Assembly: GCA_003130845.1 (NCBI GenBank)
Contig: QEXW01000151.1
Location: 1 to 54,239, forward strand
Reading direction: 5' to 3'
DNA length: 54,239 nt
From: Anaerolineae bacterium
Lineage (GTDB): Bacteria > Chloroflexota > Anaerolineae > Anaerolineales > Villigracilaceae
The translations under genes were made by a program, and so were the position numbers. The stretch's first letter is position 1, and every line of letters starts with the position of its first letter. The notes under the pieces are model-generated. The model saw nothing but the letters and a program-made list of their open reading frames with translations. It searched no databases and had not been told where the DNA came from. Below, in pieces: positions 1 to 54,239 of the stretch.

Positions 1-1060
1 CTGTGCACAACAATTGACTGCCATCGGGTGAAAAGAGATGGACTTCCACGATTTCCCACGTTTCCGTGAGACGGTGTGCCGTTTCGTTTCCGCTCGAGAC
101 ATCGCGCAGGTGAAGAGTCCATGGCAGAGTGAAGTCCGCTTCGGGTTCGCCCCATGTCAGGTAGGCGAGCGTACCGCCATCGGCAGAGGCCAACGCCGAA
201 ACGCCTGCGTACATCCCAGTGGGTTGGAGCGTCCAGAGCGGAGTAATCTCATTCGCGGCTATATTAGCGACATACAGCGAAGCCACCTGTGTTGGCGTCA
301 TACCGCTGTAAAAGGTGTGCAACGCGTAAACCAAAATTTGCCGCGCCTCATCAAAGAACAATGGAACAATGGCGTGACCCGCTGCCTCCGTGGGCAATTC
401 TGTGCGCCAGACTTCACGGCTTTCGCCCGTCTCCAGCGATGTGACGAACACCGCGCGCGCCATCAGAGCGTCTTCCTCAGCGCGACTCCAAACGAGGCTT
501 TCCCCATCCGCGGAGAAAATCGGGGCGGCGCGCAGGCTTCCCTCCGCGTCCCGCCGCGTATCCAAATCACCGAGCCACCGCTCCTGCGGATATGCCTGGT
601 TGAGCACGAGCGAGCCGTCGCCTATGTCGGTCAACGAATAAACGTTCCCACCGCGGACCAGGACAAAATCAACCAGCGGTGCGAGGAACCGTTGAAAAAC
701 AAACCCTGGTTTTGCGCCAGAGGGATCGAGAAAGGCAAGACTCTCCTCCGTCCGTACGAGCCACTCCCCGGCGCCGTCCACAGTCGCAATCGGAGTCAGA
801 GCCGCGTCGGGCGTGACTGTCGCACACACCATTCCGCATCCGCCCGGGCAGTCACCAGGGCAAAAATACATTTCGTCTGAACGGCAGGCAGGAGGTGTGC
901 AAACTGCCATCAAAGTCGCTGTGGGTGACGGCGTACGTTGGGGTCTGATTTCCGCAGTTGGCGAATTGAACGGAGAGGGGACTTCCGTGCTGGGCTTTGG
1001 AGTTAAAAGGTTACACGCCATCAGCACGAGAAACAACGGAAGAGCGGACAATTTTTTCAT
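1..1060 (-). CDS. Putative lipoprotein with beta-propeller-like repeats, 3' end outside the window
   Basis: The reading frame is open on the minus strand from the ATG at 1060 to the left edge, so the C-terminus is missing. The N-terminus MKKLSALPLFLVLMAC is a lipoprotein signal with a lipobox (LMAC), followed by a Pro/Ser/Thr linker and a short Cys-rich stretch (several Cys between residues 50 and 80). The remainder has recurring strand patterns such as 'IFSADGESLVWSR' and 'LASADGGTLAYLTW', typical of TolB/WD40-like propellers. An in-frame ATG lies five codons upstream at 1075, but AAAGG sits seven bases before the ATG at 1060, which is preferred. Predicted role: membrane-anchored extracytoplasmic protein of unknown ligand. 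The lipoprotein call is firm, the propeller call is inferred. Confidence 0.75.
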   Translation of the reverse strand, partial: MKKLSALPLFLVLMACNLLTPKPSTEVPSPFNSPTAEIRPQRTPSPTATLMAVCTPPACRSDEMYFCPGDCPGGCGMVCATVTPDAALTPIATVDGAGEWLVRTEESLAFLDPSGAKPGFVFQRFLAPLVDFVLVRGGNVYSLTDIGDGSLVLNQAYPQERWLGDLDTRRDAEGSLRAAPIFSADGESLVWSRAEEDALMARAVFVTSLETGESREVWRTELPTEAAGHAIVPLFFDEARQILVYALHTFYSGMTPTQVASLYVANIAANEITPLWTLQPTGMYAGVSALASADGGTLAYLTWGEPEADFTLPWTLHLRDVSSGNETAHRLTETWEIVEVHLFSPDGSQLLCT

Positions 1061-1077
1061 CGCTTTGCCTTTCATGG

Positions 1078-1303
1078 TCATTCAAACAAACGATTCACCA
1101 GGGGGATGATGTTGATGATTGGCTCTTCGTAGGGATGCACACGCCTGATGACTTCCATCGCTTCGTTCGCCAAATTGCGCCTGCAATTGACTTCGAGTTT
1201 GTACTCCGCCAATTCGCTGCGACGCCGTAATCGTAGTTGCCAATCACGCCACGCCGCTCTCCGAAAGCGCATCTGCGAGTTTTACGTGTGTGAAGGTTGG
1301 CAT
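1078..1303 (-). pseudogene. Frameshifted, shortened NIF3/YqfO C-terminal-like ('HPYEEP') gene
   Basis: Pieces of one small protein lie in three different frames. The first frame, from the ATG at 1303, gives MPTFTHVKLADALSESG. A second frame gives GVIGNYDYG, and a third gives ELAEYKLEVNC followed by VHPYEEPIINIIPLV, ending at 1078. IGNYD and HPYEEP are the two hallmark blocks of the roughly 100-residue NIF3/CutA-like domain. A tandem 5-base duplication (GGCGT GGCGT) explains the first frame break; the usual residues between IGNYD and the KLEV strand are largely missing, implying a deletion as well. It is therefore read as a dead gene. An alternative, a short functional 64-residue protein from the last frame alone, is unlikely. 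Confidence 0.6.
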
Positions 1304-1323
1304 GGTTTTGTTCCTATTATGCC

Positions 1324-1520
1324 CTATTGCAAAGATGGTGTGAACGAGCGATGGATGTTGTAGACCAAGGCTTTGATGAGCGGCTCGCGGTTCTGAAGTT
1401 GAGTTTTTCGAGAACGGATGGTGTCACCGAACTTGCGCTTGATGACAGAAGGTACGGTTTCCGTTTTCCAGCATTGTCCGAATAGGCAATCGTGGCGACT
1501 ATGACGTAGCGGCTCTCGCG
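1324..1520 (-). pseudogene. C-terminal relic of an IS4/IS5-type DDE transposase
   Basis: One minus-strand frame ending at the TAG at 1324 encodes VIKRKFGDTIRSR, then REPLIKALVYNIHRSF. This matches the conserved end of DDE transposases of the IS5/IS1182-like type, where the catalytic Glu precedes an (I/V)KR(K/R)FG block and a final YN(I/L)H motif. Only about 60 residues are recognisable; the frame upstream lacks the DDE core and there is no start codon, no inverted repeats and no target duplication that I can see. It is a decayed fragment lying between the NIF3-like relic and a repeat element, marking this intergenic area as an old insertion site. Confidence 0.6.
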
Positions 1521-1615
1521 GTGCTTCATACTCACAAATCTACCATGTCTATCTTATGCTTGCAGCAGAGCATTTTACAAGCAAAGAAGCCAGATAACCA
1601 ACGTACTACCCTTAA

Positions 1616-1694
1616 GCGCAGATGAACGCGAACAAAAAGTTTTTTCCGAAGAAAACCCAGAAATTTTCCGCGTTTTCCGCGCGAATCCGTGTCC
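1616..1694. repeat. Dispersed intergenic repeat, copy 1
   Basis: A purine/pyrimidine-skewed stretch reading GCGCAGATGAACGCG at one end and TTTTCCGCG...AATCCGTGTCC at the other. Its reverse complement begins GGACACGGATT, exactly as the element at 34191-34268 does, and shares the 'CGCGGAAAA' and 'CGCAGAT' words. Both copies lie in non-coding DNA just outside gene ends. It encodes nothing recognisable. Confidence 0.5.
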
Positions 1695-1720
1695 AAAAAC
1701 TCGGGTGACTAGAAAACCAC

Positions 1721-4678
1721 TTAGCAGGTAAGATAAGCCGCCACGAGCTGAATGGGGTGTAAGGCAGCGATATTTGCACCATCCTGGATTTGGCTGCGGC
1801 AAGACGTACCGACGGCGATGACTTGTTTTCCTTCTGTGATGGCCTGCCGCACCGCAGGAAGCAAAACCATTTCACCGACTTTTTGCGAGAGTTGGTAGTG
1901 TTCTTTTTCATATCCAAAAGCACCGGCCATACCGCAGCAACCTGAGGGGATTATTTCAACATCATATCCGATGGCGCGTAACAAACTGGCGGTGGCTTCT
2001 TGGCCCACCGGGTATCCATCGGTGGCAGGAGGCTGGGCTTTTTGATAGCAATGTCCATGAAGGAGAATGGGAGAGCGCTGCCCGGCGTTCGCCTTTGGAA
2101 GCGCAGCAAACCGCGGCCTGTCAGAATAGGGGGCGGGGCGCACCAGATACTCATCAATCAGAAAAGCCCGCTGAGCGAGGGCCTCCACTTCGGCACGACG
2201 AGCAGGGAGTAGGTCACGAAATTCATCTCGCAAAGTATAGAGTTCAGAGGGTTCAAGGCCAATGATGGGTAGTTTGGCTTGCGGGTCGAGGCGATGAATG
2301 GCATCGAGCAAGGTTTCGGCATGCCGACGCGCCGGTGCAAGAAAGCCTTTGGAGAGTAGCGTGCGGCCGGCGCCGAGCAGGGGCAGGGGGATGGGCAAAA
2401 TATGAAGCGCAGCGAGAACACTCAAGGCCGCAGATTCAATTTCTGGTTCAAAGTAGCGCGTGAAGGTATCGGGCAGATAGATGACCATTTCTGCCGGAGA
2501 TAGGCTAAAGCGTGGTGACGTTCGGACACGTCCAAATTGAGGCAGCAGGCGGTGTTCCGAAATGCCAAGAAAGCCGATAAAAGCACGCGTTGGCTTCCAG
2601 CGGGTGAGAGCGTTAATCAGCCGCCCAAACGGCGCACCAAGAGGAACAAGTTGGTTAATGTAGCCAAATACGTAATCACGTAAGGGGCGGCGGTGCGTTT
2701 GATAGTAGTGATGTTGGAATTCATATTTGAGCTTCGCCATGTCCACGCTGCTTGGACATTCGGCTTTGCAGCCTTTGCACGCCAGGCACAGGTCCAGAGC
2801 AGCCTTCACGGCTTGTTCTGCCTGCTCGGTGTGGAGCAAGGAGTGAGAAGTAGGAGTAGAGAGCAAGGTGCGCAGAAGATTGGCGCGGCCACGCGTGGAG
2901 TGCATTTCTTCGCGAGTGGCTTGAAAGGAGGGACACATGACGCCGCCTTGCTTGCGGCATACGCCTTGGCCGTTGCACTGTTCGATCGCCGTGGCCAGAC
3001 CGGCTTCGAAGTGCAAAACAGGCTGCCAGGGCGCAGATTGATACCCGGCGCCATACCGTAAATTGACATCCATCGGCGGGGCAGCGACAATTTTGCCAGG
3101 GTTAAGCAAGTTGTACGGGTCAGCGGCGCGTTTGAGCAGTGTAAAGGCTTCGATGAGTTCTTCCCCATAGGTCTGTCGTAACCACTCGGAGCGGGCTAGG
3201 CCATCGCCGTGTTCGGAGGACATGGCGCCACCCAGCCGCAATGTGAGTGCCAGCACTTGTTCGGCAATCGTCCGAAGGGCACGTACCCCAGGGCCAGTGC
3301 GCAGGTCGAGCAAGGGACGAATATGAAGGCAGCCGGCCGAGGCATGGGCATAAATTGCGGAGGTGGTGCCGTGCTCAGCCAAAATGCGCTCGACTTCACG
3401 CACAAAGTCTCCAAGGTGTTCCACTGGGATGGCACAATCTTCGATGAAGGCGACCGGACGGGCGGCAGCCGGACGCGAATCGAAGATGCCTAGCCCAACC
3501 TTACGGACGTTCCAAATGCGGGTTTGGGCCTGTGGCTCGATGGCAATGCGGACTTGTTCTCCTATCTGACGCGCCTGACGTTCGAGTTGGAGAGGGTCTT
3601 CACCAGAAAATTCGACGATGAGCAGCGCAGCCGGGTCACCTTCGAGAAAGTCCATCTGGGCAGCGTAGGCAGGAACACCACGCGCCAAGCGAATGAGCAA
3701 TTGTGGAACAAGTTCAACGGCTGAGGGATGGTAAGTGAGTAAGCGGGGAACATCATCACAAGCAGCAGCGATGCTATCATATTGCAAAAGTGCCAACACC
3801 GTGTGGCGCGGTTTGGGGACGAGGTTGAGCGTGACGCGCCGCATGACCGCTAAGGTGCCTTCTGAGCCGGCCAGGAGGGGGGCTAGGTTAAGGGTGGAAG
3901 ATAATTCGAGCGCAGAGTGAGTGTGATATACAGAGGGCTGTGTGCCAACAGGGCTAAAAAACTGGGGTGGAGCGGAAGGAGACCAAGGAATTAGGTAGTT
4001 TAAGCGGTAACCTGCCGAGTTCCGCCAGGAACGAGGCCAATGGGCGCGAATGGCTTCCGCGTAGGTTTGACGTAAAGCCAAAATGGCATGGATGAACCGA
4101 GAATGAGCAGAATCGTGCGAGGTAGGCGGGAGGGCGGAAACTTGGCCCCAAGTTGCCAGGCTGCCATCGGCCAAGAGGACATCTGCTGCAATTAGATGGT
4201 CCGCCGTCATGCCGTAGAGAATTGAATGCGCACCGGTGGCGTTGTTCCCGACCACTCCGCCAATGGTGGCGCGTTCGGCGGAGGCTGGGTCAGGCCCAAA
4301 TTGCAAGCCGTATCGAGCAGCAGCACGGTTGAGCGTCGCCAGGATGACCCCCGGCTCGACAATGGCTGTGCGGGTCTGGGGGTTGATTTCGATGATTTGG
4401 TCGAGGTAGCGGGAACAGTCAATGATAAGAGCCGGCCCAACAGCCTGACCAGCCAGACTGGAACCAGAACCACGCGGGAGAATGGGAATGCGATGTTTGG
4501 CGGCAAGTTCAACCGCAGCGTGTAGGTCGTCTTGATTTTTGGGGATGACAACGCCCAGCGGTTCGATTTGGTAAATGGAAGCATCGGTGCTGTATAAGAC
4601 CCGCGAGATGGGGTCGAGGCGGATTTCGCCGGTAAAATGCCGATGGAGTTCAGAGATGAAGTCTGGAGGGAGGGTCAT
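1721..4678 (-). CDS. FAD-linked oxidase/Fe-S (CCG) fusion, D-lactate/2-hydroxyacid dehydrogenase type
   Basis: This 985-residue protein combines a GlcD-like half and a GlpC-like half, like YdiJ/D-2-hydroxyglutarate dehydrogenase family proteins. Residues about 40-210 form the FAD-binding PCMH fold (PRGSGSSLAGQ, TIGGVVGNNATGAHS). The C-terminal FAD-oxidase cap ends with SSEHGDGLARSEW and NLLNPGKIV near residue 540. The Fe-S part follows: CNGQGVCRK...MCPS and CLACKGCKAECP (about 570-660) supply eight Cys for two 4Fe-4S clusters, and the end carries a CCG-type motif, HCYQKA...GCCGMAGAFG. Expected role: oxidation of a D-2-hydroxyacid with electron delivery to the respiratory chain, at the cytoplasmic membrane face. 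No Shine-Dalgarno precedes the ATG; a TAGAAT hexamer ends five bases upstream, so the message may be leaderless. The exact substrate cannot be assigned. Confidence 0.92.
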   Translation of the reverse strand: MTLPPDFISELHRHFTGEIRLDPISRVLYSTDASIYQIEPLGVVIPKNQDDLHAAVELAAKHRIPILPRGSGSSLAGQAVGPALIIDCSRYLDQIIEINPQTRTAIVEPGVILATLNRAAARYGLQFGPDPASAERATIGGVVGNNATGAHSILYGMTADHLIAADVLLADGSLATWGQVSALPPTSHDSAHSRFIHAILALRQTYAEAIRAHWPRSWRNSAGYRLNYLIPWSPSAPPQFFSPVGTQPSVYHTHSALELSSTLNLAPLLAGSEGTLAVMRRVTLNLVPKPRHTVLALLQYDSIAAACDDVPRLLTYHPSAVELVPQLLIRLARGVPAYAAQMDFLEGDPAALLIVEFSGEDPLQLERQARQIGEQVRIAIEPQAQTRIWNVRKVGLGIFDSRPAAARPVAFIEDCAIPVEHLGDFVREVERILAEHGTTSAIYAHASAGCLHIRPLLDLRTGPGVRALRTIAEQVLALTLRLGGAMSSEHGDGLARSEWLRQTYGEELIEAFTLLKRAADPYNLLNPGKIVAAPPMDVNLRYGAGYQSAPWQPVLHFEAGLATAIEQCNGQGVCRKQGGVMCPSFQATREEMHSTRGRANLLRTLLSTPTSHSLLHTEQAEQAVKAALDLCLACKGCKAECPSSVDMAKLKYEFQHHYYQTHRRPLRDYVFGYINQLVPLGAPFGRLINALTRWKPTRAFIGFLGISEHRLLPQFGRVRTSPRFSLSPAEMVIYLPDTFTRYFEPEIESAALSVLAALHILPIPLPLLGAGRTLLSKGFLAPARRHAETLLDAIHRLDPQAKLPIIGLEPSELYTLRDEFRDLLPARRAEVEALAQRAFLIDEYLVRPAPYSDRPRFAALPKANAGQRSPILLHGHCYQKAQPPATDGYPVGQEATASLLRAIGYDVEIIPSGCCGMAGAFGYEKEHYQLSQKVGEMVLLPAVRQAITEGKQVIAVGTSCRSQIQDGANIAALHPIQLVAAYLTC

Positions 4679-4769
4679 GGTGGATTCTATTCTGGTTCGA
4701 GGGTATAACCCGAAGGGGTGGTATGTGATAGGCTGGCGGAGCTCTGACGCTAAAGTTTCGGGAAAGGTG

Positions 4770-4797
4770 TTGACAAATGGCTAAAGTGGAGTAAAAT
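4770..4797 (+). promoter_or_regulatory. Sigma-70-type promoter of tRNA-Leu
   Basis: A consensus TTGACA (4770-4775) and TAAAAT (4792-4797) are separated by 16 bases, placing the start near 4804, about 30 bases before the tRNA. A small hairpin (CTCAAGC/GCTTGAG, 4806-4825) occupies the 5' leader that processing would remove. This is the best consensus promoter seen in the window. Confidence 0.75.
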
Positions 4798-4832
4798 ACC
4801 GTTCGCTCAAGCCACAGCGCTTGAGTGTAAAC

Positions 4833-4914
<82 letters not shown>

Positions 4915-4920
4915 CACAAA

Positions 4921-4950
4921 CAGCCTCGCGGTGACGAGGCTGTTTTGTTT
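4921..4950 (+). terminator. Intrinsic terminator after tRNA-Leu
   Basis: Perfect 8-bp arms CAGCCTCG and CGAGGCTG around a 6-base loop are followed by TTTTGTTT. It lies seven bases after the tRNA. The same hairpin may also serve the convergent acetyltransferase gene, whose stop is at 4956. Confidence 0.85.
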
Positions 4951-4955
4951 GTCAA

Positions 4956-5543
4956 TCAAAGCTGTAAAAATGTTTCTAAGCGCGCTTTGACGGCCGGCCA
5001 TTCTGTATCAAGAATGCTGTAATAGATGGAGTGGCGGATGTAGCCGTCTTCTAGAATCATGTGATTGCGCAGCAGGCCTTCGCGCACAGCACCCAGGCGT
5101 TCGATGGCGCGCTGGGAGCGTTCGTTGCGGCTATCGGTTTTGAACTGGACGCGAATGGCACCGAGCGTTTCAAAGGCATGGCGCAGAAGCAGGTATTTAG
5201 ATTCGGTGTTGACGGCTGTGCGCTGAAATTCCAGCCCATACCACGTTCCGCCAATTTCCAGGCCACGATGCGCTGGACGGATTTCCAGGTAACGGGTTGC
5301 CCCGGCGACCCTGCCACTGGGTTTGTGGATGACGACAAAGGGTAGATCTGTGCCAGCGGCCTGACGGGAGAGCATGTCGCGCACCCAGCTGCGCATTTTC
5401 TCTTCGGTATCCCACGCGCCGTAGAGCATGTAACGCCAGATGGAGGGGTCGTTGCCAACCAGAAAGAGTGGGTGCGCATGTCTCTCGTCCAACGGCTCCA
5501 GGCGGACAAATTTTCCTTCTAGGATAATGGGTTCAACCCACAT
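4956..5543 (-). CDS. GNAT-family N-acetyltransferase (RimJ/RimL-like)
   Basis: The 195-residue protein starts IILEGKFVRLEPLDERHA, the characteristic opening of RimJ/RimL-type acetyltransferases, and contains the acetyl-CoA-binding half with EIGGTWYGLEFQRTAVNTESKYLL, LGAIRVQFKTDSRN and NERSQRAIERLGAVREGLLR. These enzymes move an acetyl group from acetyl-CoA to the alpha-amine of a protein or to a small amine; the substrate here is unknown. The start at 5543 is supported by CGGAGG eight bases upstream, and TATAAT/TACAAT hexamers lie 15-30 bases further up. It stands alone, convergent with tRNA-Leu, and diverges from nothing since the next gene to the right is also on the minus strand. Confidence 0.9.
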   Translation of the reverse strand: MWVEPIILEGKFVRLEPLDERHAHPLFLVGNDPSIWRYMLYGAWDTEEKMRSWVRDMLSRQAAGTDLPFVVIHKPSGRVAGATRYLEIRPAHRGLEIGGTWYGLEFQRTAVNTESKYLLLRHAFETLGAIRVQFKTDSRNERSQRAIERLGAVREGLLRNHMILEDGYIRHSIYYSILDTEWPAVKARLETFLQL

Positions 5544-5581
5544 AGATGATGCCTCCGAGGGAATTGTAGCACATTATAAAA

Positions 5582-5617
5582 CCCTCTTTCCTTGTTCTTG
5601 GGAAGAAGGAAAGAGGG
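5582..5617 (-). terminator. Intrinsic terminator of the ABC export operon
   Basis: A perfect 12-bp stem (CCCTCTTTCCTT / AAGGAAAGAGGG) with a 12-base loop is followed, on the minus strand, by TTTT. It lies about 180 bases past the stop of the HlyD-like gene, the last gene of the leftward operon. No gene is seen in 5544-5792 apart from this hairpin and the acetyltransferase promoter. Confidence 0.8.
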
Positions 5618-5792
5618 CTAAGAAACGTTAGAAAGTTTTTCTAAACACCCGACACTCTGTTTTTTGGAGGCGGATTCACACGGGAAACGCGAAAATGTTG
5701 TGGGCTTTTTTCGGAAAGCACGCCGGTTGGCCGCGTTCTTGCACGTTGGTCTGGGTTTAATAAAACTGTACGGTAGCCAGAAGTTTCTTACC

Positions 5793-6941
5793 TTAAGGAA
5801 GGAACGTCGCTTCGACCGTCATACCCCAGCGCAAAGCAGGGTCGGTTTCGGTGAGGCGGATTTTGACTTTGTACAGCACATCCCCGCCCTGGATGCGAAA
5901 CGATTGGCCGATGCGTTCCACCACGCCGGTCAACACCAGGTCTTCGAGCGCGTCAGGGCGGATTTCGACTTGCTGGCCTTCTTTGATGTTGACGACTTCC
6001 AATTCATTCAGGTCGGTGGTTTCGACATACCAGGCGCTGAAATCGGCCATCTGGACGGCGAATTTTTCCGGGCCAAGCAGTTCGCCCGCAATGACGTTGA
6101 CATCGGTGACAACGCCGCTGATAGGGGCACGGACTTCGTAGTTGGAGAGAGCCTTTTCGGCGGCGGTTACCTGTGCTTTGGCGTTGTTCAGACGGGCTTC
6201 GAGCAGGGCTTTCTGGTCGGGGTCGGCGGTGCCGTTCAGCGTGTTCTCGAACTTGCGTTTGGCTTCGGCTTCGGCAGCCAGGGCGGCTTCCAGCGCGGCT
6301 TTGGGTGCATCCACCTTGCGGCGCAGTTCTTCTACTTTGCGAACGGCTTCGTTGTAGTTGGCTTCGGCAGTGCGCAGTTCGTCTTCGGCCTTGCGGCGAG
6401 TGGGGTTGTCGGTTTTCAGGTCTTTATATTTGTCGAATTCTTTCTGGGCGTCTTCCAGTTTTTTCTGAAGGTCGCGCACGTCGGCTTCGGCTTTGTCAAT
6501 TTCATCCTGCACATCGGTCGGTTTGACCTTTTCCCACTCTTTTTGGGCGGCAGCGCGGCGAATTTGGGCTTGCTGGTACTCCTGCCAGGCGGCGGCGGCG
6601 TTCAAGCCAGCGACGCGGATAAAGTCATCGTAGGCGCGCTGGGCCTGGGTCAGTTCCAGCCGGGCAGCGGCGAGGGCAGCTTCGGCGCTTTCGCGGTCGC
6701 CCAGCCGAATGAGGACATCGCCTTTGGAAACGGATTGGCCTTCTTCGACCAGGATTTCCGTCACCGTGCCACGTGCTTGGGGAAAGACAAGCAGGTTTTG
6801 CGCTGGCACCAGGCGGCCTTCGGCGATGACGTTCGTCTCGACCACGGAGGGAGTGGTTACGGCAGGGGTGGTCTGCTGCGCGTCACAAGCGGCCAGGAGC
6901 AGCGAGAACATGGTGAGGATGAAGAAGATTGTTTTTTTCAT
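5793..6941 (-). CDS. HlyD/MacA-like membrane-fusion lipoprotein
   Basis: The 382-residue protein begins MKKTIFFILTMFSLLLAAC, a lipoprotein signal with lipobox LAAC. A biotinyl-lipoyl-like first half (GRLVPAQNLLVFPQARGTVTEILVEEGQSVSKGDVLIRL) is followed by a long Ala/Glu/Lys-rich coiled coil (about residues 80-270), the returning lipoyl half (NYEVRAPISGVVTDVNVIAGE) and a beta-barrel. This is the adaptor of MacAB-type and other tripartite exporters. The reading frame extends 19 codons further upstream, but GAGG eight bases before this ATG and the signal peptide decide the start at 6941. It ends the operon after its permease and two ATPases. Without an outer membrane, it would work as an extracellular-face partner of the permease. 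Confidence 0.9.
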   Translation of the reverse strand: MKKTIFFILTMFSLLLAACDAQQTTPAVTTPSVVETNVIAEGRLVPAQNLLVFPQARGTVTEILVEEGQSVSKGDVLIRLGDRESAEAALAAARLELTQAQRAYDDFIRVAGLNAAAAWQEYQQAQIRRAAAQKEWEKVKPTDVQDEIDKAEADVRDLQKKLEDAQKEFDKYKDLKTDNPTRRKAEDELRTAEANYNEAVRKVEELRRKVDAPKAALEAALAAEAEAKRKFENTLNGTADPDQKALLEARLNNAKAQVTAAEKALSNYEVRAPISGVVTDVNVIAGELLGPEKFAVQMADFSAWYVETTDLNELEVVNIKEGQQVEIRPDALEDLVLTGVVERIGQSFRIQGGDVLYKVKIRLTETDPALRWGMTVEATFLP

Positions 6942-6994
6942 GGAGACCTCGGGTTCGTAATTCATTCGATGTTGGGAATGCGGTTCACAATGCG

Positions 6995-9427
6995 TCATTC
7001 GTAGGCCAGAACTTCCCGAATGGTGAGGCGGGCGGCGTTGCGGGCCGGTAGGACGCTGGCGAGTACAGAGAGCAAGATGACCAGCCCCAACCAGATGAGA
7101 TAGCCAAGCGGGGTGAAGACGACATCAATGGGCGTCTCAAAGACTGCCAGGCTGACGATGAGCGACAGGCCGTAGGTGATAGGGATGGATAGGAACAGGC
7201 CGAGGACCCACGAAATCAGGCCGATGACCATGCCCTCTACGATAACCATGCGCATAATTTCGGAATCGACTGCGCCGATGGCGCGCATGATGCCGATTTC
7301 GCGGGTGCGCTCTAGCACGTTCATGCCCATTGTACCTGTTAGCCCCATTGCGCCAACGATGGCCGTGAGTAAGGCCATGATGAGCAGGAAGATGACGAGA
7401 ATATCCAGGCTTTCGGTGGCGTTGTTGAGCGCTGAAAGGCCAGGCCGGGCCTGGCTAATTTGGTATCCGGCCTCGCGGAAGTGTTTATCGAGTTTTTCGC
7501 TCATGGCGCGCTGATAGGCTTCATCGTGGCGGTCGGTGACCACGCGGAAGGAAACCGAGCGGTTGGCCAGGTTGGTCTCGCGCGAGAAGTATTCATACGT
7601 TCCGTAGGCAATCAGCCCTTCGCGGTCAATGAATTTGAACAGACCGACCACCAGCCAGCGGTCTTGCTGCCCTCGGACTTTGACATCGAGATAGTCGCCT
7701 GGTTTAAGATTGGGGAAACTGCGTAGGATGCCCTCGGTAATGGCAATTGCTTTTGTGTCGCCTGCCTGCACCCAACGGCCGGCCACCGGTTGGGCATCCA
7801 CCAGGCGGCTGTTGGCAGGCGGGGCTAGTACCACCAAGTTTTCGGCCACTGTGCCATCTGGGTATAGGATTTCTGCCGAAGCGAATGCCCAGCCTTCCAC
7901 GTATTCTACGCCCGGTACCTGGCGCGCCACCTGCTCGATTTCGCTCAGGCGGTAGGGACGGCTGAAATCGAGAGTCACATCCGCCACGAAATAACGTCCG
8001 ACGTTGTCCATGTAAGCAAATAGTGTGGTGCGGACGTTGAAGACGCCCACGAAGATTGCGCCGCCCATGGTGAGGGTGAAGAGGGTAAGTGCCAGGCGGC
8101 GTTTGCGGCGGAAGGTGTTGCGCAGGGAAATCAGCAAGGGACGCGGGAGGTGAATTCCACGCCGCAGCAGGGCAGTATTGACTGCGTTCTCGAAGCGCTC
8201 GAAGAGGGTTTCTCGTTTCGCACCCGGCGAGGAGGCGCCACCTGTTTCATTGGCTAATTCTCCGCTGATGGCGTTTAGGACCGAGATGCGCGAACCGTTA
8301 ATGACCGGGCCAAAGCCAGCAATCAGCGGCACCAGGATGCCCACGGCAATTTGAATGATGAAGGCCAGCGGGACGATGCGATAGCCTAGCAGGTTGAAGC
8401 TTAACTGGCTGGCGATGAATTCGGCCAGGGCGTAGGCGCCAATGCCACCAAACGGCACAGCCAGCGCCAGGGCGAGCAGGCCAAAAGAGAGAATCATCAC
8501 CAGGTACATGGCGAAGACCTGCCTGTCGCGCCCACCGACGAGTTTCATTACGCCGATATGCCGCAAGTGTTGGTTGAGGAGGGCGGCCAGGGTGTTGGCA
8601 ATGAGCGAGGAGGAGAGGAAGACAATGAGAACGCCCAATGCCAGCAGGATGCCCAAAATGGCGTTGACGGTGGAGGCCAGCGGATGTTGGTTGGTCAGCG
8701 CGCTGCGCGTGCGGCGGACGGCGACGCCGTTTTTTTCCACGCGGTCTTTGAGGTCTGCGGTGACACGGCGAATGTATTCGGGGTCGTTGCCATTTCCCTC
8801 CACGGTTGCGTAGATGCGATTGAATAAATCGGGCTGGCGCAGGGTGGGCAGGGTATCCATTGTGATGTAGGCGAAGGGCGGGGCCAGGAAGTCATCTGCA
8901 CCGGTGGTGGGGTCTTGTACAATGCCCACCACTTTGAGTGTTTTTTCCGAGCCATCTGGCAGTTGGAACACCAGGTCTTCGCCAACGCGGATGTCTATGT
9001 CTTTCAATACTTCGCGTTCGATGACTACTTCGCGCCGGGCGGGTTTGGGTTGTCCTTGCAGGGGGGTCAGTAAGTTGAGTTGGTTTTCGTCAAAATCTTC
9101 AATGGCAACGATGTCAAGGGTGGTCCAAGCCTGGCTGTTGGCAGCACGGGCGCGGATGTTGAAGACCCGGCGCGGTTCGACCTCGGCAATCTGCGGTGCG
9201 TTTTCGATGACCGGCAGGAAGTCGCGGTCAAAATCGTCCATGCGCAGTTCGATGTTGGCCGGACGGTTGGCGGCGTAGCTGGCGCTCATGTCGTTTTCGA
9301 TAATCACGTAGGCGCCAGCAATTACGCCAATTGAGAAGACGCCCACTGCGATTGAGAAGACAACCAGCAGGGTGCGGGTGGGGTTTTCAAACAGGTCGAG
9401 CAGGACTTTTCGCCAGCGAGGTCTCAT
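6995..9427 (-). CDS. ABC transporter permease with two FtsX/MacB-like domains
   Basis: This 810-residue membrane protein has an N-terminal transmembrane helix (TLLVVFSIAVGVFSIGVIAGAYVII), a MacB-type periplasmic core domain, three membrane helices (about 265-390), then a second copy of the arrangement: a helix near 440 (LALTLFTLTMGGAIFVGVFNV), another extracytoplasmic domain, and a final three-helix FtsX block containing the typical ERTREIGIMRAIGA motif. Duplicated FtsX permeases of this kind work as mechanotransmission exporters, moving or releasing lipoproteins, peptides or lipids using the ATPases encoded just upstream. The start at 9427 is preceded by a tandem heptamer array rather than an obvious Shine-Dalgarno. 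Substrate unknown. Confidence 0.9.
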   Translation of the reverse strand: MRPRWRKVLLDLFENPTRTLLVVFSIAVGVFSIGVIAGAYVIIENDMSASYAANRPANIELRMDDFDRDFLPVIENAPQIAEVEPRRVFNIRARAANSQAWTTLDIVAIEDFDENQLNLLTPLQGQPKPARREVVIEREVLKDIDIRVGEDLVFQLPDGSEKTLKVVGIVQDPTTGADDFLAPPFAYITMDTLPTLRQPDLFNRIYATVEGNGNDPEYIRRVTADLKDRVEKNGVAVRRTRSALTNQHPLASTVNAILGILLALGVLIVFLSSSLIANTLAALLNQHLRHIGVMKLVGGRDRQVFAMYLVMILSFGLLALALAVPFGGIGAYALAEFIASQLSFNLLGYRIVPLAFIIQIAVGILVPLIAGFGPVINGSRISVLNAISGELANETGGASSPGAKRETLFERFENAVNTALLRRGIHLPRPLLISLRNTFRRKRRLALTLFTLTMGGAIFVGVFNVRTTLFAYMDNVGRYFVADVTLDFSRPYRLSEIEQVARQVPGVEYVEGWAFASAEILYPDGTVAENLVVLAPPANSRLVDAQPVAGRWVQAGDTKAIAITEGILRSFPNLKPGDYLDVKVRGQQDRWLVVGLFKFIDREGLIAYGTYEYFSRETNLANRSVSFRVVTDRHDEAYQRAMSEKLDKHFREAGYQISQARPGLSALNNATESLDILVIFLLIMALLTAIVGAMGLTGTMGMNVLERTREIGIMRAIGAVDSEIMRMVIVEGMVIGLISWVLGLFLSIPITYGLSLIVSLAVFETPIDVVFTPLGYLIWLGLVILLSVLASVLPARNAARLTIREVLAYE

Positions 9428-9482
<55 letters not shown>

Positions 9483-9491
9483 TTACGTTCA

Positions 9492-10616
9492 TCATTCTGG
9501 TTTTTGTATTTCTTTGAACGGCCACCAGGTTTTTCCGCGCCGGTCTATGGAGCGGTTTTGTTCGATGCGGCTCTGGACGATACGCCCAATGGCTTCACGG
9601 GTCAGCGGGGAGGCTTCCAGGAGGGTCAAAAATTCTTCACGCGGGAGGGTCAGTAGTTGGACCGGGGCTTCCGGCGCAGCACGCACAACGGCTAGGGCTT
9701 TTCCCCCTCGTATCAGTTCTACTTCACCAAAATATTCAGCCGGTCCCAAGCGCGCTACGGTCACATCTTGGCGGTTGCGTCCCTGCAGTACAATTTCTAC
9801 TTCGCCCTGTTCAATGATAAAGAAGGTGTCTACGTGCTCATCGCGCTGTAGGATGGTCTGCCCAGGCTGGTAGGTTCGGCGCTGTATGCGTTTGGTCACT
9901 TGCAACATTTGGCGGTGGTTGAGCAACGGTAAGGCACGGGCGATTGTTTCATCCACGATTTCACCATCCGAGATGATGATGTTGCGGGTGGTGCGCGCCG
10001 TGAGGGATGGATTGTGGGTGACCATGATGATGGTTTTGCCTTCCGCTACAAGCCGCTCAAAAATTTGGATGACAACGTCGGCAGTGCGCGAATCCAGGTT
10101 GCCGGTCGGTTCGTCGGCCACTATCAGGGGCGGGTCACATGCTAAGGCACGGGCTATGGCCGCAAGTTGTTGCTGGCCCGTTGAGACCGCTAACGGCAAT
10201 TTGCTCGCTTGTTCGGCTACACCAACCATTTCCAGAAGTTTCATGGCTCGGCGAGGACGTTCGTCAAAATCGTATACGCCCGCGTAGTCCATCGGCAGCA
10301 TGACGTTTTCCAGCAGGGAGAGCATGGGCAGGAGCTGAAAGAATTGAAATACTATGCCCAGGTTTTTGCCACGCCAGCGGGAGCGCTGTGATTCGTCAAG
10401 TGCGGTGTATAGGTCCTGACCATTGACTATCACTTGTCCACTGGTCGGACGGTCTATGCCGGTCATCATGTTGAGCAGGGTGGATTTGCCACTGCCCGAT
10501 TTGCCAACAATTGAGACAAATTCTCCCGAGGCAATTTGTAAATCTACGCCTTTGAGAACGGTGAATTCTCCGGCGGCATTCTTAAAGGTTTTGACTACAC
10601 GGCGAATTTCTAACAT
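9492..10616 (-). CDS. ABC ATPase fused to a cyclic-nucleotide-binding domain
   Basis: Residues 1-225 are a LolD/MacB-class ABC ATPase: Walker A GKSGSGKSTLL, Q-loop followed by [17 protein letters not shown], Walker B LIVADEPTGNLDS and switch histidine MVTHN. The signature motif is altered to VSTGQQQLAAIARAL, where the neighbouring ATPase has [15 protein letters not shown]. Residues about 238-360 are a Crp/PKA-type cNMP-binding beta-roll (TFFIIEQGEVEIVLQGRN, LGPAEYFGEVELIRGGKALAVVRA), with the phosphate-binding-cassette position occupied by FGEVELIRGGKALAVVRA rather than the standard FGExAL...RxA arrangement, so ligand binding is uncertain. It probably pairs with the next ATPase to power the FtsX-type permease, with activity gated by the extra domain. 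Confidence 0.9.
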   Translation of the reverse strand: MLEIRRVVKTFKNAAGEFTVLKGVDLQIASGEFVSIVGKSGSGKSTLLNMMTGIDRPTSGQVIVNGQDLYTALDESQRSRWRGKNLGIVFQFFQLLPMLSLLENVMLPMDYAGVYDFDERPRRAMKLLEMVGVAEQASKLPLAVSTGQQQLAAIARALACDPPLIVADEPTGNLDSRTADVVIQIFERLVAEGKTIIMVTHNPSLTARTTRNIIISDGEIVDETIARALPLLNHRQMLQVTKRIQRRTYQPGQTILQRDEHVDTFFIIEQGEVEIVLQGRNRQDVTVARLGPAEYFGEVELIRGGKALAVVRAAPEAPVQLLTLPREEFLTLLEASPLTREAIGRIVQSRIEQNRSIDRRGKTWWPFKEIQKPE

Positions 10617-10635
10617 GGGGCAGCGGATTGGGAAA

Positions 10636-10683
10636 CGGATAAACGGATAAACAGATAAACAGATAAGCGGATAAGCGGATGGG
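10636..10683. repeat. Tandem 8-base repeat (CGGATAAA)n at an operon junction
   Basis: Six octamers, CGGATAAA, CGGATAAA, CAGATAAA, CAGATAAG, CGGATAAG, CGGATGGG, followed by a degenerate CAGCGGATAAGG. It occupies the spacer between the two ABC ATPase genes. The unit differs from the 7-base array at the other junction of the same operon, so the two arrays arose separately. Confidence 0.85.
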
Positions 10684-10703
10684 CAGCGGATAAGGAAGCG
10701 AGG

Positions 10704-11453
10704 TCAGTTCTTGGTCAAAGTCGCTGCAGGGCTAACAATCAGTTCTCCATCTTGAATGAGAATGTGACGACTGAAACGGGGCATAAGCGCCATTTCATGA
10801 GTAACCATGATAATCGTTTTACCTTGCGCAACCAAGCGCTCAAAGAGTTCAAAAATGTGGTCGGCGGTGACAGAATCAAGGCTGCCGGTCGGTTCATCTG
10901 CAACCAAAACGGGCGGGTCATTGGCCAGGGCACGGGCAATCGCTACGCGCTGCTGTTGTCCGCCAGAGATGAAGGCCGGTAGTTTGTTGGCGTGTTCGGC
11001 AATTTCGACCATCTCCAGCAGTTCGAGGGCGCGGCGACGGCTCTCACGCGGATGGTATAGGCCGCATAAATCCATCGGCAGCATGACGTTTTCAAGCAGG
11101 GTCAACATGGGTAAGAGTTGGAAAGACTGATAGACGATTCCCATCGAACGTCCACGCCAGAGGGCAAGGTCATTTTCGTTAAGGGTATGCACGGAAGTTG
11201 GCTGAGAGCCTATGCGTGCGATCACTTCACCTTGGGTAAGATGGTCTACACCAGTTATCATGTTGAGCAGGGTGCTTTTGCCAGCCCCCGATTTGCCAAT
11301 GATTCCAAGAAATTCACCAGGGTATATTTGCAGATTAATGCCTTTGAGAGCCGTAAATTCTCCGGCTTCGCTGAGGTATGTTTTGACTACGTTGCGTAGT
11401 TCAATGAGCGGAAGAGTAGATGGATGGGCGGAGGATAGCATGGCTTGAGACAC
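10704..11453 (-). CDS. ABC transporter ATP-binding protein (LolD/MacB class)
   Basis: A complete 249-residue ATPase: Walker [16 protein letters not shown]-loop [21 protein letters not shown], signature [15 protein letters not shown], Walker [14 protein letters not shown], switch His in MVTHEMALM. It is clearly a paralogue of the next gene, sharing the sequence around each motif, but lacks the cNMP-binding extension and keeps a canonical signature. The GTG at 11453 is chosen because GAGGG lies six bases before it; the internal ATG four codons later is too far from that site. It is the first gene of the leftward export operon, with a TAAAAT hexamer about 35 bases upstream. Confidence 0.92.
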
Positions 11454-11538
11454 AAAATTCCCTCGACTGTGTGTATTTTACTCCCAAGCCGCAATTTAAG
11501 TACAAAACCGACCGGTTGGTCTGATTTAATTCTAATAA

Positions 11539-11721
11539 TTGGCCTACTTTCCCAGCTGGGTTACAACCACATTATCGAAATATGCCATTTTTACTTGGTA
11601 TGCCGAAAAATTCGGCAAAGATTGGGCCGGGTTGGATTGGAAGTTCCACATTGGCGGCAACTACGGCCCTGTTTGGTTTGACGAGTTGCGCCAAGTCCAG
11701 CTCAGCGGATATAGAAAGTAA
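11539..11721 (+). other. Possible relic of a carbohydrate-binding-type domain
   Basis: The 279-base space between 11454 and 11732 holds no convincing gene. A short plus-strand frame contains FHIGGNYGPVWFDELRQVQL, which resembles the terminal strand of galactose-binding-like (CBM) domains (G..GPVWFDDV). It lacks a credible start site and the rest of a domain, so if real it is a decayed end of a longer gene. Confidence 0.2.
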
Positions 11722-11732
11722 ATCCTTTCAGA

Positions 11733-13049
11733 TTACACTAATGCATCGAGTATGAGGGCAAGAAATAGGAATGCCAGGTACATGCTGGAGTAGCGATACA
11801 TTATCCAGGCAACTTTATTGCCCTCATTTCGGTATACCCGCCAGGCATAGTAAAGAAGCAGGCCGCCCAAGAAAGTCGAAGCGACAAGGTATATCATGCC
11901 GGTGTAGCCAATAAGCGGTAGAAGGAAGGTGACGGCGACCAGTTCTATGGTGTAAATCAGAACTTGTTTGCGGGTTTCTGCTTCGCCACGAATCACCGGC
12001 AGCATCGGAACGCCGGCTTTTTCGTAGTCTTTACGACGAACGATGGCCAAGGCCCAGAAATGTGGCGGTGTCCACATAAAGATGATGAGGAATAGGATGA
12101 ACGCCGGCAGCGAGAGCGAACCTGTGGCTGCTGCCCAGCCAACCAAAGGCGGGATGGCTCCTGCTCCACCCCCAATAACAATGTTTTGGACGGTGGCTTT
12201 TTTGAGCAACAAGGAGTACAGGACGACGTAGTAGATAATGCCGGCTAGGGTTAGAAAGGCGGCGAGGAAGTTGACAAAACCGGCCATGATGTAAAAACTG
12301 GCAATGGACAGGCTCAGTCCAAACGACAAGCCTTCGGCGGGTGTCATGCGTCCGGCGGCGAGAGGACGTTTGGCGGTGCGCTGCATGTTACGGTCTAGGT
12401 CGCGGTCAATGTATTGGTTGATTGCTCCGGAGCCGCCTGCTGCCAAGGCGCCACCCAAGAGGGTCCAGAAGGCAAGTGAAACCGATGGCCAGGCTTTGGC
12501 GCCGGCCACCATCCCGGCGAAGGTTGTCACCAGCAGTAAGCCAACAATGACCGGCTTGGTTAAGATAAGAAAGTCTTTCAGGCGTTGGCGCACATCTAAA
12601 GGGGGAAAGGCAATTGCCTCACGAGCGTAGATTCCAGCGGCTACAACCAGCAATCCCATGGAAAGCCAGACGGCAAAAGCGGTTATGGCGTGTAGGATTT
12701 GCAATGGCAGCGGGAAAGCTCGCATGACGAGAATGGCGCCGACAAATATCTGGGCAAAGAATAGGGTAACAGTCACTGTCGTCAGTGGTAGCAAGAGGCG
12801 GTGGTCACGCTGTGTGCGCCAGGCCTGGAACAGCAACACTAACATGAGCATGGAGGCAAGGCCAGCAGAAAAACGGTGCAAGAGTTGAGCAACAGCAGAT
12901 GCGTTTTCTGGCAAGCAAAATGGCCAGGTGGCGCATGTTGCGCTAGGAACATGCAGGGCGACCATCCGTCCGCCCGCGGTGAGCAGAACAACCGATAGCA
13001 AGGTGAGGAAAGTGAGTTTAGCAAAGGAGGTGGAAAGTGAGAATTTCAT
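11733..13049 (-). CDS. ctaB: Heme A synthase half-domain fused to protoheme IX farnesyltransferase
   Basis: Residues 1-145 hold about four membrane helices with the CtaA features CATWPFC, LLHRFSAGL and LQILHAITAF, i.e. only one of the two four-helix halves of an ordinary heme A synthase. Residues 150-438 are a full UbiA-fold CtaB: NQYIDRDLDRNMQRTAKRPL (first Asp-rich site), VGWAAATGSL, MWTPPHFWALAIVRRKDYEKAGVPMLPV. CtaB makes heme O from heme B and farnesyl diphosphate; CtaA oxidises heme O to heme A. The fusion would thus place both steps on one membrane protein. Its ATG overlaps the SURF1 stop by four bases, and it is the last gene of the oxidase operon. Confidence 0.92.
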   Translation of the reverse strand: MKFSLSTSFAKLTFLTLLSVVLLTAGGRMVALHVPSATCATWPFCLPENASAVAQLLHRFSAGLASMLMLVLLFQAWRTQRDHRLLLPLTTVTVTLFFAQIFVGAILVMRAFPLPLQILHAITAFAVWLSMGLLVVAAGIYAREAIAFPPLDVRQRLKDFLILTKPVIVGLLLVTTFAGMVAGAKAWPSVSLAFWTLLGGALAAGGSGAINQYIDRDLDRNMQRTAKRPLAAGRMTPAEGLSFGLSLSIASFYIMAGFVNFLAAFLTLAGIIYYVVLYSLLLKKATVQNIVIGGGAGAIPPLVGWAAATGSLSLPAFILFLIIFMWTPPHFWALAIVRRKDYEKAGVPMLPVIRGEAETRKQVLIYTIELVAVTFLLPLIGYTGMIYLVASTFLGGLLLYYAWRVYRNEGNKVAWIMYRYSSMYLAFLFLALILDALV

Positions 13050-13822
13050 TTGTTATCCTTCTCGTATGCAGTCGTGTCACTGGATTCCATGCGCCGTAGG
13101 TAGAACGGGTAGCCAAAGAATAAAATTGAAGCGAAGGTGAACCATTGCAGGGCGTAACCAAAGTGTGGGCCTTCGGTGATTTCGATTTCGGGTTGATAGG
13201 GGTAGGGTGGGGTTGTGCGGGTCGCATCCGGTGCGGGTTGGATAAAAACCGGCAGAAGCGAATATGGCACTTGCAGAGCAATTCGCTCTAAGTTGATGAT
13301 GTTCCAAAACTCTAGGCGGGTTTGCCCGGGAGTGAGGGTTGGGTCAGGGACGCCGCCGAGTTCAGGCCGGGTCTGTCCCAAACGCAGGATGCCCTGAATG
13401 GTTTGCCTGCCTGGTTGGTCGTATTTACGCCAATCGGCAGGGGTGGCATTGCCTTCCGCAGGAATCCAGCCTCGTTCGACCAAGATTGCAGTGCCATTTG
13501 GTAGGAGTAAGGGCGTGAGCAGATGGTAACCATATTCGTTGTTATAGTAGCGATTGCGAAGTGCTACCTGATGCTCAAAATCGAACATACCAGTTACTGT
13601 CACCGAACGATACTCCATTTGGGTCAGGTCACTTGGAAGTTCGGTGTTCAAATTGAGCGAGGGCAGGGAAGTCATCTGCAGGTAATGAGCATTAAAGGCG
13701 CGGCGCTGTTCTAACCGGTCTAGTTGCCAAATTCCCAAACGGACGCACACGGCTGAACCAAGAACAACCAGCAGTGTGGTGAATATCCATTTTCGGCTGA
13801 ACATGGAGAGGAACAGGTTCAT
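13046..13822 (-). CDS. SURF1-family cytochrome oxidase assembly protein
   Basis: The 258-residue product has the SURF1 layout: an N-terminal helix ending GIWQLDRLEQR, a periplasmic domain (YRSVTVTGMFDFEHQVALRNR, TAILVERGWIP) and a C-terminal helix beginning HFGYALQWFTFA. SURF1 proteins bring heme A to subunit I during assembly of cytochrome c oxidase. The frame can be read from 13873, but the ATG at 13822 overlaps the upstream stop as ATGA and begins right before the first membrane helix, so it is preferred. It is translationally coupled on both sides, with the cupredoxin-like gene before it and the heme synthase fusion after it. Confidence 0.92.
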   Translation of the reverse strand: MNLFLSMFSRKWIFTTLLVVLGSAVCVRLGIWQLDRLEQRRAFNAHYLQMTSLPSLNLNTELPSDLTQMEYRSVTVTGMFDFEHQVALRNRYYNNEYGYHLLTPLLLPNGTAILVERGWIPAEGNATPADWRKYDQPGRQTIQGILRLGQTRPELGGVPDPTLTPGQTRLEFWNIINLERIALQVPYSLLPVFIQPAPDATRTTPPYPYQPEIEITEGPHFGYALQWFTFASILFFGYPFYLRRMESSDTTAYEKDNK

Positions 13823-14337
13823 TCCTCGTTCTCCACGGGTTTTGAGATGGAAAAAGCGGGTTTGAGCGGCCATATCAAGAAGCTATAGAGCGAGAGCAGC
13901 AGTCCAAGCGGCACACCCGCAAATAAGATGCCATAGATGCGTGTTTCCCAGGTGACGGGTTCGCGCACATCTAATCCAAAGTAATTCGACGGTTGGAAGG
14001 AGCACTCGAAAATAAAATTTTCGGCGCGGTCGAGTTTCATGCTCGCTGAAGTTCCTGCTGGAACGAAAAGCGGCCCCAGCCGATGGTCGGTTACGTCTTC
14101 GTTGCGGATGACCAGGGTATCGCCAATGACAAAGACCATGTCGGCAGGGATCTCTGGGCTGGATTCCCCTTTGGCCATACGTTCTGCTGTGCCTAACGGA
14201 ATAACCAGCTCAATGGCACGCGGAGGGCGGCCGGCTTCACTTCGTAAAAAGAAGAAACTGCCTTCGTTAAGGATGATGGCAATGACAATGCCGATAATCA
14301 GCCATAATACGACGCGCCGCAGGATTTGTTGTCTCAT
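13819..14337 (-). CDS. Cupredoxin-like membrane protein of the oxidase operon
   Basis: A 172-residue protein with a membrane helix at each end (VVLWLIIGIVIAIILNEGSFFFL near the start, IYGILFAGVPLGLLLSLYSFLIW near the end) and a middle domain containing VFVIGDTLVIRNEDVTDHRLGPLFVPAGTSASM and FECSFQPSNYFGLDV. That is the cupredoxin pattern: a beta-sandwich with a His (DHRLG) and later a Cys (FECSF). The usual second His and Met ligands are not obvious, so copper binding is uncertain. Position between subunit III and SURF1 suggests help with assembly of the Cu or heme centres. The ATG at 14337 with GGTGA upstream is preferred to the GTG at 14346. I do not recognise a named family. Confidence 0.7.
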   Translation of the reverse strand: MRQQILRRVVLWLIIGIVIAIILNEGSFFFLRSEAGRPPRAIELVIPLGTAERMAKGESSPEIPADMVFVIGDTLVIRNEDVTDHRLGPLFVPAGTSASMKLDRAENFIFECSFQPSNYFGLDVREPVTWETRIYGILFAGVPLGLLLSLYSFLIWPLKPAFSISKPVENEE

Positions 14338-14360
14338 ACATTTCACCGCTTACAAGCAAA

Positions 14361-14397
14361 GTCTCTGACCTGTCTGCACGCAGGGCAGGTCAGAGAC
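14361..14397 (-). terminator. Strong hairpin between subunit III and the assembly genes
   Basis: Perfect 12-bp arms GTCTCTGACCTG/CAGGTCAGAGAC around a 13-base loop, in the gap 14347-14434. There is no good T-run in either direction (TTTGCTTGT on the minus strand), so it could be an attenuator or an mRNA-stabilising/processing stem that lets the structural genes be expressed above the assembly genes. Confidence 0.6.
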
Positions 14398-14434
14398 CTG
14401 TTTGATGATTAGCAGGTAGAAGACCTGTCCTATC

Positions 14435-15229
14435 CTAAAGGGCTTTTCCAATCAGGTACAGTGCCGGGTAGTAGAAAATCCAAACAACATCAACAAAGTG
14501 CCAGTACACTGCGGCTGCTTCAACCGCCCAGTGGCGTTCCGGCGAATACAGACCAAGCCAGCCATTGCGCAGGATGACAAGCAGAAAAATCAGGCCAGTG
14601 AGAACGTGGAAGGCATGCATACCGGTCATGAGGAAGAAGATGCCACCAGCAGCACTACCATCTACGGTTAGGCCTTCATGAATGGCTTCGGGCCACTCCA
14701 CAAACACTACGCCCAGCAGGAAGGCTAACCCCAATAAAAAGGTGATGCTGGTGCTGATTAGAAAGCCCTTACGGTCGCCCAACGCCATTTGGGTTTCGCC
14801 ACGATTCATGAAGAAGGATGAGATGAGCAGGGCTGAAGTGACAATCAGACCGAGTTCCTGGTTGAGATGTGGACGGGTAAAGCCCAGCAGATTGAAGCGC
14901 GCCACGAACATGCCGCCAAAGACGAAGGCATCGGAGAGCAAGAACAGCCATAGCCCAAGGCGGTTGGTCGCCACTTTCCACGCAAAACTGCTGTGGTCGT
15001 GTTCGTCATCCTCTTCAAGCAGCTTGTAGATGTGCATGTAGTAATAGACCACCATGCCTACCTTGAGCAAGGCTGCTACTGAGAGAAGCAATACCGAAGC
15101 ATTGGTGATAGCGATGAAAAATTCGACAGCGGTCAGGAAGGCCAGCAGAACAAAGATGACCAATCCTTGAAAGAGCGCGTCTTTTGAGCCGTGTGATGCA
15201 GCGTGTTGCGAGGTGTGAGCGTGAGTCAC
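14435..15229 (-). CDS. ctaE: Cytochrome c oxidase subunit IV-III fusion
   Basis: The first 90 residues look like the small subunit IV (CtaF/CyoD type): two or three helices with LTAVEFFIA and LLKVGMVVYYYMHI. From about residue 90 a subunit III follows, with LGLWLFLLSDAFVFGGMF, a five-helix bundle, and the signature FFLMTGMHAFHVLTGLIFLL plus AVYWHFVDVVWIFYYPALYL at the end. Subunit III supports the stability of the oxidase catalytic core; subunit IV is a short accessory. The gene starts 15 bases after the subunit I stop. Fusion of the two is the notable feature. Confidence 0.9.
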   Translation of the reverse strand: MTHAHTSQHAASHGSKDALFQGLVIFVLLAFLTAVEFFIAITNASVLLLSVAALLKVGMVVYYYMHIYKLLEEDDEHDHSSFAWKVATNRLGLWLFLLSDAFVFGGMFVARFNLLGFTRPHLNQELGLIVTSALLISSFFMNRGETQMALGDRKGFLISTSITFLLGLAFLLGVVFVEWPEAIHEGLTVDGSAAGGIFFLMTGMHAFHVLTGLIFLLVILRNGWLGLYSPERHWAVEAAAVYWHFVDVVWIFYYPALYLIGKAL

Positions 15230-15244
15230 AGATTGCCTCCCCAG

Positions 15245-17302
15245 TTACATTTTGACATACACCGAGCCGGGCAAGCCGTAATCATACGGTTCGCCAACGA
15301 CTTCGAATTCTTTTTCGTAGTTGTGAGCCGGCATAGGAGAAGGTACTTGCCATTCCGGTGAACGTGAATTCCAGACGTTGCCGGTTTCGGTGACCGGGCT
15401 GCGCAAGGTTTTAACCATGTTGTAGAAGAAAATCACGACCGAAAGGGCAATCAAGAAGGCTGCGATGGTCATGGCCAAATGCCAGGGGTCAAAGCCAAGC
15501 ATGGGGTCGTAATCCGCAATGCGGCGGCGCATGCCAAGCAGGCCGACGCGCATCATGAACAAGGTCAGAACAAGGAAAGAAGGCGTCATCAGCCAGAAGT
15601 GCCATTTGCCAAGTGTTTCATCCAGGCGTTTGCCGGTCGCTTTGGGGAACCAGTAATAGATGGCGGCAAAGAAGGGGAAGACATAGCCGCCAAACATGGT
15701 GCTGTGGAAGTGGCCGACGATGAAGTAGGTATCGTGCAGATGCAAATCGGTCGAAACGGTGGCGTTGGGCGGCCCAGAGAGCCCTCCCATCAGGAAGACC
15801 ACGATTCCACCTAGAACGAAGAGCATTGGGGTGGGGGCTTCGATTTTGCCTTTCCAGAGCGTGGCAACCCACGAGAAGAACTTGACCCCGGTTGGGACGG
15901 CGACCAGCAACGTGCTATACATAAAAGGCACGCGCAAGTATTCGTTCATGCCCGAAGTGAACATGTGGTGTGCCCACACCAAGAAGCCGACCAGTGCAAT
16001 GCCGATGGAGGACAGCGCCACCCAGCGGTAGCCAAACAGGGGCTTGCGGGCAAAGACCGGCAGAAGCTCAGAAATGACTCCTAACCCAGGCAGAACAAAG
16101 ACGTACACCGCCGGGTGCGAGTAGAACCAGAATAGGTGTTGGAACAAAATGGGGTTGCCGCCTTTGGCAACGTTGAAGAAGGGCATGCCAAACAGGCGCT
16201 CAAACATGCTCATCTGAAACGACAGACCAATCAACTGCGTGGCGGTCAGCGAGATAATGGAGGTGGCAACCGAGGCCCAGACCAAAATCGGCATGCGGAA
16301 AGCGGTCATGCCGCGTGCGCGCATGCGCAGGACAGTGGCAATCAGGTTGAGGGCGCCCAAGATGGACGACCAACCGGCTACCCAGACCCCCAGGTAGAAC
16401 ATTTGAATGCCGATGGGCGCACGTGTCGCGAGTGGAGCATAGCCGGTCCAGCCGGTATCGAAGCCACCCAAACCGAGGCTGCCCAGCAAGATAACCGCTG
16501 CCGGAACGGCTACCCAAAAAGAGAAGGCATTTAGGCGCGGGAAGGCCATATCTGCCGCGCCAATCAGGAGTGGGACAAGGTAGTTGATGACACCTGCAAT
16601 TCCGAGCAAGATGGAGATAATCATGACGATGCCATGCAGACTCATCAGCGAGTTATACAGGTTGAGGGCAGCCGTCTGGTCAGGGGTCAGGACGGTGAGG
16701 AATTGCAAACCGGATTCAGCCAGTTCGACGCGGAAGAGCAGCGCAAATAAGCCGCCCACACTCAGCAGTAAGAGCGAGGTGACTGTATATTGAATACCAA
16801 TCACCTTGTGGTCGAGCGAAACGCCAAAGTATTTGCGCCAGCCAGGAACATCTTCATGATGGTCAGAGGTTGCTTCGCCTTTGGCCCATTTCCACCAATC
16901 GGTGAGCGCCCCCACACCGGCCAAGAAGGCCACCGCGCCCACCAACGCACCAAATACCCAGGCACCTTCATGGAAGCCGAATTTGGCTGGGTCAAAGAAA
17001 CTCAAGCCCAGGGCAGCTCGAATGGCACTCACCAACAGAATGCCAGCCAATGTGCCAACAACCTGAAACACCAAGCCGCGCACAATGCCGTAATAGCCGA
17101 GCAGGCCATAAAAGAAGCCTAGTGTTCCCAATAACAAGCCGAGCATCCAGGAGGGAATGTCCATCCAGTAGGTTGTGTTGAATCCGCCTGAGATGGCGGT
17201 GTGCAAGCCCACGCCGAGCGCCAGGCCAAGCAGGGTACCAATCAGAAAAAACAAGAGGGCCCGATTCAGATTGCCCGTAGAAGTGGATGAGGATTGCGTC
17301 AT
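15245..17302 (-). CDS. ctaD: Cytochrome c oxidase subunit I (A2-type heme-copper oxidase)
   Basis: This 685-residue polytopic protein carries the heme a, a3 and CuB ligands: MSLHGIVMI (low-spin heme His), FYSHPAVYVFVLPGLGVISE (CuB His and cross-linked Tyr), WAHHMFTSG (two CuB His), and HDTYFIVGHFHSTMFGG (both heme His). The first motif reads YSHPxVY rather than GHPEVY, the hallmark of A2-type oxidases, in which the D-channel Glu is replaced by a Tyr-Ser pair. The core starts only around residue 165 (DHKVIGIQYTVTSLL); the preceding part has about four extra helices. GGAGG ten bases upstream supports the start. It is the catalytic subunit reducing O2 to water while pumping protons. Confidence 0.95.
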   Translation of the reverse strand: MTQSSSTSTGNLNRALLFFLIGTLLGLALGVGLHTAISGGFNTTYWMDIPSWMLGLLLGTLGFFYGLLGYYGIVRGLVFQVVGTLAGILLVSAIRAALGLSFFDPAKFGFHEGAWVFGALVGAVAFLAGVGALTDWWKWAKGEATSDHHEDVPGWRKYFGVSLDHKVIGIQYTVTSLLLLSVGGLFALLFRVELAESGLQFLTVLTPDQTAALNLYNSLMSLHGIVMIISILLGIAGVINYLVPLLIGAADMAFPRLNAFSFWVAVPAAVILLGSLGLGGFDTGWTGYAPLATRAPIGIQMFYLGVWVAGWSSILGALNLIATVLRMRARGMTAFRMPILVWASVATSIISLTATQLIGLSFQMSMFERLFGMPFFNVAKGGNPILFQHLFWFYSHPAVYVFVLPGLGVISELLPVFARKPLFGYRWVALSSIGIALVGFLVWAHHMFTSGMNEYLRVPFMYSTLLVAVPTGVKFFSWVATLWKGKIEAPTPMLFVLGGIVVFLMGGLSGPPNATVSTDLHLHDTYFIVGHFHSTMFGGYVFPFFAAIYYWFPKATGKRLDETLGKWHFWLMTPSFLVLTLFMMRVGLLGMRRRIADYDPMLGFDPWHLAMTIAAFLIALSVVIFFYNMVKTLRSPVTETGNVWNSRSPEWQVPSPMPAHNYEKEFEVVGEPYDYGLPGSVYVKM

Positions 17303-17316
17303 TCTCGTCCTCCAGC

Positions 17317-18345
17317 CTATTTGAGAGTCTTGATAAATTCAATCAAATCGGCAATTTGCCCATCTTTTAGGTAGGCAAAACTTGGCATAGCATTGGGCGA
17401 AAAGCCCTGATGCACTTTAGCCGACGGATTGCGGATAGATTCGGTGATGTAGGCTTCGTCCGCCAGAACGGTTGTGCCATCGGCGAGCGGCACTTGTGAG
17501 CCCCATAAGCCTTTCCAAGTTGGACCAACACCCTTCGAGCCATCAATCGAGTGACAGGCCTTACAACCGGCTTCGTTATAAAGTTTTTCGCCCCGTTTCG
17601 GGTCAGGGTTGGCCAGGGCAGCTGCGGCTTCAGCGGCAGCAATCGCGGCCTGTTCGTTCACCCAGGTTTGGTATTCTGCCTGGCTGATGACTTTGATGGG
17701 TGATTCCATGTAAGCGTGCGAAGAACCACAGATTTCGGCGCAACGTACTTTGTAATCGCCGATTAAGGTGGGGGTGATGCGATAGGTCTCTACCCGGCCT
17801 GGCACGAGGTCGTGCTTGACGCGGAATTCTGGCACCCAAAAGGAGTGCAGAACATCGCTTGATTCCATCTTGAGAACGACCTGTTTATCTACCGGCAGAT
17901 ACAGCGTATTTGAGACAAACCCTTCGGGATATTCGAAGCGCCAACCCCACTGGTAGCCAACCACTTTGATTTCGACGGCCTGCGGGTCAACGCGCTTGAC
18001 TTGCGCCAAGTTATCGGCACCGATGTAGCCTAAGACAACCACGATGACCAGCGGAATAAAGGTCCAGGTCACTTCGAGCGAGGTGCTGCCTTCAATATGT
18101 TCGCCATCGCCTGATTCACCTGGTTTGCGGCGAAAAACAACCAGGCTATAGACCAACGGGACGACAATCAGCGCGAAGAAGAAGGCAATCAATTTGACTT
18201 GCAGGTCCATCAGCCAGTCAATCGGTCCGGCCTGGGCAGCAGCAGCCACGGGCATCAGCTCCAAGGCGTCTAACCCCCAATAGGTCAACACCGACACAAC
18301 GGCAATCAGGACGACAATGATGATGTAGTGACGCACATTCTGCAT
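17317..18345 (-). CDS. ctaC: Cytochrome c oxidase subunit II fused to cytochrome c (caa3 type)
   Basis: Two membrane helices (about 8-28 and 45-70) are followed by the CuA cupredoxin domain: HSFWVPEFRVKHDLVPG and CAEICGSSHAYM, giving the complete Cys-x3-Cys-x3-His-x2-Met site. A C-terminal cytochrome c domain adds the heme site CKACHS and an axial Met in SPNAMPSFAYL, ending at residue 342. This is the caa3 architecture, in which electrons enter through a tethered cytochrome c. AAGGAG lies ten bases before the ATG. It is the first structural gene of the oxidase operon and subunit I follows after 14 bases. Confidence 0.95.
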   Translation of the reverse strand: MQNVRHYIIIVVLIAVVSVLTYWGLDALELMPVAAAAQAGPIDWLMDLQVKLIAFFFALIVVPLVYSLVVFRRKPGESGDGEHIEGSTSLEVTWTFIPLVIVVVLGYIGADNLAQVKRVDPQAVEIKVVGYQWGWRFEYPEGFVSNTLYLPVDKQVVLKMESSDVLHSFWVPEFRVKHDLVPGRVETYRITPTLIGDYKVRCAEICGSSHAYMESPIKVISQAEYQTWVNEQAAIAAAEAAAALANPDPKRGEKLYNEAGCKACHSIDGSKGVGPTWKGLWGSQVPLADGTTVLADEAYITESIRNPSAKVHQGFSPNAMPSFAYLKDGQIADLIEFIKTLK

Positions 18346-18401
18346 ACTTCTTTTCTCCTTATGGCGAGAACGCCCCTCTCACTCGCGTGGGGCGATTTCG
18401 T

Positions 18402-18764
18402 TCATTTTTCCCAGGGATTACTGAGCCAACTTTCGGCCTGGGCGAAGGTCATTGTGCGACGGTCATAAACCACAACCTGCCCGGATTCTTGCAACGAAAC
18501 CAGCATAACCTGCATGGGTGATTCGCCGGCCACAAAGCGGTTCATGAAAGCCTCGCGGTTAATGGTCTTATCGTCGTAGTCCACAATCACCAGATCGGGA
18601 TGCGTTTCTAGGGCAGGTAGGGCTTCTTCTAGGGTAGTCAGCATATCAACCGTCGCGGATTTCTCGCCCCAACGTTCTGCGTACATCTTACGCAAGCCTT
18701 CACGAAAGAGCGGATTGGCCGAAACAATCAAAACGCGCCGAGCTTGGGCAGGGGAATCGCTCAT
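18402..18764 (-). CDS. Stand-alone receiver-like protein
   Basis: A 120-residue protein with the CheY-like strand order: RRVLIVSANPLFREGLRKM, LVIVDYDDKTI, MQVMLVSLQES. The phosphoacceptor Asp seems present in VIVDYDD, but the acidic pair after strand 1 is replaced by SAN and the conserved Lys is not in place, so phosphorylation may be lost. No output domain. It lies 56 bases ahead of ctaC on the same strand and behind a perfect palindrome, suggesting a link to oxidase expression. The frame also reads from a GTG at 18779; the ATG at 18764 has GAGAG five to six bases upstream. Confidence 0.6.
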   Translation of the reverse strand: MSDSPAQARRVLIVSANPLFREGLRKMYAERWGEKSATVDMLTTLEEALPALETHPDLVIVDYDDKTINREAFMNRFVAGESPMQVMLVSLQESGQVVVYDRRTMTFAQAESWLSNPWEK

Positions 18765-18793
18765 CAGAAACTCTCTCACCTTAAAACAAGATG

Positions 18794-18826
18794 AAACAGG
18801 GATAATTTACCAAATTATCCCTGTTT
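18794..18826. promoter_or_regulatory. Perfect 15-bp palindrome (terminator or operator)
   Basis: AAACAGGGATAATTT and AAATTATCCCTGTTT flank a 3-base ACC loop with no mismatch. On the minus strand it lies after the NarL-type regulator gene and 30 bases before the receiver-like gene that heads the oxidase operon. The T-run that follows is weak, so a terminator of the regulator operon and a binding site for a dimeric regulator are both possible. Confidence 0.6.
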
Positions 18827-18893
18827 TGTCAGGCAATGGCAGGTTGTGTTTGGGGGATTTCAGGGGAAAAAGCGGGTGATTTCTTCATCACCC

Positions 18894-19529
18894 TTACAGC
18901 AAGTCCATTTGGGCCGCTTTGGCAACCGCCTCAGCACGATTGTTGACTTCCATCTTTTCTAAAATGTGGCGAATATGTGTTTTGACGGTGTTTTCGGAAA
19001 TGAATAAAACGCTGGCAATTTGGGCAGTGGTTTGTCCACGTGCCAGGCATTTTAACACTTCAATCTCTCGCTCGCTCAACAGGCCACGATTGCGGTCCGT
19101 CTGAGAGCGGCGCACAGCTTGCAAAACGCGCGCGGTTACTTCTGGCGAGAGAACTGAGTTGCCTGCATGCACCTGCAAAATGGTGTTTTTGAGTGTATCG
19201 GGTTCGGTGTTCTTTAGCACGTAGCCGTTGGCGCCGGCTACAATCGCGCCGATGAGATCATCATCGTTTTGAGAGATGGTCAACATCAGCACTTTTTGGG
19301 AGGCATCTTTTTTGCGAAGCGCTGCTAACGTCTGGATTCCATCAAGAATCGGCATATTAATATCGAGCAGGACGACATCAGGGCGAATGCGCTCGATGAC
19401 CGTAAGCGCTTCTTGGCCATTGGCGGCTTCGCCAACGACATGAAACTCTGGCATTTCTTCAAGCAGGCTAATTAGGCCCCGCCGAAAGAGCGCATGGTCA
19501 TCTACAACCACAATCCGAACGCGATTCAT
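18894..19529 (-). CDS. NarL/LuxR-family response regulator
   Basis: The 211-residue protein has an N-terminal receiver (VRIVVVDDHALFRRGL, phosphoacceptor in DVVLLDINMP, Lys in YVLKNTEP) and a C-terminal LuxR-type helix-turn-helix (LSEREIEVLKCLARGQTTAQIASVLFISENTVKTHIRHI). It should bind DNA as a dimer when phosphorylated. Its ATG overlaps the stop of the histidine kinase gene by four bases, so the pair forms one two-component system. Candidate targets are the adjacent oxidase operon and the palindrome downstream; this is inferred from location only. Confidence 0.95.
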   Translation of the reverse strand: MNRVRIVVVDDHALFRRGLISLLEEMPEFHVVGEAANGQEALTVIERIRPDVVLLDINMPILDGIQTLAALRKKDASQKVLMLTISQNDDDLIGAIVAGANGYVLKNTEPDTLKNTILQVHAGNSVLSPEVTARVLQAVRRSQTDRNRGLLSEREIEVLKCLARGQTTAQIASVLFISENTVKTHIRHILEKMEVNNRAEAVAKAAQMDLL

Positions 19530-21325
19530 GGTCTCTCCCTAATCGGCACAGGCAAGCGCAGGGAGACCACCGTCCCCGCGCCGGGCTGGCTGGCAATTTG
19601 GAAATCAGCGCCAATGCTTTCAGCGCGTTCTCGCATTCCTCGTAAACCAAAGCGTAGATGGTCGTCTACTTGCTCAGGAGCAAACCCTTTCCCATCATCA
19701 CAGACTTCAATGGTCACACCATCTACCGACTGAAAACCACGAATAGAAACATGTGTCGCCTCGGCATGTTTGCGCACGTTGCTGAGTGCTTCTTGAATAA
19801 TGCGGATTAACTGCGCCTGGACATTTGGAGGGTATTCAACGGAGATGTTGAATGAGTCTAGGCTCACGCTCTGCCCGGTAGCCTGCTCGTAATCGGACGC
19901 CACTTGCCGCACCCAATCGGCTAGGCTAACCGAAGGAGCACGCCGCAAGTTTTCAATGGCTTGGCGAGCATCAATGTAAGCATCAGAGAGCGTGCGGTAG
20001 CTCGCTTGAAGTGTACGCGTCAGTCGTTCGGTCTCACCACGAGAGAGGTAGTTTTGCATTTGTGCTGCCTGGATTTTAAGAAAAGCCAAGGTTTGCGCCA
20101 AGCCATCATGAATTTCGCGCGCCAGACGGGCGCGTTCATCCACCACAGCCTGATATTCTAACTGAACCATCAAACGAGAATTTTGAATGAGCAGGGCAGC
20201 CTGCCCGGCCAGGGTTTCGAGCAAGGCCTGATGCCGCTGCGCAAACGATTGAGCGGTGTGTGAGCCGAGCAGTAAGACCCCCTCCGGTCCATGGTCTTGC
20301 CAGATGAGTGGTACCGCGTGCAAGACACGCCAAGTGTCGCGTTTGTTGAGCGTCACATTTTCGAGTGATAGGCTATTGCCGCTGGAAAGAACGCTCTTCC
20401 AAATGCCTTCCAAAAAAAGTTCATCCGGCAAAGTGGACGCATGAGGGGTATCGGCTTGAGCGCAAGCGAACACTTGTGGGCTGGTTTGAATCTGCCCAGG
20501 CAGGCCGGCAGGAATGTAGAGCAAAGCGAAATCTACAGCCAGTGTCTGCCGAATATTTTCAAGCAAGCTCTTGAGCAAGGCAGGTAAGTCAGAGCGTGGC
20601 GTAGCAGACGTTTGTAAATAGAGTAGCGCACCAATTTCTTGGTTTCGTTTTTGTAAACTCGCTAGTGCTTGACCAGTCAACCGTAAAATTTCTTCGATAT
20701 ATTGACGTGTTTCGGTCCGTATCGTAGGCGTTTCATCAAAGTAGAAGTTCAGCACGCCCACCTCACGACCGGCGTTCTCAAGCATAAAACACTCCACATA
20801 AGCCGCAAAGGGAGCCTCAGGCGGTATTAAAGGACAGCCTCGTTCACCGTGCTTCGAGGTGCAATTTTTGCATGCCTGGCGTGTTTCGGGGCTGGTGAGC
20901 CGTGCTGACCAAGTTTGCAAAGCGGTTGCAGGCACCTGCCCCTGAATAAGCGCTGGGAGTGATTGCCGCCATTCATCCAGCGGAATGAAGGAAGACCCCA
21001 CAGCCCGCAAGATGAGTTGACCATTTTCCAGAGCGGCTTCTAGGATGTCTTTTTCAGAATGGGCTTCTAAGAATTTGTGCTGCAAAGCCAGCAGGGCTTG
21101 TAATTGCTGGCGAACTTCTTCATTGTGCCCCTGCAAAGCAGCACGACGCAAAGACAGCCGCAACCAGAATTCCAAAACAGCCGTAAGCAGGCCGGCGGTC
21201 AAGAAGGTGATGAGAATCGAAAACCACAGCGCCCATGAGGCCTGCATGTAAAGATAAGAACCAAGCACCAGCACGAGCGCCGCAAAGGTTGCCCAGCGCG
21301 CCCGAATCAGTTCACGGTCATCCAT
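19526..21325 (-). CDS. NarX/DesK-type sensor histidine kinase with Cys cluster
   Basis: Two N-terminal helices (about 10-55) lead to two GAF-like regions and a HisKA_3 kinase. The H-box is ARLAREIHDGLAQTLAFLK (His about 400) and the ATPase domain shows IQEALSNVRKHAEATHV, CDDGKGFAPEQ and FGLRGMRERAE. In the first sensory region a CKNC-x8-C motif (CKNCTSKHGERGC, about residue 165) followed by a further Cys (ECFML) could bind an Fe-S cluster or zinc, or form thiol switches. The partner regulator follows with an ATGA overlap, and a peroxiredoxin gene precedes it by nine bases. Redox or oxygen sensing is therefore plausible but not shown. Confidence 0.93.
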   Translation of the reverse strand: MDDRELIRARWATFAALVLVLGSYLYMQASWALWFSILITFLTAGLLTAVLEFWLRLSLRRAALQGHNEEVRQQLQALLALQHKFLEAHSEKDILEAALENGQLILRAVGSSFIPLDEWRQSLPALIQGQVPATALQTWSARLTSPETRQACKNCTSKHGERGCPLIPPEAPFAAYVECFMLENAGREVGVLNFYFDETPTIRTETRQYIEEILRLTGQALASLQKRNQEIGALLYLQTSATPRSDLPALLKSLLENIRQTLAVDFALLYIPAGLPGQIQTSPQVFACAQADTPHASTLPDELFLEGIWKSVLSSGNSLSLENVTLNKRDTWRVLHAVPLIWQDHGPEGVLLLGSHTAQSFAQRHQALLETLAGQAALLIQNSRLMVQLEYQAVVDERARLAREIHDGLAQTLAFLKIQAAQMQNYLSRGETERLTRTLQASYRTLSDAYIDARQAIENLRRAPSVSLADWVRQVASDYEQATGQSVSLDSFNISVEYPPNVQAQLIRIIQEALSNVRKHAEATHVSIRGFQSVDGVTIEVCDDGKGFAPEQVDDHLRFGLRGMRERAESIGADFQIASQPGAGTVVSLRLPVPIRERP

Positions 21326-21334
21326 GCGCGACGG

Positions 21335-21799
21335 CTACTCCCTCACAGCGGCTAACACTTCGGCACTATGTTCGGCGGGCTTAACGTTCTCAAACACTTT
21401 TTTAATTTTTCCATCAGGGTCAATCACAAATGTGGTGCGCAAAACACCCATGTACTCTTTGCCCATAAATTTCTTCGGCCCCCACACCCCATAGTCTTGA
21501 CAAACCTGGTGGCTTTCATCGGCCAAAAGAGAAAACGGCAACTGGAATTTTTGCTTGAACTTAGCATGCGATTGAGGCGAATCGGGGCTAACACCTAAAA
21601 TCGTCACCCCGGCTTCTTGATAAGCCGAGTAGTCATCACGAAAGTTACAGGCTTCGGTTGTACAGCCGGGCGTATCATCTTTTGGATAGAAGTACAGGAC
21701 CAAGGTCTGACCGCGAAAATCGGCCAAGCGACGTACCGTGCCGGTTTCATCGGGAAGTGCGAAATCAGGAGCAAGAGAGCCGGGGGTAAGTTTCATCAT
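21335..21799 (-). CDS. bcp: Thiol peroxidase of the Bcp/PrxQ family
   Basis: A 154-residue peroxiredoxin with LTPGSLAPDFALPDETG at its start and the active-site segment YFYPKDDTPGCTTEACNFRDDY. The peroxidatic Cys and a resolving Cys are five positions apart, as in atypical two-Cys Bcp/PrxQ. It also keeps LLADESHQVCQDYGVW and a VIDPDGKI strand. It reduces hydrogen peroxide and organic peroxides using thioredoxin. The longer frame begins at 21811 but its first codons overlap GGAGG, which is correctly spaced for the double ATG at 21799/21796. A TATAAT hexamer is present about 25 bases upstream. First gene of the peroxiredoxin-kinase-regulator operon. Confidence 0.95.
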   Translation of the reverse strand: MMKLTPGSLAPDFALPDETGTVRRLADFRGQTLVLYFYPKDDTPGCTTEACNFRDDYSAYQEAGVTILGVSPDSPQSHAKFKQKFQLPFSLLADESHQVCQDYGVWGPKKFMGKEYMGVLRTTFVIDPDGKIKKVFENVKPAEHSAEVLAAVRE

Positions 21800-22009
21800 C
21801 TGTTCCTCCATGCAAGGTATTATAACAACCTTACCGCTACAAAAATATACAACTCCTCAACAAGGTTAACAAAATTCTATGGAAAGTCGGTCATCAGAAT
21901 CAAACAAACGGTTGTATTTTGCCATAATTCGATATACACTAGTATTGTTACACGTATAGTACAACGTTTCACAGAACAAAAAGACCAAACGTTCTCGGGG
22001 AGTCAAACC

Positions 22010-23143
22010 ATGAGCCATCCTTTGCCCCAACCAAGTGACGATGAATTTGAACTCAATCTGCTCAAGATGTGGACCGAGTTCAGGGGACGACATCAACGCT
22101 TGTTACCCCCTCAATTTGCAGAACATGAAGTAGTCAGTGGGCCCTATCCGCTTGACGTTAACTTTCTAGGAGCAGGTTATGTTCCGGCTTTTCCCAACCT
22201 GGATGCAATTGTCGTCTCATCAGATGGAGAACGACTCATCGCTAAGGGGGGCTACATTCGCCTAGCGCCAGGGCGCTACAAAATTTACTACGTGGACCGC
22301 CAGGAGCGATATACCGTTTTGCCTGAGGTGAAGGCGCTCAGCCAGGATGGCGCCAACATTGCGCTGACCTGTGGAATTACCTACAGGGTCCATGATTCTC
22401 TGGCCGTTCAAAATGTGCGCAACCCTTTGGATGCTTTGTTTAAGGCGTGTGAAGCCGCGTTGCGACAAGTGATTCGTAACCATAAGCATGATGAATTAAT
22501 CGGCGAACGGGTAGAGGAAGAAACCGGTGGCAGCGACCTAAAGATTATTTCTGACGATGAGATTTCGCAAAACGTCAAACTTCAGGTAGCCACCAGTGAG
22601 GCCTGCCGTGCATTTAGCTTGCATAACGTCCATGTTTTAGACCGGCAAGGAGATTGGCGGCTGCTCGATTTGCGCGAACAAGAAGCAGTACAACTGCGGG
22701 CTGGGAAACGGGAATTGAAACAAATCGAACAAAGAGCGCAAATCACCCACAAGCAACACCTGCTCACCGCCGAGCAAGGCACTGTGACCAGGCAGCAAGC
22801 CGATAACGAAAAAGCACGCCGCGAGATTTTGTTAGCAGCCGAAAAACTGGCTGTTGAGTTAGAGCAAATGCGTCAGTTGCCGCGTTTCAGTCATCAGGAA
22901 AATCTTAAAATCATTGAGGCCCGCATCGAAGCGTTGAAAATGCTTATGCAAGCGCAAGCCATGCCGGGCACCCCGCGCAACATTGACGATTTAAAAAACC
23001 TGGTCGAAAAAATCCTATCAGAAATGCCACGCATCAGAGACGAAGCCCAAGAGGGAGCACCTGGCTCGGAAGTCAAAAGCGCGCCGCCCAAAGAATCAAA
23101 CGACGAGTTCATTGAACTACTCATCCCCAAGAAAAAACGATAG
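22010..23143 (+). CDS. SPFH/band-7-like protein, first gene of the signalling operon
   Basis: This 377-residue protein has a beta-rich N-terminal part (VVSSDGERLIAKGGYIRLAPGRYKIYYVDRQERY), a segment resembling the SPFH core (VKALSQDGANIALTCGITYRV, LFKACEAALRQVIRNHKHDELIG), then a long charged coiled coil (LREQEAVQLRAGKRELKQIEQRAQI onward) to about residue 340. There is no transmembrane helix or signal peptide. SPFH proteins form large oligomers and scaffold signalling complexes; cytoplasmic ones may do so without membranes. The frame is open far upstream of the chosen ATG; the ATG at 22010 follows a modest GGGGAG and is where similarity-like composition begins. The preceding ~200 bases are divergent-promoter space shared with bcp. 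Confidence 0.7.
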   Translation: MSHPLPQPSDDEFELNLLKMWTEFRGRHQRLLPPQFAEHEVVSGPYPLDVNFLGAGYVPAFPNLDAIVVSSDGERLIAKGGYIRLAPGRYKIYYVDRQERYTVLPEVKALSQDGANIALTCGITYRVHDSLAVQNVRNPLDALFKACEAALRQVIRNHKHDELIGERVEEETGGSDLKIISDDEISQNVKLQVATSEACRAFSLHNVHVLDRQGDWRLLDLREQEAVQLRAGKRELKQIEQRAQITHKQHLLTAEQGTVTRQQADNEKARREILLAAEKLAVELEQMRQLPRFSHQENLKIIEARIEALKMLMQAQAMPGTPRNIDDLKNLVEKILSEMPRIRDEAQEGAPGSEVKSAPPKESNDEFIELLIPKKKR

Positions 23144-23159
23144 CCTACGGCATTTCACC

Positions 23160-24251
23160 ATGGAAGCGCTCAATCCTTGGGTCGAACTCACACCGACGCC
23201 AACCGGCTGGTCAGGGAGTTTTGCCTGCCAGGTATCCATCTTGCCGCTCGAGATGCGACAAAAGTTGCGCTGGGGCTTCAATGCAGCCGCCCTGCTTTCA
23301 GAAGCCTTGGATCGACAAAAATTATTCATCGAATCGCAATTTCACGGTGACCCACTTCGGGAACCTGCCTCGGGGGAACGCGCCCTGGCGTTGCGCTGTC
23401 ATCAAGTGCCTGGGGAGGGTTTGCTTTTAGCGCTGGTTGGCAAAGTACAAGCCGCTACCGAAAGTCAGACCTACCAGAAAGCGCTGGAATACTGCCGCGA
23501 AGTTACCTCTACTTTCCCTTACGATTACAAACTCTCGCCGGCAAGCACGCGCGAAATGTTCGAGCGATTAACGGGACAAGCGTTATTCCTGGCCTGTGAG
23601 AGCGTGCAGAGCATTGCACGCCTCCTGCGCTTTGAGAGTCAAATTCGCACGCAGAAGAACCTAGCATACGTTACCGGTTTCTGGCAATCCACAGAACGGG
23701 CTGATGAGCAAATCTGGCGGGCAATGGCCGGCTACCCACATCCGGCGCTGCTGAACATCACACTGCAACCCGGTATCTTAGAAGCCGACGAACGCCAACT
23801 GCTGTGGGATATGAAAAGCGTCGCTGCAGCGCCTGTTCAGGAAATTTCAAACCTGCACCCGATACAGCCATTTGAAAAGTGGGTCGAAGCGTTTATTGAG
23901 CGGCGACTGAATCCCTGGAAGCGGTATTATCTCCTACAAGTTCATTTGCTGTGTCCGGCAGGGGTCACGCATGCCCTGGCACGACCGATTGGCGCAGCGC
24001 TCACCCGTGAAACTGCTGACTTGCTCTCACCAGGTTTTTTGATTGTCTATCCAGCCAATTCCACAAACAGGCAGGAGTGGAAAACGCGCATCCGTCAATT
24101 AGAACTCACCTCCACCCCCTTTCACCCGGCTCACCTGGCAAGCCTAAGCAATTTGGCAGATTTGAATGAAACCTGTGCCGTCTTTCGCTTGCCCTATCCG
24201 CATGAGCCCGGCTTACCCGGTGTGACCTTCCTGGAACCGCTTGAAAAATGA
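23160..24251 (+). CDS. Unrecognised 363-aa protein of the signalling operon
   Basis: The product is soluble, about 363 residues, mixed alpha/beta, with no signal or membrane helix. The last 30 residues, LADLNETCAVFRLPYPHEPGLPG, resemble the strand-turn that precedes the ATPase core in VirB4/TraC- and HerA-like proteins, where a LasLfrLP...G.PG pattern is common; the N-terminal region about residues 10-150 could likewise be a CagE/TrbE-type domain. No Walker motifs are present, so if this similarity is real it is a detached N-domain. The frame opens upstream inside the previous gene, but the ATG at 23160, 16 bases after that stop, gives the compact start. It overlaps the next gene by four bases. 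Confidence 0.6.
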   Translation: MEALNPWVELTPTPTGWSGSFACQVSILPLEMRQKLRWGFNAAALLSEALDRQKLFIESQFHGDPLREPASGERALALRCHQVPGEGLLLALVGKVQAATESQTYQKALEYCREVTSTFPYDYKLSPASTREMFERLTGQALFLACESVQSIARLLRFESQIRTQKNLAYVTGFWQSTERADEQIWRAMAGYPHPALLNITLQPGILEADERQLLWDMKSVAAAPVQEISNLHPIQPFEKWVEAFIERRLNPWKRYYLLQVHLLCPAGVTHALARPIGAALTRETADLLSPGFLIVYPANSTNRQEWKTRIRQLELTSTPFHPAHLASLSNLADLNETCAVFRLPYPHEPGLPGVTFLEPLEK

Positions 24252-26467
24252 ACTCGACATTTCACTCAACCAAGCGCATCCATATCCAGGTCATCAAACA
24301 TTTACCACTAGGTCTCTTCGTTGAGACAGATGATCACCGCCAGGGGCTTGTGCGGGTGCGTGAAATTTCGTGGGATGAACATAAGCGCCAACACTGGCGC
24401 ACATTGTATCCGCTGGGATGGAGTGGATGGGCTGCTCCACTCGCAGCAAAAACAGGACATCATCTGGAATACAGCCTGCGCTTAGTCGAAAATGACCCCT
24501 GGGAAGACCTTTCTGAGACGCTGGATCTCAACCAGGTTTATGAAGGAATTGTGACCGGTGTGGTAGCCTATGGGGCATTCATTGAGCTGACTTCTGGCCT
24601 GACGGGTCTGCTTCACAAATCACAATTGCCGGCCTGGGTTACCACCTCGCCGATTGAACTCTTCTGGCCAGGCGACCGTGTACGGGTACGCATTCGAGAA
24701 TTGAACTGCGAAACACGTCGGTTGAGTTTAGGGCTTCCGCCACTTTCTTCGTCACCCACCTCAGGGGCAATGAGCTGCGTACTGGTCGCTGATGCCTTGC
24801 GCAAAGAGAAGGGGACACAGTTAGAAGAGTTTTTGCGCTCGGGTTTGCCACCTCAACACATTCTGCTGGTAGAAGACGAACCAGAGCAACAAAAAGCGGT
24901 GGCAAATTGGCTGATGCACGTTGGTCAACGTGTGGAGACTGCGACCAGTGCCGAACAGGCCCTGCAGATGTTAGAAATCTCCCCGCCACACTTGGTTCTG
25001 ATTGATGTCGGCCTGCCTGGCATGAGTGGCACGCAATTGGCAACGCACATTTTGGAGAGATGGCCAAATGTTCGTGTGGTCATCGCAACAGACTGGGCAC
25101 GCCAAGAGAGTCTAGCAAGCGTATTAGATACACTACGTGAACGGGGCATCGCATTGTATCCTAAGCCACTCCTACCCGAAGACCTGATTGATATGCTCAA
25201 AAATAGCAGCCACCAAGCCCCTGGGCTGCCGGTGGAATCAGAGCAAAATCGGCCACGAGAGCTCACAACCGCCTCTCAAATCAGCAATCACACACACAGT
25301 GCGATTCACCGCCTGTTACGACAAGCGCGGCGTGAATTAGGATTTGACCAGGCGATTTTGTTCACGTTTGACCCAACGCACCGCGCCGTCACCCTCTACG
25401 ATCGTTCAGGAGACGGGTTCCTAGAAAAAAACGCCCTGCCAGCGCTGATCTATAGCCCCGTGCGTGATGTGGCCGAAGATGGAATCACCCTGCTCATGCC
25501 TAGTATTGAAGCACGTGACCGCGACCGATTTCGCTATCTGCTTGAATGGATGCCTGCCCTGGCAAGTTGCATCGGCGTTCCCGTGCGGAGCACCCTGCAA
25601 GCCCAATTTGCGTTGTTTCTATTTGGAGAGCGGCCCCGTCCGATCACAAAAGAACACCGCCTGTATGCCGAAGCAATTGCCCAATCTATCAGTGCCGTTC
25701 TGGAACAACAAACTTTCCAACAAAAGGCCATGATGATTCAACGTACAGCCTTAATTGGACACCTGACACGCGCCATGACGCACGAAATCAACAATTTGCT
25801 TGGTCCTCTGGCAGCACGACTTGATACTTTGCAAACCAGGCTGGCAAAATTGGAACAAGATGCGCGACCGGAGCAAATCAAAGCACATCGCGAAGCCTTG
25901 TTACAGACTGCCTTTGACGATAGTCGCCAAATTATTCAACGCATCATCAACACCACGCGCATGTTCACTCGCATCACCTCGAAAGGCAAAAACGAGGTCT
26001 TGCGCTTAGATGAAATCATTGAAGAAACCATCTATCTGCTACGGGAAAGCGAAAATCAATCACAAGTGCGTTTTGATTTTCAGCCTCCTAAACGGATGCT
26101 GGTCATTCGTGGGCAGGCGGCAGCGTTGGAACAAATTTTGCTCAACTTGCTGCTAAACGCCATCCAGCAAATTAAAGAAACGCGTCCTGGCATCAGCGGC
26201 TGGGTGCAAGTGCGATTTGATGAACAAATCAACCCATCTGAAACTGGGTATTTCCGCATTTTGGTTGAAGACAATGGCCCCGGCATTCACGCAAGGCTAT
26301 GGGAAAAAATCTTCGAGGCCGGTTACTCCACCCGCCGCGATGGCAGCGGAATCGGTCTGTACATCTCTCGCAGCCTAGTGGAGGAGATGGGCGGCCGGCT
26401 CTATGTTGCCGAAAGCTATATTTTGGGCGGAACCTCCTTTGCACTTGAACTTCCATACCAACTGTGA
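24248..26467 (+). CDS. S1 RNA-binding/receiver/GAF hybrid histidine kinase
   Basis: 739 residues with an unusual order. An N-terminal S1-like strand block (IHIQVIKHLPLGLFVETDDHRQGLVRV) and a clear S1 domain (about 90-160: GIVTGVVAYGAFIELTSGLTGLLHKSQL, GDRVRVRIRELNCETRRLSLG) are followed by a receiver (about 200-315: ILLVEDEPEQQ, phosphoacceptor in LVLIDVGLPGMSG, Lys in LYPKPL), a GAF-like region, an H-box (MTHEINNLLGPLAARL, His about 511) and an HATPase domain (LLLNAIQQI, EDNGPGIHARLWEKIFEAGYS, GSGIGLYISR). It is soluble. S1 domains bind single-stranded RNA or ribosomes, so this kinase may sense RNA or translation state. ATGA overlap upstream and GTGA overlap downstream. Confidence 0.88.
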   Translation: MNSTFHSTKRIHIQVIKHLPLGLFVETDDHRQGLVRVREISWDEHKRQHWRTLYPLGWSGWAAPLAAKTGHHLEYSLRLVENDPWEDLSETLDLNQVYEGIVTGVVAYGAFIELTSGLTGLLHKSQLPAWVTTSPIELFWPGDRVRVRIRELNCETRRLSLGLPPLSSSPTSGAMSCVLVADALRKEKGTQLEEFLRSGLPPQHILLVEDEPEQQKAVANWLMHVGQRVETATSAEQALQMLEISPPHLVLIDVGLPGMSGTQLATHILERWPNVRVVIATDWARQESLASVLDTLRERGIALYPKPLLPEDLIDMLKNSSHQAPGLPVESEQNRPRELTTASQISNHTHSAIHRLLRQARRELGFDQAILFTFDPTHRAVTLYDRSGDGFLEKNALPALIYSPVRDVAEDGITLLMPSIEARDRDRFRYLLEWMPALASCIGVPVRSTLQAQFALFLFGERPRPITKEHRLYAEAIAQSISAVLEQQTFQQKAMMIQRTALIGHLTRAMTHEINNLLGPLAARLDTLQTRLAKLEQDARPEQIKAHREALLQTAFDDSRQIIQRIINTTRMFTRITSKGKNEVLRLDEIIEETIYLLRESENQSQVRFDFQPPKRMLVIRGQAAALEQILLNLLLNAIQQIKETRPGISGWVQVRFDEQINPSETGYFRILVEDNGPGIHARLWEKIFEAGYSTRRDGSGIGLYISRSLVEEMGGRLYVAESYILGGTSFALELPYQL

Positions 26468-29400
26468 GCAAAGCGATGTGCCGTGTCTTGATTTTGGATG
26501 ATAACCCTTTATACGCCGAGACACTTCAACTCATCCTGCAAGAGGAGGCCGAAACCTATTCTGAAATTGTCACCTGCGCCGAAGATGCTATTGAAAAAGT
26601 AACGCAAGCAGTTCGGCGGGGGAAACCCTATGAAGTCTTGTTGATTGACCAGCGCCTAGGAGCGGGCAAAGATGGCATCCAAGTTTTTGAGGAACTGCGC
26701 GCTATCAGCCCTAATTCCGACGGCATCCTGTTTACCGGCTATGACGACCCTGAAAGCGGCCTGCGCGCTTATGAAGCCGGGGCATTTCGCTATCTGCCTA
26801 AAACCGCCAATAATCGTGAAATCTTGTTTGTCTTTCGCGCCTTGCGACAATGGCGCAAAGAACAACGCGAACATAAGTGGCAGAAAATCTTCAGCGAAAT
26901 GATGGAAGCCTCCATCCGTGAGCAGGAATTTCATGCCGCGGCGCGCGAAATCGTGCAACGCTCGCTCAAACTTGGATTTGCACGTGCCCACCTGTTTTGG
27001 GTTCCAACCGGACGTGAGGCCAATCAACAAGGGTTGCTGCTTGGGATTCGCTGCGCCGGGGAAGGGCGCATTCCAGATTTTGGGAGCCGGTTGTTTCCGC
27101 TTGGCGAATGGATTGACCTCGATTTACTCCAACCAGGAAGATTTTCCCTCTCCTTGCGCGAAGCCGAGCTAGAGTGCGTTGCAGCCTCTATGCGCGCTCA
27201 TGGGTATCAGCCACCCCTCGGCGAAGTAACGCTCTTGCCCCTGTTTAGCGGAGAACGTTTGTTGGGCGTTTTAATGCTTGACTATGGAAACACCAACAAA
27301 TTTCTGAGCGAACACGAACGCGGCTGGTTAGAGTTTTACGCACGGCAAGTTTCTCTGGCGTTGGAACATGCCGCACTTTACAGTCAAGAAAAAAAGAACA
27401 GCCGAGAACACACTGCCGCCAATCGGATTGGGCAAGAAATCAATGCAGAAGCAACCCATCGTACAGTAGAACAAATCCTAGAAGATGTGCGCGACAGAAT
27501 TGGCAGCGTTTTCTTTCACATTGAAAATTTCACTGCGCTCCTCATCGAAGAAGAGCATGGTACCCCTCAAGTACGTTTGAAATACCGAAAAGGCAAAAAA
27601 TGTACATCGCCGCGAGGGCTGCGCGCAAATAGACTGGAAACATGGTTTTTAGCACACGGAGAACCTTTGCTTCTTTCAGAGAACATAACAGACTTCGCTC
27701 GCCATCACCGAATACGCTTGCTCGGTGAACTACCTGCTTCTTGGATGGGCATTCCCCTACGAGTCAATGGAAAATTAATCGGTGGCTTGATTCTGCAATC
27801 CTTTCGGCAAAAACGACTATTTACCAAGCGCGATTTACATTTCCTCACCCTGATAGCCGACCAGGTAGCCGGGGCCATTCAAAACTGCCGCAGCGCCGAA
27901 CGCGAACGCCGTGAAATGGAACGGCTGGATGTGTTGAGCCGAGCAGGGTTCGAGATGTTGCAAGTCGCTCGTGAAAATGAAGGAAATTTGTGGAAAACCG
28001 CTCTCACCCTGGCAACCGCCAGGTTTGGGGTAGGGTTCAATCGCGCCATGCTGTTCCTGCTGGTCGAACGAACGTCACTCATCGGTCAAGCAGGCATTGG
28101 TACCGACGATAAAGAAAAAGCGCAGCGCGATTGGGAACATGATGAACAGCAAAACTATACCTTCAGCAATTTTCTGAGCGATTTACGGACGCGTCGTCTC
28201 AAACTGACCGATTTCGATACGCTAGTACAAACGATTGAAATTCCGCTCAAAAACCGACAGGATGCTTTTGCGCACGTCATGCAAAGCGGAAACATATTGC
28301 AGCTCGATTCTGTGCAAGCACGCACACAATTACCGCCAGAACTCACCGCCAAGATTACCCCCACTGCTTGCGCTGTTTTGCCCCTCTTTACCAGCAAAGG
28401 CAAAGTGGAAGGGGTTGTGCTGGTGGACAACAAACACAACCGCAAGCCAATTCTAGAACGCGACTTAAATCGCCTACAAACCGTCTTGAACTATGCCGGC
28501 CTGATTTGGGAAACGTTGCGCGAACGAGAAAAAAGCGAAAACCTGCTGAATGCAAACCAGGAAATCATGAGCCGTTCTGGGCGAGAAAATCTAAAAGATA
28601 CGCTTTCTCTTATCTGCAATGCAGCCTTAGGTTTAAGTGAAGCCGATTGGTGCATTATTTACCCTTTTATCGAGCATTCTCAACCGCTGGCTTTCGATGT
28701 CGAAAACATCAGTTACGCCGGAGAACTTCTTTTGAGCATGGATACGCTCATCAAACATCACCCAAGACGCGGCGGCATCACCATGCACATCCTGAGCAAA
28801 AACTGCCTATACTTTGAGGATGTTTATGCACCACACGCCCGCCTGGGCCGCAAGCGCATTGGAGAACATTCTTTTATCCAGCGCGAAAAGGTGCGAGCGA
28901 TGATTGGGATGAGCATTCGCGATGCCTTTTCGGGTGCGCCCTTGGGGGTGTTTTACTTGAACTTTCGTGAGCCACGCCGTTTTTCAGAACGCGATATTCA
29001 ACACGCCCAATCGTTTGCCAGCCTGGCCGCCTTTGCCATTGCCAACACGCGCCGCATGGATGAGCAGAAACATCGTCGGCGACTCGATGCCGCGTTACAA
29101 ACTGCAGAGGCCATCAATGCCGCAGTCAGCCTCGATGAAATGCTTCAAAACGTACAGGAACGCTTACATCGTTTCTTTCACGAAACTACTCTGTGCATCT
29201 TGAGTTATGATGAAGAAGAGCAAGCGCTCAAATTTGCGCCTGGCGCATTGGAATTTTACAAAATCACCAACCCGAAATATCGTCGGGTACAAACTTTTCC
29301 CCTTGCTGGACATTCCATTGCCTGTGCAGTGGCGCGCAAAACCTTACACAGTGGGCAAATTGAAACGCTCAACGTTCCGAACGTGCATGAACGACCTGAA

Positions 29401-30288
29401 TACCTAGGGCTGATTCTAGAAACACAATCTGAATTATGCGCTAGTTTGGTCAGCACAAACCATCAACTCTTAGGGGTATTAGCACTCGAACGGCGTGAAC
29501 TCGCTGGCTTCGATACAGATGACGAAGCACTCGTCAAAACCGTTGCCCAACAATTGAGCCTGGGGTTTGAGCGGTTCAAACAAGAACAGGAAATCAGTTT
29601 CAACAAAACCATCGCCGCTTACAATGCCTGGGCTTCGGATATGGCACACGAAATCAACGAACAAGCCGGCAACATTCAGGGTTGGGCTTATCTTATTCAG
29701 GAACACGCCACAAATCACCCAGAAATTCAGAAATACGCCAGAGACATTGAACAAAGTGCACAAACCTTACTGCTTGCCAGTCCGCGCAGTGACCAAGGAC
29801 GCACCTTATTGGCGTTGGATACCGCATTACAAAAATTTGCCGACCGCATCTGTAAGCAAAAAGAAATTTCCCTTCAATTTTCCTGCAATGCAGCCGGTGT
29901 TTTGGTCCAAGCCAATCCCTTATACTTTGAGCGCATTTTGCGGCATCTCATTCGCAATGCCGAACGCGCAATGCGCGACTGCGATAACAAACAAATCATT
30001 CTTCGAACACAAGTACTGGACGAAAACACGGTCGAAATCCAAATCCAAGATTTCGGCCCCGGGATACCAGATAAAATTCGCCCTCTTCTCTTTCAAACCA
30101 ACGTCACCACCAAAGGGGGTGGCGGCAACGGTCTACTCATCACCCGTCAATTGGTTGAGGAGATGAACGGACGTATCCGGCTACTGCCACCCGGCACTCA
30201 AAAAGGTGCCACTTTCTCGATTAAACTGCCTATTTATAAAGTACCTACCCAGGAAGAAACATCCAATGAACTCGTCACAACTGGATGA
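26464..30288 (+). CDS. Receiver/multi-GAF histidine kinase
   Basis: The 1274-residue protein starts with a receiver (CRVLILDDNPLYAETL, phosphoacceptor in VLLIDQRLGAG, FTGYDD, Lys in YLPKTANN), followed by about five GAF-like sensory units between residues 140 and 1045 (repeated patterns such as GVLMLDYGNTNKFLSEHERGWLEFYARQVSLALE and ADQVAGAIQN). The C-terminus is a kinase with an H-box in ASDMAHEINEQAGNIQGW (His about 1062), N-box LIRNAERAMRDC, and G-boxes DFGPGIPDK and GGGGNGLLITR. It has no membrane helix. The GTG at 26464 overlaps the previous stop; an in-frame ATG four codons later is possible. It may receive phosphate from or pass it to the neighbouring receivers. Confidence 0.92.
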   Translation: MSKAMCRVLILDDNPLYAETLQLILQEEAETYSEIVTCAEDAIEKVTQAVRRGKPYEVLLIDQRLGAGKDGIQVFEELRAISPNSDGILFTGYDDPESGLRAYEAGAFRYLPKTANNREILFVFRALRQWRKEQREHKWQKIFSEMMEASIREQEFHAAAREIVQRSLKLGFARAHLFWVPTGREANQQGLLLGIRCAGEGRIPDFGSRLFPLGEWIDLDLLQPGRFSLSLREAELECVAASMRAHGYQPPLGEVTLLPLFSGERLLGVLMLDYGNTNKFLSEHERGWLEFYARQVSLALEHAALYSQEKKNSREHTAANRIGQEINAEATHRTVEQILEDVRDRIGSVFFHIENFTALLIEEEHGTPQVRLKYRKGKKCTSPRGLRANRLETWFLAHGEPLLLSENITDFARHHRIRLLGELPASWMGIPLRVNGKLIGGLILQSFRQKRLFTKRDLHFLTLIADQVAGAIQNCRSAERERREMERLDVLSRAGFEMLQVARENEGNLWKTALTLATARFGVGFNRAMLFLLVERTSLIGQAGIGTDDKEKAQRDWEHDEQQNYTFSNFLSDLRTRRLKLTDFDTLVQTIEIPLKNRQDAFAHVMQSGNILQLDSVQARTQLPPELTAKITPTACAVLPLFTSKGKVEGVVLVDNKHNRKPILERDLNRLQTVLNYAGLIWETLREREKSENLLNANQEIMSRSGRENLKDTLSLICNAALGLSEADWCIIYPFIEHSQPLAFDVENISYAGELLLSMDTLIKHHPRRGGITMHILSKNCLYFEDVYAPHARLGRKRIGEHSFIQREKVRAMIGMSIRDAFSGAPLGVFYLNFREPRRFSERDIQHAQSFASLAAFAIANTRRMDEQKHRRRLDAALQTAEAINAAVSLDEMLQNVQERLHRFFHETTLCILSYDEEEQALKFAPGALEFYKITNPKYRRVQTFPLAGHSIACAVARKTLHSGQIETLNVPNVHERPEYLGLILETQSELCASLVSTNHQLLGVLALERRELAGFDTDDEALVKTVAQQLSLGFERFKQEQEISFNKTIAAYNAWASDMAHEINEQAGNIQGWAYLIQEHATNHPEIQKYARDIEQSAQTLLLASPRSDQGRTLLALDTALQKFADRICKQKEISLQFSCNAAGVLVQANPLYFERILRHLIRNAERAMRDCDNKQIILRTQVLDENTVEIQIQDFGPGIPDKIRPLLFQTNVTTKGGGGNGLLITRQLVEEMNGRIRLLPPGTQKGATFSIKLPIYKVPTQEETSNELVTTG

Positions 30289-31927
30289 ATCCTTCACCCG
30301 TCCTATTCCTAAAGACAAACCCCGTGTTTTGATTGTCGAAAACAACGAAACCAGTCGAAACATGTATCGAGATTTGCTTATCCATTGGGGATACTTTCCG
30401 GTAGTGGCCCAAGGCACGGGACAAACCTTGCTAAAAGATGCCCGCCAAAAAGCCGAACAATACCGCTGTCACCTGGCACTGGTAGATATGCGGCTACTGG
30501 ATGACGTAGATGATGAAGACAAAAGCGGCCTGGCGCTCATCTCGCAATTACGGCCAGCGGTTTCGATTCTAATGAGCGGCTACGGTAACTTGGCCGATTC
30601 GCGTCGCGCTACAGAAGAAGGCGCCGCCGGGTTCATTGGGAAAAGCGAAGGTCCTCGTGTGTTCAAAGAAAAACTCGAAAGAGAAGCATGCAAACTGTGC
30701 GCTGCCAAGAACGGCCTGGTCATCGAACCGGTAGAACTCATGGACAATCTCCGCAAAAATTTATTGTTGCACTCCGCTGCTTATTTTGATGACCAGATAG
30801 CAGACTGTTTGCTTAGGTTGTTCCCCCAAGCCCGTTACCTACGGCTAGAAAAAATTGGCACCACCCATATTGCATCCGATTTATCGGCCGTCCCGCGCCC
30901 ACGCTCTGTCATCCTAAAAGTGTACGAAGACGACCGGCAACCGGTCATCGTGAAACTAGCGCGCCAAACAAAAATCACGCACGAATTAGAGAACTTCCAT
31001 CAATTCATTGATGGAAAACTCCGCGGTAACTATGTGCCGGTGTTGCGCGGATACGTTTTGGGATGGGATATTGGAGGCATCAAACTTTCGTATGTTGGCG
31101 ACATCGGACAAAACTTCTCCAACTTTTTTCAAAGCCATTCGACGCACAAAATTAAACGCAGCCTGAGCAATTTCTTTGAAGAGACCTGGCAGCCACACTA
31201 TCGGCGGGCTGTTGAAGCCAACAACCTGTCACTGTTTGAACTATATTGCCGTACCTGGGATAAAGAATGGGTCGAACGAATTAAAAATTTCACCGATTCA
31301 CATCCCGAAGAAATCATGGGGACAGAACTTTGGGCACAAGTGCAAGCCCCCGAACCCATCGAATGGATGAAACACAACATTTTCGGACAACGCGATGTGA
31401 GCATGACAGAGCATACCAAGCTGGCCATTACACACGGTGACTTACATGGCGATAACATCCTAACCGATGAAGATGGCAACCTGTGGGTGATTGATTTTGA
31501 ACGCACCGGCCAAGGACACATCTTGCAAGATTTCATCGAACTCGAATCGGACATCATCAACCGCCTGCCCTGCACGCCAGAGAGTTTTCCGGCATTTTTA
31601 TCCATTTGCATCACGGCTTGCTTGCCGCGCGAAATCAAAAATCTGGAATTGACGGAGGAAATTGGAGCACAAAGCGAAACAAAAAAGGCAATGTCCATCA
31701 TCTCTCACTTACGTTCTCTAGCACGGAGCATCACAGGCATACGTGATGCACGACAATACCTGCTTGGATTACTTTTCAACACGTTATTCCGCGCCACTCT
31801 CTCTACCAGCACCTCTCGCAAACCCTGTCAGCAACGTGCATTTATGCTGGCAAGCATTCTCTGTCACCGCCTTGACCACTGGGACGATGCCTGGCCACCG
31901 GCCCATTGGTTACCATTTCTTCAATAG
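30266..31927 (+). CDS. Receiver fused to APH/choline-kinase-like phosphotransferase
   Basis: The 553-residue product opens with a receiver (about 13-140; phosphoacceptor in LALVDMRLLDD, switch Ser in LMSGYGN, Lys in FIGKSEG), whose strand-1 acidic pair is EN rather than DD. After a linker comes a protein-kinase-like fold: VIVKLARQTKITHELENF supplies the nucleotide-binding Lys and Glu, the catalytic loop is THGDLHGDNIL (His-x-Asp...Asn) and the metal site is VIDFER, as in aminoglycoside and choline kinases. All catalytic residues seem intact. The ATG at 30266, preceded by AGGAAG, lies inside the end of the previous gene. A receiver driving such a kinase is uncommon; the substrate (small molecule, protein or RNA) is unknown. 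Confidence 0.82.
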   Translation: MNSSQLDESFTRPIPKDKPRVLIVENNETSRNMYRDLLIHWGYFPVVAQGTGQTLLKDARQKAEQYRCHLALVDMRLLDDVDDEDKSGLALISQLRPAVSILMSGYGNLADSRRATEEGAAGFIGKSEGPRVFKEKLEREACKLCAAKNGLVIEPVELMDNLRKNLLLHSAAYFDDQIADCLLRLFPQARYLRLEKIGTTHIASDLSAVPRPRSVILKVYEDDRQPVIVKLARQTKITHELENFHQFIDGKLRGNYVPVLRGYVLGWDIGGIKLSYVGDIGQNFSNFFQSHSTHKIKRSLSNFFEETWQPHYRRAVEANNLSLFELYCRTWDKEWVERIKNFTDSHPEEIMGTELWAQVQAPEPIEWMKHNIFGQRDVSMTEHTKLAITHGDLHGDNILTDEDGNLWVIDFERTGQGHILQDFIELESDIINRLPCTPESFPAFLSICITACLPREIKNLELTEEIGAQSETKKAMSIISHLRSLARSITGIRDARQYLLGLLFNTLFRATLSTSTSRKPCQQRAFMLASILCHRLDHWDDAWPPAHWLPFLQ

Positions 31928-31938
31928 CGAGGTATCCC

Positions 31939-33045
31939 ATGACCAACACTGACCCCCGAAAAACCAGCATCATGCGAGAACTTGGCAAGGAGCATGACAT
32001 TACCTACCGCCAGGAAGTCCTCAAGCCCCTTTTCGAATGCATTAAAAGCGCCGACTCTTGTTATCTGATTGGCGCCGGCAGCATGGGTAAAACCCGTCTG
32101 CTCGACCACCTGGTGCGAACCGATGTACAACAACACTACCTCGGAGAACGCGCCGCACACACACTCATCATTCGCCTCGATATGAACCGACTGAGTGACT
32201 TTTCCGAATGGGAATTTTATGAACTGATGCTGTTTAACATCGTTCAAGTCTCCGGTCAGTGCGGCATTCCAGAAATCGAGAAAAAATCAGCGAGCTTCTT
32301 GCAAACCTTCCTCATGCCAGTGCTAGACCATCCTGGCAACACCCTCAAAGCCCTGCGTTTTTTGGAACTGGTCATCACCAACTTGATGGTGGTAGATGAA
32401 GATTTGGCAATTTGCTTTTTGATGGATGAATTCGATGAAGCCTATCGGCGTTTGCCGACGAAAGTATTTGCCCATCTGCGCGGCATTCGCGATGCCAACA
32501 AAAACCGCCTATGTTACGCCCTGCTCGTGCGCAACGCGCCAGCCTATTTGCGCCCCAACTTGATGGAACACGAAGGGTTTTATGAGCTACTCTCGCGCAA
32601 TCCAATTCCCATTGGCCCCTACGCCAGGCAAGATGTGCATGCCATGCTCCAGCAGTTAGAAGCACGATTCGGATACCCTCTCACTGAAGCCATACGCGAC
32701 AAAATCTATGAAATCAGTGGCGGGCATCCGGGCACTGTTTTGGCAATTTTTACCAATCTCCGCCGCACCGTAGAGGGTGTCCCTTATCGCTTCGACCCGC
32801 GCTGGCTCATCAAAGAGGAGAACGTGAAAGAAGAATGCCGTAAATTACTAGCCAGCCTGGAACCAGATGAACAGGTTGGCATCCTAGAATTTGCCAAAGG
32901 GAACATGGCCGATGCATCGCCGTTAATCAAGACGTTGCGTCTCAAAAAACTGCTTACCTCGGTAGAAGGCCAGGTGCCGCAAATTTTTAGCCCGGTGTTC
33001 GCTGCTTACCTGCAAGCCCTGCCGGAAAACACCAAACCCGCCTGA
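31939..33045 (+). CDS. STAND/AAA-like P-loop ATPase with winged-helix end
   Basis: The 368-residue protein has a Walker A motif GAGSMGKTRLL (about 45-55), a Walker B segment LAICFLMDEFDEAYRR, an arginine-rich region that could hold a sensor (AYLRPNLMEHEGFYELLSRNPIPIGPY) and a C-terminal helical bundle resembling the winged helix that follows STAND and AAA_16-type ATPases. These enzymes act as nucleotide-driven switches. No effector domain is attached. AGCGAGGT eight bases upstream supports the ATG at 31939, 11 bases after the previous stop. It ends the six-gene operon and its stop codon abuts the stop of the convergent YitT-like gene. Confidence 0.85.
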   Translation: MTNTDPRKTSIMRELGKEHDITYRQEVLKPLFECIKSADSCYLIGAGSMGKTRLLDHLVRTDVQQHYLGERAAHTLIIRLDMNRLSDFSEWEFYELMLFNIVQVSGQCGIPEIEKKSASFLQTFLMPVLDHPGNTLKALRFLELVITNLMVVDEDLAICFLMDEFDEAYRRLPTKVFAHLRGIRDANKNRLCYALLVRNAPAYLRPNLMEHEGFYELLSRNPIPIGPYARQDVHAMLQQLEARFGYPLTEAIRDKIYEISGGHPGTVLAIFTNLRRTVEGVPYRFDPRWLIKEENVKEECRKLLASLEPDEQVGILEFAKGNMADASPLIKTLRLKKLLTSVEGQVPQIFSPVFAAYLQALPENTKPA

Positions 33046-33912
33046 TTATTGTGTGCGGAACGGTTGAAACCCTTCGCCCAACGCTTCATGTGCTGCGCCA
33101 ACCACCATAAAGGCGCGCTCATCTATCGCATGGACAATATCTTTCAAAATCTGCACCTCGGAGCGAGAAAGCACCACATATAAAACTGTACGCTCATGCC
33201 CCGTATAGGCGCCTGTTGCGCTGATACGGGTGACGCCACGCTCCATCTCCCCCAGAATCTTCTGCGTCACTTCATCAGGTTTGGAAGTGATAATCAGCGC
33301 AGTGCGCACTGTGCCACCGCCTTCCATGGTAGTATCTACCACAAGACCGCTGACATACAAGGTAATAACGGCATACAGTGCTTCTTTCCAACCAAAAATG
33401 AAGCCGGCTCCAAGAATCACCAGAGTATCTGTCATTAAGTAGCTTTGAGTCATCGAAATGCCCCGGTAATGCACCAGAATACGCGCCAAAATATCGCTGC
33501 CACCACTCGTACCACGCCCGCGATACACCAAACCATACCCAAAGCCAGCCACAACGGCGCCATACAGCGAGTTCAGCACAATATCATCCGTAATGCCAGC
33601 GCGAGGAAAAAACGGCAGCCACAGGAGTGCATCCGCAAAGAAAGAGTACGTGGCAATGGCAAAGGCGGTACGTAAAACAAAACTGGGGCCACCCAAAAAA
33701 CGCCACCCGAGCAGAAAAAGCGGAATATTCCCGATGAAGACCATCAGACCAATCGGCCAGCCGGTGAAGTAATGAATCAGTTGCGAAATACCACTCACAC
33801 CGCCCGAGGCCAGATTGGCCGGGACGAAAAAAATGCGCAGAGCAACTGCTTGGGTCAGGGTGCCAGCAAGAATTAGCGCGAAATCGCGCACAGTAGGCCA
33901 ATATTTTTTCAT
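33046..33912 (-). CDS. YitT-family membrane protein
   Basis: 288 residues with five membrane helices in the first 190 (for instance GTLTQAVALRIFFVPANLASGGVSG, which is the typical YitT opening, and YGLVYRGRGTSGGSDILARIL) and a C-terminal soluble DUF2179 domain (TISKPDEVTQKILGEMERGVTRISATGAYTGHE..., ending in VHAIDERAFMVVGAAHEALGEGF). The molecular function of YitT proteins is not known; the soluble domain may bind a small ligand. A TTATAAT hexamer and AAGGA precede the ATG. It converges on the signalling operon with no bases between the two stop codons. Confidence 0.92.
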   Translation of the reverse strand: MKKYWPTVRDFALILAGTLTQAVALRIFFVPANLASGGVSGISQLIHYFTGWPIGLMVFIGNIPLFLLGWRFLGGPSFVLRTAFAIATYSFFADALLWLPFFPRAGITDDIVLNSLYGAVVAGFGYGLVYRGRGTSGGSDILARILVHYRGISMTQSYLMTDTLVILGAGFIFGWKEALYAVITLYVSGLVVDTTMEGGGTVRTALIITSKPDEVTQKILGEMERGVTRISATGAYTGHERTVLYVVLSRSEVQILKDIVHAIDERAFMVVGAAHEALGEGFQPFRTQ

Positions 33913-34048
33913 AATAGGTATCCTTCGTGTGAAATATCCCCCGATTATAACCGCCAGTTGCTACCACCCATCTGCCAAACGTTAACCATGCGCCAGAACT
34001 CTCGCCAGATTATCTTGAATGACCAGCTAATCGCGCCTGGAAAACCAA

Positions 34049-34084
34049 AGACGTCCCGCAAGAGGTTCACTTCTCGGGACGTCT
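34049..34084 (-). terminator. Terminator downstream of the uracil permease gene
   Basis: Arms AGACGTCCCG and CGGGACGTCT (10 bp, perfect) enclose a 16-base loop; on the minus strand it is followed by TTTGGTTTT. It stands about 215 bases past the permease stop with a repeat between them. The 386-base space 33913-34298 contains only this hairpin, the YitT promoter and the repeat. Confidence 0.7.
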
Positions 34085-34190
34085 CTTTTCATACTCAACT
34101 TATTTTATTTACTTGACCTTCGAGTTCGCTGTTACGAGCCCGACAAATCAGAAAACTTGGCTCAATAAGCGCTTCAAAAAACCAAAATCT

Positions 34191-34268
34191 GGACACGGAT
34201 TCCACGGCAAACGCAGATTTACGCGGAAAAACCAGGAAAAATCCGTGTAATCTGTGTTTTCCGTGTCC
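34191..34268. repeat. Dispersed intergenic repeat, copy 2 (imperfect palindrome)
   Basis: Begins GGACACGGATT and ends TTTTCCGTGTCC, with complementary internal blocks (AACGCAGATTTACGCGGA against ATCCGTGTAATCTGTGTT). It can fold into one long imperfect hairpin. The outer words match the element at 1616-1694. It sits between the uracil permease stop and its terminator. Confidence 0.6.
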
Positions 34269-34298
34269 ACAAGGTTTTGTTTGAACTCTAAACTCAAG

Positions 34299-35687
34299 TT
34301 ATTTCCCGTTTGGACGAAAAACCTGAAAGACCAGATTAAGCAAAATGCCCATCACCGCACCGGTTGCAATGGCAGGCCAACCATTAGGGAAGATATTTTG
34401 CAACAGCGGCAAGGGCAGAAAGCCACCCGGAAAACCAATATGGCCACCAATCCCTACCACCATCACCACCGAGCCGATTGCCAAGTTTTTCGGGTCGAAG
34501 AAATCTACCTTTTCAGAAATGAGCAGCGCAATCCCTTGCATACCAATCACCCCAAACAGGTAAATCGCCAACCCACCACTGACCGCCGTCGGCACAGATT
34601 GGACAACCCCTGCCAAATGCCCACTAAACGACATCAAAATCGCAATCACCGCAGCGGCAATCAGCGAAACACCACTATAGTTGCGTGTGATGACCATCAG
34701 TGAGTTGTTCTCACCATAATTGGTGCCGGCAGCACCGCCTAATAGGCCATTAATCACATCACCAATCCCATCCAGTACAAGATTCAGCCCCACATACTGA
34801 CTGAGTCCATACTTCGGTTGTTTCAATTCCTCGGCCAGATGGTCTACATACAGGCTAATTTGATACAAGTGCGCTGTGCTCTCGGGAATGGTGGCAATGG
34901 CCATAACCGAAATACTGACGATGGCTGTGGCACTCAATGCAGAAGTAAAACTCGGCAGAGTGATATGCGGAGCAGTGATAAGCTGCGCCTGAGTAATGGT
35001 CGAGTAATCTACCATTCCCAAAAGGGCGGCCACAATATAGCCAACAATCGCCCCAAGCAGAATGGGTAACATCCCAATGAAACCTTTCCCTTGCAAGTAA
35101 ACCGAAAAGACGATTGTGGCGAACAAGGTGGTCAGCGCCACACCCCACCATTTCAGGTCGCCACCGGCCACTCCGCCGGCCACGCCCGAAGCCATATCCA
35201 GTGCCGCCTTACCCAGTGCAAGCCCAATAACCGCCGCGACCGAACCGGTGACAATCGGGGGCAAAAATTTATCAAGCATTTGCTTGCCACCCGAAAAACG
35301 GATGAGTAAACCCACCAAAATATTGATGACACCTGTTACCACAATACCCGCCTGAGCCACACGAATCAGTTCATCACTCACCGGCTGCCCAAACGAAGCG
35401 TTCGTGACGGCCAAGATGGCAGCAATGTAACTGAACGATGAACCATAATAGAGTGGGATAAACTTGCCTATGCCGTAACGAGAACCGAGCAAAGCAGCAA
35501 GGGTCGCCAGCCCAGAAGCCAGCAACACCGTGCTGGTATGAAAGCCGACCAGCAGCGCCACCAGCACCGTTGCCGGGAACATCGTTAGCGCGTGTTGAAA
35601 GCCTAGCAAGATGATTTGCCCAAGTGGCGGCACGTCGTTGGGCAGGTAGCCCATAAGTTTCGGGCGTTTTTCGGTTTGTTTAGACAT
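34299..35687 (-). CDS. uraA: Uracil/xanthine permease (NCS2 family)
   Basis: The 462-residue protein has about 12-14 membrane helices and NCS2 signatures: LGFQHALTMFPATVLVALLVGFH at the start, the SFSYIAAILAV segment, the core motif 'GLALGKAALDMASG', and ATIPESTAHLYQISLYV, the helix-8 stretch with the conserved Glu that binds the base in UraA. 'GAAGTNYGENNSLMVITRNYSGVS' holds the second conserved site Glu. It imports uracil, or possibly another nucleobase, with protons. GGAGGAAGAG precedes the ATG. A terminator-like hairpin lies in its leader. Confidence 0.93.
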   Translation of the reverse strand: MSKQTEKRPKLMGYLPNDVPPLGQIILLGFQHALTMFPATVLVALLVGFHTSTVLLASGLATLAALLGSRYGIGKFIPLYYGSSFSYIAAILAVTNASFGQPVSDELIRVAQAGIVVTGVINILVGLLIRFSGGKQMLDKFLPPIVTGSVAAVIGLALGKAALDMASGVAGGVAGGDLKWWGVALTTLFATIVFSVYLQGKGFIGMLPILLGAIVGYIVAALLGMVDYSTITQAQLITAPHITLPSFTSALSATAIVSISVMAIATIPESTAHLYQISLYVDHLAEELKQPKYGLSQYVGLNLVLDGIGDVINGLLGGAAGTNYGENNSLMVITRNYSGVSLIAAAVIAILMSFSGHLAGVVQSVPTAVSGGLAIYLFGVIGMQGIALLISEKVDFFDPKNLAIGSVVMVVGIGGHIGFPGGFLPLPLLQNIFPNGWPAIATGAVMGILLNLVFQVFRPNGK

Positions 35688-35740
35688 CTCTTCCTCCTAA
35701 AAAGTGGATTGGGTGTGTTGTTTGGCAATCACACACATAA

Positions 35741-35769
35741 AAAAAGAGCCGCAAAATGCGACTCTTTTT
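35741..35769 (-). promoter_or_regulatory. Terminator-like hairpin in the permease leader
   Basis: AAAAAGAGTCGC/GCGGCTCTTTTT pair with one mismatch around an ATTTT loop, and the minus strand runs on into TTTTTTTATG. It lies 55 bases before the uraA start and about 125 bases after the small lipoprotein gene. It may terminate that gene or attenuate uraA; there is no recognised PyrR-box or purine riboswitch in front of it. A weak complementary pair around 35798-35816 could form a competing stem. Confidence 0.6.
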
Positions 35770-35895
35770 CTTGCAAAAACAAAAAAACAATCTACCAAAA
35801 ACAGGTCACCGGTTTTGATGCAGACGCCATGTTGTGTAGACATTGCGCCCGATTTTACGCCGAACAACAAACCTGTCAAGAGGCGAAAAGATTTT

Positions 35896-36240
35896 TTAAG
35901 GTCGAATATCGGTGTTAGTGTTATTCAATCGTCGCTCAATTTTTTCAATCATGCTGTCTATAAGAGTTAGCAGATATTGCTCCTCATCAAGCGTTGGCCA
36001 AGCCTGTACTTGCGGCGCAGCAGTGAGGGTAACAGTGACATCAGGCGAGGGTGTAGGCGTCACCGGCTGAGGCGTAAAGGTCGGCAACAAGCCCACCCGC
36101 ACCTGTGGCGGAGGCAGGGTGTTGGTAGGTTGCGCTTGACGCACATCTGCATCCGCTCCGCAAGCAGTGAGAGCCAGCAAAGCAACCAGGACAATCAAAA
36201 AAAACAGAAGGGGGGCTTTCGACACCGCTGACCGCACCAA
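35896..36240 (-). CDS. Small lipoprotein
   Basis: 114 residues. A hydrophobic signal (LLFFLIVLVALLALTAC) with lipobox LTAC is followed by a Pro/Thr-rich linker and a 40-residue helical end rich in charged residues (YLLTLIDSMIEKIERRL). Start is TTG at 36240 or GTG at 36237; there is no ATG before the signal. It directly follows the next gene with only three bases between, so the two are likely cotranscribed. No function is recognised. Confidence 0.7.
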   Translation of the reverse strand: MVRSAVSKAPLLFFLIVLVALLALTACGADADVRQAQPTNTLPPPQVRVGLLPTFTPQPVTPTPSPDVTVTLTAAPQVQAWPTLDEEQYLLTLIDSMIEKIERRLNNTNTDIRP

Positions 36241-36243
36241 TGA

Positions 36244-36792
36244 CTAATTCTCGTAACCCAACATCCAGCGTCGCCAGGCATTGTAATCCCGCTTCAGGGT
36301 TTGGATGGCTTGCTCCAAGTCCATGTGCGTGCCTTTCAGACTGGTTCGGGCCTCCAAAATAGTTTGCGCAGCAAGTTGACGGTCTAGCACAACGAAGAAG
36401 CCATTAAAGCCCGCGTTGCGGGTAAACAGGCTGTTGGTATAAACGCGCGCTGCTTCCGCCTTGGTAATTTCGCCTCTAAATTTGACCAAGGCCACTTCCA
36501 AACCGGTCACATCGCGGTTCTTCTTTTTGTAAAAATCAATCACCGTCTGAAATTGATCGGCCAATTCATACGATTCGCGGATGACAATCGTTTGGCTATC
36601 GTACCAAGCGCGTACTTTTTTGTACATTTTGGTCAGGTCAGCATTGCTCACTTTTCCCAAACCAGGGATAGGTTTCGGCGGGTCGTCCTCCGCAAAGGCC
36701 GGGGTAGCACTCGCCAATAGCAAGGTTAAAACAATCACCAGTGCCATCAGCGGGCCAAACAACGTTTTGAAGGAAAGTTTTGTGGGCATCAC
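36244..36792 (-). CDS. Secreted helical protein, unknown function
   Basis: 182 residues with a Sec signal (FGPLMALVIVLTLLLASATPAFA, likely cut after AFA). The mature part is mostly helical and charged, containing LTKMYKKVRAWYDSQTIVIRESYELADQF and IQTLKRDYNAWRRWMLGYEN, with no Cys. The GTG at 36792 or the ATG at 36789 follows AAGGACGG. It heads a two-gene unit with the small lipoprotein. I do not recognise a family. Confidence 0.7.
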   Translation of the reverse strand: MMPTKLSFKTLFGPLMALVIVLTLLLASATPAFAEDDPPKPIPGLGKVSNADLTKMYKKVRAWYDSQTIVIRESYELADQFQTVIDFYKKKNRDVTGLEVALVKFRGEITKAEAARVYTNSLFTRNAGFNGFFVVLDRQLAAQTILEARTSLKGTHMDLEQAIQTLKRDYNAWRRWMLGYEN

Positions 36793-36883
36793 TGCCGTCC
36801 TTTCTGCTTAAGGGGTTTGGAACTCAAACACATTCCATTTTGAGCATTATAGCACGACCTATAAGAGAGATTTTATCCCCTTG

Positions 36884-39643
36884 TTATCCTGTTTTCGTTC
36901 CCGGCGCTTCACCTGCCGATTTTTTGCCGGCGCGCGGCTTGCGTACCACTTCTTTCTTTGGAGTGGACTGTTTTTCTTGCACCGTCTTCTTACGGCTGAC
37001 GCGTTTCTTTTTCTCAGGCAGGGGTTGTTCCTTGATGGGTGGGAACAGCTCATCGAACTTGGCTTGCATTGACTCCACCCCTGCCCCATTCAGGCTTTCA
37101 TATACTTTTTGCCACTTCTCTCCGCTCACAAAGCGCCAATCTAAAAAGGCATGGCACTGATACGCACCCAAAATGAAGAACATGCCCTTTTCCCACATCT
37201 CCGCACAGGAACGGATGTACTCTAAATGACTGACATAATCTCGAAAAATGGCATAGCCTTGACGAGGCAAATTTAACCCATCCGCCAGGGTGCGTTGAAC
37301 CATTTGACCACTGGCTTTATCCATATAACCAACCGAGGTCTTCACCCAACCGGCCGTATGCGCATACTTATTATGATAAACCACCAAGCCGCGCTCCTCG
37401 CCGAAGCGATTGCTATGCACAAAGACATCCTCGTTGACATATCCGCCCTCTACGAAGAAATCATAGAGCAAGAAATGGTCTACCTCAGCAAACAAGTAAC
37501 GTTTGTGCAAAAGGGGGAAGATACGCCACTCATGGCCGCGAATCAATCCTTCGTTAGGCCGTTCATCCCATTTGGGGCGACGAAATTCCATCCCATACTT
37601 CTCTCGGAATCCTTCAAACTGTCCATGTCCAAACATCGGCAGACCCGGCAAAGTGGACATCATCGTCGCCACACCAAAATACTTATCTCCATCGCCAAAT
37701 TGTTCAATTGCCGTCTTTTCATCCGGGTTGTTCATAAAGTTGACATAACGCTTCATAATTTGCGGGTCGAACTCTAGGGTGTTTTTCATCACCTGGCGAT
37801 ATTTGGCATTGTCTTCATCGCGCATCATGTGCATAAAAGCAGAGTTATAAACACGGTGCATCCCCAGCGTGCGCACAAAGTAACCTTCCATCAACCAAAA
37901 GGCCTCTGCCAACAAGAGTGTATCCGGCACTTCGGCCGCCACGCGGTCTACCACCTCGCGCCAGAACTCCTCGGGCATTAAGGCATCGAACTCGGCGCGG
38001 GTCAGGCCATGCTCAGCACGCGAGGGAATCGCCCCCCCCGAGCCTGGCTCTGGAAACCACAAGCGTTGAATATGTTTTTTGGCCAGCGTCATAGCAGCAT
38101 CAAAGCGGATAATTGGAAAGTTACGAGCCACATGCAAGATGGTCTGAATCACCGCTTCGCGCACTTCTGGCTTAAGGTAGTTCAATTGTGCAGTATCGTT
38201 CCAGGGCATGGAAGTCCCATCGTTACCATGATAGATATAGCGCACATCGCCCGTCCAACGATCAACGCGCTTGAAAACGACTGCCGCATCCGAGCGGCTA
38301 TAGTAATGGTCTTCCAAAATAATGGCTACACGCTGGTCATCAGATAAATCCTCGCTGTAAAACGTATACCCAGGATACGGCGGATACGGCAAAGACAAGA
38401 ACCAATCGGGGTGTTCAATCACCCACTTCGAGTCAATCCCCATGTGATTTGGCACCATATCGGCCGAAAGACGAATGCCGCGCTGCCAGGCGCGCCAACG
38501 CAAGTTTTCTAACGCCGGCCAGCCGCCCAGGTCAGCTGCGATGTCGTAAGAATAGAGCGAATACGCTGAAGCCACTGCGTCGTGGTCACCCATACGCTGT
38601 TTAATTCGCTGGCTGGCGCGGCTGCGTTCCCACAAGCCAATCAACCATAGCCCGGTAATACCGCGCGCCGCCAACGTATCCAGCTCTTCATCGGGAATTG
38701 CATCTAAGGTGCGAATCTCGCGCTGATACCAGCGACTTAACTGTTCCAGCCAAACATAGGTATTTTTGGCCATCAACACACAGCGCGGCATCCAGTCTCT
38801 ATCTGGGCTAAAACGCTCGTATTCCGCATAAGCGCCACCAAAGCACGGCACAGGAGCATTGCCGGCAAAACCACCCGCAAAATTGCCGCGAATGGCCTCC
38901 TCTTTAACAAAATCCATCGCCCGTAAAATACGCTGAATAAACGCCTCGCCCAATACACCACCCCAACGTTCTAACAAAAATTGAAGTTGCCCCTCTAACG
39001 AATAGGGATGAGCCAATGCCGGCACGCGCAAGACCTGAACCAGAGTTTCGCCCGCGCCTGCACCACCAAACGCCGGTTCTGTATTGAAGAAATCAGCTAG
39101 CCGACCAACCAGAGCCTCATATACCGTACCACGCCGGAGAGGCTCATCATCGAACAATTCCTTATACGGCAACACCGCCGGATTTTGGTTGGTGATATTC
39201 AGAATGAGCATTTCTTCCAGCGTCACTTGTTGATGAGAACGACCATCGGTGCTGCCGCTTAAGTAGTCGGCGGCTGTCATGCGCTGTTGGTATACTGCCA
39301 GCGGAGGAAATTCATCCACAAAACGTAACTGTGTCTGCTCAAAGGCCTGTGCGCCCAACCGCTCGCGTGTTTGTTGCAAGGCACGCTGCATCACACCCGG
39401 ATTTTGGCGTTCATACTGCCGAATCAAAATATGCAAAATCTCATCAATTAAACCCATTGCATACACATGGCTAGCCGGGACGGGTGCACCGCGCACAGCG
39501 GTCATTTGCTCCGCAAAGCGGCGTGCAGCAGCAAAATCAGCCAATATCACACGCCCATCAGTGGCAAATAAGCCCATATCGAAGCAGTAAGTATCTCGCG
39601 CCTTGCGAGAAACGTGAAACTCAAAGGGCAAGCAATCTTTCAT
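36884..39643 (-). CDS. Large GH13 (alpha-amylase-family) protein
   Basis: 919 residues, cytoplasmic (no signal). The first 330 residues form an unassigned helical domain. The catalytic barrel follows with region I GIRLSADMVPNHMG, the nucleophile segment IIRFDAAMTLAKKH, and the acid/base DTLLLAEAFWLMEG, so hydrolase or transferase activity on alpha-glucans is expected. The usual NHD block before the last strand reads NNPDEK instead, so the transition-state His-Asp pair may be changed. The C-terminal 45 residues are a Lys/Arg/Pro tail (PEKKKRVSRKKTVQEK onward) of unknown purpose. AGGAG precedes the ATG. It diverges from the kinase gene at 39743. Confidence 0.88.
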   Translation of the reverse strand: MKDCLPFEFHVSRKARDTYCFDMGLFATDGRVILADFAAARRFAEQMTAVRGAPVPASHVYAMGLIDEILHILIRQYERQNPGVMQRALQQTRERLGAQAFEQTQLRFVDEFPPLAVYQQRMTAADYLSGSTDGRSHQQVTLEEMLILNITNQNPAVLPYKELFDDEPLRRGTVYEALVGRLADFFNTEPAFGGAGAGETLVQVLRVPALAHPYSLEGQLQFLLERWGGVLGEAFIQRILRAMDFVKEEAIRGNFAGGFAGNAPVPCFGGAYAEYERFSPDRDWMPRCVLMAKNTYVWLEQLSRWYQREIRTLDAIPDEELDTLAARGITGLWLIGLWERSRASQRIKQRMGDHDAVASAYSLYSYDIAADLGGWPALENLRWRAWQRGIRLSADMVPNHMGIDSKWVIEHPDWFLSLPYPPYPGYTFYSEDLSDDQRVAIILEDHYYSRSDAAVVFKRVDRWTGDVRYIYHGNDGTSMPWNDTAQLNYLKPEVREAVIQTILHVARNFPIIRFDAAMTLAKKHIQRLWFPEPGSGGAIPSRAEHGLTRAEFDALMPEEFWREVVDRVAAEVPDTLLLAEAFWLMEGYFVRTLGMHRVYNSAFMHMMRDEDNAKYRQVMKNTLEFDPQIMKRYVNFMNNPDEKTAIEQFGDGDKYFGVATMMSTLPGLPMFGHGQFEGFREKYGMEFRRPKWDERPNEGLIRGHEWRIFPLLHKRYLFAEVDHFLLYDFFVEGGYVNEDVFVHSNRFGEERGLVVYHNKYAHTAGWVKTSVGYMDKASGQMVQRTLADGLNLPRQGYAIFRDYVSHLEYIRSCAEMWEKGMFFILGAYQCHAFLDWRFVSGEKWQKVYESLNGAGVESMQAKFDELFPPIKEQPLPEKKKRVSRKKTVQEKQSTPKKEVVRKPRAGKKSAGEAPGTKTG

Positions 39644-39729
39644 GGCAGGCTCCTATTGGTGGTGTCCTTTCTGGTTAACTATACACCATCTGCCACCGAA
39701 TGGGGGAAAGAAGGTGAGTGGATTTCGAG

Positions 39730-39742
39730 TATACTTAATTCG
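39730..39742 (+). promoter_or_regulatory. Leaderless-type -10 element before the membrane histidine kinase
   Basis: A TATACT hexamer (39730-39735) is followed by exactly seven bases and the ATG at 39743, with no Shine-Dalgarno. This would place the transcript start at or next to the A of ATG. The -35 position has no good match, so the promoter call is tentative. Confidence 0.5.
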
Positions 39743-42073
39743 ATGAGCGCAAACACGCGTGAATGGATTCTGCTGGCCCTAGAAATCATCCTAGGGGGTG
39801 TGTACCTGGTTGTCCTACTCCTCGCCGCCCGGCGGCAAAAAGGCTGGAACTCTCCGGCTTTTTGGCTAACGGGCTATGCTCTGTTGGGACTAGCCCTGCA
39901 TACCTTGCTGGCAGCAGGCAGACACAACTGGCTGACCTGGATGGACTTCGTCAACCGCTTGCGCTTCGACCAATCAGGCGCTGTGCTGTTGGCGTTCTTC
40001 CTATTCATGGGCTTGCGCACCTCAATTTACTACATCGCTCCCAAAGGAAAACGTAACGAAGGCGACTCCCAGCGCACAGGACTGCTAAACCTTACATCTG
40101 ATAATCTGCCGTGGGGCATCGGTGGCATACTGCTTGCAAGCGCAGTCCTAGCCTACCAGAATTACACGCTCATCTTCTTTACCTGGTTGTTGTTCATGCT
40201 GATGAGCATAATCTACCTGCTGCAGGCGATGCAAAAGGCGCAACAACCTCATCAGCGCAGTTTGGTCTTTTTCTGGGCTCCAGCGCTCCTTTTATCTTTT
40301 GCCAACGAGATTGTCCTGTTTTATCAGCTCAGCCGGATTGAAGGTGATTATCTACGCGTTCTAGCACTCATCATCTTGTCGTATGTCGTGCTTGTCCATC
40401 ACTTGCCCGATGTGCAAGATTTTATTCGCCAGTTGCTTGTTTACATCCTAGCCACGTTGCTGATTATCGTTTTATACCTGGGCATGTTCTGGTTAGCCGA
40501 TTCGCTCCTGCGCGATACGCCAGGATACCAGACCATTTTCATTGGGGCAGGCGTGGCCGCCATCATCTCCATGCTCTTTGCACCCATCTTTGGGCTGATG
40601 CGCAATCTGGTCAACCGCATGTTACGCATTGAGACATACGACCCCTCGAAAACACTGCGCGAATACGCCCTTTCGATTAGCAACATCCTCGACCTAGAAC
40701 GCCTAGCCACGGTTGCCGTCGGCCTCATCATGGAATCGCTGGAAATCAAAAAAGGGATGCTCTTCTTAGTGGACCCAGAAATCGGTGAACACAACCAAAC
40801 CATTTTCCGACTGCGCGAAGTCTGGCCCCACAACGTATCGGCAGAAGCCGAAAGTGGCACAACCCCTTCACAAGGCACTGCCCGCCGCAAAAAGGGGCAC
40901 ACCATCGTCCTGGCCGAAGATAGTCCGATTTCAGCGTACTTTCGCGAACAACATTTGCCGCTGCTACAATACGATATTGACTTCAGTCCTGATTTCCTCA
41001 ACGCCTCCTTGGCAGAACGAAAATGGTTCAGCGAACTGGGCTTAGAAGCCTACGCACCCATCTTTTCCAGGGGAGAATGGATTGGTCTCTTGGCGCTTGG
41101 CCCCAAACCCCGCCGCTACACACCCGAAGACTTAAACCTACTTTCAGCCATCGCCAGCCAGACCGGTGTGGCCTTGGAAAATGCCCGCCTCTTTGACAAT
41201 CAGAAAAAACTGGCGACACAATTACGCGAAGCCTACGCATTTTTAGATAAAGCCAACCACGACTTGGCGAAACTAGAAATGACCAAGTCGAACTTCATCA
41301 GCATTGCCTCACACGAATTGCGCACTCCCCTGACCTCTATCAAAGGCTATACCGAAATGCTGTTGGAGAACCCCACCTTGAGCGATGACATCTTGCCCTT
41401 CGTCAAAGGCATTCACAAAGGCACGCTGCGCCTGCACGAAATCATGGACTCGATGTTTGATGTCGCGCAATTGGATACGCGCACACTGGACCTACAGCGC
41501 CAAGATGTGTTTGTGACCGAATTGGTGCGCTCCGTATTCCAAGAACTTTCTAAATATGCCAGCGAGCGCGAACAAGAAATGAGCCTCGATTTGCCACCCC
41601 TCCCCTCTATTAAGGCAGACCCGAACACCTTACGCAAACTCTTCCATCACCTCATTATCAACGCTATTAAATTTACACCCAACCGAGGAAAAATCACCAT
41701 CACAGGCCGCCACGTACCTGCCAACAACCGTGACCTACCAGAAGGCGGCGTAGAAATTGTGGTTGCCGATACCGGCGTAGGGGTAGACAAGAGTTATCAA
41801 GAAGTCATCTTCACCAAGTTCTACAAACCGAGCGAACTGCTCAATCGTCACTCCACCGGCAAGACCAAATTCAAAGGTTCGGGCGTGGGGCTAGGGCTGG
41901 CGCTCTCGCGAGGCATCGTCGAAGCGCACGGCGGCAAAATCTGGGTCGAAAGCCCTGGGTACGATGAAGAAAAATGTCCTGGCAGTGAATTTCACGTCAT
42001 TTTACCCCTGCGCTCGCAAGGAGAGAGCAAAACTGTGCGCATGGGCAGCGCCGTCAAACTAAAATTACAATAG
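39743..42073 (+). CDS. Membrane GAF histidine kinase
   Basis: The 776-residue protein has an N-terminal domain of about nine membrane helices (residues 10-325, resembling the 7TM or N-acetyl-like sensor domains of LytS/KdpD-type kinases), a GAF region (about 350-500), a coiled linker, the H-box FISIASHELRTPLTSIKGYTEML, and an HATPase domain (LFHHLIINAIKFTPNRGK, ADTGVGVDKSYQEVIFTKFYKP, GSGVGLGLALSR). The frame reads upstream to 39614, but the ATG at 39743 begins just before the first helix and follows a -10-like hexamer. No response regulator is adjacent. It diverges from the amylase-family gene. Confidence 0.9.
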   Translation: MSANTREWILLALEIILGGVYLVVLLLAARRQKGWNSPAFWLTGYALLGLALHTLLAAGRHNWLTWMDFVNRLRFDQSGAVLLAFFLFMGLRTSIYYIAPKGKRNEGDSQRTGLLNLTSDNLPWGIGGILLASAVLAYQNYTLIFFTWLLFMLMSIIYLLQAMQKAQQPHQRSLVFFWAPALLLSFANEIVLFYQLSRIEGDYLRVLALIILSYVVLVHHLPDVQDFIRQLLVYILATLLIIVLYLGMFWLADSLLRDTPGYQTIFIGAGVAAIISMLFAPIFGLMRNLVNRMLRIETYDPSKTLREYALSISNILDLERLATVAVGLIMESLEIKKGMLFLVDPEIGEHNQTIFRLREVWPHNVSAEAESGTTPSQGTARRKKGHTIVLAEDSPISAYFREQHLPLLQYDIDFSPDFLNASLAERKWFSELGLEAYAPIFSRGEWIGLLALGPKPRRYTPEDLNLLSAIASQTGVALENARLFDNQKKLATQLREAYAFLDKANHDLAKLEMTKSNFISIASHELRTPLTSIKGYTEMLLENPTLSDDILPFVKGIHKGTLRLHEIMDSMFDVAQLDTRTLDLQRQDVFVTELVRSVFQELSKYASEREQEMSLDLPPLPSIKADPNTLRKLFHHLIINAIKFTPNRGKITITGRHVPANNRDLPEGGVEIVVADTGVGVDKSYQEVIFTKFYKPSELLNRHSTGKTKFKGSGVGLGLALSRGIVEAHGGKIWVESPGYDEEKCPGSEFHVILPLRSQGESKTVRMGSAVKLKLQ

Positions 42074-42098
42074 GGCGAGAATTGTTCTCGCCCTATTG
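42071..42098 (+). terminator. Intrinsic terminator overlapping the kinase stop codon
   Basis: TAGGGCGAGAA and TTCTCGCCCTA (11 bp, perfect) with a TTG loop, then TTGATT. The hairpin starts with the TAG stop codon of the kinase gene. It also lies 11 bases past the 3' end of the convergent tRNA-Arg and may serve both. Confidence 0.75.
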
Positions 42099-42109
42099 AT
42101 TCGCCGAAG

Positions 42110-42181
42110 TACCCCCGCGCAGACTCGAACTGCGCTCTTTGGCTCCGGAGGCCAACGCTCTGTCCACTGAGCTACGGGGGC
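42110..42181 (-). tRNA. tRNA-Arg (anticodon CCG)
   Basis: Minus-strand cloverleaf of 72 bases: acceptor GCCCCCG/CGGGGGT (terminal G-U), D-arm GCTC/GAGC, anticodon stem TTGGC/GCCAA with loop CTCCGGA (anticodon CCG), short variable loop AGAG, T-arm CGCAG/CTGCG with loop TTCGAGT. Discriminator A; CCA is not encoded. Confidence 0.93.
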
Positions 42182-42220
42182 GTTTTGCGCAGGCCATTTT
42201 ACCACAAACTGTGGCGACGG

Positions 42221-43210
42221 TTACGTTTGTGCTCTCGCAGCAAGCTGTTTCAATTCCTCGCGATAGCGCTGAATAATCACACTATTGCCGCCTTCTTCTC
42301 CTAACTTAGCAAGTTGTTGCTTTTTATGCGCCAATTCACCAATCACCTGGTAAAACCGGCTGGTTGGCAGATAATTGCCCCTGAACACAGAAGAAATTCG
42401 TGCCAATCCTTGGCGCCAAGCAGAAGTGGCCGTTTGATAATGGCGCACCTCAATAATCCCTAACTGCACTTCTTCTTTGAGATGCTGCTTGATGTTGCGC
42501 TGTTCCAGCCAACCTGCCCAAATAATCACCCCAAACATAAAGAACACACCGAGCCAATCCAGAAACAGGCCGATAAAGCATGTCAGGTTTTCGAGCGAAG
42601 TAAACGCGGCCAGCGTATTGTGAACCGAATGCGTAAACATTGCCAGGAACCAACCGCCTAGCACAGCCAAAATTTTGACAAACCACGAGCGATTGTTGCG
42701 CGCAATCGCCAATCCCATGCCAATAAACGAGGTGTACACCGGGTGTTGCCAACCGACCAGAATGACCCGAATGCCAACCAGCGCCATGAGCCCTTCCCAG
42801 CCACCATCGGCATACCCACGCCAAATATACAGCACATTTTCCGTGGCCGCAAAGCCCAGCGCGGCAATCCCAGCATAAACGATACCATCCAAAATCGAAT
42901 CTAACTCACGCCGAAAGACCAAGAAGACCACCACCACCGCCAGGCCTTTCAAGGTCTCCTCAAAGAGGGGTGCGCTGATCGAACCGGTTGTGAGAGTGCT
43001 CAAAGCCTCAGAGCCGGTTAGGGTAAAGACGCTCATCCCAAACAAAGTATTCAGTAAATACGAACCACCCGCCGCCACCACTGCCCCCCACGCAAAAACC
43101 CCCACCAACAAAGGCAAAGGTTCTTTCTCGTAGTGGTCAAACCAATACAAAATATAAGCAAACAAAAACATCGGGATAAACCCAAAAAACAGTGCTGCTA
43201 GAAATGCCAT
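42221..43210 (-). CDS. PrsW-family membrane protease
   Basis: 329 residues, about eight helices. The family's catalytic blocks are present: SAPLFEETLKGLAVVVVF (EE), GFAATENVLYIW (ExxY/ENxxY-like), HPVYTSFIG (His), and MFTHSVHNTL (HxxxH). PrsW-type enzymes are metal-dependent intramembrane proteases related to CAAX proteases; the known one cuts an anti-sigma factor. A 45-residue soluble tail follows. The frame extends to 43312, but GGAGG six bases before the ATG at 43210 and the first helix right after it decide the start. The region 43211-43466 to the right holds no gene, only promoters for this and the next operon. Confidence 0.88.
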   Translation of the reverse strand: MAFLAALFFGFIPMFLFAYILYWFDHYEKEPLPLLVGVFAWGAVVAAGGSYLLNTLFGMSVFTLTGSEALSTLTTGSISAPLFEETLKGLAVVVVFLVFRRELDSILDGIVYAGIAALGFAATENVLYIWRGYADGGWEGLMALVGIRVILVGWQHPVYTSFIGMGLAIARNNRSWFVKILAVLGGWFLAMFTHSVHNTLAAFTSLENLTCFIGLFLDWLGVFFMFGVIIWAGWLEQRNIKQHLKEEVQLGIIEVRHYQTATSAWRQGLARISSVFRGNYLPTSRFYQVIGELAHKKQQLAKLGEEGGNSVIIQRYREELKQLAARAQT

Positions 43211-43466
43211 GCTCGCCTCCAACATTGCTCCGAATTGAGTATCTGACCCAAAAGATGTTTTCGCAAAAACCGACACCGATTGCGGCAGTCTTTCGATAGA
43301 ATCATGCTCCAAAACATCTTAGGGAAAAACGTTACTCACATTGTATTGAAGATATAGATAAAATCAACCCTGACTTTTGTTTCAGGTTCATCGCGTCCTC
43401 GCCCAATGGCTTGCTTCCACGTTTCCTTCATGCTAAACTGATATAGACTATCTCCCAGGAGAGAAC

Positions 43467-44639
43467 ATGGCCGAAAAGATTCTCATCATAGATGACGACC
43501 TAGATACCCTGCGTCTGGTCGGTCTTATGTTGCAAAAGCAAGGGTATAGCATCATGGCTGCCAGTTCTGGCCCCCAAGGGTTACAGATGGCCTTCGAAAA
43601 CCCGCCCGACTTGGTTTTGCTAGACGTTATGATGCCCGGCATGGACGGCTACGAAGTTGCCCGCCAATTGCGCGCCAACCAGCTCACGGTCAACATCCCC
43701 ATCCTGATGTTCACCGCCAAAAGCCAGCTAGATGACAAAGTCACCGGGTTCGAGGCAGGTGCCGATGACTACCTAACCAAGCCCACGCACCCTTCCGAAT
43801 TGCAAGCGCACGTCAAGGCGTTATTGGCGCGTTCTGCCAAATCCAGAGTGAACCCACCTACCGGTCCTGGCGAATCGCCCGCCTATCTCATCGGTGTTTT
43901 GGCAGCACGTGGAGGGTTAGGCGTCACCACGGTCGCCGCCAATTTAGCCATCTCCATCCAAAAGAGTCTCAACTTGTCCACCATCTTGGTGGAATTTTGC
44001 CCTGGGCAAGGCACCTTGGCCTACGACCTAAACTTATCCAAAACCAACGGGTTGGTGGAACTGCTCAACCTGCCACAAGCCGGTCAAATCACCCGCAATG
44101 CTGTCAAAGAGCGCTTGGTTTTGCATCCATCGGGCTTGGATATTCTAATTGCTTCTTCACAACCCAAAGATGGAATTTTGCAATCACGCATCGAACACTT
44201 CGAAGTGTTACTTAACCGGCTACGCTACATGGCAAAATACGTTATTGTAGATTTGGGAAGCGGCTTGAGACCGGTCAATCAAAAGATTGTCTCTGCGTTT
44301 AGCGAACTCATCGTAGTTGTCGAACCCTTTGAACACTCCCTACGCCACTCGCGCGCACTGATTGACGACTTAATCGAACTAGGGGTAGACAAAACCCGCA
44401 TTCACGTTGCGGTTAACTACCGCTTGCGCTCCGAGGCTCAACTTTCGGTGCCGCAAGTACAAGAACGCTTGAAATACAGCGCCGATGTCACATTTACCCC
44501 TGCGCCAGAACTCATGCTACAGGCTATTCGCATGCAAACCTTTGCATACCTGGTCCAGCCCGAAAGCCTGACCAACCAGCAATATACGAACCTGGCAAGG
44601 AAAATTGAAACCCGCGCACCCCGTCCGAAACCCGCCTGA
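43467..44639 (+). CDS. Receiver fused to CpaE-like MinD/ParA ATPase domain
   Basis: A typical receiver (residues 1-120; ILIIDDDLDTLR, VLLDVMMPGMDGYE, Lys in YLTKPTHP) is followed by a MinD/ParA-type domain (about 135-380). The Walker A region reads LAARGGLGVTTVAANLA where active ParA enzymes have KGGxGKT, so both lysines are gone and ATP hydrolysis is doubtful. The Walker B-like strand is YVIVDLGSGL. This resembles CpaE, a pilus-localising protein with an atypical receiver, but no pilus genes are adjacent. AGGAGAG precedes the ATG; the gene overlaps the sirtuin gene by one base. Confidence 0.88.
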   Translation: MAEKILIIDDDLDTLRLVGLMLQKQGYSIMAASSGPQGLQMAFENPPDLVLLDVMMPGMDGYEVARQLRANQLTVNIPILMFTAKSQLDDKVTGFEAGADDYLTKPTHPSELQAHVKALLARSAKSRVNPPTGPGESPAYLIGVLAARGGLGVTTVAANLAISIQKSLNLSTILVEFCPGQGTLAYDLNLSKTNGLVELLNLPQAGQITRNAVKERLVLHPSGLDILIASSQPKDGILQSRIEHFEVLLNRLRYMAKYVIVDLGSGLRPVNQKIVSAFSELIVVVEPFEHSLRHSRALIDDLIELGVDKTRIHVAVNYRLRSEAQLSVPQVQERLKYSADVTFTPAPELMLQAIRMQTFAYLVQPESLTNQQYTNLARKIETRAPRPKPA

Positions 44640-45415
44640 TGCAAACCTTTTCCGGCCAAACCCTGGAATTAATCGAATACGCCGCCGAGCTACTTGCCAA
44701 AGCCCGCCACGCCGTCGTCCTCAGCGGGGCGGGGCTTTCCACCCCTTCTGGCATTCCTGACTTTCGGTCTGAAGGTACAGGATTATGGTCGCGCGATGAA
44801 CCGCTCGAAGTCGCTTCGCTGACCACCTTTCGCACCGCGCCAGAACAATTTTTTCGCTGGTTCCATCCCCTTGCCAGCCAAATTTTTAACGCCCAGCCCA
44901 ACCCCGGGCACCTAACCCTGGCAGAACTGGAAGAAAAAGGTCGCATTCAGGCCATCATCACCCAAAACATTGACATGCTCCATCAGAAAGCCGGTTCACG
45001 ACATGTCATTGAAATGCATGGCACCCTGCGCACACTTTCCTGCACGCAGTGCTACCAGCAACAGCGGTACGAAAATTACCTGCCGGCCTTCTTAACCCAT
45101 GGCACCATCCCCCGCTGTCCACACTGTGGCGCCATCCTCAAACCAGATGTCATTCTGTTCGGCGAGCAACTACCGCAAAAAGCCTGGTATGAAGCGCAGC
45201 TCGAAGCCAGACGCTGTGACCTGATGATGGTCGTCGGCTCCTCATTGGAAGTCTTACCTGTGGCCAGCCTACCCATGCAAGCCATAGATAGGGGCGCTCA
45301 CTTAATCATCATCAACAACAGCATCACTTACCTGAATGTCCGCGCAGATGTCGTCTTACAAGAAGACGCAGCGCTCGTTCTTCCTGCCATTTCTAAACGA
45401 GTTCAATATGCTTGA
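44639..45415 (+). CDS. cobB: Sirtuin NAD-dependent protein deacylase
   Basis: 258 residues with all sirtuin motifs: GAGLSTPSGIPDFRS, TQNIDMLHQKAGS, the catalytic His in IEMHGTL, a zinc ribbon with CTQC and CPHC, KPDVILFGEQLP and VVGSSLEVLPVASLP. It removes acyl groups from lysines using NAD. The ATG shares its A with the stop of the receiver-CpaE gene, and the next gene starts inside the sirtuin end, so all three are cotranslated. A role in regulating the kinase or ATPase partners by deacylation is possible but is inference. Confidence 0.95.
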   Translation: MQTFSGQTLELIEYAAELLAKARHAVVLSGAGLSTPSGIPDFRSEGTGLWSRDEPLEVASLTTFRTAPEQFFRWFHPLASQIFNAQPNPGHLTLAELEEKGRIQAIITQNIDMLHQKAGSRHVIEMHGTLRTLSCTQCYQQQRYENYLPAFLTHGTIPRCPHCGAILKPDVILFGEQLPQKAWYEAQLEARRCDLMMVVGSSLEVLPVASLPMQAIDRGAHLIIINNSITYLNVRADVVLQEDAALVLPAISKRVQYA

Positions 45416-46583
45416 AAACTATCCCAAACGCCTCGAACGCTACAAACGGCTTATCGAAATTTCTCGCGATTTGGCTTCCACGCTAGAGCTGGATTCTCTG
45501 CTCAATCGCATCATTCACGCCGCGCGCGACATCACCGAAGCGGAAGCCGCCTCCATCTTGCTCTACGATGATGCAGCACGAGAACTCTACTTTCAAGCCG
45601 CCACCAACCCCGACCCGATGATGCGCGGCATGGTCATCCCAATGGATAGCATTGCCGGGTGGATTGTCATTCATCGCGAACCGGTGCGCATTAGCGATGT
45701 GCGCAAAGACAATCGCTACTTCAAAAACGTTGCGCAAACGCTCAGTTTCACCACCAAATCGCTGATGGGGGTTCCACTCATCACCAAAGAAAAAGTGGTG
45801 GGCGTGTTAGAAGTGCTAAATAAATCAAACGGTGACTTCACTGAAACTGATGAAGACATGCTCACCGTGTTAGGTGCCCAAGCCGCCGTTGCCATCGAGA
45901 ACACGCGCTTATTCCAACAATCCGACTTAATTGCTGAATTTGTCCACGAACTGCGCACCCCACTCGCTTCGCTCAGTACAGCCACGTATTTGTTGCTACG
46001 CCCAGAAATTTCGCGCGAACAGGCGGAACAAATTATCACAAACATCCATCAAGAAACCATCCGACTCAACGCACTGGCCTCCTCGTTTCTCGACCTGGCT
46101 CGCCTTGAATCGGGGCGCGTACAATTCAATAAATCCAGCTTTCCATTCCGCCCGTTATGCGAGGAGTGCAAGGGTGTACTTGGCTCGAAAGCAGAAGAAA
46201 ATCACATCACCATTGAAATCAACATCCCCGAAGACTTGCCGATTGTAACCGGCGACCGCGACAAACTGAAACAAGTCTTGATGAATCTGGTGAGCAACGC
46301 CATTAAATACAACCGTTCCAACGGCCGCGTGACGATTACAGCCGATGCCAAAGACAAAGAATGGTTTTTCTCCGTTTCTGATACTGGGTACGGCATTCCT
46401 GAAGATGCGTTGCCGAATTTATTCCAGAAATTCTACCGAGTCAAAGGCCTAGAGACCAAGGCCACCGGCACCGGGCTGGGGTTATCCATCTGCAAACAGA
46501 TTGTGCAAGGACATGGCGGACGAATTGAAGTGCGCAGCAAAGTAGGCGAAGGCACTACATTTAGCGTGTACATCCCCCGCTAA
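45408..46583 (+). CDS. GAF-domain histidine kinase
   Basis: 391 residues: an N-terminal helix, a GAF domain (about 15-170; ITEAEAASILLYDDAARELYF, IAGWIVIHREPVRI, GVPLITKEKVVGVLEVLNK), a H-box (LIAEFVHELRTPLASLSTATYLLL) and an HATPase domain (LMNLVSNAIKYNRSNGR, VSDTGYGIPEDALPNLFQKFYR, GTGLGLSICKQIVQGHGG). It is soluble. The ATG at 45408 overlaps the stop of the sirtuin gene (ATGCTTGA). It is the third gene of the operon and may phosphorylate the receiver of the first gene. Confidence 0.93.
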   Translation: MLENYPKRLERYKRLIEISRDLASTLELDSLLNRIIHAARDITEAEAASILLYDDAARELYFQAATNPDPMMRGMVIPMDSIAGWIVIHREPVRISDVRKDNRYFKNVAQTLSFTTKSLMGVPLITKEKVVGVLEVLNKSNGDFTETDEDMLTVLGAQAAVAIENTRLFQQSDLIAEFVHELRTPLASLSTATYLLLRPEISREQAEQIITNIHQETIRLNALASSFLDLARLESGRVQFNKSSFPFRPLCEECKGVLGSKAEENHITIEINIPEDLPIVTGDRDKLKQVLMNLVSNAIKYNRSNGRVTITADAKDKEWFFSVSDTGYGIPEDALPNLFQKFYRVKGLETKATGTGLGLSICKQIVQGHGGRIEVRSKVGEGTTFSVYIPR

Positions 46584-46596
46584 CTGCACCAATACG

Positions 46597-47556
46597 TTAT
46601 TCAGGCCGCAGCAACACCTTCAACATCCCCCGTTCTTCGGCCTGCGCAAAGGCTTGCAAACCTTCCTTCAAGCCAAATTGCGCCGCAATCAAGACGGTTG
46701 GGTCTACCTCTTTCTTTTCCAACAGGCGCAAGGCCGGGGCAAACGGGCCACAGCGCGAACCCAGCAAGGTGATTTCATCTACAACCAGGGGTGAAAGGTT
46801 CAACGTCAACGCACCCTTGTAGGTACTCTTCAAAACAAACGTACCACGCGGTCGCACAGCTTTGCGTGCCAAGTCAAACCCAGAAGGCGAACCCGTTGCT
46901 TCCACCACCACATCATACCGCCACGCCTGGACCTGTTCCTCTTCGATAACGCGAATGCCACGCGCCGCAAGCAACTGCTTCTGAAGCGGATGCCGCGCCA
47001 CCACATGCAAATCAGCACCGGTCAGCGCCAGGGTTTGAGCAATCAACTGACCTAAACGCCCTGCACCGACCAATAAAATTCTATCCGTTGGCCGAATTTG
47101 CACTTGCTGTTGAATTTCTAGCGCCGCCGCAAGCGGCTCAGTAAAGACAGCCGCCTCGTCACTGACTGCATCAGGCACAGGATGCAGATTTTTTAGCGGC
47201 AGACTAACGTATTCTGCAAACACCCCATCTCGGCCGAGAATGCCTAGCACGGTGCGGTTCTCACAGTGCGTTGGTCGGCCATCTTGGCATTGCGCACATT
47301 GACCGCAGGTGACATTGATTTCTCCAACAACACGCCGTCCGAGCCATTCAGGATGCAAATCGTCAACTTGCACCACCTCGCCCACAAATTCATGTCCTAA
47401 AATACCGGTGAATGGATAATACCCCTTCACCATCTCCAGGTCTGTGCCGCACACCCCCGCCAAGCGCACCTTCACCAAGGCCTCATCGGGTCGCACCGGC
47501 AAGGGCACATCCTGACGAAAGCGCAATTGTTGATTCTCCAACCACAAGGCGTTCAT
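46597..47556 (-). CDS. Zinc-dependent medium-chain alcohol/sugar dehydrogenase
   Basis: 319 residues. The catalytic-zinc motif (GVCGTDLEMVKGYY, GHEFVGEVV), the structural-zinc cysteines (CGQCAQCQDGRPTHCEN) and a Rossmann fold (ILLVGAGRLGQLIAQTLAL) are all present. The protein lacks some loops of typical 350-residue members. Oxidation of an alcohol, threonine or sugar with NAD(P) is expected; substrate unknown. Its ATG overlaps the DUF554 stop by four bases, and it ends a three-gene leftward operon. Confidence 0.92.
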   Translation of the reverse strand: MNALWLENQQLRFRQDVPLPVRPDEALVKVRLAGVCGTDLEMVKGYYPFTGILGHEFVGEVVQVDDLHPEWLGRRVVGEINVTCGQCAQCQDGRPTHCENRTVLGILGRDGVFAEYVSLPLKNLHPVPDAVSDEAAVFTEPLAAALEIQQQVQIRPTDRILLVGAGRLGQLIAQTLALTGADLHVVARHPLQKQLLAARGIRVIEEEQVQAWRYDVVVEATGSPSGFDLARKAVRPRGTFVLKSTYKGALTLNLSPLVVDEITLLGSRCGPFAPALRLLEKKEVDPTVLIAAQFGLKEGLQAFAQAEERGMLKVLLRPE

Positions 47557-48257
47557 CGGACCAATTTCTCCACAACATAAACAATCAGCGGCGCCACGCC
47601 CAAAGCAGGCAAAAAGTTTCCTACCCGAATTTTCTTTATCTCCAACAAACTGCTCACCCCCACCCCCATCAGCAACACGCCACCGGTAGCTGTTAGTTCA
47701 CCCATCATCTGCGGCGTGACAAGCGCATTCAACTGCGCCGCCAATAAACTGATACCGCCCTGATAAATCAGAGTTGGCAGCGCCGCAAACAAAACACCAA
47801 TTCCCAAACTAGAAGCAAAAGCAATCGAAGCAAAGCCATCTAACACCGATTTAATCGCCAACGTACGATAATCCCCGGTTAACCCATCGCTAATTGAACC
47901 CAGAATAGCCATCGGGCCAATCAGATACAACAGAGAAGCGGTCATAAACCCGCGCACAAAGCGCGTCGATTCCGTTTCACCACCGCCTGCAAAACGTTGT
48001 TCCAACCACATCCCCATGCGCTTTAGACCCTCTTCAATCCCCCACCATTCGCCCAAAAGCGCACCCAACAAAAGCGCACCCAGCACAATCAGCTCATTTT
48101 CGGTATTCAAGAACATCTTAAAACCAACGGCGGTTGTAAACAACCCCATACCAGCAATCACCGTATCCTTGAGCTTACCCGAAAGCCGCGCGCCAAAGGA
48201 CAAGCCAAGCAGGCCGCCCAGAAGAATCGCAACGACGTTAATCAGCGTACCGGTCAT
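47553..48257 (-). CDS. DUF554 (YdfK-like) membrane protein
   Basis: 234 residues with about six or seven membrane helices. The opening GTLINVVAILLGGLLGLSFGARL and the KSVLDGFASIAFASSLGIGVLF and VGVSSLLEIKKIRVGNFLPAL segments are typical of DUF554/YdfK, proteins thought to transport a small molecule although no substrate is known. It overlaps its neighbours on both sides by four bases, forming an operon with a cobalamin adenosyltransferase and a dehydrogenase. Confidence 0.9.
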   Translation of the reverse strand: MTGTLINVVAILLGGLLGLSFGARLSGKLKDTVIAGMGLFTTAVGFKMFLNTENELIVLGALLLGALLGEWWGIEEGLKRMGMWLEQRFAGGGETESTRFVRGFMTASLLYLIGPMAILGSISDGLTGDYRTLAIKSVLDGFASIAFASSLGIGVLFAALPTLIYQGGISLLAAQLNALVTPQMMGELTATGGVLLMGVGVSSLLEIKKIRVGNFLPALGVAPLIVYVVEKLVR

Positions 48258-48802
48258 ACGTCTTTCGCCAGTTGGGTGGCCTGCCCCGACGATTGATTTT
48301 CCAACAACTCCAACACAAAACAGAGCGAGGAGAGTCGGTTAAGATACGCTACCAGCGCTGCATTCTCCAAGAGCTGGACATGGAATAGTTCCACCACCCG
48401 TCGTTCGGCGCGCCGCACAATGGTTCGCGCTAAGGCCAGTGCTGCACTTGCCGGTGTTTCGCCAGGTAGAATGAACTCATTGGGCAAATTCACAATCTGC
48501 TCAACGGCATCGGTTTGTTCTTCCAGCCAACGCACACGTTCAGCGTCAATTTTACGAAATTTGGCCGCATTTTCGGGCGTTGCACCGACTTCAGCCATCA
48601 GATGATACAAATCCCGCTGAATTTCGCGCAGCAGCGGGGCAACCGTTGGGGCAAGGACAAGCGACCGCGCCAGCCCAAGGGCAGCAGTAGCCTCATCCAA
48701 GGCACCCAAGGCTTCGATGCGCAAGTCAAACTTCGGCACACGGCCTTCCCCAAGCAAGCCAGTTGTGCCTTCATCTCCAGTGCGGGTATAAAAGGGGGAC
48801 AT
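48254..48802 (-). CDS. Cob(I)alamin adenosyltransferase (PduO type)
   Basis: 182 residues starting MSPFYTRTGDEGTTGLL, the ATP-binding opening of PduO-type enzymes, followed by IEALGALDEATAALGLARSL, an all-helical bundle, and the C-terminal RRAERRVVELF...LVAYLNRLSSLCFVLEL. It transfers adenosyl from ATP to reduced cobalamin, giving the B12 cofactor. The frame reads 20 codons further upstream, but the motif begins at the ATG at 48802, and a TAGAAT hexamer lies exactly seven bases before it with no Shine-Dalgarno. It is the first gene of the operon. Confidence 0.93.
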   Translation of the reverse strand: MSPFYTRTGDEGTTGLLGEGRVPKFDLRIEALGALDEATAALGLARSLVLAPTVAPLLREIQRDLYHLMAEVGATPENAAKFRKIDAERVRWLEEQTDAVEQIVNLPNEFILPGETPASAALALARTIVRRAERRVVELFHVQLLENAALVAYLNRLSSLCFVLELLENQSSGQATQLAKDV

Positions 48803-48809
48803 GCGCGTT

Positions 48810-48838
48810 ATTCTATCACAGCGTTTTCGGTTTACAAT
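48810..48838 (-). promoter_or_regulatory. Leaderless-type promoter of the adenosyltransferase operon
   Basis: On the minus strand TTGTAA, 16 bases, TAGAAT, seven bases, then the ATG at 48802. A transcript would begin at or next to the start codon. Confidence 0.55.
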
Positions 48839-48960
48839 GTGGAAAGTGACCGATTCGGACATCTCCCGACCGAAGCAGGAACAAAAGTAAAAAACTTACG
48901 TATATCTCACGCAGTTCTTAACTTTTCCCACTATCATTCTGTTCAACGTTCGGAGGAGCC

Positions 48961-49344
48961 ATGAACAAACAACCTTCCGGCAGCATCATCCCCGCGCAAG
49001 GTAATCTCTTTCGTGATTTCGCCCTGCGCACCAAACTCATCCTACGCCTAATGGCCGATGGCCGCGTCAGTTTTCTGCTCAAACTCTTGCCCATTGGCGC
49101 CATTGCGTACTTAATTTCACCGCTCGATTTCATCCCCGCAGCCCTTGCACCCATCATCGGCACCGCCGATGACATTGCTATTGTCTGGGCCGGTCTGTAC
49201 CTGTTCCTAGAAATGTGCCCGCCTAGCATCGTGCGCGAACACCTACAAGATTTGCTGAGCGGTGAGATAACAGCCAGTAAAAAACCAACCGAAGACGAGG
49301 GAGAAGTGATTGACGGCGAAGTCATAGAGACCAAAGAAAATTGA
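48961..49344 (+). CDS. YkvA-like (DUF1232) small membrane protein
   Basis: 127 residues with the DUF1232 signature AIAYLISPLDFIPAALAPIIGTADDIAIV and a second helix (AGLYLFLEMCPPSIV), then an acidic tail. Members are small membrane-associated proteins of unknown role. GGAGG four bases before the ATG supports the start. The next gene follows after 18 bases. Confidence 0.88.
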   Translation: MNKQPSGSIIPAQGNLFRDFALRTKLILRLMADGRVSFLLKLLPIGAIAYLISPLDFIPAALAPIIGTADDIAIVWAGLYLFLEMCPPSIVREHLQDLLSGEITASKKPTEDEGEVIDGEVIETKEN

Positions 49345-49362
49345 ATCAAATGAGGAAAAACT

Positions 49363-50664
49363 ATGCCATTTCAGAAAATTTTTATTGGTATTACCACCCT
49401 TGCGCTGCTATTAACTGGTTGTGTTGCCTCTACCGGCGAAAGCACTCCCCCACCCTCGCCTAGCCTGGTGCCGCCGACCAGCATACCCTCCCCCACAGCC
49501 ACTCTCGCCCCGCCAACGCGCTCGATAACGGAAACACAAACCAGCCCTCCCACCTCGCTGCCCATAGCCACCACGCAACCCACCCCCCGCCAGTTGCCAG
49601 ATGCCCAAGGATACACCTGGCGCATGATTGCCAACGGCTTGCGCCAACCAACCGACATCGTGAGCGCACGGGATGGTTCTAACCGCCTATTTATCGTGGA
49701 AAAGGTCGGACGAATCCGAGTCATCTTGAATGGCGAGCTGCAAAATGCGCCTTTTTTAGAAATTTCTGACCGGGTTGGCAGTCAGTCATCAGAACAGGGA
49801 TTGCTTGGGCTTGCCTTTCATCCCAATTTTGCCCAAAACAAGTACTTTTACGTGTACTACACCGACCGCAACGGTGATGTATGGGTTTCGCGCTTTCGCG
49901 CCGATGGAGAAAAGGCTGACCCCAACAGCGAAAAACGCCTGCTAAGCGCCCCACAACCATACGCCAACCACAACGGAGGGGCGCTCCGCTTCGGACCAGA
50001 TGGCTATCTTTACATTGGCTTGGGCGATGGTGGCTCGCAAGGCGACCCGTTCGATAATGCACAATCGGGAAACAGCCTGCTGGGGAAAATCTTACGGATT
50101 GACGTGGACAACGGTGACCCATACGCCATCCCACCCGATAACCCATTCCTGAACACCGACGGATTTTACAAAGAAATTTGGGCGCTTGGATTGCGCAATC
50201 CCTGGAAAATTGCTTTTGACCCGAACGGTCAGCTATGGATTGCCGATGTCGGCCAGAACAGCCGCGAAGAAGTCAACCGCGTCGCCAGCGGCACGCCAGG
50301 TGGTTTTAACTTTGGTTGGAACGAAATGGAAGGCAGCCGGCCTTTTGAGGGAAACAACCAGCCCGAATTTACATCCCCCATCGCGGAATACACGCATTCC
50401 GCCGGTTGTTCTATCACCGGCGGCGAAGTCTACACAGGTCAACAGATACCCGAATGGCAGGGCATTTACTTCTTCGGCGACTACTGCTCCGGCAATATCT
50501 GGGGATTACCAATCGAAACGACCACAGTCACCGACCCCCTGACTTCAGCCACACTCTTTTTCCAAACAGGCTTTAGCATATCCACCTTTGGCGTAGATGA
50601 GAGCGGAGAACTCTATCTGGCCGACTACGCGCGTGGAAACATCTACCGGCTAGAGAAAAAGTAA
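49363..50664 (+). CDS. Soluble aldose dehydrogenase-like (Glucose/Sorbosone dehydrogenase) lipoprotein
   Basis: 433 residues. A lipoprotein signal (FIGITTLALLLTGC) and Pro/Ser/Thr linker lead to a six-bladed propeller of the GSDH family: LRQPTDIVSARDGSNRLFIVEKVGRI, SSEQGLLGLAFHPNF, NHNGGALRFGPDGYLYIGLGDGG, LGLRNPWKIAFDPNGQLWIADVGQN and FGWNEMEG. Related enzymes oxidise sugars with PQQ on the outside of the membrane, although many family members have unknown cofactors. GAGGAAAAACT precedes the ATG. No PQQ synthesis genes are in the window. Confidence 0.92.
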   Translation: MPFQKIFIGITTLALLLTGCVASTGESTPPPSPSLVPPTSIPSPTATLAPPTRSITETQTSPPTSLPIATTQPTPRQLPDAQGYTWRMIANGLRQPTDIVSARDGSNRLFIVEKVGRIRVILNGELQNAPFLEISDRVGSQSSEQGLLGLAFHPNFAQNKYFYVYYTDRNGDVWVSRFRADGEKADPNSEKRLLSAPQPYANHNGGALRFGPDGYLYIGLGDGGSQGDPFDNAQSGNSLLGKILRIDVDNGDPYAIPPDNPFLNTDGFYKEIWALGLRNPWKIAFDPNGQLWIADVGQNSREEVNRVASGTPGGFNFGWNEMEGSRPFEGNNQPEFTSPIAEYTHSAGCSITGGEVYTGQQIPEWQGIYFFGDYCSGNIWGLPIETTTVTDPLTSATLFFQTGFSISTFGVDESGELYLADYARGNIYRLEKK

Positions 50665-50783
50665 GCCCAAAATTAGGATAGATGTCATCCGATATATGTC
50701 CTTTGTCAGCCCGCCTGATGACGCCTGTCACTGGCAAATCCAAACCAAGTGACCTAAAATAAGATTGACCTTTGGAGGTACGT

Positions 50784-50999
50784 ATGGCAGAAAAACGCTG
50801 GGAAGTAACAAAAGTTCGTTATTGTGACCATGTCGGCCATGAAGTGGCCTTTGAAACCGAAGTAGTGTACCCCATGGACTATCTGCCCGACCCGCCACGT
50901 GTCACTGCCCGCCGCTGCTCCAACGCCAAAGAATGCAACTTGTTCGACAAGCCCACCTGCGTGTGGTGTGGAACCAACCCCAATCACGAACCGCTCTAG
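50784..50999 (+). CDS. Small Cys-rich, probably zinc-binding protein
   Basis: 71 residues with CDHVGH near the start and a C-terminal cluster ARRCSNAKECNLFDKPTCVWC. Five Cys and two His could bind one or two zinc ions. Too small for an enzyme; it may be a nucleic-acid- or protein-binding factor. GGAGG is five bases before this ATG, and a TGGCAA-17-TAAAAT promoter ends about 25 bases upstream. The family is not recognised, although similar short Cys clusters are common in Chloroflexota. Confidence 0.75.
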   Translation: MAEKRWEVTKVRYCDHVGHEVAFETEVVYPMDYLPDPPRVTARRCSNAKECNLFDKPTCVWCGTNPNHEPL

Positions 51000-51071
51000 C
51001 CATATCCAAACCGGGCGGCCTTCCTCCTCCGTCCGTGAACAAACTCTCTCCTCCCTCTGAGTTGGTCTGGC

Positions 51072-51097
51072 CACGTCCGCTGAAAACAGCGGGCGTG
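51072..51097. terminator. Hairpin between convergent genes
   Basis: CACGTCCGCTG and CAGCGGGCGTG (one G-T wobble) around an AAAA loop, in the 111-base gap between the Cys-rich gene and nadD. No T-run on either side, so it would act weakly or as a bidirectional transcription block. Confidence 0.5.
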
Positions 51098-51110
51098 TGC
51101 CGTTAAAGCC

Positions 51111-51713
51111 TTAACGATACAAGCCCCATTCCTGAATGTAATCGTAAACGGAAGCAGGTAAATAGTAGCGATAATGTCCCCGTTCTGCAATCCGTTGGCG
51201 AATGAGGGAGGATGAAATTTCTAACTGCGGCGAATGGACAAAGCAAAGTTTGTTCGAAAGACCAGGAAAAAGCTGCTCCAGTGCTTCCAATGGAATACGG
51301 TCATCGGGACGGCGCATGACGCCTAAAGCATGCACCGCAGCGATAATTGCCTGGGGCTGTTTCCAGCCAGGCAAATCGCGTAAAGAGTCGCCCCCAATCA
51401 GCAAGAACAATTGGCTGGCAGGATATTGCCGCTGGAGAATCTGCAACGTATCGGCAGTGTAATGAGGGCCGGGCCGCTCAATCTCCACCGTGGAAAGTTC
51501 AAAGCAAGTATTCTCAGCAATGGTGCGTTGCACCATTGCTACGCGATGCGTAAGCGGTGTGAGAGGATGAGTCGGCTTATGAGGCGGCTGGGGCGTCAAT
51601 ACCCATAACACCCGCTCCAATCCCAATTGCGCTTGCGCTTCCGCAGCCAAAATGAGATGCCCAAGATGTGGCGGGTCAAACGTGCCGCCAAACACGCCAA
51701 TGCGCTCTGACAT
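51111..51713 (-). CDS. nadD: Nicotinate-nucleotide adenylyltransferase
   Basis: 200 residues with the nucleotidyltransferase motif GVFGGTFDPPHLGHL, the pocket PQPPHKP, LFLLIGGDSLRDLPGW, and the ISSSLIRQRI motif near the end, followed by YYLPASVYDYIQEWGLY, all standard in NadD. It joins ATP and nicotinate mononucleotide to make deamido-NAD in the NAD pathway. The longer frame begins at 51749, but the motif starts at the ATG at 51713. A TATACT hexamer lies exactly seven bases before it, with no Shine-Dalgarno, as for two other genes here. Confidence 0.95.
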   Translation of the reverse strand: MSERIGVFGGTFDPPHLGHLILAAEAQAQLGLERVLWVLTPQPPHKPTHPLTPLTHRVAMVQRTIAENTCFELSTVEIERPGPHYTADTLQILQRQYPASQLFLLIGGDSLRDLPGWKQPQAIIAAVHALGVMRRPDDRIPLEALEQLFPGLSNKLCFVHSPQLEISSSLIRQRIAERGHYRYYLPASVYDYIQEWGLYR

Positions 51714-51726
51714 AACCAAAAGTATA
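51714..51726 (-). promoter_or_regulatory. Leaderless-type -10 element of nadD
   Basis: Minus strand TATACT (51726-51721), then seven bases and ATG. The -35 region lacks a clear match. The spacing is identical to that at 39743 and 48802. Confidence 0.5.
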
Positions 51727-51757
51727 ATCGAAGCACCCCAATTGCGCATAATTCATG

Positions 51758-51763
51758 TATAAT
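51758..51763 (+). promoter_or_regulatory. -10 element of the C39 peptidase/CHAT operon
   Basis: Consensus TATAAT preceded by TG, 51 bases before the start codon at 51814. The -35 position (about 51735-51740) has no good match. Confidence 0.45.
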
Positions 51764-51813
51764 GTTTTAAATTTAGAGTGCTTTACGCCAATTCAAATGG
51801 CTCCGGAGGGACA

Positions 51814-53232
51814 ATGGCAATCAAACAATTCTCGCAAACCGACCCAGCATGGAAAAACAAACTCCTTGGTTTCGACAAGACTTCGACAATTGGTAGCTAC
51901 GGCTGCTTGTTAACCAGCTTCACCATGTGCGCTACCCATTACGGAGCCACCGACCTAACGCCAGAGATTCTCAACGACAAAATGAAAGCCGTTGGCGGCT
52001 TCCAAGCCGGAACGGCTTTTATTATTGGCGGGGCCCTTGGCAGTGTGGTGCCAGGCATGAGCGTAGATTACCGCAAAGGCGCCCCCTTGGCCGAAATAGA
52101 TACTTCCCTAGCGCAAGGACGCCCGGTCATCATCGAGGTAGATTGGTCACCGCAAGCCGGCTTACAAACACACTATATGGTGGTGTATGCCAAAGACGGG
52201 GATGATTACCTGATTTATGACCCTTACCCCTACCCGGTCAAAAACGGTGAAATCAAACTTTCTACATCGAAGTATGCACAAATTGCCGGCAGCAAAGACC
52301 CGATGCGCATCATCACCGGCTGCTTCTTCACACGGGGACCGATGGCCATCGAACCGCCACCCCCTCCTAAACTCGATAAGGGAGTTTATGCCTCTTTTCC
52401 TGTTTATGCTACAGCCGATGAACTTGCCCTACGCTCTCAGCCACTCGTTTCAGATTTTACGCTCCTAAAGCGTGTGCCGGTCAACACCGAGTTCAAAGTG
52501 CTAGAAGCCGATGCGGCCGCCAATGCCAAAATCGGACAGCAAAATCAGTGGTTAGCCGTCAAAGCACCCGATGGAACCGAAGGCTACACGGCTGCTTGGT
52601 TACTCTCCAAAACGAAGAACGCCGCTGCCCCTGCCCCTGGCACACCGCCACCGACGGTGCCGGTGCCAAAAGATGCGCCGGTCGTCAAGACGAATGTGGA
52701 CGGCTTAAAGCTGCGCTCGCGTCCCGATAACACCGAGGCCACCATCCTGAAAATGTACCCCATTGGCACAGAATTGAAAGTTCTCGAACCGGCCAGCGAA
52801 GTCAAGCGCAAAGTAGGGGTGCAATTTGAATGGCTCAAAGTGGCCGATGTGGAGGGAAAACAAGGCGTTGTGGCTGCTTGGTATGTCTCCATCGTCAGTT
52901 TGGGCGCCTTTGGGCCTGAGGCCCAGCGGCAGACGGCTGGCGCAAGTTTTAGTGTGGAAGAAGCCCCGCCCCTGGTCTTGCGCACGCTGGAAGATGGAGT
53001 AGCCTTGCGCACCAAACCGTTTATCGCTCAGAAGACACTCATCACACGTCTGCCCAAAGGTGCTGAATTGCTCGCGCTAGGCAGGCAAGATACGGCCGCC
53101 AAACGCCTGGGGAAAACCGGAAAGTGGATTCGCGTACAAGATGTGAAAGGCAACCGAGGTTATGTGGCTGCTTGGTTAGTAGCAGAACGTCCCGAAGACC
53201 CCATCCCCCAGGTTAGTCCCAAAGACTGCTGA
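51814..53232 (+). CDS. C39-like peptidase with three SH3-type repeats
   Basis: The 472-residue protein lacks a signal peptide. Residues 1-180 have the C39_2/papain-like layout: Cys31 in GSYGCLLTSF, His120 in LQTHYMVVY, Asp136 in IYDPYP. Three SH3-like repeats follow (about 200-265, 305-370, 400-465), each with LRSxP and ending with a W...GY/V.AAW pattern (GYTAAWLL, GVVAAWYV, GYVAAWLV). They are joined by Pro-rich linkers. Secreted cell-wall hydrolases with SH3b domains look similar, but the absence of a signal and the overlap with a CHAT gene suggest an intracellular role. GGAGGGACA before the ATG at 51814 supports this start. Confidence 0.9.
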   Translation: MAIKQFSQTDPAWKNKLLGFDKTSTIGSYGCLLTSFTMCATHYGATDLTPEILNDKMKAVGGFQAGTAFIIGGALGSVVPGMSVDYRKGAPLAEIDTSLAQGRPVIIEVDWSPQAGLQTHYMVVYAKDGDDYLIYDPYPYPVKNGEIKLSTSKYAQIAGSKDPMRIITGCFFTRGPMAIEPPPPPKLDKGVYASFPVYATADELALRSQPLVSDFTLLKRVPVNTEFKVLEADAAANAKIGQQNQWLAVKAPDGTEGYTAAWLLSKTKNAAAPAPGTPPPTVPVPKDAPVVKTNVDGLKLRSRPDNTEATILKMYPIGTELKVLEPASEVKRKVGVQFEWLKVADVEGKQGVVAAWYVSIVSLGAFGPEAQRQTAGASFSVEEAPPLVLRTLEDGVALRTKPFIAQKTLITRLPKGAELLALGRQDTAAKRLGKTGKWIRVQDVKGNRGYVAAWLVAERPEDPIPQVSPKDC

Positions 53233-54239
53233 TGACCACCTTTGCCGACTTGGAAATCCATTTCCATAAACGGGAAGTAGGGCAATACGATGTAGAACTG
53301 CGGCTTTCTTTGCCCGATTCGGAAGCCGATTCTCGTCCGGGCGGTGATGCGCCCATTACGCTCGCCTTCGATTTTTCCTCCCTTCAGCCAATGATTGTGG
53401 ACCCAATCGAATACGGCGTGATGCTAGGAGAGTGTTTCTTCACACCCGATATGGCGCGTGCCTTCACCGAGGCACGCGCCAGTGCTACAACGGCAGGTGC
53501 TGCGCTCCGTGTGCGATTGCTAGCCGACTCGAGTGCGCCTGAAATTAATACGCTCTATTGGGAAGCGCTGCGCAACCCGCAAGACAAAACCCCCCTCTTT
53601 ACCGGCGAAAACATCCTGCTCTCGCGTTACCTGCCTAGCACTGACCTTCGCCCGGTCAAACTCCGTCCACAAGGCACCTTGAAAGCCCTGGCAGCAGCCT
53701 CTAACCCTTCGGACTTAGCAAACTACAAATTAGCACCTGTTGATGTGAGCGGCGAGCTAGACCGGGCAAAAGAAGCCTTAGGGACAATTCCGGTGACCGA
53801 GATAGGACGCACCGAGCCTTGCACGCTCAATCAATTGATGGAAAAACTGCGTACAGGATACGATATTCTGTACCTAGCAGCACATGGCACAATGGCCGAA
53901 AGCGGCCCACACCTCTGGCTACAAAACGAAGATGGCAGCGCCGCCATCACGACGGTGGAAGAAATCGTTACCCGTGTACGCGAGCTGCAAACCCTACCGC
54001 GCCTGGTGGTGCTGGTTTCGTGCCAAAGTGCCGGCGATGGCAAGCCAAACGCAAACAGCGGGCGCGTTCTGCAAGCCTTTGGGCCTCGGCTGGCACAAGC
54101 TGGCGTTCCAGCAGTGATTGCCATGCAAGGCAACATCAGCATGGAAAGCGCCAAACAATTCTTGCCGGTTTTCTTCAAAGAGCTACAACAAGATGGGCAA
54201 ATTGACCGTGCTTTATCCGTAGCGCGCGGCGTCATCCGC
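53232..54239 (+). CDS. CHAT-domain (caspase-like) protease, 3' end outside the window
   Basis: The frame is open from the ATG at 53232, which shares its A with the stop of the peptidase gene, to the right edge (336 codons). The N-terminal 130 residues are beta-rich and of a type often found before CHAT domains. The CHAT domain follows: the catalytic His218 in LYLAAHGTM and Cys264 in VLVSCQSAGDG, then GVPAVIAMQGNISMESAKQFLP and the start of a helix ending ALSVARGVIR. CHAT proteases cut target proteins in prokaryotic defence or cell-death systems. Domains that may follow (ATPase, WD40 or effector) are beyond the edge. Confidence 0.92.
   Translation, partial: MTTFADLEIHFHKREVGQYDVELRLSLPDSEADSRPGGDAPITLAFDFSSLQPMIVDPIEYGVMLGECFFTPDMARAFTEARASATTAGAALRVRLLADSSAPEINTLYWEALRNPQDKTPLFTGENILLSRYLPSTDLRPVKLRPQGTLKALAAASNPSDLANYKLAPVDVSGELDRAKEALGTIPVTEIGRTEPCTLNQLMEKLRTGYDILYLAAHGTMAESGPHLWLQNEDGSAAITTVEEIVTRVRELQTLPRLVVLVSCQSAGDGKPNANSGRVLQAFGPRLAQAGVPAVIAMQGNISMESAKQFLPVFFKELQQDGQIDRALSVARGVIR

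What the first reader, a model, noticed from the sequence alone, without database searches (positions are those of the whole stretch)
24248..26467. S1 RNA-binding domain on the N-terminus of a hybrid histidine kinase
Seen: GAFIELTSGLTGLLHKSQL and GDRVRVRIRELNCETRRLSLG match an S1 fold before a receiver, GAF and complete kinase core. S1 domains bind RNA or ribosomes; as input to a two-component kinase this is a rare combination. Inference: the kinase could monitor RNA or stalled translation, fitting a stress or phage-sensing role.
Basis: partly seen in the sequence, partly recalled or inferred. Interest (0 to 1): 0.75.

Follow-up and report, generated by a model that had tools for sequence, protein, structure and literature searches.

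The report
S1-domain sensor kinase of effector cassette
A bacterial signalling kinase that carries two ribosomal-S1-type, RNA-binding-like domains heads a conserved gene cassette in some uncultured bacteria (one carrier is named Anaerolineales), whose output protein is a kinase here and carries a caspase-like or CHAT death-type domain in a few relatives, so it may be an RNA-triggered alarm system.

Summary
It is not a one-off: a second kinase gene (REC-GAFs-HK) follows directly in 33 of 33 loci with sequence to judge, over eight families and a second class. Next comes a receiver fused to a variable output: here an active-looking APH-type kinase (TCAD9); in single relatives TCAD9-caspase, TCAD9-CHAT-TIR or EAD7-REC-CHAT; in four others a kinase domain with lost catalytic residues plus an OmpR-type (or, in one, similar) C-terminus. 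A STAND-like ATPase often follows. In this family the cassette sits between a SPFH + VirB4-N-terminal-domain-like pair and the ATPase; a sister genome lacks exactly these three genes at the same site.

Best reading: a cytosolic, probably RNA-responsive two-kinase system driving conflict-type effectors, like Detocs in principle but built of other parts. RNA binding and antiviral function are inferred, not shown. RNA-contact positions are mostly kept in the second S1 and absent from the first. Death-type effectors were identified in only 3 of 33 loci, and few flanking genes match defence models. The held papers I searched do not describe the architecture.

The parts
22010..23143 (+). SPFH/Band_7 protein (377 aa from the ATG at 22010; the listed ORF begins at 21617). 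First gene of the operon in this family.
   Evidence: Band_7 E 2.2e-6, over its cut-off; start chosen from homologues; highest 19-residue hydropathy 1.19
23160..24251 (+). VirB4/TrwK N-terminal-domain-like protein without the ATPase domain (363 aa from the ATG at 23160).
   Evidence: No Pfam family. AlphaFold pLDDT 81, pTM 0.84. Foldseek R388 type IV secretion (TrwK) chains from E 3.7e-7; VIA-align 7o43_A Z 17.8, rmsd 3.6, 270 aligned
24248..26467 (+). S1-S1-REC-GAF-histidine kinase, the finding (739 aa). Its ATG overlaps the stop codon of the gene before.
24275..24487 (+). S1 repeat 1 (aa 10-80), diverged; no canonical aromatic pair, R36 in place of His
24527..24736 (+). S1 repeat 2 (aa 94-163); F111, H123 and R157 present
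   Evidence: Pfam S1 1.5e-14
24857..25201 (+). Receiver domain (aa 204-318), phospho-acceptor D253, K306
25298..25705 (+). GAF domain (aa 351-486)
   Evidence: GAF_2 3.1e-5, below its curated cut-off
25736..26461 (+). Kinase core (aa 497-738): DHp helices with H512, then HATPase_c
26464..30288 (+). REC-GAF(5)-HK, second histidine kinase of the cassette (1274 aa, GTG start)
   Evidence: five GAF stretches, HATPase_c and REC; invariant D62, H1062 and D1196 in 9 of 9
30266..31927 (+). REC-TCAD9 (APH-type kinase fold), output protein (553 aa from the ATG at 30266; the listed ORF begins at 30206). Kinase motifs intact.
   Evidence: TCAD9 4.4e-23 (82.6 bits, cut-off 40), APH 5.1e-9, REC 4e-7; invariant D94, K146, K250, E260, D412, N417 and D430 in 9 of 9, numbered from 30206
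31939..33045 (+). P-loop ATPase, STAND-like (Walker A, DE, GGHPG), 368 aa from the ATG at 31939
   Evidence: AAA_16 weak, E 0.03; motif residues invariant in 9 of 9
24246..31927 (+). Three-gene stretch (7.68 kb) absent as a unit from the same chromosomal site of a sister genome (G009, L067)
   Evidence: blastn of both loci; ORFs

Best explanation
It is the sensor kinase of a cytosolic two-kinase signalling cassette that commands a receiver-coupled effector, most likely against invaders or severe stress. Proposed steps: (1) the bS1-type S1 pair, mainly repeat 2, binds single-stranded RNA or an RNA-protein surface such as a ribosome; (2) binding changes the S1-REC-GAF-HK dimer so that H512 is phosphorylated; (3) phosphate passes among the three receivers (its own D253, that of the GAF-rich partner kinase, that of the output protein), the partner adding a second input through its GAF domains; (4) the phosphorylated receiver releases the output: here an APH-type kinase that would phosphorylate a small molecule or a protein and work with the STAND-like ATPase and the SPFH/VirB4N pair; in some relatives a caspase- or CHAT-bearing effector. 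Shown by sequence: domain order, intact catalytic residues, gene order, absence as a unit at one site, a variable output. Inferred: RNA as ligand, direction of phosphate flow, target of the output kinase, antiviral purpose.
For: Architecture and active-site residues. S1 type, strand order and RNA-face residues. The S1 kinase is followed by the GAF kinase in 33 of 33 loci with sequence to judge: 16 in this family and 17 elsewhere. Output gene in those 17: TCAD9 profile over 85 bits in 13; REC + Trans_reg_C with a weak TCAD9-profile match, behind a short receiver-type ORF, in 2; EAD7-REC-CHAT in 1; contig end in 1. Kinase residues K, HGD..N and D are kept in 30 of 34 TCAD9-type proteins and lost in L121, L124, L126 and L161: three of these carry Trans_reg_C and L124's C-terminus resembles theirs, so the output is either an active-looking kinase or a DNA-binding type. 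Death-type outputs: caspase C14 (8.9e-20) in L157, CHAT (8.8e-11) + TIR_2 (weak, 0.0013) in L113, EAD7 + CHAT in L123/L162; candidate His and Cys of the caspase-type dyad (motifs recalled) are visible in the printed sequences. Absence as a unit. SPFH + VirB4N linked to the cassette in a second family in another order (L161).
Against: No test of RNA binding. S1 repeat 1 lacks the binding residues; H123 is replaced in 7 of 31. The GAF domains may be the true sensors. Death-type domains were identified in the output gene of only 3 of 33 loci; I scanned that gene with Pfam in 9 of the 33, while in this family its length (524-587 aa in the 16 loci) leaves little room for more. Three or four loci have a DNA-binding-type output, which fits plain gene regulation. 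Flanks: of 47 PADLOC families matched at 1e-10 the 25 shown are met by at most 4 of 95 flanking proteins; no baseline was run. No such protein on plasmids, phages or viral contigs. TCAD9 is kin to common kinase folds: below its cut-off it also rings in 7 of 14 control genomes, over the cut-off in 0.
Confidence: 0.45

Rival explanations
1. An ordinary stress- or growth-response phosphorelay: the S1 pair reads translation or RNA state and the cassette resets transcription or metabolism, with no role against invaders. The death-type domains are lineage-specific add-ons.
For: OmpR-type DNA-binding domain on the output protein in L121, L126 and L161, probably L124, and on the ATPase in L114; few defence matches in the flanks; not seen on plasmids, phages or viral contigs; death-type domains in only 3 of 33 loci.
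Against: Caspase, CHAT-TIR and EAD7-CHAT outputs; TCAD9, a domain named from conflict systems; patchy presence (26 of 152 genomes of the family by the VirB4N marker) and absence as a unit.
Confidence: 0.3
2. The S1 pair does not sense RNA: it is a dimerisation or docking platform that ties the kinase to another protein or to the ribosome, and the GAF domains or the receiver carry the signal.
For: Repeat 1 is diverged yet has its own invariant set (R38 and E39 in 31 of 31, W42 in 28 of 31), as expected of a protein interface; the tandem resembles bS1, whose repeats can bind protein (recalled).
Against: Repeat 2 keeps F111, R157 and mostly H123 over deep divergence, more than a scaffold would need.
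Confidence: 0.35
3. A chance gene fusion, assembly error or decaying gene.
For: One full-length copy in the genome; broken frames in two relatives, L070 and L077.
Against: The same architecture at 43-59% identity on 10 other contigs of the family and in other families and another class; catalytic residues kept.
Confidence: 0.01

Closest known systems
Detocs (defensive two-component system)
   Same: A three-gene defence family named as a two-component system whose best-described effector degrades ATP on phage recognition (passage of PMC11249213). That it consists of a sensor kinase, a receiver and a receiver-effector with varied effectors is recalled. Here too a sensor kinase stands next to a receiver-effector gene.
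   Different: The sensor is a bS1-type S1 pair, where Detocs has TPR (recalled); two kinases; outputs are TCAD9 kinase, caspase, CHAT or DNA-binding; STAND-like ATPase and SPFH/VirB4N partners; no receiver-only gene in this operon.
[quoted passage not shown] 2020, PMC7159879; 2021, PMC8195603)
   Same: TCAD9 is described as associated with vWA-MoxR-VMAP (legend passage of PMC10910872); EAD7 and an active APH-type kinase are mentioned in the 2020 paper (passages); in the 2021 paper some TERNS3 systems have effector modules with OST-HTH and several OB-fold S1 domains (passage).
   Different: No MoxR, vWA or VMAP match in the six proteins. The 2020 paper reports no histidine kinase among the vWA-associated effectors; here two kinases and receivers are the core, and S1 is on the sensor kinase.
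REC-HK 'hybrid response regulators' such as Leptospira LvrB
   Same: Receiver ahead of the kinase core; best Foldseek match of the model (8vc9, E 1.4e-17).
   Different: The matched chain is 376 aa; this protein adds S1-S1 and GAF, and has other partners.
Ribosomal protein bS1 and other S1-domain proteins
   Same: Profiles of the two S1 repeats best match the last two of four repeats of an own-genome protein taken to be bS1 (L088).
   Different: Only two repeats, fused to a kinase; that other S1 protein is a separate gene.
VirB4/TrwK ATPases of type IV secretion
   Same: The 23160-24251 protein has the VirB4 N-terminal fold.
   Different: No ATPase domain matched; no secretion gene among the six.

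Membership tests
Two-component histidine kinase | H-box histidine, N and G boxes, HATPase_c | tested here: met
   H512 in 31 of 31; N637, D675 and G677 in 30 of 31, one row ending before them; HATPase_c 1.4e-19
S1 domain family (PF00575) | Profile match over the curated cut-off | tested here: met
   54.6 bits against 22 for repeat 2; repeat 1 not called by Pfam in this protein
S1 domain family (PF00575) | Five strands in the S1 order (three strands, helix, two strands) | tested here: met
   Both units of the AlphaFold model, block pLDDT 68-88 over aa 11-170; barrel closure not measured and no structure search made with this part alone
S1 domain family (PF00575) | RNA binding | not testable with these tools
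   Only residue conservation
Ribosomal protein bS1 | Four to six S1 repeats and no enzymatic domain (recalled) | tested here: not met
   Two repeats plus REC-GAF-HK
MoxR-vWA ternary conflict system | MoxR AAA+ and vWA gene pair | tested here: not met
   No such Pfam match at E <= 1 in the six proteins
MoxR-vWA ternary conflict system | TCAD or EAD domains | tested here: met
   TCAD9 4.4e-23 in the window; EAD7 5.5e-9 in L123; no EAD7 in the window's genome
Detocs | HK gene next to a receiver-effector gene (recalled) | tested here: met
Detocs | TPR sensor on the kinase (recalled) | tested here: not met
   S1-S1-REC-GAF instead
Detocs | Receiver-only gene (recalled) | tested here: inconclusive
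   None in the window operon; receiver-type short ORFs in L126 and L161 (partial matches) and in L078, which has no S1 kinase
Detocs | Phage-triggered abortive response | not testable with these tools
   no experiment
VirB4 ATPase | N-terminal domain plus RecA-like ATPase domain | tested here: not met
   Aligned over TrwK residues 26-407 only; no Pfam match
STAND NTPase | Walker A/B and GxP-type motif (motif recalled) | tested here: inconclusive
   Motif residues invariant in 9 of 9, but Pfam only weak (AAA_16 0.03) and in the PDB by sequence only three BceA chains near E 0.09

The most novel reading that the evidence does not exclude
A first family of histidine kinases that sense RNA directly: a bS1-derived S1 pair watches cytosolic RNA or ribosomes during infection and, through a two-kinase phosphorelay, fires receiver-gated outputs (TCAD9 kinase, caspase, CHAT-TIR), i.e. 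an RNA-triggered bacterial immune or programmed-death system built on two-component signalling.
Probability: 0.25. Interest if true: 0.87.

Novelty: new variant of a known kind. Interest (0 to 1): 0.62.

Why it matters
Two-component systems are a very common bacterial signalling design, yet my searches of the held papers (mostly listings seen) turned up no histidine kinase described as reading RNA. This cassette gives a conserved, divergent set of candidate kinases with their partners and outputs, so the question becomes testable. The change of output between a kinase, a caspase, CHAT domains and DNA-binding domains also links classical phosphorelays to the TCAD/EAD conflict systems, for which the 2020 paper reports no histidine kinase among the vWA-associated effectors (PMC7159879, passage).

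Tried and rejected
Chance match or artefact: rejected by orthologues. SPFH + VirB4N + ATPase as the obligatory core: rejected, since at most loci outside the family no SPFH/VirB4N match was seen and within it SPFH-VirB4N-ATPase occurs alone (L067, L073). My first conclusion that SPFH/VirB4N occur only in this family was wrong: L161 has both downstream of the cassette, and a weak VirB4N match lies in a HerA/FtsK-type protein of G438. A first motif search by text pattern missed the kinase motif of L113; the alignment shows it intact. Mobile location: 0 of 178 plasmid records and 0 of 4 phage records with a match cover 80% of the S1-S1-REC query; in viral contigs 47 stretches fitted a pattern and none was confirmed. 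Defence-island location: not supported; no baseline for random loci was run. Net charge of the S1 repeats is not informative (means +1.1 and -1.6). PDB sequence searches for the VirB4N-like protein and for the L157 C-terminus gave nothing; for the ATPase three BceA chains near E 0.09. Literature searches for the architecture; of the papers listed I saw passages of PMC8195603 and PMC7159879 only, the rest as listings. 'Detocs' with 'two-component' was in four papers, one seen as passages. A genome-contig scan with the single protein gave one orthologue (L022, Anaerolineales bacterium UBA5796) and two kinase-domain matches. Other phyla were not surveyed with genome searches. The trees are quick trees; the careful search was not finished. 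On rechecking I lowered the best explanation from 0.48 to 0.45 and the novel case from 0.27 to 0.25, and raised the first rival from 0.28 to 0.30, because death-type outputs number 3 of 33 loci, fewer than my draft implied.
Full report
OBSERVATION. The ORF 24248-26467 (+) encodes 739 aa. Pfam: S1 95-162 (1.5e-14), Response_reg 205-316 (7.3e-17), GAF_2 353-486 (3.1e-5, below cut-off), HATPase_c 623-738 (1.4e-19), HisKA weak (0.29). The first 177 aa match ribosomal protein S1 in the PDB (1.6e-31 for the whole chain, best single stretch 1.8e-7). The receiver is N-terminal to the kinase core.

CONSERVATION OF THE PROTEIN. Searching 200 relatives with the N-terminal 201 aa gave 13 genomes at E <= 1e-15, own genome counted: 11 with the full-length protein, one truncated S1-S1-partial REC gene (G014, L035) and one S1-only protein (G066, L036). 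In the class, 22 of 396 genomes matched the S1-S1-REC profile at 1e-20: own and G061, 14 with full-length orthologues in other families, one at a contig edge (G903), the truncated G014 and four whose match covers only the second-S1 part of the profile. G524 and G549 lie in another class; in their family 4 of 41 genomes match at 1e-60. One carrier is named: L022/L029, Anaerolineales bacterium UBA5796, an order of Chloroflexota. Over 31 orthologues H512, D253 and K306 never vary. In S1 repeat 2, F111 is kept in 30, R157 in 28, H123 in 24, D at 153 in 24 (the window has N); in repeat 1 R38 and E39 are invariant, but the aromatic pair and His are not there. That these positions are the RNA-contact ones of S1 domains is recalled.

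OPERON. On the + strand lie SPFH (22010-23143), a protein with no Pfam family (23160-24251), the S1 kinase, a REC-GAF(5)-HK (26464-30288), REC-TCAD9 (30266-31927) and a P-loop ATPase (31939-33045). Each start overlaps the gene before or lies within 17 bases of it. Highest 19-residue hydropathy is 1.16-1.42 in five of the six proteins and 1.74 in the ATPase (residue 144), against 1.87 in a membrane protein of the window used as control; the ATPase value is borderline and was not followed up. The unknown protein has the fold of the VirB4/TrwK N-terminal domain (Z 17.8 over 270 residues; the next group, ESX-3 chains, 10.6). All 152 held genomes of the family were searched with it: 26 carry it, own included. 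I examined all 26: at this site the S1 kinase is present in 20, absent in 4 (L067 and L073 with only SPFH-VirB4N-ATPase; L076 and L078 with GAF kinase and TCAD9), and cannot be judged in 2 (L074 ends behind VirB4N; L079 has a shortened VirB4N and an unmatched ORF up to the contig end). In L070 and L077 the S1 kinase frame is broken.

ABSENCE AS A UNIT. G009, of the same genus, has the same chromosomal site with flanks at 77-79% nucleotide identity and SPFH-VirB4N at 70%, but the 7.68 kb from 24246 to 31927, exactly S1 kinase + GAF kinase + TCAD9, are missing, with 48 unaligned bases in their place. G009 also gave no S1-kinase match in the genome search. In the VirB4N tree the window joins G009 (98), and the two kinds of absence each need two changes (quick tree).

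THE CONSERVED CASSETTE. Outside the family the S1 kinase is followed by the GAF kinase in 17 of 17 loci (14; L157 and L158; L177); inside the family in 16 of 16 with sequence to judge (window; 8; 7, two of them with broken frames). Six further loci end at a contig edge in or just after the S1 kinase, or hold only a part of it (L027, L032, L071, L072, L178, L179). Of the 17 outside loci the output gene has a TCAD9 profile score above 85 bits in 13; in L126 and L125/L161 a short receiver-type ORF and then a REC + Trans_reg_C protein with a weak TCAD9-profile match follow; in L123/L162 it is EAD7-REC-CHAT; in L118 the contig ends. An ATPase of the same family follows in 8 (L113 behind a transposase-like gene, L114, L115, L116, L117, L119, L157, L177), lies upstream in 1 (L122), is not seen in the fetched stretches in 6 (L120, L121, L123, L124, L125/L161, L126), and cannot be judged in 2 (L118, L158). 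In L161 (G779, another family) SPFH and VirB4N genes lie downstream of the cassette, an independent link in another gene order.

VARIABLE OUTPUT. The window's output protein is REC-TCAD9 with intact kinase motifs. Over 34 TCAD9-type proteins (16 of this family's S1-kinase loci, 14 of the outside loci, one in L076, two in L078, one in L087; the cut one of L158 was left out) the catalytic Lys, HGD..N and Asp are kept in 30 and lost in L121, L124, L126 and L161. Trans_reg_C ends L121, L126 and L161, and the C-terminus of L124, not scanned with Pfam, resembles theirs (E 1.7e-18). L157 adds a caspase domain (Peptidase_C14, 8.9e-20); L113 adds CHAT (8.8e-11) and a TIR_2 stretch (0.0013, weak), its receiver is not called by Pfam, and its end overlaps a transposase-like gene. 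L123/L162 is EAD7-REC-CHAT, in a genome with 22 EAD7 matches at E <= 0.001; the window's genome has none, and none of 14 control genomes rings. So death-type domains were identified in 3 of 33 loci. I gave Pfam the output gene of 9 of the 33 (window, L113, L120, L121, L122, L123, L126, L157, L161); the count is a lower bound.

FUNCTION. Shown: a conserved two-kinase cassette with a receiver-coupled, variable output, and a bS1-type S1 pair on the first kinase. Inferred: RNA or ribosome binding by repeat 2, gating of H512, phosphate flow to the output receiver, and a conflict or death role. For the conflict role speak the effectors, TCAD9 and EAD7, patchy distribution and absence as a unit. Against it speak the DNA-binding variants, the small number of death-type outputs, the flanks and no trace on mobile records. 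Flanks: 95 proteins, up to five nearest ORFs of 120 aa or more at 23 loci, matched 47 PADLOC families at 1e-10, of which 25 are shown; the two viperin-type models are matched by 4 and 3 proteins, subtilase by 2, and the others shown (DpdF, type I methyltransferase, PsyrT and one possible Cas3-type model) by 1 each. In Pfam, Radical_SAM, DHO_dh, TPR and metabolic families head the shown part of the list. Eight of the 95 looked at one by one gave two subtilases and one TIR-type match, in L073.

KNOWN SYSTEMS. It works like Detocs in principle (passage of PMC11249213; its gene make-up recalled), but sensor, number of kinases and outputs differ. It shares TCAD9 and EAD7 with the systems of Kaur et al. 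(passages of PMC7159879; TCAD9 by the legend of PMC10910872), but has no MoxR-vWA pair, and that paper reports no histidine kinase among the vWA-associated effectors. S1 domains are named in effector modules of some TERNS3 systems (passage of PMC8195603). I found no paper that describes an S1-domain histidine kinase; subscription papers are mostly not held.

VERDICT. I rate it a new variant of a known kind (effector-driving two-component signalling), interest 0.62.

Noticed in passing
window 53232-54239 (open at the contig end): CHAT caspase-like domain (1.3e-28) at the end of the same contig, behind a C39-peptidase-like/SH3 gene (51778-53232).
   Followed up: no
window 43467-46583: REC + BcsQ/AAA_31-type (ParA-like) protein, SIR2 family protein and GAF-histidine kinase in a row, overlapping or abutting.
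   Followed up: no
L087 5124-10048 (own genome, contig C106): A second GAF-kinase + REC-TCAD9 pair in the same genome, without an S1 kinase beside it.
   Followed up: partly
L078 11213-16998 (G054): REC-CHAT, REC-TCAD9, two receiver-only genes and a GAF kinase stand upstream of SPFH-VirB4N-GAF kinase-TCAD9-ATPase: two related modules side by side.
   Followed up: partly
L040 9471-12380 (G438): A 969 aa protein with a weak VirB4N-like stretch ahead of a HerA/FtsK-type ATPase, near a Ser/Thr protein kinase gene.
   Followed up: partly
L035 8377-9147 (G014): Truncated S1-S1-partial REC gene without kinase, perhaps a remnant of the cassette.
   Followed up: partly
L113 10588-15062 (G686): The TCAD9-CHAT-TIR gene overlaps the start of a DDE-transposase-like gene, as if interrupted.
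   Followed up: no
window 18894-21325 (-): LuxR-type response regulator and GAF/HisKA_3 kinase pair next to an AhpC/TSA gene, divergent from the operon and conserved in G009.
   Followed up: no
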